Shown: one piece after another, positions 1 to 57,088 of the stretch
Layout of the letters: each line of letters begins with the position of its first letter
How positions within the stretch are numbered: position 1 is the stretch's first letter
DNA from: a virus
Strand: one strand, 5' to 3'
IMG/VR virus record: IMGVR_UViG_3300037261_000179
Location: 1-57,088 of that record
DNA: 57,088 bases
The notes under the pieces: model-generated
Told to the model about the DNA's origin: nothing
What the model saw: only the letters and a program-made list of their open reading frames with translations
Database searches by the model: none
Program-made: the position numbers and the translations under genes

Positions 1-165
1 ATGCTGCTGCTCGAAAGAAAACCCAAAAGCAATGCGCAGACATCGTGCGCAAATACTACCCGCAAGCGCCAACCCTTTAACTTTGTTCGTCGCAAACCCG
101 GTCTTCCCACAAGCGCAAGTCGGCAGGAGCCGAGCCGGGGGCGAACTACTGAACCAAATACTAAA
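1..165. other. Leader region before first convincing gene
   Basis: I see no convincing gene here. All three plus frames stay open for part of it. Frame 1 has an ATG at position 1 that runs in frame into the next gene, and frame 3 is open from position 3 to a TAA at 78-80. The translated stretches are basic and low in family-like features. If the window ends are joined, a promoter-like element at 57034-57050 lies about 40 bp upstream of position 1, so this could be the 5' leader of the early operon. Confidence 0.4.
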
Positions 166-372
166 ATGAACGCTCAAAAATCACTTCCCCTCGTTGGCCA
201 ATGGGCCGGGCGAATCGTCAAATACTCGAACCCAGAGCCGGGCGAAGAGTCCTTCTGTTTCCTTGTTATTGAGGACAACGGGGACCGGCTTCATATTGAG
301 GACTACCAGAACCAGGCTTTTCTAAAGCCGGTTGAAACAGTGGCACGTGAGGACGTGGAGCTTGCATCATGA
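166..372 (+). CDS. Small hypothetical protein (68 aa)
   Basis: A small protein starting MNAQKSLPLVGQWAGR, with alternating hydrophobic and charged residues that suggest a compact beta fold. I do not recognise the family. I chose the ATG at 166 over the in-frame ATG at position 1 because the extra 55 residues are basic and low complexity. Its TGA overlaps the ATG of the methyltransferase-like gene (ATGA), so the two are probably translationally coupled. No signal peptide or membrane segment is visible. Confidence 0.5.
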   Translation: MNAQKSLPLVGQWAGRIVKYSNPEPGEESFCFLVIEDNGDRLHIEDYQNQAFLKPVETVAREDVELAS

Positions 373-1073
373 ACCCTTCCCGCGCACTGCGCGTACTGAT
401 AACGCACGAGAAAAGCGGTATGGTACGGCGCGCATTTGCCGCACTCGGCCACGACGCATGGAGCTGCGATTTGCAGCCGGCAGATGACCAAAGCCCACAA
501 CATTTTCAAGGTGACGCATTGCGGGCTATTAATCAGGGGTGCCCGATGGCTCGCCTTGATGGCTCGCGTATCTCCAGATATGAGCCTTGGGAATTCATTG
601 GCATGCACCCTGTTTGCACGTTCCTGAATGGGGCGGGCATTCACTGGAATAATCGCGGGCGCGGCTGGAACCAGACAGAGCAGGCGATTGACGACGTGCA
701 AGAACTCATGCGCGCGGCCAAAGACGTTCCGTACTATCTTGAAAACCCGGTCGGAATTATTTCAACGCGCATCCGCAAATCCGACCAGAGGATTCAGCCT
801 TACGAATTTGGCGACGATGCGAGCAAGAAGACGTGTCTTTGGTTGTCCGGTCTGCCGGCGCTGGTCAAAGATCCTGCCCTGCGCGTATCCGGTCGAATAG
901 TCGAATGGCCCAGAGGATCGGGCAAACTGGTTGAACGCTGGTCAAACCAGACCGACAGCGGACAGAACAAGCTCGCGCCGAGCGCCGACCGTGCGGCCAA
1001 GCGGGCCGCGACGTATCCCGGAATTGCCAGCGCCATGGCCGCGCAATGGTCCATCTACCTTTTATCCCTATGA
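369..1073 (+). CDS. Phage DNA (cytosine) methyltransferase-like protein
   Basis: 234 aa. The N-terminus (RVLITHEKSGMVRRAF, then LGHDAWSCDL at about residues 26-35) matches the AdoMet-binding start of a common phage family related to C5-cytosine methyltransferases. HPVC at 80-83 corresponds to the usual HPPC segment that would hold the catalytic cysteine, and ENP at 125-127 to the ENV-type motif. The protein is shorter than a full C5 enzyme and lacks an obvious target-recognition domain, as is usual in this family. It may modify phage DNA to resist restriction, or be a catalytically altered relative. ATGA overlaps link it to the genes on both sides. Confidence 0.65.
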   Translation: MNPSRALRVLITHEKSGMVRRAFAALGHDAWSCDLQPADDQSPQHFQGDALRAINQGCPMARLDGSRISRYEPWEFIGMHPVCTFLNGAGIHWNNRGRGWNQTEQAIDDVQELMRAAKDVPYYLENPVGIISTRIRKSDQRIQPYEFGDDASKKTCLWLSGLPALVKDPALRVSGRIVEWPRGSGKLVERWSNQTDSGQNKLAPSADRAAKRAATYPGIASAMAAQWSIYLLSL

Positions 1074-1228
1074 CTATTACACAACTCCGCCAAATCTCCC
1101 GCCAGCTCTACGCCGAGCCCGCAAAGCCGTTCGCCCAGGCGCGGCCTCTGGTCCGTCCGTCCGATCATTTCAAACGCTATTCCCAAATCACCCATTTGCC
1201 CCGCAGCGGGGCGGAACAGAACAAATAA
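1070..1228 (+). CDS. Small hypothetical protein (52 aa)
   Basis: The ATG at 1070 overlaps the TGA of the methyltransferase-like gene, which favours this start over the in-frame ATG at 1046. The product begins MTITQLRQISRQLYAEPAKP and is basic and helical at the N-terminus, with no recognised domain. Its only support is position in a tightly packed operon and the coupled start. Function unknown. Confidence 0.45.
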   Translation: MTITQLRQISRQLYAEPAKPFAQARPLVRPSDHFKRYSQITHLPRSGAEQNK

Positions 1229-1240
1229 ACATTTAATCCC

Positions 1241-1894
1241 ATGGCCTCAATCCAACTCAAAACCATATTCGGCGACGTAATAATCGAAGGCGATTTTTCG
1301 TCCATCGCGGACGCCGTTAAAGCGGCAATGACTGCCAAAAAATCCCTCAGCTATGCGGACCTCCGCTCTGCGGACCTCAGCTATGCGAACCTCAGCTATG
1401 CGGACCTCAGCTATGCGAACCTCAGCTCTGCGGACCTCCGCTCTGCGAACCTCCGCTCTGCGGACCTCAGCTATGCGAACCTCAGCTATGCGGACCTCAG
1501 CTATGCGAACCTCAGCTCTGCGGACCTCCGCTCTGCGAACCTCAGCTATGCGAACCTCAGCTCTGCGGACCTCCGCTCTGCGAACCTCCGCTATGCGAAC
1601 CTCAGCTCTGCGGACCTCCGCTCTGCGGACCTCCGCTATGCGAACCTCAGCTCTGCGCTTCATGCGTATTCGCAAATTGCTTTTACGGGGCATGGTGAAT
1701 GCGGCAGAATGCTGATGGCCATCCAACTCAAGAAAGACGGAGCAATTGCATTTTTCTGTGGCTGTTTTAACGGCACGGAAAAGCAACTACGCCAGTATAT
1801 TAAAGACGGTGCGGCGCATCTGCGTAAAACCCGACTCTTGGCGCTTGAGACTTCGCTTGTCTTGATTGCAGCCGAAAACGACAAACAGGACTAA
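1241..1894 (+). CDS. Pentapeptide-repeat protein
   Basis: 217 aa in three parts: an N-terminal cap of about 35 residues (MASIQLKTIFGDVIIEGDFS), about 21 uninterrupted A(D/N)LxX pentapeptides (about residues 36-140), and a non-repeat C-terminal domain of about 75 residues. Pentapeptide repeats form a right-handed quadrilateral beta-helix; known members include DNA mimics that inhibit gyrase, but most are uncharacterised. Only S/R, Y/S and D/N vary between repeats. The start has no Shine-Dalgarno sequence (TTAATCCC-ATG). A DNA-mimic or anti-host role is inference only. Confidence 0.8.
   Translation: MASIQLKTIFGDVIIEGDFSSIADAVKAAMTAKKSLSYADLRSADLSYANLSYADLSYANLSSADLRSANLRSADLSYANLSYADLSYANLSSADLRSANLSYANLSSADLRSANLRYANLSSADLRSADLRYANLSSALHAYSQIAFTGHGECGRMLMAIQLKKDGAIAFFCGCFNGTEKQLRQYIKDGAAHLRKTRLLALETSLVLIAAENDKQD
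1349..1662 (+). repeat. 15-bp coding repeats with perfect 90-bp tandem duplication
   Basis: Nearly identical 15-bp units (CTC-MGC-TMT-GCG-RAC) encode the pentapeptides. Within them 1361-1450 and 1451-1540 are identical over all 90 bp, a six-unit higher-order repeat. The identity at third codon positions indicates recent expansion or strong homogenisation rather than ancient protein repeats. The repeat also keeps other frames open, which explains long spurious antisense reading frames here. Confidence 0.9.
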
Positions 1895-1898
1895 CCCC

Positions 1899-2291
1899 AT
1901 GCCCGACCAAAACAAAAGTCAGACGCCATTGCGAACAGTGCGGGAGATCAAAAAGGCCAAATACTTCGCGCAAAACTATCCGGTCGTGAGTGCCAACTTC
2001 GCTCTCGGGTTAGAGAAAGAAAAGAACGCGAGGATAGAAGCTCAGGAGGTGCTAATTGCAGAGCAGAACAAACTCGGTTTCGAGCGTCAAGAGTGGGCGC
2101 TTAAAAACGCCGATACTATTCGCGGGTTGAAAGAGCAAAACGCCGCCCTCGTGGCCGCGCTGAAAGCACTAATCGCCGCCGCCACCAAATTCACTATCGG
2201 CTGTAACTGCCAGGGGGCAGCGGCGGACGATGACTTTTCGGATGAACTTGACCGCGCCCGTCAAGCCCTCGCCCTAACTCGCCCCGTTTAA
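1899..2291 (+). CDS. Hypothetical coiled-coil protein (130 aa)
   Basis: Start chosen at ATG 1899 (context CTAACCCC-ATG), just after the pentapeptide gene stop, rather than an in-frame ATG inside that gene. The product begins MPDQNKSQTPLRTVREIKK. A long charged helix from about residue 35 to 95 (EKEKNARIEAQEVLIAEQNK and onward) is a likely coiled coil, followed by a Cys pair (GCNCQG) and an acidic tail. No known domain recognised. Confidence 0.5.
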   Translation: MPDQNKSQTPLRTVREIKKAKYFAQNYPVVSANFALGLEKEKNARIEAQEVLIAEQNKLGFERQEWALKNADTIRGLKEQNAALVAALKALIAAATKFTIGCNCQGAAADDDFSDELDRARQALALTRPV

Positions 2292-2314
2292 CCGAAGCCT
2301 TCAACCAAGCAGCT

Positions 2315-2560
2315 ATGACAACCCTAATTCTATCCGTCCTCGACCTCTTCCTGGTCTCCGTCCTCGCGCTGTGGTTTATTGGTAGTCTCCTAACATCCAT
2401 CTTTCTCTTCATGAAAGACTCCTGCTCAAGTAAAACCCCGCTACCGTTAAGAATGCGCTTGGTTTATGTGGCGTATTTTATCAGCTTACCAGTCTTAATT
2501 CTTTGCCTCTTAATCGAGCGTCGTGACCCAAGCAACGAGCGCACGCCGCTGGGACTTTAA
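2315..2560 (+). CDS. Small membrane protein with two TM segments
   Basis: 81 aa. Hydrophobic segments at about residues 3-32 (LILSVLDLFLVSVLALWFIG) and 48-67 (LVYVAYFISLPVLILCLLIE) are separated by a short charged loop, so both termini probably face the same side of the inner membrane. No family recognised. It lies far from the late lysis genes, so an early role at the host membrane, such as superinfection exclusion, is possible but unsupported. Confidence 0.55.
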   Translation: MTTLILSVLDLFLVSVLALWFIGSLLTSIFLFMKDSCSSKTPLPLRMRLVYVAYFISLPVLILCLLIERRDPSNERTPLGL

Positions 2561-2564
2561 TACC

Positions 2565-3227
2565 ATGAGCACACCAAAACACGAGGCGGCGGCGAATGGA
2601 GGTCAGTCTTTCATTCGCCCAATTTGCCAAATGACCCCGACAATCCACAAAATATCTGACACGCCGCCGCAGTTAAGTGCCAGAGAAATGGCGTTTAAGT
2701 TCCTTAACTGTCCGCTCCACATCAAGCTAGAGATCGCAAAAAAGGCAGGTCTCTTGGAAGACGGCGACATGTCGATGACTCCCGATATTGAGATGTGTAA
2801 GACGTTCTTCCGTCGCGCCACTGAGCGCAACAAAGTCAGTGAGCTGAGCGCGGCAATACGAGAGTTTGCGCCCGACGCCCCGCAACCGCCCGCGAGCGGA
2901 GCGGGGGAGACGATTTTACCTATGAAAACCGCAATCGAATTAATCGCCGCCGAGCGCACTCGGCAAATCAAGAAAGAGGGTTACGACTCCGCGCATGATG
3001 ACCAGCTAGACGACAATTCTTTGGGTCGTGCTGCTGCCTGTTATGCACTCGACAGCAAAATCACGGACAAGGAAATTTGGGGTCGTCCTTTGCTTGACTT
3101 GATTTGGCCCTTTGACCCCGAATACTGGAAGCCAGACGCGAGCCGGATTCGTAATCTCGTCAAGGCTGGCGCGTTGATTGCGGCACAGATCGAAAAACTT
3201 CAACGCATTGAAGGAGGTCAGTCGTGA
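2565..3227 (+). CDS. Conserved phage hypothetical protein (AAERxRQ/WPF family)
   Basis: 220 aa from ATG 2565. The N-terminal half is helical (LEIAKKAGL, FFRRATERNKVSELSAAIRE). The C-terminal half, from about residue 119, carries a pattern I recognise in many phages: IAAERTRQIKKEGY, HDDQ, RAAACYA, then WPFDPEYWKPD and RNLVKAGALIAAQIEKL. That family is usually annotated as hypothetical, and I know no established function. An internal Met just before this domain (MKTAIELIAAE) could make the shorter form alone. The gene ends in a GTGA overlap with the next. Confidence 0.55.
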   Translation: MSTPKHEAAANGGQSFIRPICQMTPTIHKISDTPPQLSAREMAFKFLNCPLHIKLEIAKKAGLLEDGDMSMTPDIEMCKTFFRRATERNKVSELSAAIREFAPDAPQPPASGAGETILPMKTAIELIAAERTRQIKKEGYDSAHDDQLDDNSLGRAAACYALDSKITDKEIWGRPLLDLIWPFDPEYWKPDASRIRNLVKAGALIAAQIEKLQRIEGGQS

Positions 3228-3973
3228 GCGCCGATAAGCCCGCCCCAATCGCGGCCAGTCCTGCCGGGATGGGGACGCCGAGGACAGACGCAGCCGTTCA
3301 GGTTTATCACCATTGCCCGGCAGTTGATATTGGTTTCTCCCGTACCATGGAACGCGAACTAACCGAAGCGCAGGAGGAGGTTGCGCGGCTTGGTGATTGT
3401 TTTGTTGATTCAACCAAGCGAGGTGTTGCGCTTGAGGCAGCCTGTGCAGATGACCGGCGCAATTGCGAAATCATCTATGAACACATTCAGGCGCTTTGCC
3501 CTTGGGTTGAATCTCCTGATATGTCCCTCACGGAAGAAATTATCATTGGACTTCGTGGTGTTGAGATTCGGAATAAAGAGGCCGTCGATATAATTAATCA
3601 AGCGAGGGCCATGATTGAGACACAGCAGCACAACGAACGCCAAGTGAAACAGGCTTGGGAACAGCAGGTTGACGCCCTCAAGCAAGCCCACGCCGAAACG
3701 CTGGCGAAGCTCGCCGACGCCACCAACGAAGACCGCAACGGCATGGCGGAAATGCGGGCGCTGGTGGAGTCGATGCGGGGGGATTCGGAGCGGCTGGATT
3801 ATCTCGAATTGCTTCATCACCCGTGCCAACCCGAAACAGAGGATGAAGTTAGCCACATGTCGGTCACGATCTGCCTGCCAATGGGCGAGGTCTTAGTGAG
3901 AGATGTTTCTGTTCGCGCCGCCATCGACTCAGCCCGGGAGCAAGCGCCCAAGAACGGAGGGGACAAGCCATGA
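3224..3973 (+). CDS. Hypothetical coiled-coil protein with GTG start
   Basis: 249 aa. The start is GTG 3224, overlapping the previous TGA, and is backed by one of the few strong Shine-Dalgarno sequences here (AAGGAGGT, 3211-3218). The product has helical heptad-like stretches (about residues 40-65 and 120-185), a cysteine-bearing middle (CADDRRNC), and a short C-terminal beta/helix region (VTICLPMGEVLV). The central part resembles long-helix phage accessory proteins without a known function. It overlaps the next gene by ATGA. Confidence 0.5.
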   Translation: MSADKPAPIAASPAGMGTPRTDAAVQVYHHCPAVDIGFSRTMERELTEAQEEVARLGDCFVDSTKRGVALEAACADDRRNCEIIYEHIQALCPWVESPDMSLTEEIIIGLRGVEIRNKEAVDIINQARAMIETQQHNERQVKQAWEQQVDALKQAHAETLAKLADATNEDRNGMAEMRALVESMRGDSERLDYLELLHHPCQPETEDEVSHMSVTICLPMGEVLVRDVSVRAAIDSAREQAPKNGGDKP

Positions 3974-4164
3974 AGCGCTACCACAAATTTTATCCTATGA
4001 AAACCCTGCTAAAAACTGCCCTGCTCCTTGTTCTGATCACCTGCGCCACCGGCTTTCACGGTGGCCGGGAAGTCCGGGTCCCTGAACGCATCCACGTAGT
4101 CTCCGGCCAGCGCATCAATATCTGGATCGTGGTCTGGGTCACGATCTGGGCTCCGTACTGGTAA
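3970..4164 (+). CDS. Small exported or membrane protein, possible lipoprotein
   Basis: 64 aa from ATG 3970 (ATGA overlap); an in-frame ATG at 3997 would give 55 aa. From that second Met the sequence (MKTLLKTALLLVLITC) looks like a signal peptide, with Cys in a lipobox-like LITC. The remainder is short and ends in a hydrophobic tryptophan-rich tail (INIWIVVWVTIWAPYW). It may be membrane-associated. Function unknown. Confidence 0.5.
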   Translation: MKRYHKFYPMKTLLKTALLLVLITCATGFHGGREVRVPERIHVVSGQRINIWIVVWVTIWAPYW

Positions 4165-4193
4165 TAACCCCCTCCGCCTAACAATTTTCTACC

Positions 4194-4334
4194 ATGAAAA
4201 ATCCCCTCTACCTTCCGCCAAAGTACCAGTGCAAAATCGACTGGCGCCGGCCTTCCGAGGTCATCCCGTTTGGGCTGGCGCTGCTCGGCCTTGGCGTGGT
4301 CCTCTTTGGCATCTTAACGTACGGAGGCTCCTGA
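4194..4334 (+). CDS. Tiny single-TM protein (46 aa)
   Basis: A short frame beginning MKNPLYLPPKYQCKIDWRRP and ending in one hydrophobic helix (VIPFGLALLGLGVVLFGILT, residues 24-43). The start has no Shine-Dalgarno sequence and sits in the recurring TCTACC-ATG context. It fills the gap between two neighbouring genes and ends 1 bp before the next ATG. Probably an inner-membrane peptide. Function unknown. Confidence 0.5.
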   Translation: MKNPLYLPPKYQCKIDWRRPSEVIPFGLALLGLGVVLFGILTYGGS

Positions 4335-4335
4335 C

Positions 4336-4716
4336 ATGGACTCAAACATCATCACCGCTCGTGACGGGCTTCTCTGGCGCAAGGGCCAGATGCTTGATGT
4401 TTTTCCCGCCGACGGGCTGGCTTATGAGCGCGGCCTGGGCTGCTGCGAGCAGCTGGTGCGCCTGATCGAAAAATGTCCGCTGATTGGTGCGATCGAGCTG
4501 GACGACTGGGATTGCACGGCGTCGGAAGCTGACGGCAGCGTGGCGGTCAACGAATGGCACGTTGTTGTGGCCGGCGCCGTCCGCCTGGCTCGAATGGAGC
4601 TGCATGAGCTTTTCCCAGAGGCGGCGGACTTCGTGGATGGCTGGGTCAAAAGCCGGCGTTATCGGCGGCTTATCGACCTGCGGAGGGATTGTCAGCGCCC
4701 GGAGGTCCTGCCGTGA
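4336..4716 (+). CDS. Hypothetical protein (126 aa)
   Basis: Begins MDSNIITARDGLLWRKGQML one base after the previous stop. Mixed alpha/beta composition, with several acidic patches (ELDDWDC) and a basic C-terminus (RRYRRLIDLRRDCQRP). No signal peptide, membrane segment or known motif. It ends in a GTGA overlap with the next gene, supporting co-translation. Not recognised. Confidence 0.5.
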   Translation: MDSNIITARDGLLWRKGQMLDVFPADGLAYERGLGCCEQLVRLIEKCPLIGAIELDDWDCTASEADGSVAVNEWHVVVAGAVRLARMELHELFPEAADFVDGWVKSRRYRRLIDLRRDCQRPEVLP

Positions 4717-5003
4717 ATACAAGCCCCGACATTTTCCAGCCGGGTGACCGGGCAATCTGCATCGAGGCGGAGAAGGTCTGTCCGCGGCCTCTCCGCTGGC
4801 GGCTCTGGCGCTGGCTGACCGGGCGGAAGGACCCGCCCCGGCCGGCGTTCGCCGACGTGTGTTTTGTCTACAACGTTTTCGACGTGGCGCCGGGCGTGCA
4901 GTTCATCACGGTCACCAACACCGGGCTGGACCGGGTGTACCAGGCCAAGAAATTTCACCGGATCACGCCCGCATGCGTGGCGAAGGAGAGACATGACCTC
5001 TGA
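4713..5003 (+). CDS. Hypothetical protein (96 aa, GTG start)
   Basis: The GTG at 4713 overlaps the previous TGA and has GGAGG at 4701-4705, which decides the start over an upstream in-frame TTG. The product (MNTSPDIFQPGDRAICIEAE) looks like a small beta-barrel: FQPGDRAICIE, then VCFVYNVFDV and QFITVTNTG strands, similar in style to KOW/SH3-like folds, though I cannot assign a family. Its end overlaps the next gene. Confidence 0.5.
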   Translation: MNTSPDIFQPGDRAICIEAEKVCPRPLRWRLWRWLTGRKDPPRPAFADVCFVYNVFDVAPGVQFITVTNTGLDRVYQAKKFHRITPACVAKERHDL

Positions 5004-5406
5004 AATCTTTTGTCTGGCAGAGGCGGCTTCCCTCCGCTCCGGCGGCTTTTCGCTGCTGCACACGTTCTCCAACTGGGGCACGGTGTCCTTTCCAACCACG
5101 GTGCTGGGCATGGTCTGCGCCCAGGTGCGCTTTTCTGCGGACAAAGGCGAGGCAGGGCAGCATGCGCTCCGGGCCGACCTCGTTTCGCCGGACGGAGAGG
5201 TGGTCTGGTCCTCGGACGAATCTCCCTGCACGGCGGTTTTCCCCACGGACAACAGCCAAACCTCCGCCGTGCATGCGGTCTGGCCCATGGCGGTCCAGCT
5301 CTTTGTCGCCGGCAATCACGAGCTTCGACTGGTCGTCAGCAGTCAGGAGACCAACAGCCGGCAGGTGCTGGCCGCCACGCCCTTGGGGATTGTGCAAGTT
5401 TCCTAG
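4993..5406 (+). CDS. DUF6941-like protein
   Basis: 137 aa from ATG 4993, preceded by GAAGGAGAG. The pattern MTSEIFCLAEAASLRSGGFS, then LHTFSNWGTVSFPTTVLGMV, CAQVRF and ADLVSPDGEVV matches a small conserved bacterial and phage family I know as DUF6941, predicted to be a beta-sandwich. The family function is not established. It is the last of the run of coupled small genes before an intergenic element. Confidence 0.5.
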   Translation: MTSEIFCLAEAASLRSGGFSLLHTFSNWGTVSFPTTVLGMVCAQVRFSADKGEAGQHALRADLVSPDGEVVWSSDESPCTAVFPTDNSQTSAVHAVWPMAVQLFVAGNHELRLVVSSQETNSRQVLAATPLGIVQVS

Positions 5407-5440
5407 TTTTAGTGTTGCAATACAGCTAAAACCTTCTACC
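5404..5440 (+). promoter_or_regulatory. Intergenic element with inverted repeat (copy 1)
   Basis: Starts in the TAG stop of the preceding gene. It contains GTTTTAG (5406-5412) and CTAAAAC (5426-5432), a perfect 7-bp inverted repeat around GTTGCAATACAGC. A related sequence (GTTGCAAAACAGC then ACCTTCTCC) occurs at 6794-6829 in the same position relative to a TAG stop. Likely a promoter, operator or mRNA processing element; its type is not determined. Confidence 0.4.
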
Positions 5441-5449
5441 GCTTTTCCC

Positions 5450-5647
5450 ATGCCCGCCCCGACGATCAGGATTGAAGTTACTTTCGACCGCACGGACGGT
5501 GACCGGCCTACGGTCTGCACGATGTTCGACCTGCAGGTGGCCAACGGCATGCTGGAAAAGATCAAGGCGATGGAGGATCTGGTCGTCAGTGCCGTGGTTA
5601 TCACCAACCTGACGGACAAGGAGCTGCGGTACACTCTTTCCAAATGA
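5450..5647 (+). CDS. Small hypothetical protein (65 aa)
   Basis: Starts MPAPTIRIEVTFDRTDGDRP after the intergenic element, in the no-Shine-Dalgarno context TTTTCCC-ATG. Alternating strands and one helix (MLEKIKAMEDLVVSAVVI) suggest a small alpha/beta fold. Not recognised. Its TGA overlaps an ATG at 5644, which begins a reading frame of less certain status. Confidence 0.5.
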   Translation: MPAPTIRIEVTFDRTDGDRPTVCTMFDLQVANGMLEKIKAMEDLVVSAVVITNLTDKELRYTLSK

Positions 5648-5892
5648 AATTCGGCGAAATTCCACCCCTCCCCACGCCGCTCCTGCCCAAGCCCGTCCCG
5701 ACTGCCTTCCATGAGAACCTTAAATCTTCCGTCATCTTGGTCGAAAATGAGCTTCTATGCGCGCCTAAACTATTTGGTCGATACGCACCAGGCTGCCGAC
5801 CACAAGGCGGCGCGGCAGCTGATCGGCAGGCAGAAACAGTCACCCCGTATCTCTTCAATGAGGACCCGGGAAGTGCGCCTCCCTTACGCTGA
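5644..5892 (+). CDS. Hypothetical ORF of uncertain frame
   Basis: 82 codons from an ATGA-coupled start. The first about 37 residues (MKFGEIPPLPTPLLPKPVP and a helix to VILVENEL) look coding. From about 5747 the protein in the next frame looks better: MSFYARLNYLVDTHQAADHK, 50 aa to 5899. Either two genes overlap here, or a +1 frameshift or sequencing indel joins the halves. Treat the C-terminal part of this frame as doubtful. Confidence 0.35.
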   Translation: MKFGEIPPLPTPLLPKPVPTAFHENLKSSVILVENELLCAPKLFGRYAPGCRPQGGAAADRQAETVTPYLFNEDPGSAPPLR

Positions 5893-5899
5893 CAACTAA
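5747..5899 (+). CDS. Small hypothetical protein (50 aa), alternate frame
   Basis: Begins MSFYARLNYLVDTHQAADHK and ends RTREVRLPYADN, with G/C-rich third positions like its neighbours. It overlaps the 5644-5892 frame, and its TAA ends just before the kinase-like gene. Likely one helical segment (HKAARQLIGRQKQ). It may be an independent small gene or the true C-terminal half of the upstream frame. Confidence 0.4.
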   Translation: MSFYARLNYLVDTHQAADHKAARQLIGRQKQSPRISSMRTREVRLPYADN

Positions 5900-5900
5900 A

Positions 5901-6335
5901 ATGAGAGTCCTAATCTGCGGCCTGTCCGGCTCCGGCAAAACCACCCTCGCGCAAGCCCTGCAGCACGAGCTAACCAACGCGGTGCACCTGAACGGTGACA
6001 CGCTGCGGGGCGAAGCCCGGGACACGGATTTCTCCGTGGAGGGCAGGCTGCGGCAGGCGGTCCGGATGCGCCAGCGCTGTGACCAGCTGCATCGGGAAAA
6101 CGCCGGGGCCTGCGTGCTGCTGGACTTCATCGCCCCCTTGTCGGCCTGCCGGGAGATCGTGGCGGCGCACATGATCATTTTCATGGACACAATCTCGATC
6201 AGCAAGTACCCCGACACTGACGCCATTTTCCAAAAACCCAACGAAAGCCTGCGGATCGTGACCCTGCGGGATTTTCGGTACTCCACCAAAAGCGTCGCCA
6301 ACATCATCGCCCAGTTCAGAAACCTCCTGCCATGA
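5901..6335 (+). CDS. Adenylylsulfate (APS) kinase-like P-loop protein
   Basis: 144 aa. Walker A GLSGSGKT at residues 7-14, NGD..R at 31-36 (family DGDxxR), DFS with Arg at 43-49 (family GFSxxxR), FIAP plus Arg at 76-84 (family FISPxRxxR), and IFMDT at 93-97 (family VFVDTP). This is the order seen in CysC, which phosphorylates APS to PAPS, the sulfate donor of sulfotransferases. It is shorter than cellular CysC (about 200 aa) and DGD has become NGD, so substrate and activity are uncertain. A sulfotransferase-like gene lies at 29.9-30.4 kb. A different small-molecule or nucleic acid kinase remains possible. Confidence 0.6.
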   Translation: MRVLICGLSGSGKTTLAQALQHELTNAVHLNGDTLRGEARDTDFSVEGRLRQAVRMRQRCDQLHRENAGACVLLDFIAPLSACREIVAAHMIIFMDTISISKYPDTDAIFQKPNESLRIVTLRDFRYSTKSVANIIAQFRNLLP

Positions 6336-6796
6336 GCTTCAGCCCAAACGAAATGCCGGAAATGACCGGCGAGCCGGACCCGGCCAAGCCAATCGGGGGC
6401 AGCCCCGACTTCACCACGCCCGAGGAACGGGAGGCCCGGAGGCTGAAGGCCCAGGCGCAGAACGAGGCGGACTTGGAATTTCAGGCGGAGCAGCGCCGGA
6501 TTGCAGAGCAGCGCGAGCGCTTCGCCAAGGAGCGGGTACGCCTGACGCACGGTATACAGCACAACATAGTGAAAGTTCCGGCTGTTCCCAAGCTCGTGCA
6601 CTTGCTCGTCGCCAAAACCCTTGTAGCTGGCACTGACCGCTACGACCTGACCGTGGTTGGGTTCTACTCCAGCCGGGAAAATCTGGCGGAGCACATCGGA
6701 CCGGCTGCGGTAAAATACGCGGAAATCGGGGGAGCGGTGGGCATCATTGATTTTGACCTGACGCTGGTGCAGGATGCGCCGCCGCGAGAACCCTAG
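6332..6796 (+). CDS. Hypothetical protein with charged helix (154 aa)
   Basis: ATGA-coupled to the kinase-like gene. The N-terminus is Pro-rich and acidic, followed by a long charged helix at about residues 30-72 (EEREARRLKAQAQNEADLEF and on), then an alpha/beta region of about 75 residues (VHLLVAKTLVAGTDRYDLTV, GIIDFDLTLV). No recognised motif. The coupling suggests expression in step with the kinase-like gene. Confidence 0.5.
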   Translation: MSFSPNEMPEMTGEPDPAKPIGGSPDFTTPEEREARRLKAQAQNEADLEFQAEQRRIAEQRERFAKERVRLTHGIQHNIVKVPAVPKLVHLLVAKTLVAGTDRYDLTVVGFYSSRENLAEHIGPAAVKYAEIGGAVGIIDFDLTLVQDAPPREP

Positions 6797-6835
6797 AATT
6801 AAAGTTGCAAAACAGCTTGACCTTCTCCGTTTAAT
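6794..6835 (+). promoter_or_regulatory. Intergenic element (copy 2) with TTGACC
   Basis: Begins in the TAG stop of the upstream gene and contains GTTGCAAAACAGC followed by TTGACC (6817-6822) and ACCTTCTCC, paralleling the element at 5404-5440. TTGACC resembles a -35 hexamer, but I see no good -10 at the usual spacing. Confidence 0.35.
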
Positions 6836-6851
6836 TCTTCTACCTCCTATC

Positions 6852-7562
6852 ATGCCTCCAGAAACGCCTGTTCCTGCCCCACACTCCCCCACGGTCTCCC
6901 CCACCGATCCTGTGCCGGTCCTTTCGCTCATGCGCGACCAGTTAGCCGCAGCGGCGGAGCTTCTCGCCACGGAGCTGTCCGGCCTGGAGCAGGCGGCGAA
7001 GCCCACCACCTACCAGACCTACCGTTGGCTGGGCGGGGCGATGACCAGCTGTCAGGCCAAGCTCGTGGCGCTGGCCGATGCGGCAGGGGTCAAGATCTGG
7101 CCCGTGGCCGACGCCGGAATGATTCTTTTGCAGATGCACCTGCTGGCCGCCGACTTTGAAAACCGGGTGATCCAGTGCTTCAACGCCAAGGGCCAGCTGG
7201 ATCAGCTGCCGCCAGGGGAACCGGGCGAACCCAAGTTCGAAAAGGACCTGAAAGCCCTGATTGCCGTCAACAAGGCGTACACGGAGCTGCTGCACGAGCT
7301 GGCGGCCCTGTCCAACGCCCTTTCGTCTGACACCTACAGGCTGGGGATTTCCGAGGAGGAAAGGGCTGCCGCATGGCGGGCAGCGCGCAAGGCCAAGCTG
7401 GAGCAAGTGTATGAGGAGGCCAAAAAGGCGCTGGCCGAAGCCAGGGAGTACACGGAAAAGGTGCAAAAGTCCGTCGATGAAGTTGCCCGGCAGCTGGAAA
7501 CCAACGACCAGCTGACCTTTGGTGAAATCGACGGAGGCCATGCGCCGGAGATGGGGGAGTAA
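6852..7562 (+). CDS. Hypothetical helical protein (236 aa)
   Basis: Start at ATG 6852 (CTATC-ATG) after the intergenic element. A Pro-rich N-terminus of about 20 residues is followed by mostly helical sequence, with a coiled-coil C-terminus at about residues 175-220 (AAWRAARKAKLEQVYEEAKK and on). No membrane segment or known domain. Likely an early accessory protein; function unknown. Confidence 0.5.
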   Translation: MPPETPVPAPHSPTVSPTDPVPVLSLMRDQLAAAAELLATELSGLEQAAKPTTYQTYRWLGGAMTSCQAKLVALADAAGVKIWPVADAGMILLQMHLLAADFENRVIQCFNAKGQLDQLPPGEPGEPKFEKDLKALIAVNKAYTELLHELAALSNALSSDTYRLGISEEERAAAWRAARKAKLEQVYEEAKKALAEAREYTEKVQKSVDEVARQLETNDQLTFGEIDGGHAPEMGE

Positions 7563-7566
7563 CGCT

Positions 7567-7737
7567 ATGAAAATTTCATTAGAGCAACTGAAGGAAATGG
7601 AGTTGGCGGCAAAGCCTCTCGTGGAGTGGCTGACTAAGAACGGCGATCCTCACAGCACTATCACAATAGATGCTTCTGCTGTCGTGCTGTCGGAAGGTAT
7701 TGCATCCACCCCGGTACGTCGGGTTTTGAAACTTTGA
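7567..7737 (+). CDS. Small conserved phage protein (56 aa)
   Basis: MKISLEQLKEMELAAKPLVE, then GDPHSTITIDASAVVLSEGI. The pattern (helix ending in AAKPLxxWL, then a histidine-bearing strand and a VxLxEGI strand) is one I recognise from small phage hypothetical proteins without known function. Five bases after the previous stop. No Shine-Dalgarno sequence visible. Confidence 0.5.
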   Translation: MKISLEQLKEMELAAKPLVEWLTKNGDPHSTITIDASAVVLSEGIASTPVRRVLKL

Positions 7738-7738
7738 T

Positions 7739-7999
7739 ATGAGCCGCAAACTCACATGCTGGAAAAAGATGCTGCACGTTCGCCCGTCGATCCTGCAGCT
7801 GATCGACACGGCGGCAACGATTCCCTTGCTGGAGGAAGCCGCCAAGCGTGCCGCCAGCGCCAAGGACGCTTCCGCCGAGACCCGGAGGCGCTGGGCTGAC
7901 GCTGTAGAGCGCCGGCTATTCATTCTGCAGCATACGCCGAAGAAATTTGTACCGATTCCGGACCCTTCGCCTGTTCATACCGATGACAACGAAAATTAA
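7739..7999 (+). CDS. Small hypothetical protein (86 aa)
   Basis: Starts MSRKLTCWKKMLHVRPSILQ immediately after the previous stop (TGATATG). Mostly helical and basic (AAKRAASAKDASAETRRRWA), with a Pro/Asp-rich tail that overlaps the next gene. No recognised domain. Confidence 0.45.
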   Translation: MSRKLTCWKKMLHVRPSILQLIDTAATIPLLEEAAKRAASAKDASAETRRRWADAVERRLFILQHTPKKFVPIPDPSPVHTDDNEN

Positions 8000-8654
8000 A
8001 CCAACGCCTTTACGTAAGCGTTTGCTCATAGCTGCCGCCGCAGTGTGGGGACGTTTTTACCGTGATGGAAAATTTCACGGCTCTCCGGAAAGTTCGCCGG
8101 ACAATGAAAAAGCCAGTGCTGTTGGGCACATTGACGGCAACATGCTCACCGATCTGAGCTTGGCGAAGGCTTCCGACTCAGCGGTTGAGACCAACGCAGT
8201 CAAGGAAGTGGAGCTTAAAAAGGCGGAAGAGGCTTTTCAATTTGTCATGCGAAAGCATGCTATTAGGAAAAATAGCGAAGAACTGGCAAAAGCTGCGTTT
8301 GATGCGGAGAACCCGTGGTTTAGATTCCGAAACCAGCTTGGCGCTTGGGAGTATCGCCGAAGCAAGGTAGTGGAGAGAAGTGGTCCATTAGCAGCCGAAC
8401 GCTGGGAAAAACAAAACCCAAAGCCGGTACAGCAAGTCGGGGGCTATAAGCCGACACTTTTAGTCGTCGAGGAAAGCCCGTTCACTCCAGAGCGCGAAAA
8501 AGAGCTGGAGCGGCAGTGGGCAGCATTGCAGAACGAGTGCTCATTCTGCCAAGGCCACGGCTGGAACGGAGATTTTACCAAGAGAAACAATCCAAAGCAG
8601 GTAACTTGCAAAGCCTGCAACGGCACCGGACAAACACCACCATGCAAGCCGTGA
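7983..8654 (+). CDS. Hypothetical protein with C-terminal DnaJ-type zinc finger
   Basis: 223 aa from ATG 7983, overlapping the previous gene. The N-terminus has a short hydrophobic stretch (RLLIAAAAVWGRF). The C-terminus has one pair of zinc-binding knuckles, CSFCQGHGW and CKACNGTG, as in the CxxCxGxG repeats of DnaJ; one pair would bind one zinc ion. The middle is charged and helical. A protein- or RNA-binding role is plausible but not shown. No J domain is present. Confidence 0.55.
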   Translation: MTTKIKPTPLRKRLLIAAAAVWGRFYRDGKFHGSPESSPDNEKASAVGHIDGNMLTDLSLAKASDSAVETNAVKEVELKKAEEAFQFVMRKHAIRKNSEELAKAAFDAENPWFRFRNQLGAWEYRRSKVVERSGPLAAERWEKQNPKPVQQVGGYKPTLLVVEESPFTPEREKELERQWAALQNECSFCQGHGWNGDFTKRNNPKQVTCKACNGTGQTPPCKP

Positions 8655-8881
8655 CTATCCTCACCCCGCTGGTCTTCTGGCCGACAGTGAACGTCAGCCA
8701 CGAAGGTTCGATCGTACCCCGCTACGTGTCGTGCTCCGGAGAGCAGCACATTTACCCACCCGCGACGCCGGGCACAATTTTGCTGGAAGCCTCCCCTGGC
8801 CGGCACCTAGTCAAGCTGGAGGGGCACGACGCCTTCCGGTTCTGCGGCCCGGATGAATTCAAAGTTCTCAACCCCGAGTAA
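8642..8881 (+). CDS. Small hypothetical beta-rich protein (79 aa)
   Basis: ATG 8642 lies within the end of the zinc-finger gene. The product (MQAVTILTPLVFWPTVNVSH) is rich in short strands and ends CGPDEFKVLNPE. No known motif. The start-stop overlap suggests coupling to the zinc-finger gene. Function unknown. Confidence 0.45.
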   Translation: MQAVTILTPLVFWPTVNVSHEGSIVPRYVSCSGEQHIYPPATPGTILLEASPGRHLVKLEGHDAFRFCGPDEFKVLNPE

Positions 8882-8886
8882 ATCCC

Positions 8887-9366
8887 ATGGCCAAAATCGA
8901 AATCAACCAAGTCGCCGAAATCATCAAGCGGCACAAGATCGAACCCTCCGTTCTGCGTGAAATCGTAGAGGAAATGAACGCTGCAACGCAGCCGGCGGAA
9001 GGGGAGGATGTGGCCCCGCCTGCTCAAAAAAAGCAGTACGTAGTGCTCTTCTCCGATCCCGAGGGCAAGCTTGGTTCGCTGGCAGATTCGCTCGTTGCAT
9101 GGGTGCTGCAGTGCCCCGAGGAAGCTAGCCCGCATTCCGTCGTGGATCGTATCCACAAAGCCTCCTACGACTTCAACGCCTCGAAACGGGGCCGCATGCT
9201 GCCGGTTAAGTCCGTGGGCGAGGCGCTGGAAAGCGTCGGCACCAAGTTTTTCAAGGAGTCCGAAATCTGGGTGAAGACCAAGCTGCCCGTGTTCGTGATG
9301 CTCACCGACAACACTCTGCCGAAAGATGAATTTCACCACATCGACAAGCGGAGGGCTGCGGAATGA
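8887..9366 (+). CDS. Hypothetical phage protein (159 aa)
   Basis: Starts MAKIEINQVAEIIKRHKIEP in the AAATCCC-ATG context with no Shine-Dalgarno sequence. After a helical N-terminus and a Pro/Glu linker comes an alpha/beta domain (YVVLFSDPEGKLG, then ASYDFNASKRGRMLP and SEIWVKTKLPVFVMLTDNTL). I have seen similar FFKE...WVKTK sequences in phage hypotheticals but know no function. ATGA overlap with the Lar-like gene. Confidence 0.5.
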   Translation: MAKIEINQVAEIIKRHKIEPSVLREIVEEMNAATQPAEGEDVAPPAQKKQYVVLFSDPEGKLGSLADSLVAWVLQCPEEASPHSVVDRIHKASYDFNASKRGRMLPVKSVGEALESVGTKFFKESEIWVKTKLPVFVMLTDNTLPKDEFHHIDKRRAAE

Positions 9367-9584
9367 GCTGCCCGTTCTGCAACGACGAGCGCCTGCCGGA
9401 AGTCATTGAGGTTTGCCCCGAGACTTCGACAGAGAAACCTGTCTTTCAGTGCGCCTGCCTGTGCTGCGGTGCCCAAGGGCCATGCTCCTCTGCCAAAGAC
9501 GACGCCCGGCTGTTGTGGGACTTCCGGAGTACCGCATCCTCTTCCGCGTGGCGGGAAGCTTTTCGCAAAGAAACCGGAGGTTAA
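9363..9584 (+). CDS. Lar-like zinc-ribbon protein (restriction alleviation family)
   Basis: 73 aa. CPFC at residues 3-6, then CLCCGAQGP at about 32-40 and an aromatic end (ARLLWDFR) follow the Lar pattern CPFCG...C..CGA.GP....A...WN.R. Lar of the Rac prophage eases type I restriction by modulating EcoKI; the family is a small zinc ribbon. Extra cysteines (CAC before LCC) are unusual. An anti-restriction role is inferred from the family, and these zinc ribbons are common and may do other jobs. Confidence 0.55.
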   Translation: MSCPFCNDERLPEVIEVCPETSTEKPVFQCACLCCGAQGPCSSAKDDARLLWDFRSTASSSAWREAFRKETGG

Positions 9585-9587
9585 TCT

Positions 9588-9842
9588 ATGAGCGAAAAAC
9601 TGACACCCCTCTACGTTCCCATGGAAGCTTCCGAAATCTCCCCGGACTGGATCGGTTCCATGCGGGCCATGGTTGAAAACCAAGGCATAGAGCTTCGGGG
9701 CGACGGCCTGGGCATCTTGGCGCTGGACCGGAACGGGCGCAAGGAATGGTGCAAAATCCACCTGCCCGGCGGCGGATTTGACTTCGTGTCGGTAAAGGAC
9801 CGTGACGAGGTGTTGGAAAAACTGGGGTGGAGAACGCCATGA
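9588..9842 (+). CDS. Small hypothetical protein (84 aa)
   Basis: Preceded by GGAGGTTAATCT, a real Shine-Dalgarno sequence. MSEKLTPLYVPMEASEISPD leads into alternating strands (IELRGDGLGILALD, WCKIHLPGGGFDFVSV) and a helical end. No family recognised. Overlaps the next ATG by ATGA. Confidence 0.5.
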   Translation: MSEKLTPLYVPMEASEISPDWIGSMRAMVENQGIELRGDGLGILALDRNGRKEWCKIHLPGGGFDFVSVKDRDEVLEKLGWRTP

Positions 9843-10147
9843 ATCTTTTCCGCCGCCCTGCCGAGTGTTCCAAGCCGGTGCCGCAGCTGCTGCAGGCCCC
9901 GCCCAAGCCTGCGTCCACCGCAGTCCTGAACGCCGGACAGGTGGCGTTGTTGCACCCGGCCGTCAACGCCCTGATCCATGCACCGATCTCACTCCAGACC
10001 ACGGCGCAGCTGTACGACACCCTCCGCAACAGCGTAATCACTCCGCCGGCCCCGTGGCCCCAGCAACTCTATCGGTTTGACCATTTGGTTTCGCTCCCTA
10101 CAAAGGAGAACGAAGTCTCCGTCCTGTTCGTCTTCTATTCCCTATGA
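9839..10147 (+). CDS. Hypothetical protein (102 aa)
   Basis: ATGA-coupled start at 9839 (MNLFRRPAECSKPVPQLLQA). A Pro/Ala-rich first half is followed by a short alpha/beta segment ending VSVLFVFYSL. No recognised motif. Its own stop overlaps the next start, continuing the coupled chain. Confidence 0.45.
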   Translation: MNLFRRPAECSKPVPQLLQAPPKPASTAVLNAGQVALLHPAVNALIHAPISLQTTAQLYDTLRNSVITPPAPWPQQLYRFDHLVSLPTKENEVSVLFVFYSL

Positions 10148-10518
10148 GCACCCTCCCCAAATTCCGTTTCATCCTCCAAACCGTCCACAGTGACAACCGG
10201 ATTTCCGAGGTCGTGCTGGCCAAGACTGACAGCCGCGACCGCTCGGCCATGATCCGGCGCAAGCTCGAGCACGCCTCCGGCCTGACCCGGCAGAACAAAA
10301 AGGTGCGTGTCTGGGAAGTGAGCCTTGACCGCTTCCGGGTGTTCGTTGCCGCCCCCAAGCTGCCGCCGGTCCCCGGCGCGCTGCTGCCCTCAATCGACGC
10401 CCTGGCGGACGCCCTGGACGCCAACCCCAACACCCTGCGGGCCGCCATCTGCAAGGGCAAGGGGGCCAGCAACGGGCGCGTGACCGTGCGTGGGGTGACC
10501 TATGCCTACGCCAAATAA
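10144..10518 (+). CDS. Hypothetical protein, possible DNA-binding C-terminus (124 aa)
   Basis: The N-terminal half is beta-rich (FRFILQTVHSDNRISEVVLA, VRVWEVSLDRFRVFVAAP). The C-terminal half (SIDALADALDANPNTLRAAI, then GKGASNGRVTVRGVTYAYAK) looks like a short helix-turn-helix or intein/HNH-associated DNA-binding segment. A nucleic-acid-binding role is inference. It overlaps the ribbon-helix-helix-like gene. Confidence 0.45.
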   Translation: MSTLPKFRFILQTVHSDNRISEVVLAKTDSRDRSAMIRRKLEHASGLTRQNKKVRVWEVSLDRFRVFVAAPKLPPVPGALLPSIDALADALDANPNTLRAAICKGKGASNGRVTVRGVTYAYAK

Positions 10519-10705
10519 GCGGGGCAGACCGAAGGTTTACCGCCAGCGTGTCGCTGTCACGTTCAGCAAGGCGGAGCTGGAGCGTATCGACACCCTCCGC
10601 AAGGCCAAGCCCCGCGGGGTCTACCTCGGGGCGTTGGTGATGACCCAGCCGCTCGATCCGTTTACGAAGTTTCGGCAATTGCAGAGAGCGGACAAACGCC
10701 CGTGA
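10502..10705 (+). CDS. Ribbon-helix-helix-like small DNA-binding protein
   Basis: 67 aa. KRGRPK at residues 6-11 resembles an AT-hook, then a strand (RVAVTFSKAEL) and helices (ERIDTLRKAKPRGVYLGALV) follow the ribbon-helix-helix pattern seen in MetJ/Arc-type repressors. It sits directly upstream of, and overlaps (GTGA), the helicase gene, so it might regulate the replication block or serve as a helicase partner. Confidence 0.5.
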   Translation: MPTPNKRGRPKVYRQRVAVTFSKAELERIDTLRKAKPRGVYLGALVMTQPLDPFTKFRQLQRADKRP

Positions 10706-12084
10706 GCCTCACCTTACGCGACTACCAGCAGCCGCACTTCACGCGCCTGCTCTGCAGCCTGCTCACCAACGGGTACGCGCATGACGGGGCCGAAACTGGC
10801 ACGGGGAAAACGTTTACAGGCGCAGCCTTGGTGAAAATTCTCGGCGGGGAGACCCTGATCGTCGCCCCGTTATCCGTTCTACCCGCATGGCAGGAAGCTT
10901 TGGAAGGCTTTGGAGCGACCAACTACACACTGATGAATTACGAAAAGGTCTGGCGCCGTCTCGGGGAAGTAAAGCCGTGGGGCGCAGGATCGTTTTTCAG
11001 GTACCACAAGAAATGGGACAATGTTGTATTCGACGAAGCACACCGCGGGGGCAGTGAAACGTCCTTAAACTCCAAAATGATCATCGCGGCCAAGCGCCAA
11101 GGCGCGCGCATCCTCAGTCTTTCCGCCACAGTCGCGGAGAATCCCATGCAGTTAAAAGCGTGGGGCTTTGTCTGGGGGCTGCACGATCTGAAGAACTGGA
11201 CGGAGTTTTTGCTGAAATGCCAGTGCAAGCCGGGGACGTTCGGGGGCTGGACTTTTTCCAGCAAGGCCCACCCGATGATATTAATTGGGCTGCACGAGGA
11301 GATTTACGGCAAAGGCAAGGGCAGCCGGATGATCAAAAAGGAAATCCCCGGATTTCCCAAGACGCAGCTCGAGGTCCGGATGCTGGGGTGCCCCGACAAG
11401 CAACTCACCAAACTGGGGGCAGAGCTGCTGGCCTACTACAACGAGCGCACGGTAAAGGCCCACAAGATCGCCGCCTCCGTCAAGAAAGCCAAGGAGGATG
11501 CCGCGCGCAAAGGCGTGGAAGTGGACCCGAAAGCCGCAAACATGGATCTGGCCCGGGTCATGCTGATCCGCCAGGCGCTGGAGACGGCCAAGGTGCCGCT
11601 GATCGGTGAAATGATCGAGGATGCCTTGGAGACTTCGAAAGTGGCGGTCTTTTGTAATTTCAACCGGACGATAGACGAACTTTTGAAACTGGCTGAGAAG
11701 CGCGGCTGGAAATACGGGGTGATCAGAGGAGACCAAACCAAAGGAACCGGGAGCGAACGTGAGACGGTGATCAAGGATTTTCAGGCCAACAGGTTGGACT
11801 GTGTTTTCTGCAACATAATGGCGGGAGGGGTGGCTGTGTCCCTGCATGACCCGGTAACCCAGTACCCGCGCACATCCCTGATCTGCCCGACATTTTCAGG
11901 CACGGACTTGAAACAGGTGCTGGGCCGGGTGCAAAGGGCGGAGGGCGGGTTCAGCCAGCAGCTGCTGATATATTTCGACGACTCCTTTGAGGGCCACATC
12001 GCCCGCACCGTGAAACAAAAGCTCAATGCCATCGACCTGATCAACGACGGGGACCTGCAGGGCGTGTTCAAAGAGGCCGCCTAG
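10702..12084 (+). CDS. DEAH-box SF2 (SNF2-like) DNA helicase
   Basis: 460 aa from GTG 10702 (GTGA overlap). Q-motif-like LRDYQ at 5-9, Walker A ETGTGKT at 31-37, motif Ia IVAPLSVLPAW, motif II DEAH at 111-114, motif III SLSAT, and motif VI QVLGRVQRAEG near the C-terminus: a full SF2 helicase core of the small phage SNF2 type. Such proteins act as ATP-driven DNA translocases in phage replication, remodelling forks or recombination intermediates. It leads the replication block, followed by the nuclease. Confidence 0.85.
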   Translation: MSLTLRDYQQPHFTRLLCSLLTNGYAHDGAETGTGKTFTGAALVKILGGETLIVAPLSVLPAWQEALEGFGATNYTLMNYEKVWRRLGEVKPWGAGSFFRYHKKWDNVVFDEAHRGGSETSLNSKMIIAAKRQGARILSLSATVAENPMQLKAWGFVWGLHDLKNWTEFLLKCQCKPGTFGGWTFSSKAHPMILIGLHEEIYGKGKGSRMIKKEIPGFPKTQLEVRMLGCPDKQLTKLGAELLAYYNERTVKAHKIAASVKKAKEDAARKGVEVDPKAANMDLARVMLIRQALETAKVPLIGEMIEDALETSKVAVFCNFNRTIDELLKLAEKRGWKYGVIRGDQTKGTGSERETVIKDFQANRLDCVFCNIMAGGVAVSLHDPVTQYPRTSLICPTFSGTDLKQVLGRVQRAEGGFSQQLLIYFDDSFEGHIARTVKQKLNAIDLINDGDLQGVFKEAA

Positions 12085-12157
12085 GAATTTATTTTCAGAA
12101 ACCGGCTTGACTTTCCCAAAACGCCGCGCAACCTTTCTGCTTAGCAACACTTAATTT
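12085..12157 (+). promoter_or_regulatory. Intergenic region with TTGACT element
   Basis: 73 bp between helicase and nuclease genes. GGCTTGACTTTCCC at about 12107-12120 resembles the CTTGACCTTCTCC part of the element at 6794-6835. No convincing -10 at consensus spacing, no terminator hairpin. The following gene starts in an AT-rich leader without Shine-Dalgarno. Confidence 0.3.
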
Positions 12158-13522
12158 ATGAGTAATACTGCCCCGTCCGTTCCCGCCAATTCCGCCCTCG
12201 GCTCCGACGGGCGTGTACACCACAACTTCGGTTTCTCGTTTGCCGCCGTCCTGGCCAAGTGCCCCGCCGCGCGCCGTCGCGTCAAGGCCGCCAAGAACCT
12301 CGCGCAAGCCGGGGAGCGCGGCACCGAGCTGCACGGTGTCTTGGAAAAGCTGGCCCTTGACTGGGCGGTAAATTACCAGGTGGGGAAGCCCCTGACGCTT
12401 TTGGAAACTTTCGAGCGCAACACGGGCGCAGGTTCCTACAAGGGAACCCCGGCGGCCGACATGCGCTCCCTGGAAAAGGTGGTCACAGAAATCAACCCTT
12501 TCTTCAATCCCGAGCCCGGCATGCTGCTGGGAACTGAGGAAATGATCGAGTTGCACGACGCCGACGGCGAGGTCCTGTCGTCCGGCTGGTACGACCTGTT
12601 TCTGAAGCTCGGAAAAACCGTCCTGGTCATCGACCATAAGTTTGTCCGCAAGGAGGTGGACGACGCGGAGGAAAACCGGCAGGGGCACTGTCTCGCCGTC
12701 TCCGTCTGGCAGGGCTATCAGGACGTGGAGGACGTGATTGTTCTCTTCACCATGCCCGAATGCGGGTCCTCGATGCACACATTTTCCCGCACGCTGGACG
12801 AACAGCGCCTGACTGCGGAGCTGACGGAAATTTTCACCAAGGCCGAACGCCCCTTCAAGACCCTCCACGCCGGGGACCACTGCGTCCTCTGCCAGTTCTG
12901 TGGAGACTGTGAAGCCCACACCTCCGCCCTGCAGACAGCAGTGACGGTTATCAACCCCATGGCGGTGCCTTCTAACTTTGCGCCGCACCTGATCCGCACC
13001 CCCGAGGACATGGCGGTCTTGCGCTACTGGGCGGACACGCTTTCCCCGATCATCGACGCCATCAAGGAAGCCTCAACGGAGTTTGCCAAACGCGGGCAGG
13101 GGATCAACTGCACGGTCAACGGCCAGTACGTCGAATATGCCGTCCAGAGCCGCAGTCTCTCCCGCAAGATCACCTGCACGCCTTTGGAATTGTATGAGTT
13201 CGTGAAGGACTGGATGCCGTACGAGGCTTTTCTGATGGCCTGCAAATGCAGCATCACAAACTTGGAGGACGTGGTCGTTCAGCTCATGACCGACCGGATT
13301 CTGGCGGAGGGAGGAAAGCCCAACGCCACCAACATCGCCGCCGCCTTCGCCGCCCAGCTGACCGAAAAAGGATTGCTGGAACGCGAGGAAGGGCGCACCT
13401 ACTTCCTGAAACGCGTCAAAGCCTCGTCCAAGGAAGCCAAGAAAAAGAAACTGATAAACGTCACGCCCGGAATTGAAGACGGGCTGGAAGCCCCGATCGA
13501 CGGCCAGGACCAAGCTGTTTGA
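12158..13522 (+). CDS. Cas4/RecB-like PD-(D/E)XK nuclease (DUF2800-type)
   Basis: 454 aa. Nuclease core: His59 in GTELH, Asp146 in GWYD, Asp159 and Lys161 in IDHK, Gln175 in ENRQG. Cysteines at 35 (AKCPAARR) and 242, 245, 248, 251 (CVLCQFCGDC) are placed to bind a 4Fe-4S cluster, as in Cas4 and AddB nucleases. The family (DUF2800-like) supplies phage exonuclease activity for recombination or DNA end processing. The 200-residue C-terminal extension is helical. It lies between helicase and a candidate ssDNA-binding protein, which fits an exonuclease/annealing module. Confidence 0.75.
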   Translation: MSNTAPSVPANSALGSDGRVHHNFGFSFAAVLAKCPAARRRVKAAKNLAQAGERGTELHGVLEKLALDWAVNYQVGKPLTLLETFERNTGAGSYKGTPAADMRSLEKVVTEINPFFNPEPGMLLGTEEMIELHDADGEVLSSGWYDLFLKLGKTVLVIDHKFVRKEVDDAEENRQGHCLAVSVWQGYQDVEDVIVLFTMPECGSSMHTFSRTLDEQRLTAELTEIFTKAERPFKTLHAGDHCVLCQFCGDCEAHTSALQTAVTVINPMAVPSNFAPHLIRTPEDMAVLRYWADTLSPIIDAIKEASTEFAKRGQGINCTVNGQYVEYAVQSRSLSRKITCTPLELYEFVKDWMPYEAFLMACKCSITNLEDVVVQLMTDRILAEGGKPNATNIAAAFAAQLTEKGLLEREEGRTYFLKRVKASSKEAKKKKLINVTPGIEDGLEAPIDGQDQAV

Positions 13523-13556
13523 ATTTCTCGTCCGATAACAATAAACCTCAAATCCC

Positions 13557-14954
13557 ATGCCCAAAGAAGTCATGCGCTCCGGCGCCCCGCCCACGACGAC
13601 AGCCGCTCCGGATGCCGCCCCGAAACCCGTCACCACTCCTGTTCCCGAGCCGTCATGGCGCGCGGCCATGCGTGCCGACCTCGACAAGATGAAACTCGAT
13701 CCCAAGCTGATCGAAGCGGCCCTGACTGCAGAAGACAACCGGCGTGCCAAACTGCAGCCCGGCGCTGCCACTGTGGCCAAGTCACAGGCTGCCGCAGCCC
13801 CTGCAGCGGCAAAGCCCGTCACCCCGGCGGCACAACCGGCAGCCAAGACTGCTGCGGCCCCCGCTGCCCCAACCCAAGCGGAGATCGACGCCAAGGAGTT
13901 TGCCGAGTTCCAGGCGGCCAAGGCGCTGAAAGCCAAAAAGGCGGCTGAAAAGGCTGCCAAAGAAGCCGCCGACAAAGCAGCTGCAGACGCTGCGGCCCTT
14001 GCTGCCGCCACGCCCGAGCCTGCTCCAGCCGACGTTCCCGACGAGGAAGCTTCCACCGAAGTCCCGGCCGGCGCGGACACGTCCTTCCTTCCGCCGGAAG
14101 AGGACGCTCCTGCTGCCGCTCCGGAACCTGCGCCTGCCCGTCAGCTGCCCGCCACTCAGCACGAGGGCAGTGACGAGGACGCCGGCCCGGGGGCCATGGT
14201 GGTTCGCAACCACTGGACTGACATGTCGGAAGGGGCCATCACTGGCCCGATCGACCGCTCGGACTTCAAGACCCCTCAGATCAAGATCGTGCAGGGCTCG
14301 GGCCCGCTGTCGGAAAAATTCAACCAAGGCACGCTGATCCTGCAGGACATCGCCATCTTCGGACCTCCCGATCCGGACAAGCCCGGTCCTCCCATCAACT
14401 TCGTGCCCGTCGCCGTGCAGAAGTATTTCCGCGAGGATCTGAAACGGGACCCGGTGACCAACCAGCCCCCGAAGGACGCAGCGGGCAACCCGATGCAGCC
14501 CCGCAATGCCAACACCCCGGAGGAAGTCATGCAGCTGGGCGGAAATCTGGAGTGGTCCGTCGATGCCGGCGGCAACCGCCTGAAGCCTTCGTGGTCCCCT
14601 GCGGCCCGCTGTCTCCTGGTCGTGGAGATGCCGGAAAAGTTCGAAAATGCGGATCTCTTTCCGATGCTTATGGAACTCGAGGGCAAGGAGCGTCGGTTCG
14701 CGCCGGCCGTCATGTACGTCAACGGAGGCCAGTATCGTGCCTTCGTGAAGCCGATCATGGACGCCACCAGCTTCATTCTGTGCGAAGGCTCCGGGCCTGA
14801 CCGCCGGATCTTGCTGCACAAACGCCTGTGGAAGCTTCAAGTCGTGAAGGAAAAGTCCGGTGACAACATGGTCTTCAACCCGAAGATCACTATGCTGCCG
14901 GAGTTGACCGCCCCCGACCTCCGCGAGTACGCCAAGTCCCTCCGCGGGGCTTGA
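13557..14954 (+). CDS. Replication-associated protein, candidate ssDNA-binding or annealing protein
   Basis: 465 aa. About the first 215 residues are Ala/Pro/Lys-rich low complexity, with a helix of AAEKAAKEAADKAAADAAAL type. The rest is folded: DFKTPQIKIVQGSGPLSEKF, LILQDIAIFGPP, INFVPVAVQKYFREDLKRDP, CLLVVEMPEKF, RRFAPAVMYVNGGQYRAFVK. The second part has the style of a phage ssDNA-binding or recombination accessory protein and its position, nuclease upstream and PrimPol downstream, supports that. I cannot name the family, so the function is inferred from context. The start context is AAATCCC-ATG. Confidence 0.5.
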   Translation: MPKEVMRSGAPPTTTAAPDAAPKPVTTPVPEPSWRAAMRADLDKMKLDPKLIEAALTAEDNRRAKLQPGAATVAKSQAAAAPAAAKPVTPAAQPAAKTAAAPAAPTQAEIDAKEFAEFQAAKALKAKKAAEKAAKEAADKAAADAAALAAATPEPAPADVPDEEASTEVPAGADTSFLPPEEDAPAAAPEPAPARQLPATQHEGSDEDAGPGAMVVRNHWTDMSEGAITGPIDRSDFKTPQIKIVQGSGPLSEKFNQGTLILQDIAIFGPPDPDKPGPPINFVPVAVQKYFREDLKRDPVTNQPPKDAAGNPMQPRNANTPEEVMQLGGNLEWSVDAGGNRLKPSWSPAARCLLVVEMPEKFENADLFPMLMELEGKERRFAPAVMYVNGGQYRAFVKPIMDATSFILCEGSGPDRRILLHKRLWKLQVVKEKSGDNMVFNPKITMLPELTAPDLREYAKSLRGA

Positions 14955-14976
14955 TTTTCTGTACCGAATAAACACC

Positions 14977-15008
14977 AGCCCGGAGCGCACGTTGGCCCCG
15001 GGCTTTTT
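14977..15008 (+). terminator. Intrinsic terminator
   Basis: AGCCCGG (14977-14983) pairs with CCGGGCT (14998-15004), with a 14-nt loop, and a run of Ts follows (15004-15008). It closes the helicase-nuclease-465-aa unit, so the downstream PrimPol and polymerase genes need read-through or their own promoter. Confidence 0.8.
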
Positions 15009-15082
15009 AGCCTGTGACGGTCGCACAAAAAAAATACTGGTTTGGCCGCAAGTACCGGCGCTCCCTGTTCAGTACCCCGACA

Positions 15083-15475
15083 ATGAAACGTTACCTCAAT
15101 GGCGAGCATGGCAAGTCCTGCGCAACGCCTGACTGCAAAAACAAAAGGGCGGGGAAGGCCAACTTCTGCTCCACCTGCCGCAGCCGGGCTTACCGGGCGA
15201 AGCATCCGGGCCGAGCCGCCTACTACAATCTAAAGCACCGGGCCAAGGAGCGAAAGATCAAGTTCGAACTTACCCGCTTTGAGTTTTTGGAGTGGTGTCG
15301 GAAGACCGGCTACGACAGACTCAAAGGCCGCCACGCCGAAGGCATGTCGGTGGACCGAATCCGTGAAAACGAAAGCTACAACATAAACAACATCCAGATG
15401 ATGACCCTCAGTGAGAATTCCGTGAAATCGCACAAGTGCGAAATCGAGCCGACTCCTGAAGGAGAAACATTCTAG
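15083..15475 (+). CDS. HNH-like endonuclease with N-terminal zinc ribbon
   Basis: 130 aa from ATG 15083; an in-frame GTG at 15014 would add 23 residues but lies right after the terminator. Four cysteines (SCATPDC and FCSTC) form a zinc ribbon. A basic helical segment follows (YYNLKHRAKERKIKFEL), then SVDRIRENESYNINNIQMMT and SENSVKSH, the VDRI...GY...N.Q..t..eN signature of phage HNH endonucleases (GP49/HNH_3-like). Such genes are often free-standing homing endonucleases or nicking enzymes. Insertion between replication genes behind a terminator fits a mobile homing gene. Confidence 0.65.
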   Translation: MKRYLNGEHGKSCATPDCKNKRAGKANFCSTCRSRAYRAKHPGRAAYYNLKHRAKERKIKFELTRFEFLEWCRKTGYDRLKGRHAEGMSVDRIRENESYNINNIQMMTLSENSVKSHKCEIEPTPEGETF

Positions 15476-17712
15476 TGATCGTCCTCTCCAACAAGCCGGA
15501 GTTCCCCATCTGGCCCAACCTCGGGGAAAAGACCGCCAAGATAGGCGTTCTGCCGTGGGACTGGGACGTGACGGAAGAGGATGTCACCCGGGTCCGGTCG
15601 ATGAACAAGCCGGACCGCAAAAAGTACATGGAGCGGACTGACGTGTCTTGGAACGTCTACTCCGCGGCTAAGGGAGAAAACTGGTACCACCCCATTTCCA
15701 ATGAAAACCCACCCTTCTCCGTCATGGCGTTCGTGGCCGACTACGATCTGCCTATCGACTTTACTTTCGTGGAAGCCGCCTGCAAACAGACACTCAAGCT
15801 GCACGGTTGGTGCCCTACTCACATCGAGACCAGCCTTTCAAAGCATATTAGGTGCGTGTGGTTGTTTCAGAAGCCTGTACTTTGCACAGGGAAGAAATTC
15901 GCCGACGAATTTCTCAAACGAGTTGGCGCGTTGGTGGGGGCTGACGCATTTCTACCAGGCATTGATCGGAAGTCTTACGACGTGGCGATGCGATGGACGA
16001 ATGGAGGGTATTGGCATGAACTGGATTTCGCCCGCCCCGTACCCGCGGATGTTCTGGTCGGGATCGCAGTCAAAACGCAGGCCGCAATATCGACGAAGAA
16101 GTCGGACATTCCGCTAGAAAAAGCTTCGGAGCTATTACTGGAAAAATATCCCAATTTCGCCAAGTTTGGCGTTCTTAAACAGAATGCCGTGGGCCTCCGG
16201 TTTTGGGACGAAAAAGCCGACAACCCCAACGGAGCCATGTGTGTGGACCGAGGATTTGCCTGCGTGACAGGCGACAAGCCCCTCATGACATGGGAGGAGC
16301 TTTTGGGGAAAAACATCGTGGAGAAGATGCGCCTGACCAACTACGGCGAAGTTTCCCAGGACATGTACTTCGACGGAAAATCCTACTGGGTGAAGAAACG
16401 GGAGCTATTCTACAACTGGGACCGGCAAGACACGCTTCTCCGTATCGCCGCTTTTGGGTACGAGCGCTCACGGCAGAAAGGCGAATCCCAGAGCGCCGCC
16501 GAGCTGATCCTGAGCCATATTCATGAGACCAACCGCATCGACGGTGCGGCGCCGCTGCTCTACCGGCCCGAAGGGGTGGTCGATTACCAGAACAACAGGG
16601 TTCTGAATATCAGCCGGGGCCGGCCTTTGGCCATGGCCGACAAACTGGATTCCAGCCCGGACGACTTCCCTTGGATGTGGTCCTTTTTCAACGTGTTCTT
16701 TGCCCGGCCTGACTTGCGGCCCCTTGACCATTTCCTGATCTGGTGGCGCCGGTTTTATGAGAGTGCCATAAAAATGAAACCGACAAACGGTCACGCGGTT
16801 TTTATTTGCGGTCCCAGGGAATGCGGAAAAAACTTGGTGTCGGAGCTTATTCTGCCCGTGGCCATGGGAGGAATGGCCCCGAATCCATACCGGTACCTGA
16901 TGGGAGAGACGGACTTTTCGGACGACATTTTTGCGTCCCCGATCATGGCCATCAATGACGAGGACGCCCCGCCCGAGCACAAAAAGACCATTTTCGAACA
17001 GAAGATCAAAGCCCTCGTGGCGAACAATGAGCACAGCTACCACCCGAAGTTCATGAAAAAGGTCCGGATCACTTGGGACGGGCGGCTGATCGTGACACTA
17101 AACGACGGGCCAAAGGACGTAGGGCTGCTGCCCATGCTGAATCCTAACACGGTGGACCGGCTTCATTTCTTCCGGGCGCAACGTCACGACCACGAGTTTT
17201 TCGACAAACAGAAGAACAGGGAGATCGTCGAACGGGAGCTGCCGTTCCTCCTCCGTTGGCTTGTGGACACATACAAGGCCCCAACGGATCTGCTATTGAA
17301 TGGGCGCTTCGGAATGAAAAGCTTCCATGATCCTGAACTCGTCAAGACGAACCGGCAGGAGCAGATCAGTTACAACCTGCTGGAGCTGCTGGGGGCTTGG
17401 ATGCAGAATCCGCAGTGGAACGGAGGGGCGGCGACTTGGACCGGAACACCGACGGACCTGCTGCGGGCCCTGAGCGCCGACGAAACGCTGGAAATTTTGC
17501 TCAAGACTTGGGACCCCACGAAGCTGGGCCGTGCGCTGGGCGACTTGGCCAGAGGGCAGACACCAGGCGTCAGCTACGATCCTGCGCACAAGAGCAGACG
17601 GTACGTACTCAGCAAGGCCGAAATTACGGCGACGGTGCAGGGGCTGCCAATGGTACAGAAGGCTGTCACGCAGAATTTGAATCTTCAACCGGCGGGAGTG
17701 GACGACGAATGA
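15475..17712 (+). CDS. PrimPol-helicase fusion (DNA primase-helicase)
   Basis: 745 aa from GTG 15475 (TAGTG overlap, with GAAGGAG upstream). The N-terminal region has the archaeo-eukaryotic primase signature: DYD at 89-91, then S-K-H at 122-124 (TSLSKHIRCVWLF), and Asp164 as likely third metal ligand. The C-terminal SF3-like ATPase has Walker A GPRECGKN at 444-451 and Walker B IMAINDED at 488-495 (DUF5906-type). It should make primers and unwind the fork for the downstream DNA polymerase. The sequence between the domains (about 200-400) is not recognised. It overlaps the polymerase gene by ATGA. Confidence 0.75.
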   Translation: MIVLSNKPEFPIWPNLGEKTAKIGVLPWDWDVTEEDVTRVRSMNKPDRKKYMERTDVSWNVYSAAKGENWYHPISNENPPFSVMAFVADYDLPIDFTFVEAACKQTLKLHGWCPTHIETSLSKHIRCVWLFQKPVLCTGKKFADEFLKRVGALVGADAFLPGIDRKSYDVAMRWTNGGYWHELDFARPVPADVLVGIAVKTQAAISTKKSDIPLEKASELLLEKYPNFAKFGVLKQNAVGLRFWDEKADNPNGAMCVDRGFACVTGDKPLMTWEELLGKNIVEKMRLTNYGEVSQDMYFDGKSYWVKKRELFYNWDRQDTLLRIAAFGYERSRQKGESQSAAELILSHIHETNRIDGAAPLLYRPEGVVDYQNNRVLNISRGRPLAMADKLDSSPDDFPWMWSFFNVFFARPDLRPLDHFLIWWRRFYESAIKMKPTNGHAVFICGPRECGKNLVSELILPVAMGGMAPNPYRYLMGETDFSDDIFASPIMAINDEDAPPEHKKTIFEQKIKALVANNEHSYHPKFMKKVRITWDGRLIVTLNDGPKDVGLLPMLNPNTVDRLHFFRAQRHDHEFFDKQKNREIVERELPFLLRWLVDTYKAPTDLLLNGRFGMKSFHDPELVKTNRQEQISYNLLELLGAWMQNPQWNGGAATWTGTPTDLLRALSADETLEILLKTWDPTKLGRALGDLARGQTPGVSYDPAHKSRRYVLSKAEITATVQGLPMVQKAVTQNLNLQPAGVDDE

Positions 17713-19610
17713 GACGCGACGCCATGATCGACAGTGAGTGGTTCTACAGCGCGGACCTGTCCATTCAGCACATGTGCGCGAAAAAGTATTTTTCGCAGTC
17801 GTACAGCTATCTCTGGAGTTTCGTCACCGACGGCTACCGCTGGGCCGGTACGCCGCAGGAATTCCGGGAAAACTACGTGGCACAGGCCATCATCGCGGAT
17901 TCCAACACCAACCTTTGGGCCGTCAATTCGAACTTCGATTTTCAAGGCGCCGAGAAAGAGTTTCCCGAACTGGGGATCACAAAACGGCCATGGCAGTGCG
18001 TCTCCGACTACGCTGTGCATCACCAACGCCCGCGCTCCCTCGCCTCCCTTCACTATACGCTGACTGGCCGCCCCCACTCCAAGACGATGCGAAACGTCAT
18101 GAAGGGCCGGCATTTTTGCGAATTCTTGGGCTTTGAGCAGGACAACGTAAAGGCCATGAATCTGGCGGACTCCGATGTGGCGCTGGAAGATCTGGGTGAG
18201 CTGCGCAAGCTCGGCCCGATGTCCCAAACGGAGAGGGAAGTGGCCGCGCATACCCGGATGATCTGCCGGCGAGGGATCAACACGGACCCGGAGTACATTG
18301 AGAAATGCCGCCAGGCGCTCACTTGGATCAGGCACAACGCGAAGCAGAAGCTGCCATGGTTCGAAGTTGACACGCCCCTCTCCGTGCAGGCTTTCAACAC
18401 TTGGTCCTGCAAACAGGGCGTCGCTCCGCCCAACAATCTCAAAAAGGACGGCGCGGATTTTACCGACTGGATGGAAGCCAACCCCAAGCTTGCACCGGTC
18501 ATGCGGGCCCGTCAGGCATTTGAGTTGTCCAACAGGAAACTTTCCCACATTGAAAAATTCCTCTCCAAGTGCCACGAAGGGATTTACTACCCGGACCTCC
18601 TCTACTGCGGAGCTCCGCACACCCGCCGCTGGTCGGCCAAAGGCTCCAGTGACGGCTCCCAAACCGACGGCGACGACACGCACTCGGGCTTCAATATCCA
18701 AAACATGGACCGGGAGCCCCTGTTCGGGGACATCGTGCCTGATTTCATTTCACCCCTCCCACCGGTCAAAAAAGGACAGCCGCAGCCCGGCATCTTTTTC
18801 CGTAATTTCCTCGTCCCTCGGCCCGGAAAAAAGTTCGTAGTCCTGGACTTTGCCCAAGTAGAACCACGCTGCCTGTTCTGGCTGGCCCAATGTGAAAAGC
18901 TGCTCCAAATGGTGCGGGAAGGATATTCGATCTATGAGGCGTTTGCCCGGACCACCGGAATGTGGAACGAGCCCGGCAAACTCAAGGAGACGGCCCCCAC
19001 TGCCTACTATGTGAAGGTAAAGAACGCTGCAATCGGCAGCGGCTACGGCATGGGTGGCCCGCGGTTTTCCAAGTACGCCAAGATTCCGGTGCAGGAAGCC
19101 ACGGACCTGATTCAGCTGATTCGCGCCAACAACCCCAGCGTTCCCGGGTTCTGGCGCCGGCTGCAAAGCCTCTGTGTCCGCGCGGCGCAGGAGAAGGCCC
19201 CGTTGGAAATTCAGATGCCCAACGGCAGTATGTTTCGGTATTTCAATGTCACCAAGTACGAGCGCCACACTGACGAGGGTGCCGTGATGTACGCCTACCG
19301 GGGCGACAAGGTGCTGGGAGAGTTGAATCCGAAGAACACGGCAGACATTTACGGCGGACGGCTGACGGAGAATGTGACTCAGCGCATGGCCCGGGACCTT
19401 GTGGCCGAAGCCATCCTCCGCTTGGAAAAAGCCGGCCTGCCCGTGTGCTTCCATGCCCATGACGAAATCGTGGTTGAAGTGGACGAAGCTGACGCCAAGG
19501 AGGCTTTCATCAGAGGCCGGCAGATCATGGAAATGGTCCCTGACTGGGCGTACGGTCTGCCAATTGGCACAAGCGGTGGGGTTTATGATAGGTATTGTAA
19601 AGCCGATTGA
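17709..19610 (+). CDS. Family A DNA polymerase with degenerate exonuclease domain
   Basis: 633 aa. Motif A VVLDFAQVEPR (Asp380, Glu385), motif B K438...Y446-G447 in KNAAIGSGYGMGG, and motif C HDE at 584-586: all palm residues present. The N-terminal exonuclease domain is recognisable but altered: the D-x-E of ExoI is D-L-S at 16-18, NSNFD at 73-77 fits ExoII, and the Y-C-x-x-D-V of ExoIII is missing. Proofreading may therefore be weak or lost. In motif B the usual Arg (E. coli R754) aligns with Tyr434. This is the replicative polymerase, ATGA-coupled to PrimPol. Confidence 0.9.
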   Translation: MRRDAMIDSEWFYSADLSIQHMCAKKYFSQSYSYLWSFVTDGYRWAGTPQEFRENYVAQAIIADSNTNLWAVNSNFDFQGAEKEFPELGITKRPWQCVSDYAVHHQRPRSLASLHYTLTGRPHSKTMRNVMKGRHFCEFLGFEQDNVKAMNLADSDVALEDLGELRKLGPMSQTEREVAAHTRMICRRGINTDPEYIEKCRQALTWIRHNAKQKLPWFEVDTPLSVQAFNTWSCKQGVAPPNNLKKDGADFTDWMEANPKLAPVMRARQAFELSNRKLSHIEKFLSKCHEGIYYPDLLYCGAPHTRRWSAKGSSDGSQTDGDDTHSGFNIQNMDREPLFGDIVPDFISPLPPVKKGQPQPGIFFRNFLVPRPGKKFVVLDFAQVEPRCLFWLAQCEKLLQMVREGYSIYEAFARTTGMWNEPGKLKETAPTAYYVKVKNAAIGSGYGMGGPRFSKYAKIPVQEATDLIQLIRANNPSVPGFWRRLQSLCVRAAQEKAPLEIQMPNGSMFRYFNVTKYERHTDEGAVMYAYRGDKVLGELNPKNTADIYGGRLTENVTQRMARDLVAEAILRLEKAGLPVCFHAHDEIVVEVDEADAKEAFIRGRQIMEMVPDWAYGLPIGTSGGVYDRYCKAD

Positions 19611-19623
19611 CCAAATGGAAAAC
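19606..19623 (+). promoter_or_regulatory. TTGAC-ATGGAAA element (variant copy)
   Basis: TTGACCAAATGGAAAAC spans the end of the polymerase gene and the following gap. It resembles TTTGAC(A/G)GATGGAAAGT found at 57034-57050 and, on the minus strand, at 49400-49416, but with one extra base between the two halves. GTGTTGCAATGTTGACA follows at 19629-19645. Probably drives or controls the 19.6-21.3 kb genes. Confidence 0.35.
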
Positions 19624-19637
19624 TTTCTTGTGTTGCA

Positions 19638-19814
19638 ATGTTGACATCCGAGCAAATATCGTCCATTCGTCTTTCAACCAAGCCCGACAGCGTCCTCGCC
19701 CGGCGCTTCAAAGTTTCCAGAAAAGAAATAATCAACGCCCGTTCCAACCATGAAAGAAGCTACCACTGCCTCTCCCTACCTGTTCGTCAACCTATCGAAG
19801 GACGCTCTGCTTAA
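19638..19814 (+). CDS. Possible small helix-turn-helix protein (58 aa)
   Basis: A short frame from ATG 19638: MLTSEQISSIRLSTKPDSVL, then ARRFKVSRKEIINARS. The middle reads as a helix-turn-helix (scanning helix, RFKVS turn, recognition helix). The last 22 codons overlap the next gene and look less protein-like. It fills an otherwise empty 139-bp gap after the TTGAC element. Confidence 0.35.
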   Translation: MLTSEQISSIRLSTKPDSVLARRFKVSRKEIINARSNHERSYHCLSLPVRQPIEGRSA

Positions 19815-20148
19815 AGCCCTCACGGAAGCTTACGCGACCAGCCAACCGATTAATGAAAAGCTGGTCGATATCAGCCTCCACATCGCGGGAATCACGGCGG
19901 AGATTTACCGCCGCTCGATCGTCAAACAGTCCGGTCTGCCGGTTTCCCGGGTCCGCACGGTGATGAAGATTTCATTGAACGTACACCCAAACAAGGGCCT
20001 CCAGCTCGTCGCCCAGCGGCTGGCCCAGCTGAAGGACCAAGGCATAGAGATTACCGCGGTCACCTACGACGAAAACACGTCGGAATTTTCCTTCTACACC
20101 AAACCCGAATTCCAAATTACCGATGAAGCGCCGACGGAAAAAGTCTAA
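19750..20148 (+). CDS. Hypothetical protein (132 aa)
   Basis: Start context CCAACC-ATG, no Shine-Dalgarno. MKEATTASPYLFVNLSKDAL leads into helices (LVDISLHIAGITAEIYRRSI), then SGLPVSRVRTVMKISLNVHP and a strand-rich end (GIEITAVTYDENTSEFSFYT). No known domain. Overlaps the next gene. The position between polymerase and resolvase suggests a replication or recombination accessory role. Confidence 0.5.
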   Translation: MKEATTASPYLFVNLSKDALLKALTEAYATSQPINEKLVDISLHIAGITAEIYRRSIVKQSGLPVSRVRTVMKISLNVHPNKGLQLVAQRLAQLKDQGIEITAVTYDENTSEFSFYTKPEFQITDEAPTEKV

Positions 20149-20422
20149 GATTCTCGGGCTGTTTGGCCCGATTACAGAACTGGACCGGCACTTGTTTATG
20201 AAACACAGAGTCATCTACAAACTACCACCAAGCCGTCCGATCACTGCCTACCAGTGGTTCGGGTACGTTCCGGATCGGAGGGGACTTATCGCGCGTCTTT
20301 CACTCCTTTCAAAAGAACAGACCACCCAAAAATTCAACTGGTTCGAAAAGAAACTCCGTTCCTCCAAAAAGCACATCAAGCGCTACACCCAAAAATTCAA
20401 GAAAAGGAAAATTTCCAAATGA
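20123..20422 (+). CDS. Small very basic protein (99 aa)
   Basis: Starts MKRRRKKSKILGLFGPITEL within the end of the previous gene. Lys/Arg-rich at both ends (FEKKLRSSKKHIKRYTQKFK), so nucleic-acid binding is likely, with an aromatic middle (YQWFGYVP). Its stop overlaps the regulator start. Less G/C-rich at third positions than its neighbours. No family recognised. Confidence 0.45.
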   Translation: MKRRRKKSKILGLFGPITELDRHLFMKHRVIYKLPPSRPITAYQWFGYVPDRRGLIARLSLLSKEQTTQKFNWFEKKLRSSKKHIKRYTQKFKKRKISK

Positions 20423-20748
20423 GCAATTTCAACAGTCAATCAATGGTGAACTGGCTTCGGGCCATGGTCATGGCCATGCCCCACGGCGGGAAAAAGGAAG
20501 TAGCAGACATGCTGGGATTGTCCCCCTCCGGCCTGTCCAAGCTTCTGTCCGACCCCGAGCGCGGATTTGACGAAAAAACCCTCCGCGCCGTCGCGTGGGT
20601 CGAAACCACCAAGGCGTCCCGGTACCCGGAGGAAACCTTCCCCATCATCGCCTCCGTCAACGTGGGCCCCTTGGTCGTGGAGACGCGGCAGATTGCGGAG
20701 GGCACGAAACCGTTCTACACTTGGCGCCTGAAGGACGAGCCAAAGTGA
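20419..20748 (+). CDS. Cro/CI-type helix-turn-helix regulator
   Basis: 109 aa. Helix-turn-helix at about residues 25-55: GGKKEVADMLGLSPSGLSKL, LSDPERGFDEKTLRAVAWVE, the XRE/Cro pattern. The C-terminal half (IIASVNVGPLVVETRQIAEG) could be a dimerisation strand region. ATGA-coupled upstream, GTGA-coupled to the resolvase. Could repress or activate phage promoters; the palindromic sequences at 56.8-57.03 kb are candidate operators, but this link is untested. Confidence 0.65.
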   Translation: MSNFNSQSMVNWLRAMVMAMPHGGKKEVADMLGLSPSGLSKLLSDPERGFDEKTLRAVAWVETTKASRYPEETFPIIASVNVGPLVVETRQIAEGTKPFYTWRLKDEPK

Positions 20749-21296
20749 ACGTCTTGGCTGTCGATCCTGGAATGTCCGGTGCCGTAGTGGTAGTATGGGC
20801 CCGCGGGATTCACGTCCGGCGGGACTTCAAGCATCCCGAGGATATGACCCGAGCAGTGGACGAACTGTCACAGCATGCTGATACCGCAGTTATTGAAATG
20901 GTGGCCTCCCGCCCAGGACAAGGAGTCGCCAGCCAATTCAGCTTTGGGTTTTCTGCGGGATGTGCTACGGGAGCGCTCTTAAGCAACGGCTTTTCCCAAT
21001 TTGATGAACGGAAAAAGCCTCTGTTCGAAGTCTCGCCCCTGCGCTGGCAAAATTATTACTGGGAACTACTCGGAGGGCGCCCGGAGGAAACATCTTTCGA
21101 CTCTATAGCTGTTGCAACTCAGTTTCACCCGCCGTCTGTCGAATTCCTGACCCGGGTCAAAGACCACAACACGGCCGATGCCATCCTCATGGCCCTTTGG
21201 TACATTCTGACGCAGCCCAAGGAAGGCTCAATCCGACAAAAGGACCGAACTCGCCTTGGTTGGCTGCACAAGCGATTCAACAAGCCTGAAATATAA
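20745..21296 (+). CDS. RuvC-like Holliday junction resolvase
   Basis: 183 aa from GTG 20745 overlapping the previous TGA. RNase H-like fold with Asp7 (LAVDPGMSGA), Glu51 (AVIEMVAS, followed by RPGQG) and Asp145 (DHNTADAILMALW), the metal-binding set of RuvC-type resolvases. Phage enzymes of this type cut branched DNA before packaging or during recombination. It ends the replication block, next to the Ig-domain genes. Confidence 0.75.
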   Translation: MNVLAVDPGMSGAVVVVWARGIHVRRDFKHPEDMTRAVDELSQHADTAVIEMVASRPGQGVASQFSFGFSAGCATGALLSNGFSQFDERKKPLFEVSPLRWQNYYWELLGGRPEETSFDSIAVATQFHPPSVEFLTRVKDHNTADAILMALWYILTQPKEGSIRQKDRTRLGWLHKRFNKPEI

Positions 21297-21336
21297 TACT
21301 TGACGAAATTCAAGTTTGACGGAAGCTGGCTTCACC
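21297..21336 (+). promoter_or_regulatory. Candidate promoter region for Ig-domain genes
   Basis: TATAAT at 21292-21297 lies at the end of the resolvase gene, and TTGACG occurs twice just after (21300-21305 and 21316-21321). The hexamers are not at consensus spacing from each other, so which acts is unclear. CTTCACC precedes the ATG; no Shine-Dalgarno. Confidence 0.35.
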
Positions 21337-22035
21337 ATGAAACAACTTCCCTTCGCAGTCATCTACGGCGGCACTCTGAATCCGAATGTCGTCCTGTCTT
21401 CGACCAACACCATCATCGCCGGTACCGTCACGGCCATCAACCTGGCCATCGCCGAGCTGAACGCCAATTTCGCCAACTACGGGTACGCTGCTACCCCCGC
21501 GCTTCCGACCATCCCCGCCATTCCGACCCCGGGCAGTCTGGCCCCGAACGGTATCGCCTACCTGCAGAGCCAAGTCCCCGGCGGCGTCACCTGCGGGCCC
21601 TCGACCAGCTATTTGCTGATCGACGCGTTCCTTTCGGTCGGGTACGCCGATCCTTCCGGCGATCTCGACCGCCTCACTTCCGAGCAAACGGTGGCAAATT
21701 TGCTCATTGCCCGCGCGGTGCTCAGCACTGCCGCCGCCGTGGCTATCACGGTCCAGCCGACCAACCAAACGATTGCCCACAACGCGGCCGGAGCTATCGC
21801 CCTAACCGCCACCGGTACCGGTCGTACCTACGAATGGTACATTCAGCTGCTTGGTACCTCCGCTTTCCAGCGCGTCACCGATGCCGGTCCATTCACCACT
21901 TCTGCCACCGCATCCCTCACGATCACGAATCCGGTCTTGGCTACCTACAACGGCTCCAAGTTCATCTGTCTCGTGCGTAGCGCTTCTGGCGGCCAGGTCC
22001 TCGGATCAACCGTCGTCACCCTCACCGTCTCGTAA
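21337..22035 (+). CDS. Ig-like domain protein, candidate virion decoration protein (paralog 1)
   Basis: 232 aa. A shared N-terminal domain (MKQLPFAVIYGGTLNPNVVL, GPSTSYLLIDAFLSVGYADP) is followed by an Ig-like beta-sandwich at about residues 140-232 (ITVQPTNQTIAHN, YEWYIQ, ASLTITNPVLATYNGSKFIC). Ig-like domains are common on phage capsid and tail surface proteins, where they bind carbohydrate or cells weakly. No signal peptide. It is encoded on the strand opposite all other structural genes. Next to a paralog. Confidence 0.6.
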   Translation: MKQLPFAVIYGGTLNPNVVLSSTNTIIAGTVTAINLAIAELNANFANYGYAATPALPTIPAIPTPGSLAPNGIAYLQSQVPGGVTCGPSTSYLLIDAFLSVGYADPSGDLDRLTSEQTVANLLIARAVLSTAAAVAITVQPTNQTIAHNAAGAIALTATGTGRTYEWYIQLLGTSAFQRVTDAGPFTTSATASLTITNPVLATYNGSKFICLVRSASGGQVLGSTVVTLTVS

Positions 22036-22064
22036 GGCCCTTTGGCAGTTCAAAATTTTCCACC

Positions 22065-22757
22065 ATGAAACTCCTCCCCTTCGCCGTCATTTATGGCGGC
22101 CTGCTCAACACCAACGTCATTCTGTCCTCGCTGAACAACGTTCACACCGCGACTGTCGCCCAGCTGGCGCTGCAGATTGCGGAGGTGAACACGAACTACA
22201 GCTTGTACGGGTTCAACGCTTCGCCGGCCATTCCGTCGCTGCCTGCAATCCCGACCATGACATATACGGCTCCCCAGGCCATCGCGTACTTCCAAAGTCA
22301 GCCCAACACCACGAGCTACAATCACGGCCCTTCGACCAGTTTCCTGCTGATCGACGCCGACACGGCGAACGGGTTTGATGACCCGAACAACGCCCTGAAC
22401 GGCATCCTCACCGACGCCAACTTGGTGGCGATTTCAGCGGCGGCGCGGGCACTTCGGGCAAACATCACGACCCAGCCCACCGCTGCGGTCACGATCGCGC
22501 ACAACGCGAGCGGTAACCTCGGTACTGTGGTTGCCAGTGGAGCGGGCAATACCTTTCAGTGGCAGTACCGGCTCCTAGGCACCGGGGCTTGGCTCAACGT
22601 ACCGGCCACCGGGCCTTTCTCCAATGTGACCACGGCGACTCTCACGATTGCCAATCCGGTATTGGTCACCTACGACCAAACCGTTTTCCGGTGCGTGGTG
22701 CAGAGCACAGGCTCCGGTCCGGTGTGCTCCTCCAGCAGCACCCTCACGGTCACGTAA
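22065..22757 (+). CDS. Ig-like domain protein, candidate virion decoration protein (paralog 2)
   Basis: 230 aa, clearly homologous along its whole length to the gene just upstream: MKLLPFAVIYGGLLNTNVIL, GPSTSFLLIDAD, ITTQPTAAVTIAHNASG, FQWQYRLLGTGAW, TLTIANPVLVTYDQTVFRCV. Same layout of N-terminal domain plus Ig-like domain at about 138-230. The TTTCCACC-ATG start lacks Shine-Dalgarno. A tandem duplication that has diverged, perhaps for different surface ligands. Ends before a hairpin at the convergence point. Confidence 0.6.
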   Translation: MKLLPFAVIYGGLLNTNVILSSLNNVHTATVAQLALQIAEVNTNYSLYGFNASPAIPSLPAIPTMTYTAPQAIAYFQSQPNTTSYNHGPSTSFLLIDADTANGFDDPNNALNGILTDANLVAISAAARALRANITTQPTAAVTIAHNASGNLGTVVASGAGNTFQWQYRLLGTGAWLNVPATGPFSNVTTATLTIANPVLVTYDQTVFRCVVQSTGSGPVCSSSSTLTVT

Positions 22758-22787
22758 AACACTTGGCGGTAGAACAGCGTTACGGGC

Positions 22788-22816
22788 GAGACCCGGGATC
22801 GAAAGGTCCCGGGCTC
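22788..22816 (+). terminator. Hairpin at convergent gene boundary
   Basis: GAG-A-CCCGGGA (22788-22798) pairs with TCCCGGG-CTC (22807-22816) around TCGAAAGG-type loop, with a single bulged A. Followed on the plus side by a pyrimidine-rich TTCGTTCCT. Between the stop of the second Ig-domain gene and the end of the minus-strand ejection gene, so it can separate both blocks. The weak T-run lowers certainty for factor-independent action. Confidence 0.65.
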
Positions 22817-22823
22817 TTCGTTC

Positions 22824-31340: not shown

Positions 31341-32075
31341 TCAGGTCTGGGTATTCGCGTTAATCACATACTGGGGCAGCAGCGGGTGTGCGCTGTCGAG
31401 CATATGAAGGTACGTATCCAAGGAGTGAAACGCCGCGAGCTCGTCATCCGCTTCCTTGGTGGAGTCCACCCATAAGGTCGGACCAATGTGCTCATAGCAA
31501 AACAGCGGGTGGATGTCGAAAGGCACCTGCGGAACGAAGTCCGGTACATTGACAACCCGGACGAGCTGCAGTCCGCCGCTGAGCGCCCCTGCTACGAAAT
31601 CCGCATCCCCGACCCGGGGTCCCGCAAACGTGGCCAGAGCGCAGTTGGGCGTATCCACTGCCGCCATTGTAGCCAGGGCGGCACCAAGGCTGTGGCCAGT
31701 CACGATTACCGGCCGGGTTAGCGAGTATAGAAACACCCGCAGCGGCAAATTGCCGGCCTGCAGCGTCTGGTAGAGGTCAAGGAATCCACTGTGCACCCTC
31801 CCGGCTCCGAAAGGGCAGTCCACCGGGAGAGCTTCCGCATCCTTGACCCACTCCCAAAAGCCCTCCGTTCCCCGGATCGCACAAACCCAAGCGGAAAGCT
31901 CAGTATCAAAATAAACGACCCCGTACGGCTTCCGGCCGTCAGGGTCTGTCCCCCAAACAAGCGTGACCTGATTCGACGGCACAGCTACTGCCTCCGGAGA
32001 GGTATGAAATCCCGGCTGGTAGCACGCATTCACTGCGTTTCCCAGCCGGACCAGCTGTGCCGTGGAAAAAGTCAC
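31341..32075 (-). CDS. Class 3 lipase (alpha/beta hydrolase)
   Basis: 244 aa from GTG 32075, which overlaps the stop of the lipoprotein gene; an upstream in-frame ATG at 32111 lies inside that gene. Lipase_3 pattern: IRGTEGFWEWVKD near 68-79, nucleophile Ser129 in GHSLG, FAGPRVGD at 150-157, Asp179 in NVPDFVPQVP, His217 in AFHSLDTYL. The catalytic triad is complete. No signal peptide, so it would need a holin-type lesion or another route to reach lipid. Between a lipoprotein and an i-spanin-like gene, it may attack host membrane phospholipid during lysis. Phage class 3 lipases are uncommon. Confidence 0.8.
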   Translation of the reverse strand: MTFSTAQLVRLGNAVNACYQPGFHTSPEAVAVPSNQVTLVWGTDPDGRKPYGVVYFDTELSAWVCAIRGTEGFWEWVKDAEALPVDCPFGAGRVHSGFLDLYQTLQAGNLPLRVFLYSLTRPVIVTGHSLGAALATMAAVDTPNCALATFAGPRVGDADFVAGALSGGLQLVRVVNVPDFVPQVPFDIHPLFCYEHIGPTLWVDSTKEADDELAAFHSLDTYLHMLDSAHPLLPQYVINANTQT

Positions 32076-32539
32076 TTGGCAGGGGCAAGAACGGATTGCT
32101 GGCCGGACCAAAAATCAATCCCATGCTGGATACCCAGCGCAAAGTCGGTCAGGGCTGCTCCGACTATCGCCGTATTGGCGTTGGGCAGCGCACCCGTCAC
32201 CCCGGCATTGGCCTGAATGGCTGCGGAGATTAAAGAGCCGACTTGGTTGTACGCAGCGGCGTTCTTTGGGTCGGCCATAGCCGCGGCCTGCAGAGGCTGC
32301 AGTTCGGCGTTGAGCACGCCCATCTGGAAAGGGGTGATCTTTCCAGTAGCCAGCGTAGGCAAAGCGGCGGCGAGGTCCTGGAGACCTTTGAGGGTCGCCG
32401 GATTGTCACTGAGTTTCTTGGTGGCAAAAGCATTCCCCGCAAGGTAGTTTGCCGTGGCGATGTTTTGGGAGGGCGTGCCGCATCCGGCAACAAAAGCGAG
32501 CCCGAGGGCCGCGACGAGTAGAACGAGCATGTTTTTCAT
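32072..32539 (-). CDS. Lipoprotein, possible o-spanin or surface protein
   Basis: 155 aa. Signal peptide MKNMLVLLVAALGLAF with lipobox FVAGC (Cys20), so the mature protein is probably lipid-anchored. The mature part is Ala-rich and helical (LAAALPTLATGKITPFQMGV), unlike typical Pro-rich short o-spanins. Next to the lipase (GTGA overlap) and one gene from the i-spanin-like protein. An o-spanin or superinfection-exclusion role is inference. Confidence 0.6.
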   Translation of the reverse strand: MKNMLVLLVAALGLAFVAGCGTPSQNIATANYLAGNAFATKKLSDNPATLKGLQDLAAALPTLATGKITPFQMGVLNAELQPLQAAAMADPKNAAAYNQVGSLISAAIQANAGVTGALPNANTAIVGAALTDFALGIQHGIDFWSGQQSVLAPAK

Positions 32540-32551
32540 GTTTTCTGTATT

Positions 32552-32860
32552 TTAGTTTTCGGACGAGACAGCAGGGGGCAAACCCTTGGTGTCAGAAATG
32601 TATTTGGCAGCTGCAGCCATCGTGTGGATGATCATTTGAGCAATCGCTGTTTTCCAGCCCATTCCCATCCCACGGGTGGCGTCGTTGATCACCGGGATAT
32701 TCGAGACCATGACTTCAACACCGTTCGTGCTAACCATGGTCGTGAATGCTGTTGCCGCCGCTACCGCCACCGAGCTCCACAGCCCCAAGCCCCAAGCCCG
32801 CCAGTCAAGATACTTTTTCGGATCGCTGCAAAGGGCCGCAGTTGTCGCAACGGGGTTCAT
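32552..32860 (-). CDS. Holin-like small membrane protein
   Basis: 102 aa from the Met at 32860 (context TTTTCC-ATG), not the longer in-frame start at 33040, which overlaps the upstream gene. A hydrophobic segment at about residues 24-44 (GLGLWSSVAVAAATAFTTMV) and a second weaker helix (TAIAQMIIHTMAAAAKYI) give one or two membrane passes. First gene of the lysis-type cluster, which fits a holin. The sequence family is not recognised. Confidence 0.45.
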   Translation of the reverse strand: MNPVATTAALCSDPKKYLDWRAWGLGLWSSVAVAAATAFTTMVSTNGVEVMVSNIPVINDATRGMGMGWKTAIAQMIIHTMAAAAKYISDTKGLPPAVSSEN

Positions 32861-32949
32861 GGAAAATACTGTTAGGATGTTGCTCTGTTGGGTACAAGCT
32901 AAAATTGCCATTTGAGAAAATTTCAAAAGCCAGCGCCAATGCGAGTTTT
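32861..32949 (-). promoter_or_regulatory. AT-rich gap upstream of lysis cluster
   Basis: 89 bp between the last fibre-like gene and the holin-like gene. Read on the minus strand it is AT-rich, with TTGAAATTTTCTCAAATGGC as a possible -35 region. No clear -10 and no convincing terminator hairpin. Weak candidate promoter for the lysis genes. Confidence 0.25.
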
Positions 32950-34497
32950 TTATAGATTGTTCCTGGGCATGCTGGAAACTCCGCCGCCTCCACCCCCGCC
33001 GGTATTTTGGTATGCACCTGCCCCGTAGGGAACCGTCCAAGTAGCATCGGCCAAATCTGTCGTGAAGTAGGCCGAATTATTCACACCAGCCGCAATAACT
33101 GGCGATCCGGAATTTGGTTGATACGTCCCGCTTAAGTTCGGATTACTGACATTGAAATTTGCATCAAAGGCCGCTCCAAGCGCCTGCCAGCCGGCAATGT
33201 TGTAGAACACGCCGGCGGAGGTCGAACTCCATGCAAATTGACTTCCACCGCTCAGCCCGTAGCCAAAATTATTCGTTCCGTTGTAGACGACGGACGCATT
33301 GTACTGAACGATAACTTGGGTCGTTAGCCCGCTTGAAACGTTGTTGTTGACGTAATAGGTGTCACCTCCGCTTATGTCGATCATCGCCCCCGAGCCAACG
33401 CCGACCGCCGTATTATTGTAGACGCGAAATACCCCACCAATCGACGGGTAAGAATTCAAATACATGCAGCCGTTATTCGGTGCACCGCTGGAATCGACCA
33501 AGAAAAGATTGTCGTAAATCAACGCATCCTTGACCTGATACTGGATGAAGAGGCCAGTCGTGGCGTTCGCTCCGAAGCCCGGACCAATGACGTTGTGATC
33601 GTAAGTCACATTCTGCGCGTAGCCGGTGGACGGCAAATAACAGAAGGTGAAAAAGCCATCATGGTGCGAGCTGTCAATCGAGTCGTCCCAATTTTTCCAA
33701 TCATGGAAATAGCAGTGGTGGACGTGCATCCCTGAGAGAGTGGACGTGTTGTAGTGATTCCCCGCCCATCCGCAAATGTTGGTATTGTACGCCGTGCAAT
33801 AACTGTACTCCAAGTTCGTCGTGGTATTGTAGTCGATGTCGAAGCCATTGCCGCAATCTGAGAAAACGCAGTTCGTCACCAGGTCATTCCCATAGGAAGA
33901 GAGACCGCCATAATAAAGCAGGTGCACCGCGCTCGCGAGCGTGATCCCCGCCGGCGGATCATTCTGCGCCCGGACGTAAAGGTTTTTAACCACTAGATTC
34001 TTGATTATGATGTTTGAGCTACCAGCCATCCATATTCCGACAGAGTCCGATTGATGGGCCAGGCCGGTCCCGTTGGCCGTGTTTTGAATGAACCCGTTTG
34101 ACGTACCTGTCGCGCCATACCCGCCGATCATTCCCGTCGCCCCGCCGTCGATGGTGATATAGGACAGGTCCGCAAAGCTGATTGCTCCATAAGGACTCGG
34201 CCAGAGCGGGCTAGTGAAATTCGCCCCGGAGTCAAAAAGGATCGTAACCGGATTGCCCGAAGTCCCGCCGGCTTGTGGGGAAAAATTTGATGTGATCGTC
34301 CCTACGACATGGATCGTGTCCCCAGGGCTAACTTTTCCAGCGCCCGCGCCCCAGTTCGATGGGTTGTTTGCTTCGGTGACGCTCCATGGATTCCCGATTG
34401 TGCCATTGTGCGAACCGCTGCCAGACTGGGTGAAGTACAGGTCTTCGGCTTGTAATGTAACAAGCAGCGCGAAAAAACTAATTAAATATCTCAGCAT
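32950..34497 (-). CDS. Signal-peptide-bearing beta-helix protein (tailspike-like)
   Basis: 515 aa. Begins MLRYLISFFALLVTLQA, a signal peptide with likely cleavage after LQA. The body is a run of short strands with N/G/S turns typical of right-handed parallel beta-helices (SNIIIKNLVVKNLYV, NVTYDHNVIGPGFG, GVFRVYNNTAVGVGSG), as in pectate-lyase-like tailspikes and surface polysaccharide hydrolases. A poly-Gly stretch (about 500-507) precedes the short C-terminus. Last of six fibre-like genes; five have signal peptides. Could be a secreted polysaccharide-active enzyme or an exported spike. Confidence 0.6.
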   Translation of the reverse strand: MLRYLISFFALLVTLQAEDLYFTQSGSGSHNGTIGNPWSVTEANNPSNWGAGAGKVSPGDTIHVVGTITSNFSPQAGGTSGNPVTILFDSGANFTSPLWPSPYGAISFADLSYITIDGGATGMIGGYGATGTSNGFIQNTANGTGLAHQSDSVGIWMAGSSNIIIKNLVVKNLYVRAQNDPPAGITLASAVHLLYYGGLSSYGNDLVTNCVFSDCGNGFDIDYNTTTNLEYSYCTAYNTNICGWAGNHYNTSTLSGMHVHHCYFHDWKNWDDSIDSSHHDGFFTFCYLPSTGYAQNVTYDHNVIGPGFGANATTGLFIQYQVKDALIYDNLFLVDSSGAPNNGCMYLNSYPSIGGVFRVYNNTAVGVGSGAMIDISGGDTYYVNNNVSSGLTTQVIVQYNASVVYNGTNNFGYGLSGGSQFAWSSTSAGVFYNIAGWQALGAAFDANFNVSNPNLSGTYQPNSGSPVIAAGVNNSAYFTTDLADATWTVPYGAGAYQNTGGGGGGGVSSMPRNNL

Positions 34498-34498
34498 T

Positions 34499-35089
34499 TT
34501 AGTGAAATTTGAAGTTTACAGGACCGTAAGCGTGGTTGGCCCCACCCGTAGTGCCGGTGCTGCCACCGCCGGCGGCCCCGCCTGAATCGTAGCAGCCGTT
34601 ATCTACTGAGATAACTGCATTGGCCGTGACGCTCGTATCAGAATCGTAGAAGTGATCCACCCCCGTTGCCTCTACCGACATACAGCGATAGATCGTTGAG
34701 GCACTAACTGTGATTGGAGTGGCCAGAGTAACATAAACATAACCATCGGCATCCGCTGCATTACTCATGTTAATCGTGGCCGATCCATTCGTCACCGGCG
34801 CTCCAGCAGAGCCCGTATAAATTGCAACAAAATGCGAAGCTGAATCACCTGCTGCCTTATATCTGCCAACGGCTGTAATTACCTTGGACGCTCCTCCAAC
34901 CGTGAATTGAAATCCTGTGGCGAAGCCGCCGCCATCAGCCCTAAGTGTGCCGGGCGTCTGTCCGGTAATAACATGGGGATCGCCCCCACTGCCCGCCAAC
35001 ACCGTCTTGGAAGGGAAGCGCGCCGACTTGTAGGGCACCTGAGCGAAGATGCCGGTACAGAGGAAAATAAAAATGATTAGATTTTTCAT
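34499..35089 (-). CDS. Signal-peptide-bearing small fibre-like protein
   Basis: 196 aa from the Met at 35089 (MKNLIIFIFLCTGIFA, then QVPYKSARF), a signal peptide with cleavage likely after IFA. The mature part is beta-rich (FQFTVGGASKVITAVGRYKA, YVYVTLATPITVSASTIYRC) like a carbohydrate-binding or fibre tip jelly-roll, and ends in a Gly/Thr-rich tail and VNFKFH. It overlaps the upstream small gene (TAAAATG). Not recognised by family. Confidence 0.55.
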   Translation of the reverse strand: MKNLIIFIFLCTGIFAQVPYKSARFPSKTVLAGSGGDPHVITGQTPGTLRADGGGFATGFQFTVGGASKVITAVGRYKAAGDSASHFVAIYTGSAGAPVTNGSATINMSNAADADGYVYVTLATPITVSASTIYRCMSVEATGVDHFYDSDTSVTANAVISVDNGCYDSGGAAGGGSTGTTGGANHAYGPVNFKFH

Positions 35090-35090
35090 T

Positions 35091-35330
35091 TTATGCTCCC
35101 GCAGAATCCGCCCATGTACCAGAATACCCCGTACCCATCTTAGCGATCCAATGGGCACCATCGCTCTCCATCGTTAGGTAATCACCAACTGCGCTTGTTG
35201 TATCTTGCAGGTAGTGATTGGCAGTCAGAGCGGTTGCGCCGTTGTAGGGCAGTTCAGCGTAGCCGGGGACTAGGTTGCCAGTAATCATTTTAAAGAGTGC
35301 GTCGGCGAGTGCTTGTTGGCCGGGGGTCAT
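35091..35330 (-). CDS. Small fibre-associated protein (79 aa)
   Basis: MTPGQQALADALFKMITGNL, then YAELPYNGATALTANHYLQD and ESDGAHWIAKMGTGYSGTWA. The only member of the six-gene fibre cassette without a signal peptide. The aromatic/Gly-rich C-terminus resembles fibre tips or chaperone-like tags. Function unknown. Confidence 0.45.
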   Translation of the reverse strand: MTPGQQALADALFKMITGNLVPGYAELPYNGATALTANHYLQDTTSAVGDYLTMESDGAHWIAKMGTGYSGTWADSAGA

Positions 35331-35400
35331 GGGAGCGCGGCGGCGAAGATAGGGGCAAGGAATGTTTCATGAGCTGGAGAGGAATAGGAGCGGGCGCATG
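35331..35400. other. Short intergenic gap
   Basis: 70 bp between two fibre-like genes. I see no hairpin, promoter or convincing reading frame. Confidence 0.4.
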
Positions 35401-37260
35401 TCAGTTAATCTTGATTGCTGAAATGCTCGCCGCTGAAACCGTTACTGATCCGGCGGAAGGAGTCGCAGTGACGGTGCCTTGTATACCAATAGTATCAGTT
35501 GTCTTGAGGGTATTGTATAAAGCTGTGAGTGTGACCGTCGGCCCGTTTGTCGCCAGAGTGGTCATTACCGGAATCTGGTCGCCGAAAATACTGCCGGACA
35601 AGTCGGCAGCCGTGTTATTCGTTCGGCGCAGTTTGTAATTCACGGAGGATGCCGTGGCATAGGTTGCGCCCACATAGCTCGTCTGAAGTGTGGCGGTGAT
35701 CAAGTATGTGCCAACTTCAGTCAGTGTTACGCTTGGACTGGTAGTGCCAAAAGTGACCGTGCCATAAGACCCCGTCAGGGTGTATGCCGTGCCCCCGGCA
35801 ACTTTGGTGTATGACGTTCCCGTTGCTATAGTTGATCCTGCCGCCATTGGTCCGGCCAGCAGCAAATTGGGACAACCTTTAAGACTGTAGATATTATTCC
35901 CCCCTGATGCCGAATCGTCAAACGCCGTATTGACGCAGTTTAAGAAAAACACCCCATTGCCGTTGCCGTATATTAGCGGGTACCAACCATTCTGTCCGGT
36001 ATTTGGATCGCTAAAATTGCAATTAAGAAAATAGAAATACTGGACGTTGGTATTAGTGAGGTCGCCAAAAGATATGGCGCCGGTAGCGGTCTTTACCGCC
36101 CAACAATTATTCAATACCACAACACCGCCGTTTGTTTTGGAGCTCAGGTCGCCAGCTGCACCAATTCCACAATTATTAATGGCAATAAAGTTTCCCACAT
36201 TGGAGGAACCACAGCTTAATTGACCAATGTTATTAATATCCTGCAATAAAATCGTCGGCATTTTGCCGGAGGACGTTGTCCCGATTTGTACGGCGGCATA
36301 GGCAAAGTTTATCAGGGATATGGCGTTGGCCGAAGCATCGACTGATTTAAAATCAGTCTGAAAATCTAATGCGGAGTTGGCATCACCAATCACTGTGATA
36401 GAAACCGGTCCGGTCATTCCAGTACCGACGGTCTTTTCAACGAACCAAACCGCCGCACCGCGAATATTAATAACGTGCGTGGTAGTTGAAGTGTTAGCAA
36501 AATTGAGCCTAAGCTGATACTGATTTCCAAGGGTAGTAGGTCCATCGTTAGCACTACCGTAGGCTCCCGATCCCCAGCCACAGATATAGATAAATTCATT
36601 CCAGCCCGTATTGGGCAAATCCATTTGGAAATAGCTGCCTTCGTTTGTGCCCGGTGTATCCAGAATAAAAATTGATCCAGCCGCGATGGATGAGGCATTG
36701 ACCGCATTGTAAGCAGCCAGCGGTGTTTTGAAGGATAAAAACGGGTTGCCAAGCACGGCAGTAGAGTCGTTGCCGTATTGATTGGAAAGATAGGCCACTA
36801 TTGCATTGTTTGTGATCGGAAGTGCTGCCCCCTGCTGCACGCCGACGACGGTGTAGGGGACGCCGGTGCCGGTGGGGGTGGGAGTAAAGGCCGCAGTACC
36901 CAACGTTCCTCCCGCTCCTATGTTAAGCGTACTCGCGTCCGTACCAGCAAGGGTCAGCGTATTTGAAAATGTCAGCGTCTTCGCGGCTGCTCCTGTCAAA
37001 GTAAAGCTACCGGCCGTAAAGGTGTTTCCATTGTATGTCGTGCTTGCCAGATTTTTGGTTGTCTTGTTGAAAGTAAACGTGGAATCTGCGGCGAAAGCCC
37101 CGGTATCGTTGAACTGAACCTGCGTACTGGACCCGCCGGGCGTACCACTACCCCCGCCCCCTGCCGACACAGATCCGATCGAAGCTGCGCCACCAGGATT
37201 TGACACACCGTCTCCAAACGCCAGCAACGGCAGAAATAAAAGTAAGAATAGCTTTTTCAT
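35401..37260 (-). CDS. Signal-peptide-bearing tail fibre/spike with C1q-like end
   Basis: 619 aa. N-terminus MKKLFLLLFLPLLAFGDG is a strong signal peptide (cleavage likely after AFG). Then tail-fibre-like repeats (VQFNDTGAFAADSTFTFNKT, NGNTFTAGSFTLTGAAAKTL shared with the 1566-aa protein), a beta-helix region (about 170-460, NVQYFYFLNCNF, GVFFLNCVNTAF), and a C-terminal jelly-roll of C1q/TNF style at about 490-619 (EVGTYLITATLQ, NYKLRRTNNTA, DTIGIQGTV). Domain make-up is that of a receptor-binding fibre. No in-frame Met close after the signal peptide allows it to be skipped. Confidence 0.6.
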   Translation of the reverse strand: MKKLFLLLFLPLLAFGDGVSNPGGAASIGSVSAGGGGSGTPGGSSTQVQFNDTGAFAADSTFTFNKTTKNLASTTYNGNTFTAGSFTLTGAAAKTLTFSNTLTLAGTDASTLNIGAGGTLGTAAFTPTPTGTGVPYTVVGVQQGAALPITNNAIVAYLSNQYGNDSTAVLGNPFLSFKTPLAAYNAVNASSIAAGSIFILDTPGTNEGSYFQMDLPNTGWNEFIYICGWGSGAYGSANDGPTTLGNQYQLRLNFANTSTTTHVINIRGAAVWFVEKTVGTGMTGPVSITVIGDANSALDFQTDFKSVDASANAISLINFAYAAVQIGTTSSGKMPTILLQDINNIGQLSCGSSNVGNFIAINNCGIGAAGDLSSKTNGGVVVLNNCWAVKTATGAISFGDLTNTNVQYFYFLNCNFSDPNTGQNGWYPLIYGNGNGVFFLNCVNTAFDDSASGGNNIYSLKGCPNLLLAGPMAAGSTIATGTSYTKVAGGTAYTLTGSYGTVTFGTTSPSVTLTEVGTYLITATLQTSYVGATYATASSVNYKLRRTNNTAADLSGSIFGDQIPVMTTLATNGPTVTLTALYNTLKTTDTIGIQGTVTATPSAGSVTVSAASISAIKIN

Positions 37261-37646
37261 TTGGAAACGGAGTCGTCGGTCGTGATGTCGAGAGTGACGG
37301 AGCCCCCGGCGGAGATGGCCACGTATGGTTTGGAACTCGCCCCCACGCCGTTAGGGAAAGTTTTAACCCATGCCGTACCCGCTTTTAGCAGGTAGCCTGT
37401 CGTTGTGGTCGGATCGGTGCCGGTCGGAGTTGTGGAATTTGGAAAGGTACTCCCCCCGTCAAACGAAAGCCTCACATCCACCGAGCCCGTGTTCTGGACA
37501 GTCACCTGACGGCAATCCGGGCCAAAGGTGATAATAGGCGTCGCCGTTGAGAGCGTACCCGTCACCTGCTTGATGGTGGCGCTCGCGGAGAGCGTGAAGG
37601 CAAGGCACAAGGCCGCCGCAAGAAAGAATCGTAGTGTGTTTTTCAT
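37257..37646 (-). CDS. Signal-peptide-bearing small beta protein (129 aa)
   Basis: Start Met at 37646 (MKNTLRFFLAAALCLAFTLS, cleavage likely after ASA, classic A-x-A). Mature part is a small beta-sandwich (RQVTVQNTGSVDVRLSFDGG, GYLLKAGTAWVKTFPNGVGA, SAGGSVTLDI), resembling small phage fibre/tail-associated beta domains. Overlaps the start of the 619-aa gene. A periplasmic or surface role, or assembly with the neighbouring fibres, is inferred from context. Confidence 0.55.
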   Translation of the reverse strand: MKNTLRFFLAAALCLAFTLSASATIKQVTGTLSTATPIITFGPDCRQVTVQNTGSVDVRLSFDGGSTFPNSTTPTGTDPTTTTGYLLKAGTAWVKTFPNGVGASSKPYVAISAGGSVTLDITTDDSVSK

Positions 37647-37653
37647 GGTAAAA

Positions 37654-40600
37654 TTAGTTGTTGTTGAGCTTGATTGATGGCGTACCGTGGCCGCCATCCG
37701 CAATTGAAAGCCCGTCCATCGAAACGTTGTTAGTAACCTTGGTCGGAGCTGCAGTGTAATCCGTTATGATGTAATTGCCTCCGCTCGCTTGGCTGCTCAC
37801 CGTCCCAACAATCGCCGTGTTGGTCAGAGTCACCGCCGAATTGGGCACGAGCCGAACACTTTCGTTGTTCGATGCGGAAAGCAGGTTGATGCTGTTACCG
37901 ATCAGCTTAAGCCCATTCCATGCGGTAGGACTTGAAATGTCGGTTCCGGTGTCGATGCCGCGGCAGAACTGCGCCCGGCCCTGGCTGAGATGGCAGCCCT
38001 CAACTGTAAGGTTTTGCCAGTCGGCAATGACGAGGCAGGAACCGGACGCGATGTCGTCCACATCGGCCTTGATCGTGCAATCAGTTGAGTTCACGAACCA
38101 GATCCCGTGACCGCCGCCGACCGTGCTGGAATTGCGCACCTTGACGTTCAGCAATTTCACCCGCGTATTGCGCGTGCTGGAGTTTATCTCCCCACGGACA
38201 CCGGACTGTTTCACGGTGTCAATGTTCACGCCGTTGACGAGAACGTCAGTATCGCCCGCCAGCCAGATGCCTCGTCCCCAAGTAGAAGCTGGAGCGATAT
38301 TGCAGGCCGTGGTGTTAGCGATGCCGCTTGTCCCGGTGCCACCGCTGCCAAGATAGGTCACCGGTAGGGTCGTCACACTGCCCGAATGCGTCGCGCTCCC
38401 GCTCATGGTGAAGGTCTGATAGTTGGTCAGGCGCGTTGCAGACACGTTCACCACGACGATATTGCCCGAGACGAGACCGGAATAAACCGATGCCAGAGAA
38501 AAGCTGTTTGAATCAGTATCGTTTATATAAATGTTTGTGGCACTTGAGGGCGTAGCGTTGTTCAGGCGAAATGTTCCACTGGCCGGGCTGCTGGTCGTAG
38601 TCGTGCTGAAGGCGTAGGAAGGCAGATAATCGTTTGGGGAGCCACCCGCGCCGTTGGCCGTCGTCAGGCACTGCCCGTAATCCCGTGAACGGACAAGTCC
38701 GCCCTCCACGGTGATGTCAGTCGAAGTGTCGATCCCGTAACCGTCATCGTCCTGCCCCACCAGATGGCAGTTATAGACGGTGCCTCGAGTGCAACCGCTC
38801 AGGTGAATTCCATCGGCGTAACAAACGGAAGTACTGATATTGTTCAGACGCACATCAGTCGCATTGACTGCGAAAATGGCGAATTCCCCCGAATGTTTTA
38901 TTTCGACATCGTGCACGTAAGGAAAGGAGCCCTGTAACTGCAAGGCATGAGCTCCGGTCGTCCGCGCCGTGCATCCGCCATCGACCGTCAGATTGCAGAT
39001 TGTGATATGGTCGGTGGTCGTATCGGTCTTGATGGTCTGGCCTGGCGAGATGCCTTGCAAAATAGTTACACCAACTCCATCACCGCAGATCGTGGTATTA
39101 CTGTGCCCGGTGAACGTGACGAGGCCGGCGGTAGCTGTGTTGAACACATAGTTGCCGGCCGGGAAATAGAGAATTCCGTAGTTGGCAGGCAGCGCAGAAA
39201 CGGCAGCTTGGATCGCTGTGGTATCGTCTGAACCGTTGCCCAGCGCCCCATAGTCCTTCACGTTGATCGTCAGATTCAGATTTGCTTTCCCCGTGCGCTG
39301 ATGCGCGAGTGTGTCAAAGGCAAGAGTATCGAGGAATTTGACAGAGAAAATTGGATTCCCAGAACTCGAGGTAAGCGAGATTGTTTCCGTGGTCCCGCCA
39401 ATTCCAAAGATCATATTTGGAGCAGCGCCGAAAGCACGGAGCGAAAACGAGCTTTTAGCATAGCTTCCACTTGCCCCGGAAGCATCCGTAAAAGAAAGTG
39501 TCCCCGTGTCCAGCTGGCTGGAGGTAGAAGTCACACCGATATGAATAGCCCCATTGATTGTCTCAGTACCGATAAACGTTTGGGAAGCATCCGTCCGCGC
39601 AATTGTCGCCGCCGCATCTGGGAAGGTGAAAGCTCGCACCGCCGTCAAGCCCGTCGCGGAAAAGAAAGCCGAGTTTGTCCCTCCATTCGCTGGGGGCAGC
39701 ACCCCTCCAACGTCAGTCGTCAGATTAATCTTAGCCAAGGAAGCCGGAGACGAAATCGCAATAGTCCCGTCTGCCGCCGCCCCTGTGTGCAAAACCTGCA
39801 CGAGAAAAGAAGTAGTCGTAACCGGGGCTGTTGAAGTGAGCGCCCCCGACGTGCCTAGGTAGTACTGTGTGTTTGCCGCCAAACTCGAAATTACATTCTC
39901 AAACCCACTCATGGTCACCGTGAACGGGTTTCCTGTCCCCGTTACCACGCCGTCAACAACCGCCGTGCCAGACGCAGCATTGTCTGATAAAACCCAAGCC
40001 GACCCATTGTTGAACACGCACTGGCCAACGGTGAAACTGTTGGCCTGCGACACGGCGCGGGTTACCGACGTGCCCGTACCACCCCCGCCACCGTTCCCAA
40101 GAGCGCTCACCACCTGAAAGTTGGTTCCATCATAAGCGACGACCACAACTTGCCCTGCACGAATATCATTCGCCGCCAAATCCGTATTTACCCCACCGAC
40201 CGCCTTTTTGAGAGTCTTGGCCCCGAGAGCATTGATATTCAAAGTCGAAGCCGACGTGTTGGCGTTGGCCGCCACAAAAGTATAGAGAGGCGTGCCCGTG
40301 GTATAAGTGGTGATCGCAGGAGCCAGCGTCATCACGTAGGTATTCGTGGAGCCTGAATCCGCCACGTACGTTGCTTGGTAGGAATCATCCGAAAGCATCC
40401 AACGGCTGTTCACCAGCTTCAATCTCGCGCTGTGGTTTCCTGCAGGCCCTGGCGTGTAAACTCCGCCCGCAATTGCCACATCCGGGTCCCCCTCTCGAAA
40501 GACACTCGCCCCTGAAAATGTCACCGTGGACGTTGCGTTGCACCCTTGGAAATAAAGCATAAAACTATCGCCATTCACCGCAGACGGAAGGGAAACACCT

Positions 40601-42354
40601 GTCGTTGTCCCGTTCACGAACGTCAGGAAAGAAATTTCCTGCCCGACGGAAGCGGAATTTCCCACCCCCGTTGTCCCGGTAATCTGCGGAATCGTGAAGC
40701 CGTTGCTGAAAGTCTGATGCCCTGTGAAAGTCTGAGCGGCGTCCGTGCGTGCGAGAACTGAATTTGTCGTGGGAAAAGTATGACTCGTCCCATCCGTACC
40801 GCTCAACGTCAGAGAATTGGTAAAGTTCAGTGTCTTGGCCGCCGTACCTGTCAGCGTGTACGACCCGGCGGTAAAGGTATTTCCGTTGAGCGTCGGCACT
40901 GCCACCGCTCCGGCAAACGTGACCGCTTTGGTCGATCCCACCATATTGACCACGGCATTGTTTTTTCCGTCGTAAACGTTGAAGTCCCGGAACTGGGTCG
41001 TACCTCCGTTGTACCCGTCGAAATTGACGTTCACCGACCCGTTGGCGTTGGTGGTCGTCTCTGCGATCTGGTTGGTCTTCAGAACCAGATTGGCGGCAAA
41101 AGTATTCCCCGTGTTTGTCAGCTGTGTGACACTCGCCACTGCCGGGGTCGTCTGCCCCAAGGTTCCGTTGAAAACTCCGCTGTTGATTGTCTGCGAAGTG
41201 ATCGTAGCCGGAATGGAAAAAACATTTCCTATGAGCGCCAGATTTGTTCCCGCCGTATAGCTGGAAGCGGCGCCGAATTGCGCAAAGATAACCGGATCTG
41301 TCCCGAGAACCGTAGGCGCAGTCTGGATCGCCCAACTGGTGTTCTTGTTGACCGATCCCCCGCTCACGAAATACAAGTATCCCACCTTAAGTTGAGCCGC
41401 AGTGTTCGAATCCGAAGCCCTGGACCACGCGCCGGCAGCACTCACGTAGATACCGTTCTGAGAAGTAGTCGATTGGTTTATCACCGCCACGCGCGAAGCA
41501 CTGGTCGTGAAAGTGTCAATCGTCTGCTCCCCGGACAGCGTAATGTTCGCTGTCGTAGCCACGGCAACACCTGTGCGCTGTGTGATACCGGCAGAGACGG
41601 AAGAAAGGTCTGTAAGCCGCGCTGCATCGTATGGGTTCACCGGAGCCGGAAGTCCCGTGATTGTCACCGCATTCATGGTCCCGCCGGTCACTGCGATCGC
41701 TGACGAGCTTTGCGTGGCGAGGCTGTTGAATGTCCCCACTGCCGCACTGGTGAGCCCCGGCGCAGAAGTGACACCCGCGTTTAGAGCTGACCCTGAAAGA
41801 GTCCCGGCCGCCGCCGTCACTGTGATATTGGAAGTGCCGTCGAACGTCACACCGTTTATCGTCCGGCCGGTCTGCAGCGCCGTAGCGGTACTCGCATTCC
41901 CCGTAAGACTGCCGGTAACAATTCCAGTCATATTGCCAGTAAGGTTGCCCGTTACATTACCGGTCAACGGCCCAAAGAAAACACCCGTAAAATTGCCCGC
42001 CGTGTACGTCCCGTTGGCAATCCCAATCCCCGACATGTCCATAGATGCCGGAAACGACAAAGTTACGTTACCACCAACAGTCAAAGAATTTATCTGGTTG
42101 GGAGTACCGGAAACAGAAAAACCAGAATTGGAACTCAAGGGTACCCATTGTCCGTCCCCGCGGAGAAAAGTGAGCGACGACGGGCTGCCTCTTCCCAACA
42201 TTGCTCCCGGGAAAATGGCCGACCCTCTTACGACTGAAGCGTTCACCGTCATGGTCCCATCAATCGTGGGGTTGTGGATCTGAGCCCTCACTTTTCCAGG
42301 AGCCCCGCTAACCAAAACCAAAAATGCGAAAAGTAGTCGAAAAAATGATTTCAT
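37654..42354 (-). CDS. Giant tail fibre/tailspike with signal peptide and pectin-lyase fold
   Basis: 1566 aa, first gene of the fibre cassette. MKSFFRLLFAFLVLVSGAPG with cleavage likely after VRA is a signal peptide. Residues about 120-200 carry tail-fibre repeats (GNASTATALQTGRTINGVTF). The middle has fibre modules, including NGNTFTAGSYTLTGTAAKTL shared with the 619-aa protein. From about residue 1028, INVKDYGALGNGSDDTTAIQ then GILYFPAGNYVF is the start of a Pectate_lyase_3 beta-helix, which in tailspikes binds or cleaves surface polysaccharide. A TTTGAC...TGGAAAA element lies about 45 bp upstream. A virion fibre with a Sec signal is unexpected. Confidence 0.75.
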   Translation of the reverse strand: MKSFFRLLFAFLVLVSGAPGKVRAQIHNPTIDGTMTVNASVVRGSAIFPGAMLGRGSPSSLTFLRGDGQWVPLSSNSGFSVSGTPNQINSLTVGGNVTLSFPASMDMSGIGIANGTYTAGNFTGVFFGPLTGNVTGNLTGNMTGIVTGSLTGNASTATALQTGRTINGVTFDGTSNITVTAAAGTLSGSALNAGVTSAPGLTSAAVGTFNSLATQSSSAIAVTGGTMNAVTITGLPAPVNPYDAARLTDLSSVSAGITQRTGVAVATTANITLSGEQTIDTFTTSASRVAVINQSTTSQNGIYVSAAGAWSRASDSNTAAQLKVGYLYFVSGGSVNKNTSWAIQTAPTVLGTDPVIFAQFGAASSYTAGTNLALIGNVFSIPATITSQTINSGVFNGTLGQTTPAVASVTQLTNTGNTFAANLVLKTNQIAETTTNANGSVNVNFDGYNGGTTQFRDFNVYDGKNNAVVNMVGSTKAVTFAGAVAVPTLNGNTFTAGSYTLTGTAAKTLNFTNSLTLSGTDGTSHTFPTTNSVLARTDAAQTFTGHQTFSNGFTIPQITGTTGVGNSASVGQEISFLTFVNGTTTGVSLPSAVNGDSFMLYFQGCNATSTVTFSGASVFREGDPDVAIAGGVYTPGPAGNHSARLKLVNSRWMLSDDSYQATYVADSGSTNTYVMTLAPAITTYTTGTPLYTFVAANANTSASTLNINALGAKTLKKAVGGVNTDLAANDIRAGQVVVVAYDGTNFQVVSALGNGGGGGTGTSVTRAVSQANSFTVGQCVFNNGSAWVLSDNAASGTAVVDGVVTGTGNPFTVTMSGFENVISSLAANTQYYLGTSGALTSTAPVTTTSFLVQVLHTGAAADGTIAISSPASLAKINLTTDVGGVLPPANGGTNSAFFSATGLTAVRAFTFPDAAATIARTDASQTFIGTETINGAIHIGVTSTSSQLDTGTLSFTDASGASGSYAKSSFSLRAFGAAPNMIFGIGGTTETISLTSSSGNPIFSVKFLDTLAFDTLAHQRTGKANLNLTINVKDYGALGNGSDDTTAIQAAVSALPANYGILYFPAGNYVFNTATAGLVTFTGHSNTTICGDGVGVTILQGISPGQTIKTDTTTDHITICNLTVDGGCTARTTGAHALQLQGSFPYVHDVEIKHSGEFAIFAVNATDVRLNNISTSVCYADGIHLSGCTRGTVYNCHLVGQDDDGYGIDTSTDITVEGGLVRSRDYGQCLTTANGAGGSPNDYLPSYAFSTTTTSSPASGTFRLNNATPSSATNIYINDTDSNSFSLASVYSGLVSGNIVVVNVSATRLTNYQTFTMSGSATHSGSVTTLPVTYLGSGGTGTSGIANTTACNIAPASTWGRGIWLAGDTDVLVNGVNIDTVKQSGVRGEINSSTRNTRVKLLNVKVRNSSTVGGGHGIWFVNSTDCTIKADVDDIASGSCLVIADWQNLTVEGCHLSQGRAQFCRGIDTGTDISSPTAWNGLKLIGNSINLLSASNNESVRLVPNSAVTLTNTAIVGTVSSQASGGNYIITDYTAAPTKVTNNVSMDGLSIADGGHGTPSIKLNNN

Positions 42355-42420
42355 GCTACCCGGACACTACGCACAATACTTTCCTTTGCTCAAGTATTTT
42401 CCAAACGTCAAATACTTACC
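42355..42420 (-). promoter_or_regulatory. Promoter-like region with TTTGAC-TGGAAA element (copy C)
   Basis: Read on the minus strand, TTTGACGTTTGGAAAATA (42412 down to 42395) matches the element upstream of the capsid gene with two substitutions. A second partial copy, CTTGAGCAAAGGAAAGTA, follows at 42394-42377. It directly precedes the signal-peptide fibre cassette and suggests this cassette is its own transcription unit. No consensus -10 recognised. Confidence 0.5.
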
Positions 42421-42936
42421 TCATGGGAAAATTATGAACCCGACTTGTCGCGTTCCGGCAGAGGGCAACGCACTCCCATCCACGTTGTATATCATAAATT
42501 GTGCCACCGTTTTAAGGGTCAGAGGGTTCGCCCAGTCGTACGCTGCCACCATGATGCTTGGCAGGCTATCTTGCGGCACACCAAGAGCGGCGGAAGGTTT
42601 AGACCCGAGCTTCATTCCTGAAATGTCCACTCCATAAAGGAAGGATGTGAGCCCGCTGGAGTTGAGGACTGCCATGTCCAATAGCAAAGAGTAGGCTTTT
42701 GGGGGAGGAGTGACAAAATTCGGAAACTGTACCACAGGGGTATTAGTCGCCCTGCCCCCACGCGTCACTGCCGCGGCCGGTGCTGCAGCTTGTGCTGTGC
42801 TGTAGACAGACCGAAGCGCCTGGGCCACTTCCCTGGACCACTTCTTTACAACACTCTCCACCTTGGCCGCGTCAGAACCTATTGGTACGCCCGCCGGGTC
42901 TGGATAATCATTCACCACCAATGGATTCAAGGACAT
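42421..42936 (-). CDS. Hypothetical tail protein (171 aa)
   Basis: MSLNPLVVNDYPDPAGVPIG then helix SVVKKWSREVAQALRSVY, Ala-rich segment, and a beta-rich half (TSFLYGVDISGMKLG, TRQVGFIIFP). No family recognised. Coupled to the 805-aa tail protein and last gene of the capsid-tail unit. Probably a virion component by position. Confidence 0.5.
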   Translation of the reverse strand: MSLNPLVVNDYPDPAGVPIGSDAAKVESVVKKWSREVAQALRSVYSTAQAAAPAAAVTRGGRATNTPVVQFPNFVTPPPKAYSLLLDMAVLNSSGLTSFLYGVDISGMKLGSKPSAALGVPQDSLPSIMVAAYDWANPLTLKTVAQFMIYNVDGSALPSAGTRQVGFIIFP

Positions 42937-45353
42937 CAGTACGTCCCCCCAAGTCGCCCCATGAGGTGCATCCGAGAAACTCTCCAGCCACAGCCTACTT
43001 GGCTACTGGAAACCCTGATGCGCATATACCGACCAGTCCGCCTGATATTCACTTTTGCAACCCGTTGCTCCCCACTTTCAATGGGTAAAACAACTGGGTT
43101 TGACCATACCAAATCATCCCCCAAATTCATCCGTGACCCAAGTTGAACTTCTATCACGTAAGGGTTCACCTGAACTGCCATCGCTACAGCTTCCAGCGCA
43201 ACAGTGAGCGTGTCGGAATACTTGACCGACAAAGGATCACCGTCGGAAAAATCCCCCGTCTCGTACAAGCAAGCCATCGCATTTCCATCCCGATCAAAAC
43301 CTTGGTTGAGAAGCGCGAGTGTCGGACGATCAACGGAATTGTTGTGCTGAAACCCGGCCACCGTAAAGTTCTGAGCGCCTGAGCTCAAAATATCCTCCCA
43401 AAGCGCGTCCACCGGCCAAGACACAGGAGCTGACCACGTTCCTCCTGCGAAAGCGAATGTCGGGTTTGGGCTGAGGTTCAGCCTGCCAAACGCCGTAATC
43501 CCGTGGAGAACCAGATTCGCATGGGCGCTCGGATCGTAGTCGTCCGTCGTGCATGAATCCTCCACGTAGTTGTAAATGAAAACTCGATAAGGTGCATCGT
43601 TTGCAGCCGTACCAGCCACCGGGTACGCAAACCACACTTCGAAATCCTTTTCGTTGTGGTATCCTACAATTTCATCGACCCGGGTCAGATCGAGCTCTGC
43701 GAATACCTCCACCGCATGCTGGCGCCCAACTGGCTGAAGTTGCGATCCTCCGATATAGCGGTAAATCTCCCGGTTTCCGAAAAGGAAGATTTGCCCGATC
43801 CCCACTTTCACAAAGGAGTACTTCCCGATCAAGCCTTCGTCGATTACCTCTGTTCGTAGAAAAAATACCCCCTGGTCAAGCCCAACGTACTGAATGGACT
43901 GGATCGACCGGTTTTTGAAAATGTACGCATAGTCCCCCAACGTTTCCACCCACCAAAGAGGACCGTTGATAAACGCCCCAGCGTTCACCAATTCCCCGGC
44001 CCCGTTGGCATCAACGGACAGGATTGTGGTACCGATCGGTACTACCGTGGTGGCTGGCGCCGCCCCCGTCAGCTGGCTCACCGTCCCCTTGAAAGCGAAA
44101 AGTTCCTGCAGCGTGCCACCCATCGCGCTTATGTCGATCGACCCCGACGCGTTGTGCAGGCTCACAAAAGGCTGGGGAACGATAAACTCCCCTGCAAAGT
44201 GGGTTGATAGCGAGGTACCACTATTCCCCGTGTATGCCAAATTCACTATCCCGTCGGCGTAGTCTATTCCTGTAACGATATAAACGTCATTGCCCGCAAA
44301 AAGGTTAGGCCCGATGGAAATGTGTGCCCCCAACCCAAAAGGAAAAAGCCCCTCCACTTGGATAGTCACGTTCCCGCCAGGTGCTGGAATGGTAAAATCC
44401 GCTGCCAACGTACAGGCATTTGTCCCCGGATCGAAAGCGTCAGAATTGACTGTAAGAATGATGCTCGGGTTGTTGCTGAAATAAACCATTCCTCCCGCCT
44501 TGTAGGGAATGAAATCACGGATGAAAACTTCCCGGTCCCCGCCGGCCGGAACTGTTTGCGGAAAGCCTGTAACGTTCCCCACCTGCCCGGTACTTGGAAG
44601 AACATCGGTCACGCTCAGATACGTAACGTACCCGTTCAGATCAAAACGCATGAACTGCCCGATGGCGAGCAGCGCCGCCGTGGAGGAATCCACGTATACC
44701 CACTCAGTCTTAACGCCTACCGCCGGGACCGAAAAAGTTTGCAATGTTTTGAGCAGCGCCGATGTGGCCGTCGCCCCGACCGGTATCCATTCAAACGCAT
44801 CCCCCGTTGCACACCATTTGAGGGTGCTACCTCCCCAGATCAAAACATAATCCCGAAATGTCGTCACGCCCTGCCATGCCAGCAAGGGATCAAGCCCAGG
44901 CAAAAGCTTAGCCGCGGCGCTCACTCCGTCCCAGTAAACCATGGGTGATCGGGGCTGGGCAAAAATCACCTTGTCGAAAAAACTTGTAGCAACGATCCTG
45001 CTCCGGGCATTGGCCAAATTCGAAAGATAGTCATAAAGCTGAGTAAGTACCACATGCTTCGGGTCAGACGGAGAAAAAAGGCTGTAGAGCTTTCGCTGCG
45101 TGCCGATGATCCCAACATTTTGGGACGGTTGGTAAAACTGCGTCTGGTAGATCAAATTCGCCGGGGACTCGAGATTGGGCGACTGGACCAAAGTGACAAA
45201 CCCCATGGCGTTCTTTGCCACCCCTTTCTCAAAACGAACATTCGACGCCACCGTGGCGGCGCGCGGATCAATCTCGTCTGGACTGATACGGGTAACCTGC
45301 CCCAGAGTCGGAGCCACAATCGCAACTTCGAATCCGTCTGAAGCACGGCGCAT
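42936..45353 (-). CDS. Tail/stabilisation protein (podovirus nozzle, gp12-like)
   Basis: 805 aa, beta-rich. The N-terminus (GQVTRISPDEIDPRAATVAS, NVRFEKGVAKNAMGFVTL) matches large podoviral tail proteins that wire the list of tail contacts (often annotated phage stabilisation protein or tail tubular protein B). Propeller-like repeats of GxxYYFS/IxSIQYVG type follow, ending in RTGRYMRIRVSS. Its place after the adaptor and collar genes fits the tail nozzle. Confidence 0.65.
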   Translation of the reverse strand: MRRASDGFEVAIVAPTLGQVTRISPDEIDPRAATVASNVRFEKGVAKNAMGFVTLVQSPNLESPANLIYQTQFYQPSQNVGIIGTQRKLYSLFSPSDPKHVVLTQLYDYLSNLANARSRIVATSFFDKVIFAQPRSPMVYWDGVSAAAKLLPGLDPLLAWQGVTTFRDYVLIWGGSTLKWCATGDAFEWIPVGATATSALLKTLQTFSVPAVGVKTEWVYVDSSTAALLAIGQFMRFDLNGYVTYLSVTDVLPSTGQVGNVTGFPQTVPAGGDREVFIRDFIPYKAGGMVYFSNNPSIILTVNSDAFDPGTNACTLAADFTIPAPGGNVTIQVEGLFPFGLGAHISIGPNLFAGNDVYIVTGIDYADGIVNLAYTGNSGTSLSTHFAGEFIVPQPFVSLHNASGSIDISAMGGTLQELFAFKGTVSQLTGAAPATTVVPIGTTILSVDANGAGELVNAGAFINGPLWWVETLGDYAYIFKNRSIQSIQYVGLDQGVFFLRTEVIDEGLIGKYSFVKVGIGQIFLFGNREIYRYIGGSQLQPVGRQHAVEVFAELDLTRVDEIVGYHNEKDFEVWFAYPVAGTAANDAPYRVFIYNYVEDSCTTDDYDPSAHANLVLHGITAFGRLNLSPNPTFAFAGGTWSAPVSWPVDALWEDILSSGAQNFTVAGFQHNNSVDRPTLALLNQGFDRDGNAMACLYETGDFSDGDPLSVKYSDTLTVALEAVAMAVQVNPYVIEVQLGSRMNLGDDLVWSNPVVLPIESGEQRVAKVNIRRTGRYMRIRVSSSQVGCGWRVSRMHLMGRLGGTY

Positions 45354-45362
45354 TGTAGTAGG

Positions 45363-46019
45363 TCAGGTCTTGACGATTTTGTTCATGCCCAGGGAAGGCT
45401 GCAGCAAGGACATTGCGGTCCCGGTCGCCCCGTACGTCGTGCTCACTGGCGCCCCCGTTCCAGATGGTACCGTGTTACCCCCGTGCGACAAAGTGGGAAG
45501 CTCCGACGTAGCGATCACATGCGTCTCCGCACCAGTGGAGCGCCCCAAGGTCCACGCAGTCGCCCCACTAGCCGAACCCGTACCCAAACCAACTGAAACC
45601 CTGCCGCGGAAATCAGGCAGCCCGAAAGTGGTCGTTCCGTTTCCGCCGTAGGTCGTGCCGAACAACGCCGCCAAGGCCGGGTAGGTAGCAATCAAAGGCG
45701 TGCTCCCGTCACAGATAAGCCAGCCAGTCGGTGCCGCAGATGCTCCGTAATCAACAATCATTCCTGGAATCAGTGTTGCTGGTGTTGCCCATGTGGGCGG
45801 AGTACTTACCCCGGCGGAAGTATAAACGGTTCCCGCTGCCCCGTATGGTGTCGTGACTGGATTCGGAATCGCCGTGGACTTCAGAGTCCCGTCCGTCAGA
45901 TTGAAACTGACTGTGAGAAAATCAATGATCTGCTGGACAAAAGCCCGAAACGTCGCCGGCCACGAAGCGATCGTCGCGTTGTCGAGCGGCTGGGTAGGGT
46001 CGAAGGGGGTGAGTGACAT
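45363..46019 (-). CDS. Phage tail collar domain protein
   Basis: 218 aa. The collar domain is clear at about residues 84-150: MIVDYGASAAPTGWLICDGS, YPALAALFG, TTTFGLPDFRGRVSVGLG. This fold caps tail fibres and is also found in microcystin-dependent proteins. N-terminus FDPTQPLD echoes the FDPxxP motifs of the large ejection protein. C-terminus keeps the H-x-H-type fibre tip (ETHVIATSELPTLSHGG). No signal peptide, in contrast to the fibre cassette. Start context CTAACC-ATG. Confidence 0.8.
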   Translation of the reverse strand: MSLTPFDPTQPLDNATIASWPATFRAFVQQIIDFLTVSFNLTDGTLKSTAIPNPVTTPYGAAGTVYTSAGVSTPPTWATPATLIPGMIVDYGASAAPTGWLICDGSTPLIATYPALAALFGTTYGGNGTTTFGLPDFRGRVSVGLGTGSASGATAWTLGRSTGAETHVIATSELPTLSHGGNTVPSGTGAPVSTTYGATGTAMSLLQPSLGMNKIVKT

Positions 46020-46021
46020 GG

Positions 46022-46723
46022 TTAGAATCCTCCAAAGCGCATCGTGCGTCCACGGGTTGCCCGCGACGCGTCATCCGCAGATGCTTGTGCAAAGTAGCCG
46101 GCGAATCCACCAGGCTTGCCGTTGATCATGGCCGTTGCCTCGTTCTTGGCCGCAATGGAATCCTCATCCGCTCCAAGCGAGTACATCAAAAATTTCGTAA
46201 ACTCCAAAACCAGCATGGGATACTTTGCCATCAGGTCATTTTCATCCGTTGGCAGCACAACCGGGGGAAGAAAACTGTAGGTGTCCAGATTGAAATTGGT
46301 GTCCGGCGGAAGTGTACCCATCGTCAAGGGCCCGGGGAAATTCACACTCCAGATTCCGGCCGGACTTTGTTCCAAAAATGCCGTGCGCTCGGAAACGTTG
46401 GTGCCTATCTGCTGCAAGCGGTTCACTTCTTGGCGGGTGAAAATTCTCCAGATGCTATTCCCAAAAAAGGCTGTCGAGCTGGCGGAAAGAGAATTGGCCC
46501 CGCTCTGCAGTTCCTTGAACGTCGCGGGCAGCGCGTACGCGTAGGGCCCAGGGCCGGTCACCGGCAGAATAAACTGCAGCGGCACCTTCATGCAGTTCCA
46601 CGAGCGCCGCTGCTGGATCTGGTTCAACGCCTCGTTGATCAAAATAGGCAGCGTCCCAAGCCACGGCTCCTGCGCCGAAGAAAGCCCCACCGCGGCCAAG
46701 GCTGATATGGTCTGGAGGTTCAT
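46022..46723 (-). CDS. Head-tail adaptor protein (paralog 1)
   Basis: 233 aa. Helical N-terminus (LPILINEALNQIQQRRSW) then LPATFKELQSG, RQEVNRLQQIG and a beta-rich middle. The LPA-FKELQ-G and RxEVxxL elements are shared with the next upstream gene, so the two are paralogs. The pattern is that of gp4/gp11-like podoviral adaptor or tail tubular A proteins. ATGA overlap with the paralog. Likely forms a dodecameric ring under the portal. Confidence 0.6.
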   Translation of the reverse strand: MNLQTISALAAVGLSSAQEPWLGTLPILINEALNQIQQRRSWNCMKVPLQFILPVTGPGPYAYALPATFKELQSGANSLSASSTAFFGNSIWRIFTRQEVNRLQQIGTNVSERTAFLEQSPAGIWSVNFPGPLTMGTLPPDTNFNLDTYSFLPPVVLPTDENDLMAKYPMLVLEFTKFLMYSLGADEDSIAAKNEATAMINGKPGGFAGYFAQASADDASRATRGRTMRFGGF

Positions 46724-47358
46724 TCTTTTTCAGGTCGAAGGGCCGCCGTCGCCCGCTTGACATCAACCCCCGTGAGTTGCTGGAACTCGGTTAGAAACTG
46801 CATCTCGTGCAGTTTGTAAACCGGATCGTTGATCGACTCAAAGGCCAGGGACCTAGCCTTCAAGCGCACCAGATTGAAATAACGACTGACCAGCGGATTG
46901 GTCACTGTGACAGTTGGGTCGTCACAATTTGCCGGAAGCGCGAAGTAGTAGACCGTGAGCGTGTGGATAGCCGTCGCCGGAACCGCCAGATCAAGGTAGT
47001 AGTTTTGCGCTCCCCCCGTAGCATCCTGCGTATAAATGAACGAGTAGGGCGGGACCAACCCAGCACCCAAAAGCTTTTCGACCTCTGAGCGGATGAACAC
47101 GGGCGCAAGGGCATTCAGTACGGAATCAAACACGGGATACCGCCCATTCTGCAGTTCCTTAAAATCTGCCGGGAGCGTGACCCGGGTCTGCCCGATTGCC
47201 ACCGAGGCCGGGCCGATCGCCTTCATCTCGGCAAAGGAATGCTTCTGCGCAATATCCCGGACCGCCTGGTTGGCGAAATCCAAGTAGGACGAAAAAAGGT
47301 CATCCCGGTTTACCGTGATGTCCAGATCGTTGATCAGCCCTTGGAAATCGTTGCCCAT
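46720..47358 (-). CDS. Head-tail adaptor protein (paralog 2)
   Basis: 212 aa. MGNDFQGLINDLDITVNRDD, then LDFANQAVRDIAQKHSFAEM, LPADFKELQNG, RSEVEKLLGAG, and a strand-rich part followed by C-terminal helices (VRLKARSLAFESINDPVYKL). Same layout as the adjacent adaptor. In other podoviruses the tubular A protein is single; two copies suggest stacked rings or a split of roles. Start in AT-rich context after a terminator hairpin. Confidence 0.6.
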   Translation of the reverse strand: MGNDFQGLINDLDITVNRDDLFSSYLDFANQAVRDIAQKHSFAEMKAIGPASVAIGQTRVTLPADFKELQNGRYPVFDSVLNALAPVFIRSEVEKLLGAGLVPPYSFIYTQDATGGAQNYYLDLAVPATAIHTLTVYYFALPANCDDPTVTVTNPLVSRYFNLVRLKARSLAFESINDPVYKLHEMQFLTEFQQLTGVDVKRATAALRPEKE

Positions 47359-47365
47359 AAATAAT

Positions 47366-47411
47366 GAAAAACCGGAGGCGACTCCTGCGCGAGCAAGAAC
47401 CGCCGCCGGTT
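47366..47411 (-). terminator. Intrinsic terminator between capsid and neck genes
   Basis: On the minus strand AACCGGCGGCG (47411-47401) pairs with CGCCTCCGGTT (47380-47370), one mismatch, followed by TTTTTC. It may lower expression of neck and tail genes relative to the major capsid protein. Confidence 0.7.
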
Positions 47412-47440
47412 AAAAATTACCCGCGAGGTAGACCGGCCGA

Positions 47441-47638
47441 TCAGACGCCGTGCACGGCACCCGGCGCCCGCTTCGGGTTGGTGGATTCGTTGATCCCGTT
47501 CTTGCCTGTCTCAGTCTTTTCCGGGGGCATGCCGCCGGCATTGGCCAAAGCCTCTTCCGGGGTGTTGGACGGAGAATTTACCTTGCTCTTGGGAGGGACT
47601 TTCGCCCCGGCTGCTTTCGCATTCAAATTGGATGCCAT
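47441..47638 (-). CDS. Small Lys/Pro/Asn-rich virion-region protein (65 aa)
   Basis: Start Met at 47638 in the CTCACC-ATG context. MASNLNAKAAGAKVPPKSKV then NTPEEALANAGGMPPEKTET. Low complexity, probably disordered. Between the capsid-region 152-aa gene and a terminator. Function unknown; a minor head component is possible. Confidence 0.4.
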   Translation of the reverse strand: MASNLNAKAAGAKVPPKSKVNSPSNTPEEALANAGGMPPEKTETGKNGINESTNPKRAPGAVHGV

Positions 47639-47676
47639 GGTGAGGGAGGGTTGAGATGAAATTTTAGTGGTGAGAC

Positions 47677-48135
47677 TTACTGCAAAACGATACCGTGCCG
47701 ATCGGCCACGTCGAGAATCTTTTGGGCCAGCTCGGGGTCGGAGACCACATGAAGTGACGCGGGAAACTTGTACTCGGTGCCGTCGAGAAAGCGGATGACT
47801 TCGCCGGGATGGATGTTCTTGACGAACCTCCACACTTGCGCGCCAACAGACTCAACAGCCGGGGCCGGTAAAGGAGTGGCCTCCGGGGGCGCTGCCTGAG
47901 ATGCTAGAGACTCTGGCACGGCAACAGCTGGTTCCTCCGCAGGGGGAGGATTGTCGAATCCGGCCTGCTGCTCCGGTTTCTCGGCGTCCGGGTCGGGTGG
48001 GACAGCCACCGGAACTTCCGGGACTTCGGCTTCGACGGGCTGGACGCTGAGCAACTGGGCTGCAGAAACAACTTCTTTAGGCATGGGAAGGAACGGTTGA
48101 CGAGGATAAACAGCGCGGCGGGCAGCCGCCAGCAT
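47677..48135 (-). CDS. Pro/Ala-rich head-region protein (152 aa)
   Basis: The ATG at 48135 overlaps the capsid stop (TGATG); an internal Met at 48084 (MPKEVVSAAQ) is an alternative. Residues about 30-100 are Pro/Ala/Glu-rich and disordered, followed by a compact C-terminal domain (WRFVKNIHPGEVIRFLDGTE, YKFPASLHVVSDPELAQKIL). The C-terminal domain may be a decoration or head-completion fold. Not recognised. Confidence 0.5.
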   Translation of the reverse strand: MLAAARRAVYPRQPFLPMPKEVVSAAQLLSVQPVEAEVPEVPVAVPPDPDAEKPEQQAGFDNPPPAEEPAVAVPESLASQAAPPEATPLPAPAVESVGAQVWRFVKNIHPGEVIRFLDGTEYKFPASLHVVSDPELAQKILDVADRHGIVLQ

Positions 48136-49343
48136 CAGGTGGTGATCAGCTGAAGGTTGTAGGCGTGACCGAAGGCATTGGCGAACTTGAGTTTCATGCC
48201 GAGTTTGGCGCGGAACTGCTCCTGGTAAGCATCCTGACCACGGGTCTGGATGTTCCGTTCGAGGAACAGGGGTTCCATGGTCTTTTGGACCAAGTTTGGC
48301 ATGTCGATCACGAACATCGAAGCCTGGTAGGCCGCCATCTCCTGCAGGAGGGGATGGAAGGTCATTTCTAGGATGCCGAAGGGCGTCACAATGGTCGTGA
48401 TGTTCATACCGAACACCGTCTCATTGTTCATGATCCGGAAGCCGGCCGCCGCCGTGTTGGCGTAGTCGGACAAAGCCGAATACGCGAGCGGGCCACAGAG
48501 GGCGATCTTCTGGTTGGAACCGAAGACCATGAAGCTGCGCAGCCATGCCTTGAAGTTGGCCAAGGTGCAACCGCCGGCACCGTTGCCGTTCAGGATGTTG
48601 GTCGAGGATAGGCCGGCGCGCTGGATCGCATCACGAATGCCGCCGGTCTGGTAAATGTACCCGTTGGTGCCGACCAACCGGTTGCGGCGGCCGAGCAGGA
48701 ACGCTTTCTCGATGTCCCCACAAATCTTTTCGAGGGCGTAAATGCGCCGTTCACGCAGGGGCCCTTCCATGTCGGACCGGAGCACCGTGCCCTTAAAGGC
48801 GTTGGTGAGGAAGATCGAGCTGTTGAATGTCTCGATGAAATTCTTGAGCTCCTGCGGATTCTCGTACACCGCGCGGGTGGGGAGCGAACCTTCCTCGGCG
48901 GAGACAAACAGGCGGCTCCAAAGATCGGCGTTGTTGATGGCCGCGGCAGTCGTGCCGGCATGACCACGTTCAACGGCGACGGAAGCGCTGGTCGGGTCGG
49001 CCGTAACGCGGACGTACTCACCGGTCCGGGAATTTTCGATCACCGTGTTGAGGGACAGGCCCTGCCACACATTGTTACCCGAGCCATCATCGAAGGTGAG
49101 GGTCGTAACGCTGGAAGTGAAGGCAGCGTTGGAGTAGTAGTTCTGACGGACCGGATCACGCTCGAACCAGTTGTACTCGGTGGATTCGGCATTCTCCTTG
49201 CGGAGCATGGTCATCAACGCAAAGAGAACGGCACCTGAGCCTATCCCCTTGGCGTGACGTACAGTTACGTGCTGTTGCCATTCGCCAGTCAAATCATCCG
49301 TGTCGGCGTTTTGTACGCTAAGTAAGCCAGAAATTAAGGACAT
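48135..49343 (-). CDS. Major capsid protein (SU10-like HK97 fold, DUF5309 family)
   Basis: 402 aa. The segment LKNFIETFNSSIFLTNAFKG, then RERRIYALEKICGDIEKAFL and LGRRNRLVGTNGYI, matches the SU10-type major capsid family (DUF5309). Position between scaffold and neck genes agrees. The first 30 residues are not obviously a scaffolding delta domain. A strong TTTGACAGATGGAAAGT element lies about 57 bp upstream. No Shine-Dalgarno (TTCTTTT-ATG). Confidence 0.8.
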   Translation of the reverse strand: MSLISGLLSVQNADTDDLTGEWQQHVTVRHAKGIGSGAVLFALMTMLRKENAESTEYNWFERDPVRQNYYSNAAFTSSVTTLTFDDGSGNNVWQGLSLNTVIENSRTGEYVRVTADPTSASVAVERGHAGTTAAAINNADLWSRLFVSAEEGSLPTRAVYENPQELKNFIETFNSSIFLTNAFKGTVLRSDMEGPLRERRIYALEKICGDIEKAFLLGRRNRLVGTNGYIYQTGGIRDAIQRAGLSSTNILNGNGAGGCTLANFKAWLRSFMVFGSNQKIALCGPLAYSALSDYANTAAAGFRIMNNETVFGMNITTIVTPFGILEMTFHPLLQEMAAYQASMFVIDMPNLVQKTMEPLFLERNIQTRGQDAYQEQFRAKLGMKLKFANAFGHAYNLQLITT

Positions 49344-49456
49344 AAAAGAAGGTAGTTTGAGTTTTTTACTGGTTGAACTGCTGTAAGCGAAACTCTAATA
49401 CTTTCCATCTGTCAAATACTTTCCAAATGGAAAGTGAGTTTCTATGCCACTTAAAA
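49344..49456 (-). promoter_or_regulatory. Capsid promoter region: TTTGAC-TGGAAA element and 18-bp palindrome
   Basis: Minus strand TTTGACAGATGGAAAGT spans 49416-49400, 16 of 17 bases identical to 57034-57050 on the plus strand. Just upstream of it, ACTTTCCAAATGGAAAGT at 49418-49435 is a hyphenated inverted repeat (8-bp arms). TTGACA is a consensus -35, but no clear -10 is present at 17 bp, so an activator or phage-specific factor may be needed. Confidence 0.55.
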
Positions 49457-50668
49457 TCAGAGTAGCGAAGCGATAATCCCCGAATCGTCAGACTTTCCCT
49501 TCCCACCCTTTCCTGGAGTCGCCTCCGGAACATTCGCGGCCGGCGGAGCCACTTTCGCCCGGGCCACTGGAGCCTTTGCAGCCACGGGCGCAGGTGTCGC
49601 CGGCTTTGCAGCTGGAGCTTCCGCTGGGGCTCCCCCTGTCCCCGCCTCCTCTGATTTCGGAGCCTGCAGATCGAAGCCGAACTTTTTGTAGAGACTGAAA
49701 ACCCGCGTGGCGCACTCGTCACTGAATTGCTCCAGCGACATGTCACGCACCCGATCAGCTTCCTTCTCCGCAAGGTAGGAAGCAGCCTGCTCCACGAATT
49801 CCCGTTTGTCCGCCAACTGCGGATACTTGGTGGCAAATCCGGTCCACGCTTTCTCATCCTCCGCCTTGGCCTGGGCGGAAATCAGGGGCTCGGTTTGAGC
49901 CGTCAGCTGCTGGAACCGCGGCTCCAGATCGGCGTACATCGACTTGCGCGCGAGCAAGACCGCCTGTGCCACGGAGCTTTGCAGCGCAGACTGGAAGGCT
50001 TTCACCGCCTCGGGGCCGCCGGCCAAAATCTTGTCGAGCGCAGGTTCGTCCAGTGTCACCGGATCGAGCTGCGGCGCCACTCCGGCGATCCATTCCCGGT
50101 CTTTCTTGATGGACTCCTGCCGGGTGGCCTCCGCCTGCTCCTTCGACGGCTCTGCTGCAGTTTCAACTTTCGCCACCACCGGAGCCGGCGTTTCAGGCTT
50201 TTTGTTAATCAGCGCCTCCAGTTCTTCCTCGGTATAATCCTTTCCCTTGAACTTGATCTTGGCCGGCGCGTCCGGTTTGGCCTCGGGAACCTCAGTCGCT
50301 TTCTCGGCAGCCTTGGCCGGAGCTTCCTTGGCCTTGGGCTTTACTGCCGTTTTCGCCGGAGTCTCTTTGGCCTTCGGAGCTTCCTTGGCGGCGGGCTTTT
50401 TCTCCAGAGTTTCCTTCACCACCGGCTTGACCGGCGTCTCTGTGGTTTCCTCAGCCCCCTCCTCCAAAGTTTCCTCAGGAGTCTCGGTCTCTTTGGGGGA
50501 AACGTCGTCCCCTTCCTGCGGGACGTTTTCCAACTTGGTGGGATCACCTTTACCGCTCAGGGACTTGGACAGACTCCAATCGGCTGGAAGCCCCATCGCC
50601 TCAGAGACTGAGACTGTTGGCGCGAGCGTTTTAGTGGCGGCTGGGGCAGGGGCGGCGGAGCTAGGCAT
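49457..50668 (-). CDS. Scaffold-like protein (Lys/Glu/Ala/Pro-rich)
   Basis: 403 aa. Long low-complexity N-terminus (KETLEKKPAAKEAPKAKETP and similar), a central part with KIKFKGKDYTEEELEALINK, a helical region (RQESIKKDREWIAGVAPQLD, YLAEKEADRVRDMSLEQFSD), and an Ala/Pro-rich C-terminus. The order portal, scaffold, capsid and the KFKGKxYTxEE motif seen in many phage scaffold proteins support this call. Ends upstream of the capsid promoter region. Confidence 0.6.
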   Translation of the reverse strand: MPSSAAPAPAATKTLAPTVSVSEAMGLPADWSLSKSLSGKGDPTKLENVPQEGDDVSPKETETPEETLEEGAEETTETPVKPVVKETLEKKPAAKEAPKAKETPAKTAVKPKAKEAPAKAAEKATEVPEAKPDAPAKIKFKGKDYTEEELEALINKKPETPAPVVAKVETAAEPSKEQAEATRQESIKKDREWIAGVAPQLDPVTLDEPALDKILAGGPEAVKAFQSALQSSVAQAVLLARKSMYADLEPRFQQLTAQTEPLISAQAKAEDEKAWTGFATKYPQLADKREFVEQAASYLAEKEADRVRDMSLEQFSDECATRVFSLYKKFGFDLQAPKSEEAGTGGAPAEAPAAKPATPAPVAAKAPVARAKVAPPAANVPEATPGKGGKGKSDDSGIIASLL

Positions 50669-50927
50669 TGGGGTGTTTTATGTTGGCGGGACGGTTGAGG
50701 ATTCCCAAGGCAATCGACAATCCCGTGACGATGCCCTGCTGTTTCTGAAAATTAGCCGGATCACTGAGCGTCAGTTTTTTCTGCTCCATGGCTTCCCGTG
50801 CCTCGATCTCATACTGGATAACCTTACGAAACGGAGACTCGTCCATCTTGCTCCATACCACCGCGATTTCCTGCGGTGACATGTCGGTGGCTTCTTCGAT
50901 CGTACGGACCAGAATTGGGGCGGGCAC
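50661..50927 (-). CDS. Small virion-region helical protein (88 aa)
   Basis: MPAPILVRTIEEATDMSPQE then VWSKMDESPFRKVIQYEIEA and LSDPANFQKQQGIVTGLSIA. Entirely helical, resembling small portal-scaffold linker proteins seen in other phages, but I cannot name a family. Overlaps the start of the scaffold-like gene. Confidence 0.5.
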   Translation of the reverse strand: MPAPILVRTIEEATDMSPQEIAVVWSKMDESPFRKVIQYEIEAREAMEQKKLTLSDPANFQKQQGIVTGLSIALGILNRPANIKHPNA

Positions 50928-51009
50928 GGACCGATGTTTCCACGTAGCATTATATTCTTTGCAACCCTAAACCTACTTTACATGCCACGAAAACTCACTT
51001 TTTCATGCG
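50928..51009 (-). promoter_or_regulatory. Candidate promoter with TATAAT
   Basis: Minus strand TATAAT at 50954-50949 lies 22 bp upstream of the 88-aa gene, preceded by GGGTTGCAAAGAA. No consensus -35 at 16-18 bp. GTTGCAA also appears in the plus-strand elements at 5415, 6804 and 19632. Possible promoter for the scaffold unit. Confidence 0.35.
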
Positions 51010-53277
51010 TCATGTATTCACTGGCCGGGCCTGCACAGGCTCTGCGGTCTGTTGCCTCGGGCCGGAAAGGATGGACGCAAGCCCCGGCTTGGGACCGGGC
51101 GACTGCCGGTGCCCGTTGTTCGCTGGGTGGTGTGACGGCCTCTGCCCTACCCCAAGGGGCGCCACGCCCGGAGCCACAGGATGGCCGCCGGGATGAGGCT
51201 CCGCCATACCGGGAGGGAGTGGGCCGCCTGTTCCCGTTTCCTGCACCCCAATGTCCGCCATGATTTGAAAACGCTCTGCCGCTGTGAGCTCGGCAATGTC
51301 CGCCTTGAGTGACAGCGAAGGCTTCAGCGGTGGCACCGGTTTTGGCTGTCTGGCCGCCTCCGCCTGGGCCTGCGCCATCGCCGCCTGCACTTTTTGAATG
51401 TCCTGATCCCGCCAGCGGTAGCGCTCGGGCTGCATACCCGAGACCCGGAAAAGATCGAGGAACACGCGCCGCGGGTCGATATTGCCTTGGCCGGGCTTGA
51501 AAATGTCGGGGAACATTTGCATGGACTCGACCGTCCGGGTGAGCGCCGCCACCCGCTTGGCATCTGGCCCCGGCAGCGCGCCATCGTGTGCCCGGTAGGT
51601 GAATTCCCCCTGGATCACGTCGTTGTTGATCGTGTACTTTCCATCTGCAAACATGTCCATCACATCCTCGTCCTCCCCGACAATCCGACGGATCAACTCC
51701 GCATCAAAGAACTGCTGGAAGTTGGATGTGAGACGTTTGGTCTGTGGAACAATCCCACCGACGGAGAGAAGCCGCGCTATTGCCGACAGGCGCCCGGCCG
51801 CCATCTGCTGGGTGTTGGCAAACTCCGTGGCCGTCGTGCTGCCACCAGAAGTCTGGCCCTGCAAATTTTGGTTCGCCCCCGAAGTCGCCTCGGCAAAAGA
51901 AATGAAGCCCTTCATCTCCTCCAAAAATCCGGCCGTCATGTCCACCATCGGGACCTGCTTGATCACGTCGTTGATCGGCATTGTCTCGCCTTCCGGCAGA
52001 ATCGTGATGAACTTTCCTTCCTTCTCCGGGTCCTCGAAATCTGCCACGTCGATGAGCCGCGACTTGGCGATGAACACATTGCCGATCGTGCGCGTGACCG
52101 CTTCTTGGTGGCGGTTTTTCAGGTAGTCCACGTAGTCCTGAATGTTTTTCAAAACCATGACCCATGAAGGCGACCACTGATAAAAAGGTGACGGCCTGGC
52201 CTCCCCGACCGAATAGGGAAATTGGTCGTGCTCATAGGTGGACTCGTTGAAAGCCAGCGGCTCCTTTTCATTCCCGATGATCAGCTGGAAAACTTCCGGA
52301 TCGGTCCGGTCATCAATTTCGTAGTCCTTCGGCACAAGCCGCACCCACAGCTCCACAAAGTCGATCATACCCGGGTCCTTTGCGTCGGCGCGCGAATCGA
52401 CCGGCGTTGCCACCTTGCCCCTTTCGTAGGCCGTCCGGGAAATAAGATCCTGCCCGGTCGGGCCCGTCGCCGTGCTGGAGGTCGGATACGCGATGGACTT
52501 GGAAGGTTTTTTCTTGAGCTCATTCACCGCGCGGGCCGACAGATACATCGGATCGTCCGCCGGCAGTTCACTCCGTCCCTTGATGTACGTCCAGGGCTTG
52601 ACCATGCGGTGCCCGGCGAATCGGCCTTCCTGCATGCGGAACAGCGGCATCAGCGGGTCGATATAAAAATCGTACGGGGAAACAATTTCCACCCGGTTGT
52701 ATCCCCCGACGCGGGTCTTGACTTTCTTCTGTTCAGTCACCGGCTGGCCGGATTCGTCAAGCACCGGCTGGCCTTCATCGTCCGTCTTGGGCACGTCCTG
52801 CCAGACGCCCTTCATGATCGGAGCGTAGCAGTCGTAGAAAACCCCGCGGTTGTAGACCAGGGAATTCTCCACCCACATCCAGCCCAGCTGGTACATGCCG
52901 GAAACCTGCTGCTCGGAATTCCATCTCAGAAGCTCGTTCATCAGCCGCGCCGCCCCCTCGTCATCCGGGCCGCCGGCATCGACCTTGTGCGGGTTGTCAT
53001 CGCCGAACAGCGACTGCGTGATAAACGCCGTCATGGTGTGGACATGCGTCGCCGTGATCGGCAAAATGAAACGGCGGGGCTTTCCTTTGGCGAGACTCAC
53101 GTAGTCCTGTTTCGTGAGCGTCGCATAGCACATGAGGATGTCATGCGCGGCATCCATGTCCGCCGTATAATAGTCCAGCGTCGCCCGGGCGTGCGTGATG
53201 TAGTCCTGCCCCAGCTTGAGCACCGTCTTGCGAAAGGTCTCGTCGGAATCCAGCCGCGATGTCAGGGAAGTGGGCAT
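51010..53277 (-). CDS. Portal protein (podovirus type)
   Basis: 755 aa, usual size for podoviral portals. N-terminal helical region (KLGQDYITHARATLDYYTAD), a wing with beta-rich stem (VGGYNRVEIVSPYDFYIDPL), and the clip and stem helices (WVMVLKNIQDYVDYLKNRHQ, ATSGANQNLQGQTSGGSTTA, QMAAGRLSAIARLLSVGGIV), typical of P22/T7-type portals. The C-terminal 120 residues are Pro/Ala/Gly-rich, perhaps a flexible barrel extension. It forms the dodecameric DNA entry port, directly downstream of terminase and small acidic genes. Confidence 0.8.
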   Translation of the reverse strand: MPTSLTSRLDSDETFRKTVLKLGQDYITHARATLDYYTADMDAAHDILMCYATLTKQDYVSLAKGKPRRFILPITATHVHTMTAFITQSLFGDDNPHKVDAGGPDDEGAARLMNELLRWNSEQQVSGMYQLGWMWVENSLVYNRGVFYDCYAPIMKGVWQDVPKTDDEGQPVLDESGQPVTEQKKVKTRVGGYNRVEIVSPYDFYIDPLMPLFRMQEGRFAGHRMVKPWTYIKGRSELPADDPMYLSARAVNELKKKPSKSIAYPTSSTATGPTGQDLISRTAYERGKVATPVDSRADAKDPGMIDFVELWVRLVPKDYEIDDRTDPEVFQLIIGNEKEPLAFNESTYEHDQFPYSVGEARPSPFYQWSPSWVMVLKNIQDYVDYLKNRHQEAVTRTIGNVFIAKSRLIDVADFEDPEKEGKFITILPEGETMPINDVIKQVPMVDMTAGFLEEMKGFISFAEATSGANQNLQGQTSGGSTTATEFANTQQMAAGRLSAIARLLSVGGIVPQTKRLTSNFQQFFDAELIRRIVGEDEDVMDMFADGKYTINNDVIQGEFTYRAHDGALPGPDAKRVAALTRTVESMQMFPDIFKPGQGNIDPRRVFLDLFRVSGMQPERYRWRDQDIQKVQAAMAQAQAEAARQPKPVPPLKPSLSLKADIAELTAAERFQIMADIGVQETGTGGPLPPGMAEPHPGGHPVAPGVAPLGVGQRPSHHPANNGHRQSPGPKPGLASILSGPRQQTAEPVQARPVNT

Positions 53278-53291
53278 TTCAAAATGCCTGC

Positions 53292-53756
53292 TCAGTCCTC
53301 CAGACCGGCGTCCTTCGGGCTCACTTTTTCCTGGGGCTCGCCGGCCGGCTCGTCCTTCTCCTCGGCGTCCTCCTCTTCAGGAGTCTCCGCGGCCTCTTCC
53401 TTCGGGTCCTCCTTGGACTCGTCCTCTTCAGATTCCTCCCCACCGTCTTCAGCCTCCACGTCGGTCAGGACCAAAGAAACTTTCTGAGGAGAATCTTTCG
53501 TCGGCACCTCACTGCCGTAGGACTCGCCTTGGGAAACAGACTTGACCACGTAGTGCACCGTCGCCTGTCCGGAGTCACCGACCTTCAGACTGCAGGCACA
53601 AAATGCGTCCACCTGAGAGCCGGTTAGCTGGATGCTGATGCCCGTCTTCGGTTTCGCCTTGTCTTTGCCGCCCTTGCCGGAAGGCGCATCCATCGCCACC
53701 GTGGGCGAACTGGCGCCGTACTTCTCTTCATCAGAAATCAAAAGGGACTTTTTCAT
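53292..53756 (-). CDS. Acidic-tailed virion-region protein (154 aa)
   Basis: Start Met at 53756 (CCCACC-ATG). A beta-rich N-terminal part (ISIQLTGSQVDAFCACSLKV, ATVHYVVKSVSQGE) is followed by a Glu/Asp-rich, Lys-poor tail of about 45 residues (EDGGEESEEDESKEDPKEEA). Acidic tails like this occur in scaffolding or DNA-mimicking proteins. Between terminase and portal. Function unknown. Confidence 0.5.
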   Translation of the reverse strand: MKKSLLISDEEKYGASSPTVAMDAPSGKGGKDKAKPKTGISIQLTGSQVDAFCACSLKVGDSGQATVHYVVKSVSQGESYGSEVPTKDSPQKVSLVLTDVEAEDGGEESEEDESKEDPKEEAAETPEEEDAEEKDEPAGEPQEKVSPKDAGLED

Positions 53757-53818
53757 GGTGGGAAAATTTGAGGGGAGTAAACTACTCACAACGGCAAATT
53801 TGCCGCAGAGTCAAACCA

Positions 53819-53998
53819 TTACATTTTCGACCAGCCCTTGCACGCCAGATTTCGTGCGGTCCCCAGACCATACTTTTTCTTCTCGAGGTTCCCCATGTTC
53901 GCCACCGGGTTGGTCAGGGGCACGTTGGAAAGGCCGGGCTTTTTGCCCGCCAAGCTTTTCAGCGACGCCAGCTTGGGAATGCCGGTCAGGACACTCAT
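53819..53998 (-). CDS. Tiny basic protein, tandem paralog B (59 aa)
   Basis: MSVLTGIPKLASLKSLAGKK, then PGLSNVP ... EKKKYGLGTARNLACKGWSKM. The layout ASLK-x-LxGKxPG...KKYGL...LA.KG is shared with the adjacent gene upstream, showing an old tandem duplication. ATGA overlap. Lys-rich, probably DNA- or procapsid-associated. Confidence 0.5.
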   Translation of the reverse strand: MSVLTGIPKLASLKSLAGKKPGLSNVPLTNPVANMGNLEKKKYGLGTARNLACKGWSKM

Positions 53999-54159
53999 TT
54001 CTTCCCCCTGACCGCCAGCTTCTGGAAAGAAGCGAGGCCGTATTTCTTGCGCCCGATCGCGGCGGCAAGGGCGCCGGGGTCCGTGACACCGGGCTTGCCG
54101 CCCAGTTTCTTTTTCAGCGAGGCGAAGCGCACGCCGCTGCCAAGTTTTGCAGTGCTCAT
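53995..54159 (-). CDS. Tiny basic protein, tandem paralog A (54 aa)
   Basis: MSTAKLGSGVRFASLKKKLG, then GKPGVTDPGALAAAIGRKKY and GLASFQKLAVRGKK. The (R)KKYG...FQK..A..G end is one I recognise from small genes next to terminases in other phages, with no known function. Starts 2 bp after the terminase stop. Confidence 0.55.
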   Translation of the reverse strand: MSTAKLGSGVRFASLKKKLGGKPGVTDPGALAAAIGRKKYGLASFQKLAVRGKK

Positions 54160-54160
54160 T

Positions 54161-55780
54161 TCAGTAGTCCTTTTTCATCGGGTTGATTTTCACCGTCCGG
54201 TTCGCAATCACTCCGGTACTCGGCTTATTTTCCTCGAATACACGCTTGGCCAGCCGAAGGCAATTAATAATCGGATACCGAAAAGCGTCGGCCATATGGT
54301 CGGCCCCCTCGCACTGCGGGCCCTTGATCGGCGTCCCGGCCGAGTATCCCGCCTCGCCGGGCAACGGCCAGCGGTACTGCCCCAGGAGCGCCGTGTGCAG
54401 CCGTGGGCAGTTGGCCTTGTCTACCGCAAACACAAACCGCCCGTTCGGGTCCTTCTCCCGCATGAGCCTGTTCCCCACGGTGATCGTGGTATCGAGGCTG
54501 CGAACCTTGGTCTGGAACTGCGGCCAGAATCCATTCTTGTTCAGCACCTGCAGCGAACTGCCCTTGTCGCTCACCTGGGCGCCGGCCGGGTCGCAGAAAT
54601 CCATCACCCCGGAACAGATCGACCGGTTGTTCCAGAAGGGAAATTCCCGCTCGGTAATTTCCCGCACGGCGTCGCACTGCTTCTCCACGTCCGACATTTC
54701 GCAGTAGTACTCGTGCAGCACCCACCAGTATTCCACCGCGACCACGGTGTTGATCTTGGGCAGCTGGAAATCCAGCCGGAAGTAGGCGGAGAAAGTGTTG
54801 GCGTGCGTGCTGCCGAAGTCCCAGCCGCGCACCAGATACGCCCCCTGCGGCCAGCCCAGATTTTCAAAGGCGTGCTTGTCCTCGCGGAACGAGCGGTACA
54901 CGGGCGTCCCGTCGAACAGCTCCGCGTACTCGCCCAGCAGGTATCTCCGCCGATGCGCCGGCTTGTGGGCGTACTGGTTCTCCAAATTCTCGATGTACTG
55001 CGGAGGAAGGTTGTGCTTGTTCTCCGCCGTCCGCAGGTGCCAGAACCGGTGCGTCTCGTCCTTCTCCTCCTTCTTTCTGGCCTCCAGCTTGGCGATCCAG
55101 TGTCGGGGTGACGGAGGGTTCGTGTCCAGAATCACCGAGTAGTCGTCGATGAAATTCCCATACGCATCCTTCCACCGCAGGCAGGCCCGCGCCAGGTCAA
55201 GGTCGTTCTCCTGCATCAGATCCGCCTCGATCATCACGAACATCGAGCACTCATACCCGCGCAGCTGCCCCTCCGACTTGTCCTCGTCCTTCAGCCCGCG
55301 GAACTCGATGTAGCTGCACAGCCGGTCCCCCTCATTCTCAATCCAGGCGATCGTCTCCATCCGGGTCTTGGCCCCCTCATTGCGGAATTCGTTGTACGCC
55401 TCCATCGCGTCCCGCGACGGAATGCGGACCGTCAGCCCGTCATTCCATTTCCGGAACAGCGACAGCTCCGCGTCCAGCTCCATCCGAAACCCCATCTTGT
55501 CGTACGTCTCGTTGAAGGTCTTCAGGCTCGTGTCCGTGTTCGCCACCTGCGTTTTGCGCACACACAAGACCTTCGCCCCGGCGTAGTGGACGCAGTGCCG
55601 GATGGCCTCCACACTCGTACTCGTTGTTTTGCCGCTACCCCGGCCTCCTATAATTGCCCGCACCGGAGCATTCGATAGGTGGAACTCCACGCAGCTCGGC
55701 CCCGGCCGGTACCACTCCGCATCCGTCTGCCGCTGCTTGCGGTAGGACGCCCGTACTGGTCGTTCAGCGACAGCACTCAC
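54161..55780 (-). CDS. terL: Terminase large subunit (TerL)
   Basis: 539 aa. Walker A GGRGSGKT at 45-52, Walker B region FVMIEAD at 181-187, coupling motif DTNPP at 219-223, and nuclease residues Asp321 (RGWDFGST), Asp near 395 (GVMDFCDP) and Asp near 505 (GADHMADAFRY). This is the ATP-driven packaging motor and headful/cos nuclease. Its start overlaps the small terminase end by ATGA. The class resembles podoviral large terminases. Confidence 0.9.
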   Translation of the reverse strand: MSAVAERPVRASYRKQRQTDAEWYRPGPSCVEFHLSNAPVRAIIGGRGSGKTTSTSVEAIRHCVHYAGAKVLCVRKTQVANTDTSLKTFNETYDKMGFRMELDAELSLFRKWNDGLTVRIPSRDAMEAYNEFRNEGAKTRMETIAWIENEGDRLCSYIEFRGLKDEDKSEGQLRGYECSMFVMIEADLMQENDLDLARACLRWKDAYGNFIDDYSVILDTNPPSPRHWIAKLEARKKEEKDETHRFWHLRTAENKHNLPPQYIENLENQYAHKPAHRRRYLLGEYAELFDGTPVYRSFREDKHAFENLGWPQGAYLVRGWDFGSTHANTFSAYFRLDFQLPKINTVVAVEYWWVLHEYYCEMSDVEKQCDAVREITEREFPFWNNRSICSGVMDFCDPAGAQVSDKGSSLQVLNKNGFWPQFQTKVRSLDTTITVGNRLMREKDPNGRFVFAVDKANCPRLHTALLGQYRWPLPGEAGYSAGTPIKGPQCEGADHMADAFRYPIINCLRLAKRVFEENKPSTGVIANRTVKINPMKKDY

Positions 55781-56613
55781 GGCCGGGCTTTGAAAATCTC
55801 AGGTACAGAAACCTTCGGCCCGGCCGGAGGCTTCCGGCTGATTATCGCCGCCAGCTTCGTGAAATCCACCGACACCCGCGCCTCCCCGCCGGTCCGCGGC
55901 TTGATCTCCACCAGCTCACCGTTGGCCTCCGGCTCCATGATCGTGTCGGGCGGGACTTCGGAAGACGTGCCGAAAACGGCGTCCCGCGCAACGGAGGGAA
56001 TCTCCGGCCCGTTATGCCACTGCTCCGTCGGCGTGACGTTCCGCGCCACCCGCGGCGCCTGCGCCACCGACGGAATGTTGATCGAAATAAACGTCACCGG
56101 CTTCTGCCCCTTCAAGTCCACGGGCAAATCCTTCGCCGGATCATGCGGAGGAAGGATCGGCGCCTTGTCGTCGCCCAATGCTGTCATCGTCGTAAGGTCA
56201 ATCCGGGCCGCCGCGGCGGAAAGGTTGCGGATCGTCACATCGTCCAAGGCAACTTTGTTTGCAACGGCGGCGTCGAGAGTCGCCTGGATGTTGGCCCGCA
56301 GCCCCTCCCCCACTTTGATCGCGGCCTCCCGGTTGGCCTTGATCCGCTCCGCCGCGTTGGCCAGCACAATCGAATTGGGACTCTCCAACATCGGGGCACG
56401 GAGATGCAGCTGGGGTGCCAGCCTGATCATCTGGTCCCACTCCGCCTCGTAAATCCGGCGCTTCAGTTTCTTCGCGTCGATGCCCATTTCGGTGGCGATC
56501 TCTTCTGCCGTCGCCCCTTTCACGTACATCAGGAAGGCAGACTCCCAGTTCGTGCCGGACGGAAGACGGCCTTTGACCGTGAGGGTCGGAGGGGTTGGCT
56601 GCGTAACGGGCAT
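55777..56613 (-). CDS. terS: Terminase small subunit-like protein
   Basis: 278 aa from Met 56613 (CCCAACC-ATG); an upstream in-frame extension to 56832 is possible but low-quality. A helix-turn-helix (GATAEEIATEMGIDAKKLKR, then RIYEAEWDQM) at about residues 30-65 fits the DNA-recognition domain, then helices (AAERIKANREAAIKVGEGLR) for ring formation. The C-terminal 120 residues are strand/Pro-rich, longer than usual. Immediately upstream of the large subunit. Confidence 0.65.
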   Translation of the reverse strand: MPVTQPTPPTLTVKGRLPSGTNWESAFLMYVKGATAEEIATEMGIDAKKLKRRIYEAEWDQMIRLAPQLHLRAPMLESPNSIVLANAAERIKANREAAIKVGEGLRANIQATLDAAVANKVALDDVTIRNLSAAAARIDLTTMTALGDDKAPILPPHDPAKDLPVDLKGQKPVTFISINIPSVAQAPRVARNVTPTEQWHNGPEIPSVARDAVFGTSSEVPPDTIMEPEANGELVEIKPRTGGEARVSVDFTKLAAIISRKPPAGPKVSVPEIFKARP

Positions 56614-56804
56614 GGTTGGGATAGTTGCAGAATGGGAAAGTTTTGCCAGAGGAAAATCGTACCAAATTTTTTTTGGAAATTTTTTGGCGGAGGCGGATTT
56701 GATGGGCCCCATGGTTAGGCCGGAGGGGACCCGCAGACCGTCGCGGGATTGAGTTGGCGGGCCGGTTTTGGAGTGGCCCGTCCGGCCCGTTGGCGCGTCC
56801 GATC

Positions 56805-56821
56805 CTTGCCAAGCTGGCAAG
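56805..56821. promoter_or_regulatory. Inverted repeat, candidate operator
   Basis: CTTGCCA and TGGCAAG, 7-bp arms with a 3-bp spacer. Shares TGGCAAG/TTGGCAAG with the core of the nearby palindrome at 57002-57014. A candidate binding site for the Cro/CI-type regulator encoded at 20419-20748. Confidence 0.4.
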
Positions 56822-56978
56822 TTTGAGCGCATAAAGCAGCGTCAACGGCACGCATAAGCGCTGCAACATTGGCCCGCATGCCTGGCGGCATCCCTCCGCA
56901 TTGCATATCTTACCCGATCGATCCTGTCCATCCGTCAACTGTCGTGCCTTTGGTCCATCGGCTTGCCGCTCCTCAACC

Positions 56979-57030
56979 TTTCCACTACGTCAACTTATTG
57001 ACACTTGGCAAGTGAGTTGATAAGTGGAAA
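56979..57030. promoter_or_regulatory. Complex dyad, candidate operator or origin element
   Basis: Nested arms: TTTCCACT (56979-56986) with AGTGGAAA (57023-57030), TCAACT (56990-56995) with AGTTGA (57015-57020), and CACTTG (57002-57007) with CAAGTG (57009-57014). The left side carries about 7 extra bases, so the dyad is imperfect. Immediately upstream of the TTTGAC-GATGGAAAGT element. Confidence 0.55.
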
Positions 57031-57033
57031 CTA

Positions 57034-57050
57034 TTTGACGGATGGAAAGT
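57034..57050 (+). promoter_or_regulatory. TTTGAC-GATGGAAAGT element (copy A)
   Basis: TTTGACGGATGGAAAGT on the plus strand, 16 of 17 bases identical to the minus-strand copy before the capsid gene. It points at the window end, so it controls the early genes only if the ends join. The spacing to position 1 (about 39 bp) is similar to the 43-57 bp to the starts downstream of the other copies. Confidence 0.5.
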
Positions 57051-57088
57051 CTTTTACTAGGGGTTTTCTCTAGAGGCTTTCGGCCCTA

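What the first reader, a model, noticed from the sequence alone, without database searches (positions are those of the whole stretch)
31341..32075. Class 3 lipase with intact triad in the lysis region, and no recognisable endolysin
Ser129 in GHSLG, Asp179 and His217 are all in place, and the gene lies between a lipoprotein and an i-spanin-like protein, next to a holin-like protein. I recognise no muramidase, amidase or endopeptidase anywhere in the window. Either the murein hydrolase is of an unrecognised type, or membrane-lipid hydrolysis contributes to a different lysis strategy. Phage lysis enzymes acting on lipid are known mainly as LysB mycolyl esterases in mycobacteriophages.
Basis: partly seen in the sequence, partly recalled or inferred. 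Interest (0 to 1): 0.68.

Follow-up and report, generated by a model that had tools for sequence, protein, structure and literature searches.

The report
Phage lysis cassette with lipase, no endolysin
This uncultured phage and at least four others carry a fat-splitting enzyme in the gene slot where phages of this kind normally keep a cell-wall-cutting lysin, and no known type of cell-wall-cutting enzyme could be recognised in them, which suggests a lysis module that attacks membranes and leaves open how the cell wall is opened.

Summary
Window 31341-32075(-) encodes a class 3 lipase: Pfam Lipase_3 E 2.6e-21; AF2 model pTM 0.83, best PDB matches phospholipase A1 and fungal lipases. Ser129, Asp179 and His217 are invariant in 15 phage relatives. 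The gene starts with GTG, overlaps the stop of a lipoprotein gene and has no signal peptide. No murein hydrolase was recognised in the window.
New: the same gene order (short hydrophobic protein, lipoprotein, lipase, TM+coil protein) recurs in four other viral genomes, with the fourth gene missing in G014. These include two complete relatives (G001, 127-nt end repeat; G011, 171/172-nt end overlap) and two phages whose virion genes differ, one with a contractile tail. The cassette is exchanged between phages: G001 and the window share 90% of the capsid protein but about 26-31% of the lipase, whereas G001's lipase is 63-66% identical to those of the unrelated phages. The lipase is under purifying selection (dN/dS about 0.13). 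Distant capsid relatives do carry recognisable endolysins (M15_4, GH108), found by the same scans.
Best reading: a lipolytic lysis module for diderm hosts. How murein is cut is unknown; a cryptic murein hydrolase is not excluded, because a capsid relative without the lipase (G012) also lacks a recognised one.

The parts
32552..32860 (-). 102-aa weakly hydrophobic protein in the holin position (ATG at 32860)
   Evidence: start; no TM segment above cut-off for the window copy, while G001 and G015 copies in the same position have predicted TM segments. No Pfam or PHROG match for the longer ORF.
32072..32539 (-). 155-aa lipoprotein (lipobox VAGC, Cys20), cassette member
   Evidence: hhalign to the G001/G014/G015 cassette lipoprotein profile: probability 93%, E 3.8e-7 (signal region contributes).
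31341..32075 (-). Class 3 lipase, 244 aa, Ser129-Asp179-His217, no signal peptide or lipobox
   Evidence: Pfam PF01764 E 2.6e-21; phrog_21992 esterase/lipase E 2.9e-19; PDB by sequence; model pLDDT 78, pTM 0.83, Foldseek to phospholipase A1 7x0d E 7e-14; triad invariant in 15.
30980..31339 (-). 119-aa protein with one N-terminal TM segment and a charged C-terminal part (i-spanin-like topology)
   Evidence: TM 20-38; positional counterparts in G001, G011, G015. Sequence similarity among them is very low.
30430..30975 (-). Flanking gene, not part of the cassette: citrate-synthase-like protein without two of three catalytic residues
   Evidence: Pfam PF00285 E 9e-4, 6hxp E 1.7e-4, conserved in L009-L011. 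No match in G011.

Best explanation
The gene is the enzyme of an exchangeable lysis cassette found in phages of diderm bacteria: short hydrophobic (holin-position) protein, lipoprotein, class 3 lipase, TM+coil protein. Proposed mechanism: the lipase has no export signal, so it accumulates in the cytoplasm late in infection. When the short membrane protein disrupts the inner membrane, the lipase gains access to membrane phospholipids and hydrolyses acyl esters. The lipoprotein and TM+coil proteins act as a spanin-like pair on the outer membrane, so that lipid hydrolysis and membrane linkage or fusion together remove the envelope. Shown here: a lipase fold with an intact triad, a conserved cassette order in five genomes, exchange between unrelated virions, purifying selection, and no recognised murein hydrolase. 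Inferred: late expression (long co-directional late array), substrate, release by the holin-position protein, and spanin roles. Not explained: how murein is cut. Either an unrecognised murein hydrolase is also encoded (more likely), or host autolysins do it after membrane damage.
For: Lipase fold and triad. Same gene order in the window, G001, G011 and G015, and without a TM+coil gene in G014. G001 complete by a 127-nt exact end repeat; G011 ends overlap 171/172 nt. Module exchange: MCP 90%, TerL 72% between window and G001 but lipase about 26-31%, while G001 lipase is 63-66% identical to G014 and G015, which share no capsid, portal or terminase match with the window; G014 has sheath- and baseplate-type proteins. 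dN 0.18, dS 1.40 for G014-G015 lipases. Lysin scans negative in lipase phages and positive in distant capsid relatives Mel-JY34, Tiera and CRP-810.
Against: No expression or activity data. G012, with 75% identical MCP and no lipase, also shows none of the tested lysin families, so lack of a recognised endolysin is not specific to lipase phages. The window's holin-position protein has no clear TM segment. The order lipoprotein-lipase-TM protein is not the usual i-spanin/o-spanin order. Other phages have class 3 lipases outside lysis regions (L003, near ribonucleotide reductase), or beside a normal holin + lysozyme (L031).
Confidence: 0.57

Rival explanations
1. A conventional endolysin role is filled by a murein hydrolase of an unrecognised family encoded elsewhere in the genome; the lipase is only an accessory that helps remove the outer membrane, like LysB beside LysA.
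For: G012 lacks both the lipase and any recognised lysin, so this clade may have a cryptic lysin. L031 has lipase, holin and GH24-type lysozyme side by side. Many late proteins have no family match. Mycobacteriophage LysB lies downstream of lysA (PMC6116114).
Against: No lysin-like domain in the scanned ORFs of the complete sister genome at Pfam E<=0.05 or PHROGs E<=0.01; Pfam finds lysins readily in distant relatives. Only sequence profiles were used, not profile-profile or structure searches of every unknown.
Confidence: 0.5
2. The lipase truly replaces the endolysin: membrane-lipid hydrolysis plus host autolysins lyse the cell without any phage murein hydrolase.
For: The lipase sits in the endolysin position of a conserved cassette; two complete genomes have no recognised lysin (and for single families).
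Against: Absence of recognition is not absence; G011 also has a 260-aa papain-like-looking protein upstream of the cassette of unknown role (no Pfam match).
Confidence: 0.15
3. The lipase is an auxiliary or moron gene, for example lipid recycling or superinfection exclusion, that happens to sit in a hypervariable late slot.
For: Class 3 lipases occur in unrelated phage contexts, including T4-like marine phages away from lysis genes. Flanking genes 29918-30975 look metabolic.
Against: The same four-gene order in separate lineages, with tight overlaps, argues for function with its neighbours. The citrate-synthase-like neighbour has no match in G011 while the cassette stays.
Confidence: 0.25

Closest known systems
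Class 3 lipases (Pfam PF01764; fungal lipases, plant phospholipase A1)
   Same: Alpha/beta hydrolase fold, GHSLG elbow, Ser-Asp-His order, Foldseek E 7e-14 to phospholipase A1.
   Different: Short (244 aa), no secretion signal, phage late gene in a lysis-type cassette.
Mycobacteriophage LysB (mycolylarabinogalactan esterase)
   Same: Serine lipolytic enzyme in a lysis cassette acting on an outer envelope layer (PMC6116114).
   Different: Different family: only a marginal match to a Gordonia phage Lysin B (E 0.04, TM 0.25). LysB accompanies an endolysin and acts in mycolic-acid hosts; here lipoprotein genes indicate an ordinary diderm host.
Canonical holin-endolysin-spanin cassettes of distant SU10-type capsid relatives (Mel-JY34, Tiera, CRP-810)
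   Same: Enzyme gene beside membrane-protein genes in the late array; homologous capsid, and portal where detected.
   Different: Their enzyme is an M15_4 peptidase or GH108 muramidase, here it is a lipase.
phrog_21992 esterase/lipase of phages
   Same: Both the window and G001 lipases match it (E 2.9e-19 and 1.4e-10).
   Different: The PHROG is annotated only as 'other'; no lysis link is given.

Membership tests
Class 3 lipase (PF01764) | Profile match over the curated cut-off | tested here: met
   76.4 bits against 22
Class 3 lipase (PF01764) | Ser in GXSXG, Asp and His in order, and the lipase fold | tested here: met
   Residues 129, 179, 217, invariant in 15, fold by model
Class 3 lipase (PF01764) | Acyl-ester hydrolase activity | not testable with these tools
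   needs an enzyme assay
LysB mycolyl esterase | Homology to LysB / cutinase-like fold | tested here: not met
   Best LysB match E 0.04, TM 0.25
LysB mycolyl esterase | Present next to lysA endolysin | tested here: not met
   No recognised endolysin in the window or G001
Canonical phage endolysin | Murein hydrolase domain | tested here: not met
   The gene is Lipase_3 only
Two-component spanin | Outer-membrane lipoprotein plus single-TM inner-membrane protein with coiled ectodomain | tested here: inconclusive
   Lipobox and single TM found; sequence too divergent, gene order atypical, coiled coil not formally tested
Holin | One to four TM segments, small size | tested here: inconclusive
   102 aa but no segment above cut-off in the window copy; TM segments in G001 and G015 copies

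The most novel reading that the evidence does not exclude
A class of tailed phages of diderm bacteria lyses its host with an exchangeable membrane-lipid-hydrolysing cassette in place of a murein-cutting endolysin.
Probability: 0.15. Interest if true: 0.88.

Novelty: new variant of a known kind. Interest (0 to 1): 0.64.

Why it matters
Double-stranded DNA phages are taught to need an endolysin. A conserved, exchangeable cassette with a phospholipase-like enzyme in that position, in complete genomes without a recognisable endolysin, makes a testable case for a lipolytic lysis step outside the mycobacteriophages. If a murein hydrolase is also present it must be of a new family; if not, the host's own autolysins may be exploited. 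Either answer is informative, and the enzyme could be of interest for attacking Gram-negative envelopes.

Tried and rejected
Single-protein scans of IMG/VR with the lipase and terminase found nothing; the capsid alignment of distant phages was too divergent to scan with. The citrate-synthase-like neighbour was the query that opened the relatives. The best phage-collection hit to the lipase (MT836410) was rejected: its frame order (VgrG-like protein, 697-aa lipase fusion, transporter-like ORF) looks like a bacterial T6SS locus, not a phage. A GH19 search was uninformative because no control rang. Single-sequence folding failed (pLDDT 33) and was replaced by an alignment-based model. The G011 papain-like-looking protein was tested as a possible lysin without any Pfam or PDB support. 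The bacterial genome scan found no lipase relatives, so the host could not be named. An SLT sub-threshold hit in G011 (12 bits) was treated as noise. Paper searches found no report of a class 3 lipase in a phage lysis cassette, but only the open-licence library was searched.

Full report
What is there. The ORF at 31341-32075 on the minus strand starts with GTG, overlaps the stop codon of the upstream lipoprotein gene and encodes 244 residues with Ser129 (GHSLG), Asp179 and His217 exactly as reported. It matches Pfam Lipase_3 with E 2.6e-21 and PHROG 21992 esterase/lipase with E 2.9e-19. By sequence it matches solved fungal lipases. A model from 15 phage relatives has pTM 0.83 and mean pLDDT 78; its best structural matches are plant phospholipase A1 and fungal lipases. 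Among viral models the best are class 3 lipases of giant viruses, with only a marginal LysB match. The nine invariant columns among the 15 phage lipases include all three catalytic residues. There is no signal peptide, lipobox or N-terminal TM segment.

Surroundings. The late genes run co-directionally from 56832 down to 22824. The lipase lies between a lipoprotein (32072-32539) and a TM+coil protein (30980-31339), with a 102-aa weakly hydrophobic protein upstream (32552-32860). Terminator-like sites in this stretch do not exceed chance (7 found, 7.0 expected), and promoter-like sites exceed it only slightly (6 found, 3.1 expected).

Is there an endolysin? Pfam scans of the late ORFs at E<=1 and of the other ORFs at E<=0.05, and PHROGs scans of most larger ORFs, show no murein hydrolase. 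The window has no end repeats, so it could be incomplete.

Relatives. The citrate-synthase-like neighbour led to G001 (IMGVR_UViG_3300043811_000231). G001 is syntenic (MCP 90%, TerL 72%) and carries an exact 127-nt end repeat, so it is a complete circular assembly. Sixty-eight of its unassigned ORFs were scanned: no lysin in Pfam at E<=0.05 or in PHROGs at E<=0.01 (25 of 27 families shown). A capsid scan brought G011 and its fragment-mate G013, with a Lipase_3 hit over the cut-off; G011's ends overlap 171 of 172 nt. A lipase scan brought G014 and G015.

A conserved cassette. In the window, G001, G011 and G015 the order is short hydrophobic protein, lipoprotein, lipase, TM+coil protein. G014 has the first three. 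G001, G014 and G015 lipoproteins are 68-84% identical, and the window's lipoprotein matches that profile at 93% probability, in a segment that includes the signal region. G011's lipoprotein is much shorter and was not shown to be homologous. The catalytic triad is kept in all five. G014 and G015 share no capsid, portal or terminase match with the window; G014 looks like a contractile-tailed phage by its Pfam matches. G001's lipase is 63-66% identical to theirs, but about 26-31% to the window's despite the 90% identical capsid. The cassette is therefore exchanged between phages. Between G014 and G015 lipases dN is 0.18 and dS 1.40, that is, purifying selection.

Controls. The Pfam scan recognises lysins in distant capsid relatives: M15_4 beside a GTA holin in Mel-JY34, and GH108 in Tiera and CRP-810. 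Single-family searches of the window and relatives for GH108, GH24, SLT, Amidase_2, CHAP and M23, and of the relatives for M15_4, find nothing convincing in lipase phages (the window itself was not in the M15_4 search). But G012, which has a 75% identical capsid and no lipase, and the more distant G002 and G003, also give nothing. Absence of a recognised lysin is therefore not specific to lipase phages, and a cryptic lysin remains possible. In L031 a related lipase lies just downstream of a holin-like gene and a lysozyme with GH24-type sequence, so lipases can also accompany an endolysin.

Interpretation. I favour a lipolytic lysis module (0.57). The enzyme accumulates in the cytoplasm, is freed when the inner membrane is disrupted, and degrades membrane phospholipids together with spanin-like partners. 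This works like LysB in role but is not LysB by family, and it lacks the partner endolysin. Which molecule cuts murein is the open question. Rival confidences overlap deliberately, because accessory lipase plus cryptic lysin is compatible with the cassette role.

Limits. All evidence is by sequence and model; expression, substrate and lysis were not tested. One search covered mainly ORFs up to 300 aa of G011, G014 and G015 and showed 25 of 28 families. The literature was searched only in an open-licence library.

Noticed in passing
window 30430-30975(-); L009 4319-4873; L010 3360-3929; L011 9959-10507: A citrate-synthase-like 181-aa protein, conserved in three other viral contigs with the motif GWGNSFFK, in which Asn replaces catalytic His320 and the Asp375 position is lost. 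It is always followed by a sulfotransferase/P-loop-like ORF. It looks like a repurposed phage pseudoenzyme family.
   Followed up: partly
window 29918-30544(-): P-loop/sulfotransferase-like protein (phrog_10855 'hydrolase', E 1.6e-10) paired with the citrate-synthase-like gene.
   Followed up: no
window 32950-37703(-); also L014 334-2634, L017 244-3159, L093 6720-12747, L100 632-5276: Several fibre- or beta-helix-like virion-type proteins begin with Sec-type signal sequences (for example MKKLFLLLFLPLLAFG), in this phage and in its relatives.
   Followed up: no
window 42936-45353(-); L092/L093; L094/L095: The gene for the 805-aa structural protein is split near residues 70-103 in relatives G011 and G012, with about 7-15 kb of other genes (including G011's lipase cassette) lying between the two parts.
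   Followed up: partly
window 22824-27713(-): 1629-aa late protein without Pfam match; residues about 680-750 are a shared segment found in otherwise unrelated phages L015 and L016.
   Followed up: partly
L093 5543-6325(-): 260-aa protein upstream of the G011 cassette with a papain-like Cys/His pattern by eye, no Pfam match, weak pro-cathepsin hit (E 0.17).
   Followed up: partly
L002 (MT836410.1): Record deposited as 'Bacteriophage sp.' looks like a bacterial T6SS locus (VgrG-like protein and large lipase fusion).
   Followed up: partly
window 21316-22757(+): Two tandem paralogous proteins with Ig-like C-termini (phrog_613 head protein) encoded at the end of the early strand.
   Followed up: no

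What the first reader, a model, noticed from the sequence alone, without database searches (positions are those of the whole stretch)
32950..42354. Fibre/tailspike cassette in which five of six proteins carry Sec signal peptides
Genes at 37654-42354, 37257-37646, 35401-37260, 34499-35089 and 32950-34497 each begin with a short basic end, a hydrophobic core and a small-residue cleavage site (VRA, ASA, AFG, IFA, LQA). Their bodies are fibre or tailspike-like (fibre repeats, pectin-lyase fold, C1q-like jelly-roll, beta-helix). Virion fibres normally assemble in the cytoplasm and have no signal peptide. In the 619-aa protein no internal Met lies near enough to skip it. Other structural genes (capsid, portal, collar, tail) lack signal peptides. 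The cassette also has its own promoter-like element. It may encode surface-displayed or secreted spikes that remodel the infected cell surface, shed into the medium, or an unusual export-linked fibre assembly.
Basis: partly seen in the sequence, partly recalled or inferred. Interest (0 to 1): 0.87.

Follow-up and report, generated by a model that had tools for sequence, protein, structure and literature searches.

The report
Exported fibre-protein cassette in uncultured phages
A group of uncultured tailed phages carries a block of fibre- and spike-like genes whose proteins nearly all start with a tag for export out of the bacterial cytoplasm, which virion fibres normally lack, suggesting that these phages send part of their fibre equipment through the host cell's own secretion route.

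Summary
The central observation holds. Five of six cassette proteins begin with textbook Sec/SPase I signal peptides (SPs). My calibrated heuristic finds 12 of 13 known E. coli SPs and fires on 0.5% of shuffled N-termini. The only other window gene it calls is a lipoprotein. SignalP could not be run.

The cassette is not a one-off. Related IMG/VR phages carry SP-bearing fibre-like genes beside the same tail and lysis genes: G003 (four), G004 (three, complete genome) and G015 (one). In the f1566 family the SP sequence diverges but keeps its character, followed by a conserved mature N-terminus and a variable body. Related modules sit without an SP in adaptor-fused fibres of G002, G003 and G015. 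About 30 fibre or tail proteins from other phages lack SPs; one lipoprotein is the exception. G012 lacks the cassette.

Export is strongly inferred. Most likely the proteins collect in the periplasm and are released at lysis as free glycan-binding or depolymerising spikes, possibly also loading onto virions. Location and function are untested and the host is unknown. The claimed promoter is not supported. Phage-encoded Sec-exported proteins are known; I found no description of an SP-bearing fibre cassette.

The parts
37654..42354 (-). f1566: SP-bearing fibre/tailspike-like protein, 1566 aa
   Evidence: SP call; PF13229 Beta_helix 26.1 bits; PHROG fibre-type modules; homologues of its SP + N-terminus in G004 and G015
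42283..42354 (-). predicted signal peptide of f1566 (24 aa, cut VRA|Q)
42145..42282 (-). conserved mature N-terminal segment of f1566 (about aa 25-70), shared with G004_971 and G015
41200..41616 (-). module of f1566 (aa 247-385) found in phage capsid-decoration and tail-fibre proteins
   Evidence: PDB 9nx3, E 9.6e-8; tblastn to phages
38689..39009 (-). right-handed beta-helix region of f1566 (aa 1116-1222)
   Evidence: aa 1030-1188 resembles the non-SP fibre of G015
38380..38607 (-). f1566 module (aa 1250-1325) shared with non-SP adaptor-fused fibres of G002/G003/G015
37257..37646 (-). f129: small SP-bearing protein; SP at 37578-37646
   Evidence: homologue in G004 read across the terminal repeat also has an SP
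35401..37260 (-). f619: SP-bearing fibre-like protein; SP at 37213-37260
   Evidence: QVQFND-type fibre motif in other viral contigs
35091..35330 (-). 79-aa protein without SP, like the C-terminus of SP-bearing G003_495 (46% id)
34499..35089 (-). f196: SP-bearing protein, weak DUF4082 match; SP at 35042-35089
32950..34497 (-). f515: SP-bearing protein of fibre-like composition; SP at 34447-34497
   Evidence: no family hit
42421..42936 (-). free-standing 171-aa adaptor-type protein; its first ~48 aa match the N-termini of adaptor-fused fibres in relatives
42936..45353 (-). virion tail/structural protein (805 aa), upstream anchor of the locus in relatives
   Evidence: phrog_3287; relatives
32072..32539 (-). 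lipoprotein (VAGC lipobox) downstream of the cassette
   Evidence: positional counterpart in G004
31341..32111 (-). class-3 lipase in the presumed lysis region
   Evidence: PF01764 76.4 bits; relative in G003

Best explanation
The cassette encodes soluble fibre/tailspike-like proteins that are exported by the host Sec system and trimmed by signal peptidase I during late infection. Shown from sequence: strong SPs, their conservation across a phage clade, tight gene packing, and placement between tail and lysis genes. Inferred: the mature proteins fold and collect in the periplasm, because they carry no membrane anchor, lipobox or recognisable sorting signal, and are released with the progeny when the envelope breaks. 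There they most likely act mainly as free glycan-binding or depolymerising spikes that loosen host envelope or capsule material around the burst. Some of them may also dock on virions after lysis.
For: SPs. Same kind of cassette beside the same genes: G003 four SP proteins, re-found in G010, G011 (partly) and G013; G004 971, 766 and f129 homologue; G015. SP sequence varies but stays an SP, while the following ~45 residues are conserved. Mature parts have no TM segment (max 19-residue KD 1.56), no RR motif, no Cys at +1. Pectate-lyase-like or beta-helix regions occur in the SP proteins f1566 and G004_971 and in the adaptor-fused fibres of G003 and G015. Lipoprotein and lipase genes follow the cassette. 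Gln at +1 in 7 of 12 sites chosen by eye, reminiscent of SPase I substrates in Bacteroidota (PMC5837995).
Against: No experiment, no SignalP, no proteomics. No enzymatic activity shown, and f515/f129/f619 have no family assignment. No encoded route across the outer membrane, so action before lysis is doubtful. The conserved docking-like mature N-terminus would fit virion attachment at least as well as free action. The +1 Gln count drops to 4 of 10 if only the heuristic's own cut sites are used.
Confidence: 0.5

Rival explanations
1. Export-linked virion assembly: the SP fibres are the phage's receptor-binding or depolymerase fibres, mature in the periplasm, and attach to the tail adaptor during or after lysis.
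For: In G000 and the complete G004 the adaptor-type protein is free-standing (171 and 257 aa) and the large fibre-like proteins found by composition near the tail genes all carry SPs, so an SP protein may have to supply the long fibre. The SP family has a conserved N-terminus and variable body, as virion fibres do. f1566 contains a module known from capsid decoration and tail fibres. From general knowledge, P22 tailspikes can be added to heads in vitro.
Against: G003 and G015 carry a long non-SP adaptor-fused fibre and SP proteins as well, so SP fibres are not needed to replace it there. The small adaptor and collar proteins could suffice for binding. No precedent found in the papers searched.
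Confidence: 0.22
2. Superinfection exclusion or receptor masking: exported spikes bind the phage's own receptor or surface glycans from within, protecting the infected cell or keeping progeny from sticking to debris.
For: Fibre modules on exported proteins would bind host glycans; a phage lipoprotein sits next to the cassette.
Against: No SP protein was found to share a receptor-binding C-terminus with a virion fibre of the same phage; location next to lysis genes suggests late expression.
Confidence: 0.13
3. Captured host surface proteins (morons): bacterial secreted fibre-like adhesins picked up by the phage for effects on the host surface.
For: Chromosomal genes in Flavobacterium, Elusimicrobia, Paludibacter and Bdellovibrio combine an SP with the same short fibre module: 8 of 11 hits. 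Cassette G+C is lower, 53.9% against about 58% for the flanks.
Against: The bacterial similarity is limited to one short module. Position and an SP-fibre family are conserved through the phage clade, and other modules match phage fibres of the clade.
Confidence: 0.1
4. The hydrophobic N-termini are not export signals but assembly or attachment elements of cytoplasmic fibres, or relics.
For: No direct proof of export exists; SignalP was not available.
Against: Basic n-region, 10-13-residue core and AXA-type site in twelve proteins of four lineages; about 30 fibre or tail proteins of other phages lack such ends.
Confidence: 0.05

Closest known systems
Q-rule signal-peptide proteins of Porphyromonas gingivalis phages (proposed family Nixviridae; PMC10367356)
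   Same: Phage genes of unknown role with Sec/SPase I signals thought to use the host secretion route
   Different: Described as five genes of unknown function, not as a fibre/tailspike cassette next to tail and lysis genes; relationship by sequence not tested
Signal-peptide-bearing lysis proteins: Lys44 endolysin of phage fOg44, SAR endolysins, T4 antiholin RI, spanins (PMC6116005; T4 RI also in the title of PMC8385771)
   Same: Phage proteins exported by Sec during infection; the cassette adjoins presumed lysis genes
   Different: Those are murein hydrolases or lysis regulators; the cassette proteins are large and fibre/tailspike-like
Tailspikes with pectate-lyase-like beta-helix, incl. the adaptor-fused fibres of this same clade (G003_939, G015_927)
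   Same: Beta-helix/pectate-lyase-like region; shared internal modules
   Different: Virion tailspikes have a tail-binding N-terminus and no signal peptide; here the N-terminus is an SP plus a clade-specific segment
WceF of Pantoea stewartii (PMC7949094)
   Same: A tailspike-like beta-helix protein with an export signal
   Different: Bacterial, chromosomal, Tat-exported; exopolysaccharide enzyme of the producing cell

Membership tests
Sec / signal peptidase I substrate | basic n-region, hydrophobic core, small residues at -3/-1 | tested here: met
   five of six cassette proteins; calibrated heuristic
Sec / signal peptidase I substrate | cleavage and export in the cell | not testable with these tools
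   needs N-terminal mass spectrometry or reporter fusions
Lipoprotein or Tat substrate | lipobox Cys at +1, or twin-Arg motif | tested here: not met
   none in the 12 SP fibres
Phage tailspike / tail fibre | fibre or beta-helix modules homologous to known fibres | tested here: inconclusive
   met for f1566; motif only for f619; no hit for f129 and f515
Phage tailspike / tail fibre | N-terminal tail-attachment domain at the start of the protein | tested here: not met
   adaptor-type segment is on the separate 171-aa protein; f1566 starts with an SP
Phage tailspike / tail fibre | presence in the virion | not testable with these tools
   no virion available
Q-rule phage exported proteins (Bacteroidota type) | Gln at +1 of most SPase I sites (about half or more in Bacteroidota) | tested here: inconclusive
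   7 of 12 with sites chosen by eye; 4 of 10 with the heuristic's own sites; window alone 2 of 5
Exported endolysin / lysis protein | murein hydrolase, holin or spanin domain | tested here: not met
   no such domain in the SP proteins

The most novel reading that the evidence does not exclude
These phages build part of the virion's fibre set outside the cytoplasm: fibres are Sec-exported, matured in the periplasm and docked onto the tail adaptor during or after lysis, so that assembly of an infectious particle depends on host secretion.
Probability: 0.2. Interest if true: 0.88.

Novelty: new variant of a known kind. Interest (0 to 1): 0.64.

Why it matters
Virion fibres of tailed phages are taken to assemble in the cytoplasm. 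A conserved cassette of fibre-like proteins built for Sec export would mean either that these phages release free spikes into the envelope and surroundings, or that part of the virion is assembled after export. Either would change how receptor-binding proteins are recognised in genomes and gives a direct test (virion versus periplasm proteomics). The clade also offers a natural comparison: related fibre modules occur with an SP in some proteins and fused to a virion adaptor without an SP in others.

Tried and rejected
Promoter claim: at chance level, none upstream of f1566. Misplaced start codons hiding a cytoplasmic protein: no better start found; the alternatives are GTG/TTG codons. Assembly chimera: rejected, since relatives carry like cassettes in the same neighbourhood, one in a complete genome with a 127-bp terminal repeat. 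General habit of Bacteroidota phages: not seen in the fibre/tail genes checked from B40-8, phi38:1, crAss001 and RAP44, apart from one RAP44 Ig lipoprotein (phi38:1 and crAss001 only partly covered). Structure prediction of f196 and f515 without an alignment failed, so no fold search was run. Scans for f1566, f129, f196 and f515 in viral contigs found no relatives, and f1566 found none by search in the relatives' records; its N-terminal homologues were found only by direct comparison. Capsid search of GTDB genomes found no prophage, so the host stays unknown. Full-text searches found no paper on an SP-bearing fibre cassette; preprints and most subscription journals are not held, and two last papers could not be opened.
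Full report
What was checked. The window is a whole IMG/VR virus record of 57,088 bases. The five named genes are open at the stated coordinates. No SignalP is available, so I wrote a rule-based caller (positive n-region, uncharged core of at least 8 residues with mean Kyte-Doolittle of at least 1.9, AXA-type site). It finds 12 of 13 well-known E. coli signal peptides (sequences from memory; BtuB missed).53% of 12,000 shuffled window N-termini. It calls all five proteins, not the 79-aa sixth one, and among the other window genes only the lipoprotein at 32072-32539. The caller is strict: it missed G004_971, whose core contains a Glu, so that SP rests on its alignment with f1566 and on inspection.

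Bodies. f1566 has a right-handed beta-helix (PF13229, 26.1 bits against a 25.9 cutoff), a module seen in fibres and capsid decoration proteins of other phages, including a solved capsid decoration protein (PDB 9nx3, E 9.6e-8), and a module shared with non-SP fibres of its relatives. f619 shares a short fibre motif with proteins in other viral contigs, none of the ten proteins read there with an SP. f196 matches DUF4082 below the cutoff. f515 and f129 have the Gly/Ser/Thr/Asn/Ala-rich composition of fibres but no convincing family hit. So 'fibre or tailspike-like' is solid for f1566 and plausible for the rest.

Relatives. Tail and capsid searches gave related records. G003 (58.7 kb, capsid 75% identical) has four SP-bearing proteins of 544, 285, 495 and 680 aa; G010 and G013 carry the same four genes and G011, cut by its contig end, the first of them. 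G004 (60.5 kb, capsid 91% identical, 127-bp terminal repeat) has SP-bearing 971- and 766-aa proteins and an SP-bearing homologue of f129 read across the repeat. G015 (8.5 kb) has a long adaptor-fused fibre without SP and, directly after it, an SP-bearing fibre cut by the contig end. G012 and the 18-kb part of G014 that I read have no SP-bearing fibre. The SP genes lie beside the tail gene (in G003 beside its split-off N-terminal part), and lipoprotein, membrane-protein or lipase genes follow them in G000, G003 and G004.

Conservation of the signal. f1566, G004_971 and G015_sp align over the SP and the next ~45 residues at 44-51% identity. The hydrophobic stretch differs in sequence and length but stays an SP, while the mature start (NPTI.GT.T.N.S ... 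GS...P..LG.G.PSS.T.L.G.G.W in consensus) is conserved and the bodies diverge. This is what selection for export plus a conserved docking or folding segment would give.

Two fibre classes. G002, G003 and G015 have 914-939-aa proteins that begin with the adaptor-type segment and have no SP; those of G003 and G015 carry a pectate-lyase-like region. In the window and in G004 the adaptor-type protein stands alone (171 and 257 aa), and a beta-helix or pectate-lyase-like region is in an SP protein. Several short modules occur in both classes.

Controls. In six distant isolates with related capsids (21-27% identity), the annotated tail fibres and the large fibre-like proteins have no SP; CRP-810 has one composition-flagged 263-aa ORF with an SP near its lysozyme gene. 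The annotated fibre and tail proteins checked in Bacteroides B40-8, Cellulophaga phi38:1, crAss001 and Riemerella RAP44 also lack SPs, except one RAP44 Ig lipoprotein. By contrast, 8 of 11 chromosomal proteins that share the short fibre module carry SPs, so SP plus fibre modules is a bacterial surface-protein theme.

Processing hint. Gln follows the cut in 7 of 12 SP fibres, with three sites (G004_971, G004_766, G015) placed by eye. With the heuristic's own sites it is 4 of 10. In Bacteroidota most SPase I substrates show this (mean 71%), and Porphyromonas phages have been reported to encode Q-rule SP proteins. This is a hint about the host, not an assignment; Acidobacteriota and Verrucomicrobiota were not mentioned in the Q-rule paper, and the 57% G+C is high for many Bacteroidota (my knowledge).

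Mechanism. Shown: SPs, conservation, no anchor or sorting signal, tight packing within two blocks (f1566-f129-f619 and 79 aa-f196-f515; gaps of -4 to 7 bases within blocks, 70 between them). Inferred: Sec export, periplasmic pool, release at lysis, action on glycans or envelope. Virion loading after lysis is the main rival and cannot be excluded; superinfection exclusion and captured host adhesins are less likely.

Verdict. A real, clade-wide feature and a new variant of a known kind (phage-encoded Sec-exported proteins), with function open.

Noticed in passing
G003 52801-53379 and 35131-37494; also G007 17208-21216, G012 19638-28704: The tail gene homologous to window 42936-45353 is split into an N-terminal piece and a ~700-790-aa C-terminal piece with other genes between them (SP cassette, lysis and sugar-transfer genes in G003), in at least three lineages: a possible insertion hot spot.
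   Followed up: partly
30430-30975 (-): 181-aa protein with a weak match to the citrate synthase C-terminal domain (PF00285, 18.8 bits, below the 27 cutoff); a like-starting protein lies at G004 55655-56209.
   Followed up: no
31341-32111 (-): Class-3 lipase (PF01764, 76.4 bits) in the presumed lysis region, with a relative in G003; possibly an envelope-lipid lysis enzyme.
   Followed up: no
21316-22757 (+): Two adjacent similar ~230-aa proteins starting MKQLPFAVIYGG / MKLLPFAVIYGG, with a similar protein in G004 45688-46434; function unknown.
   Followed up: no
L063-L066, L068, L070, L071, L073: Chromosomal bacterial genes that join a signal peptide to a phage-fibre-type module (Flavobacterium, Elusimicrobia, Paludibacter, Bdellovibrio).
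   Followed up: partly
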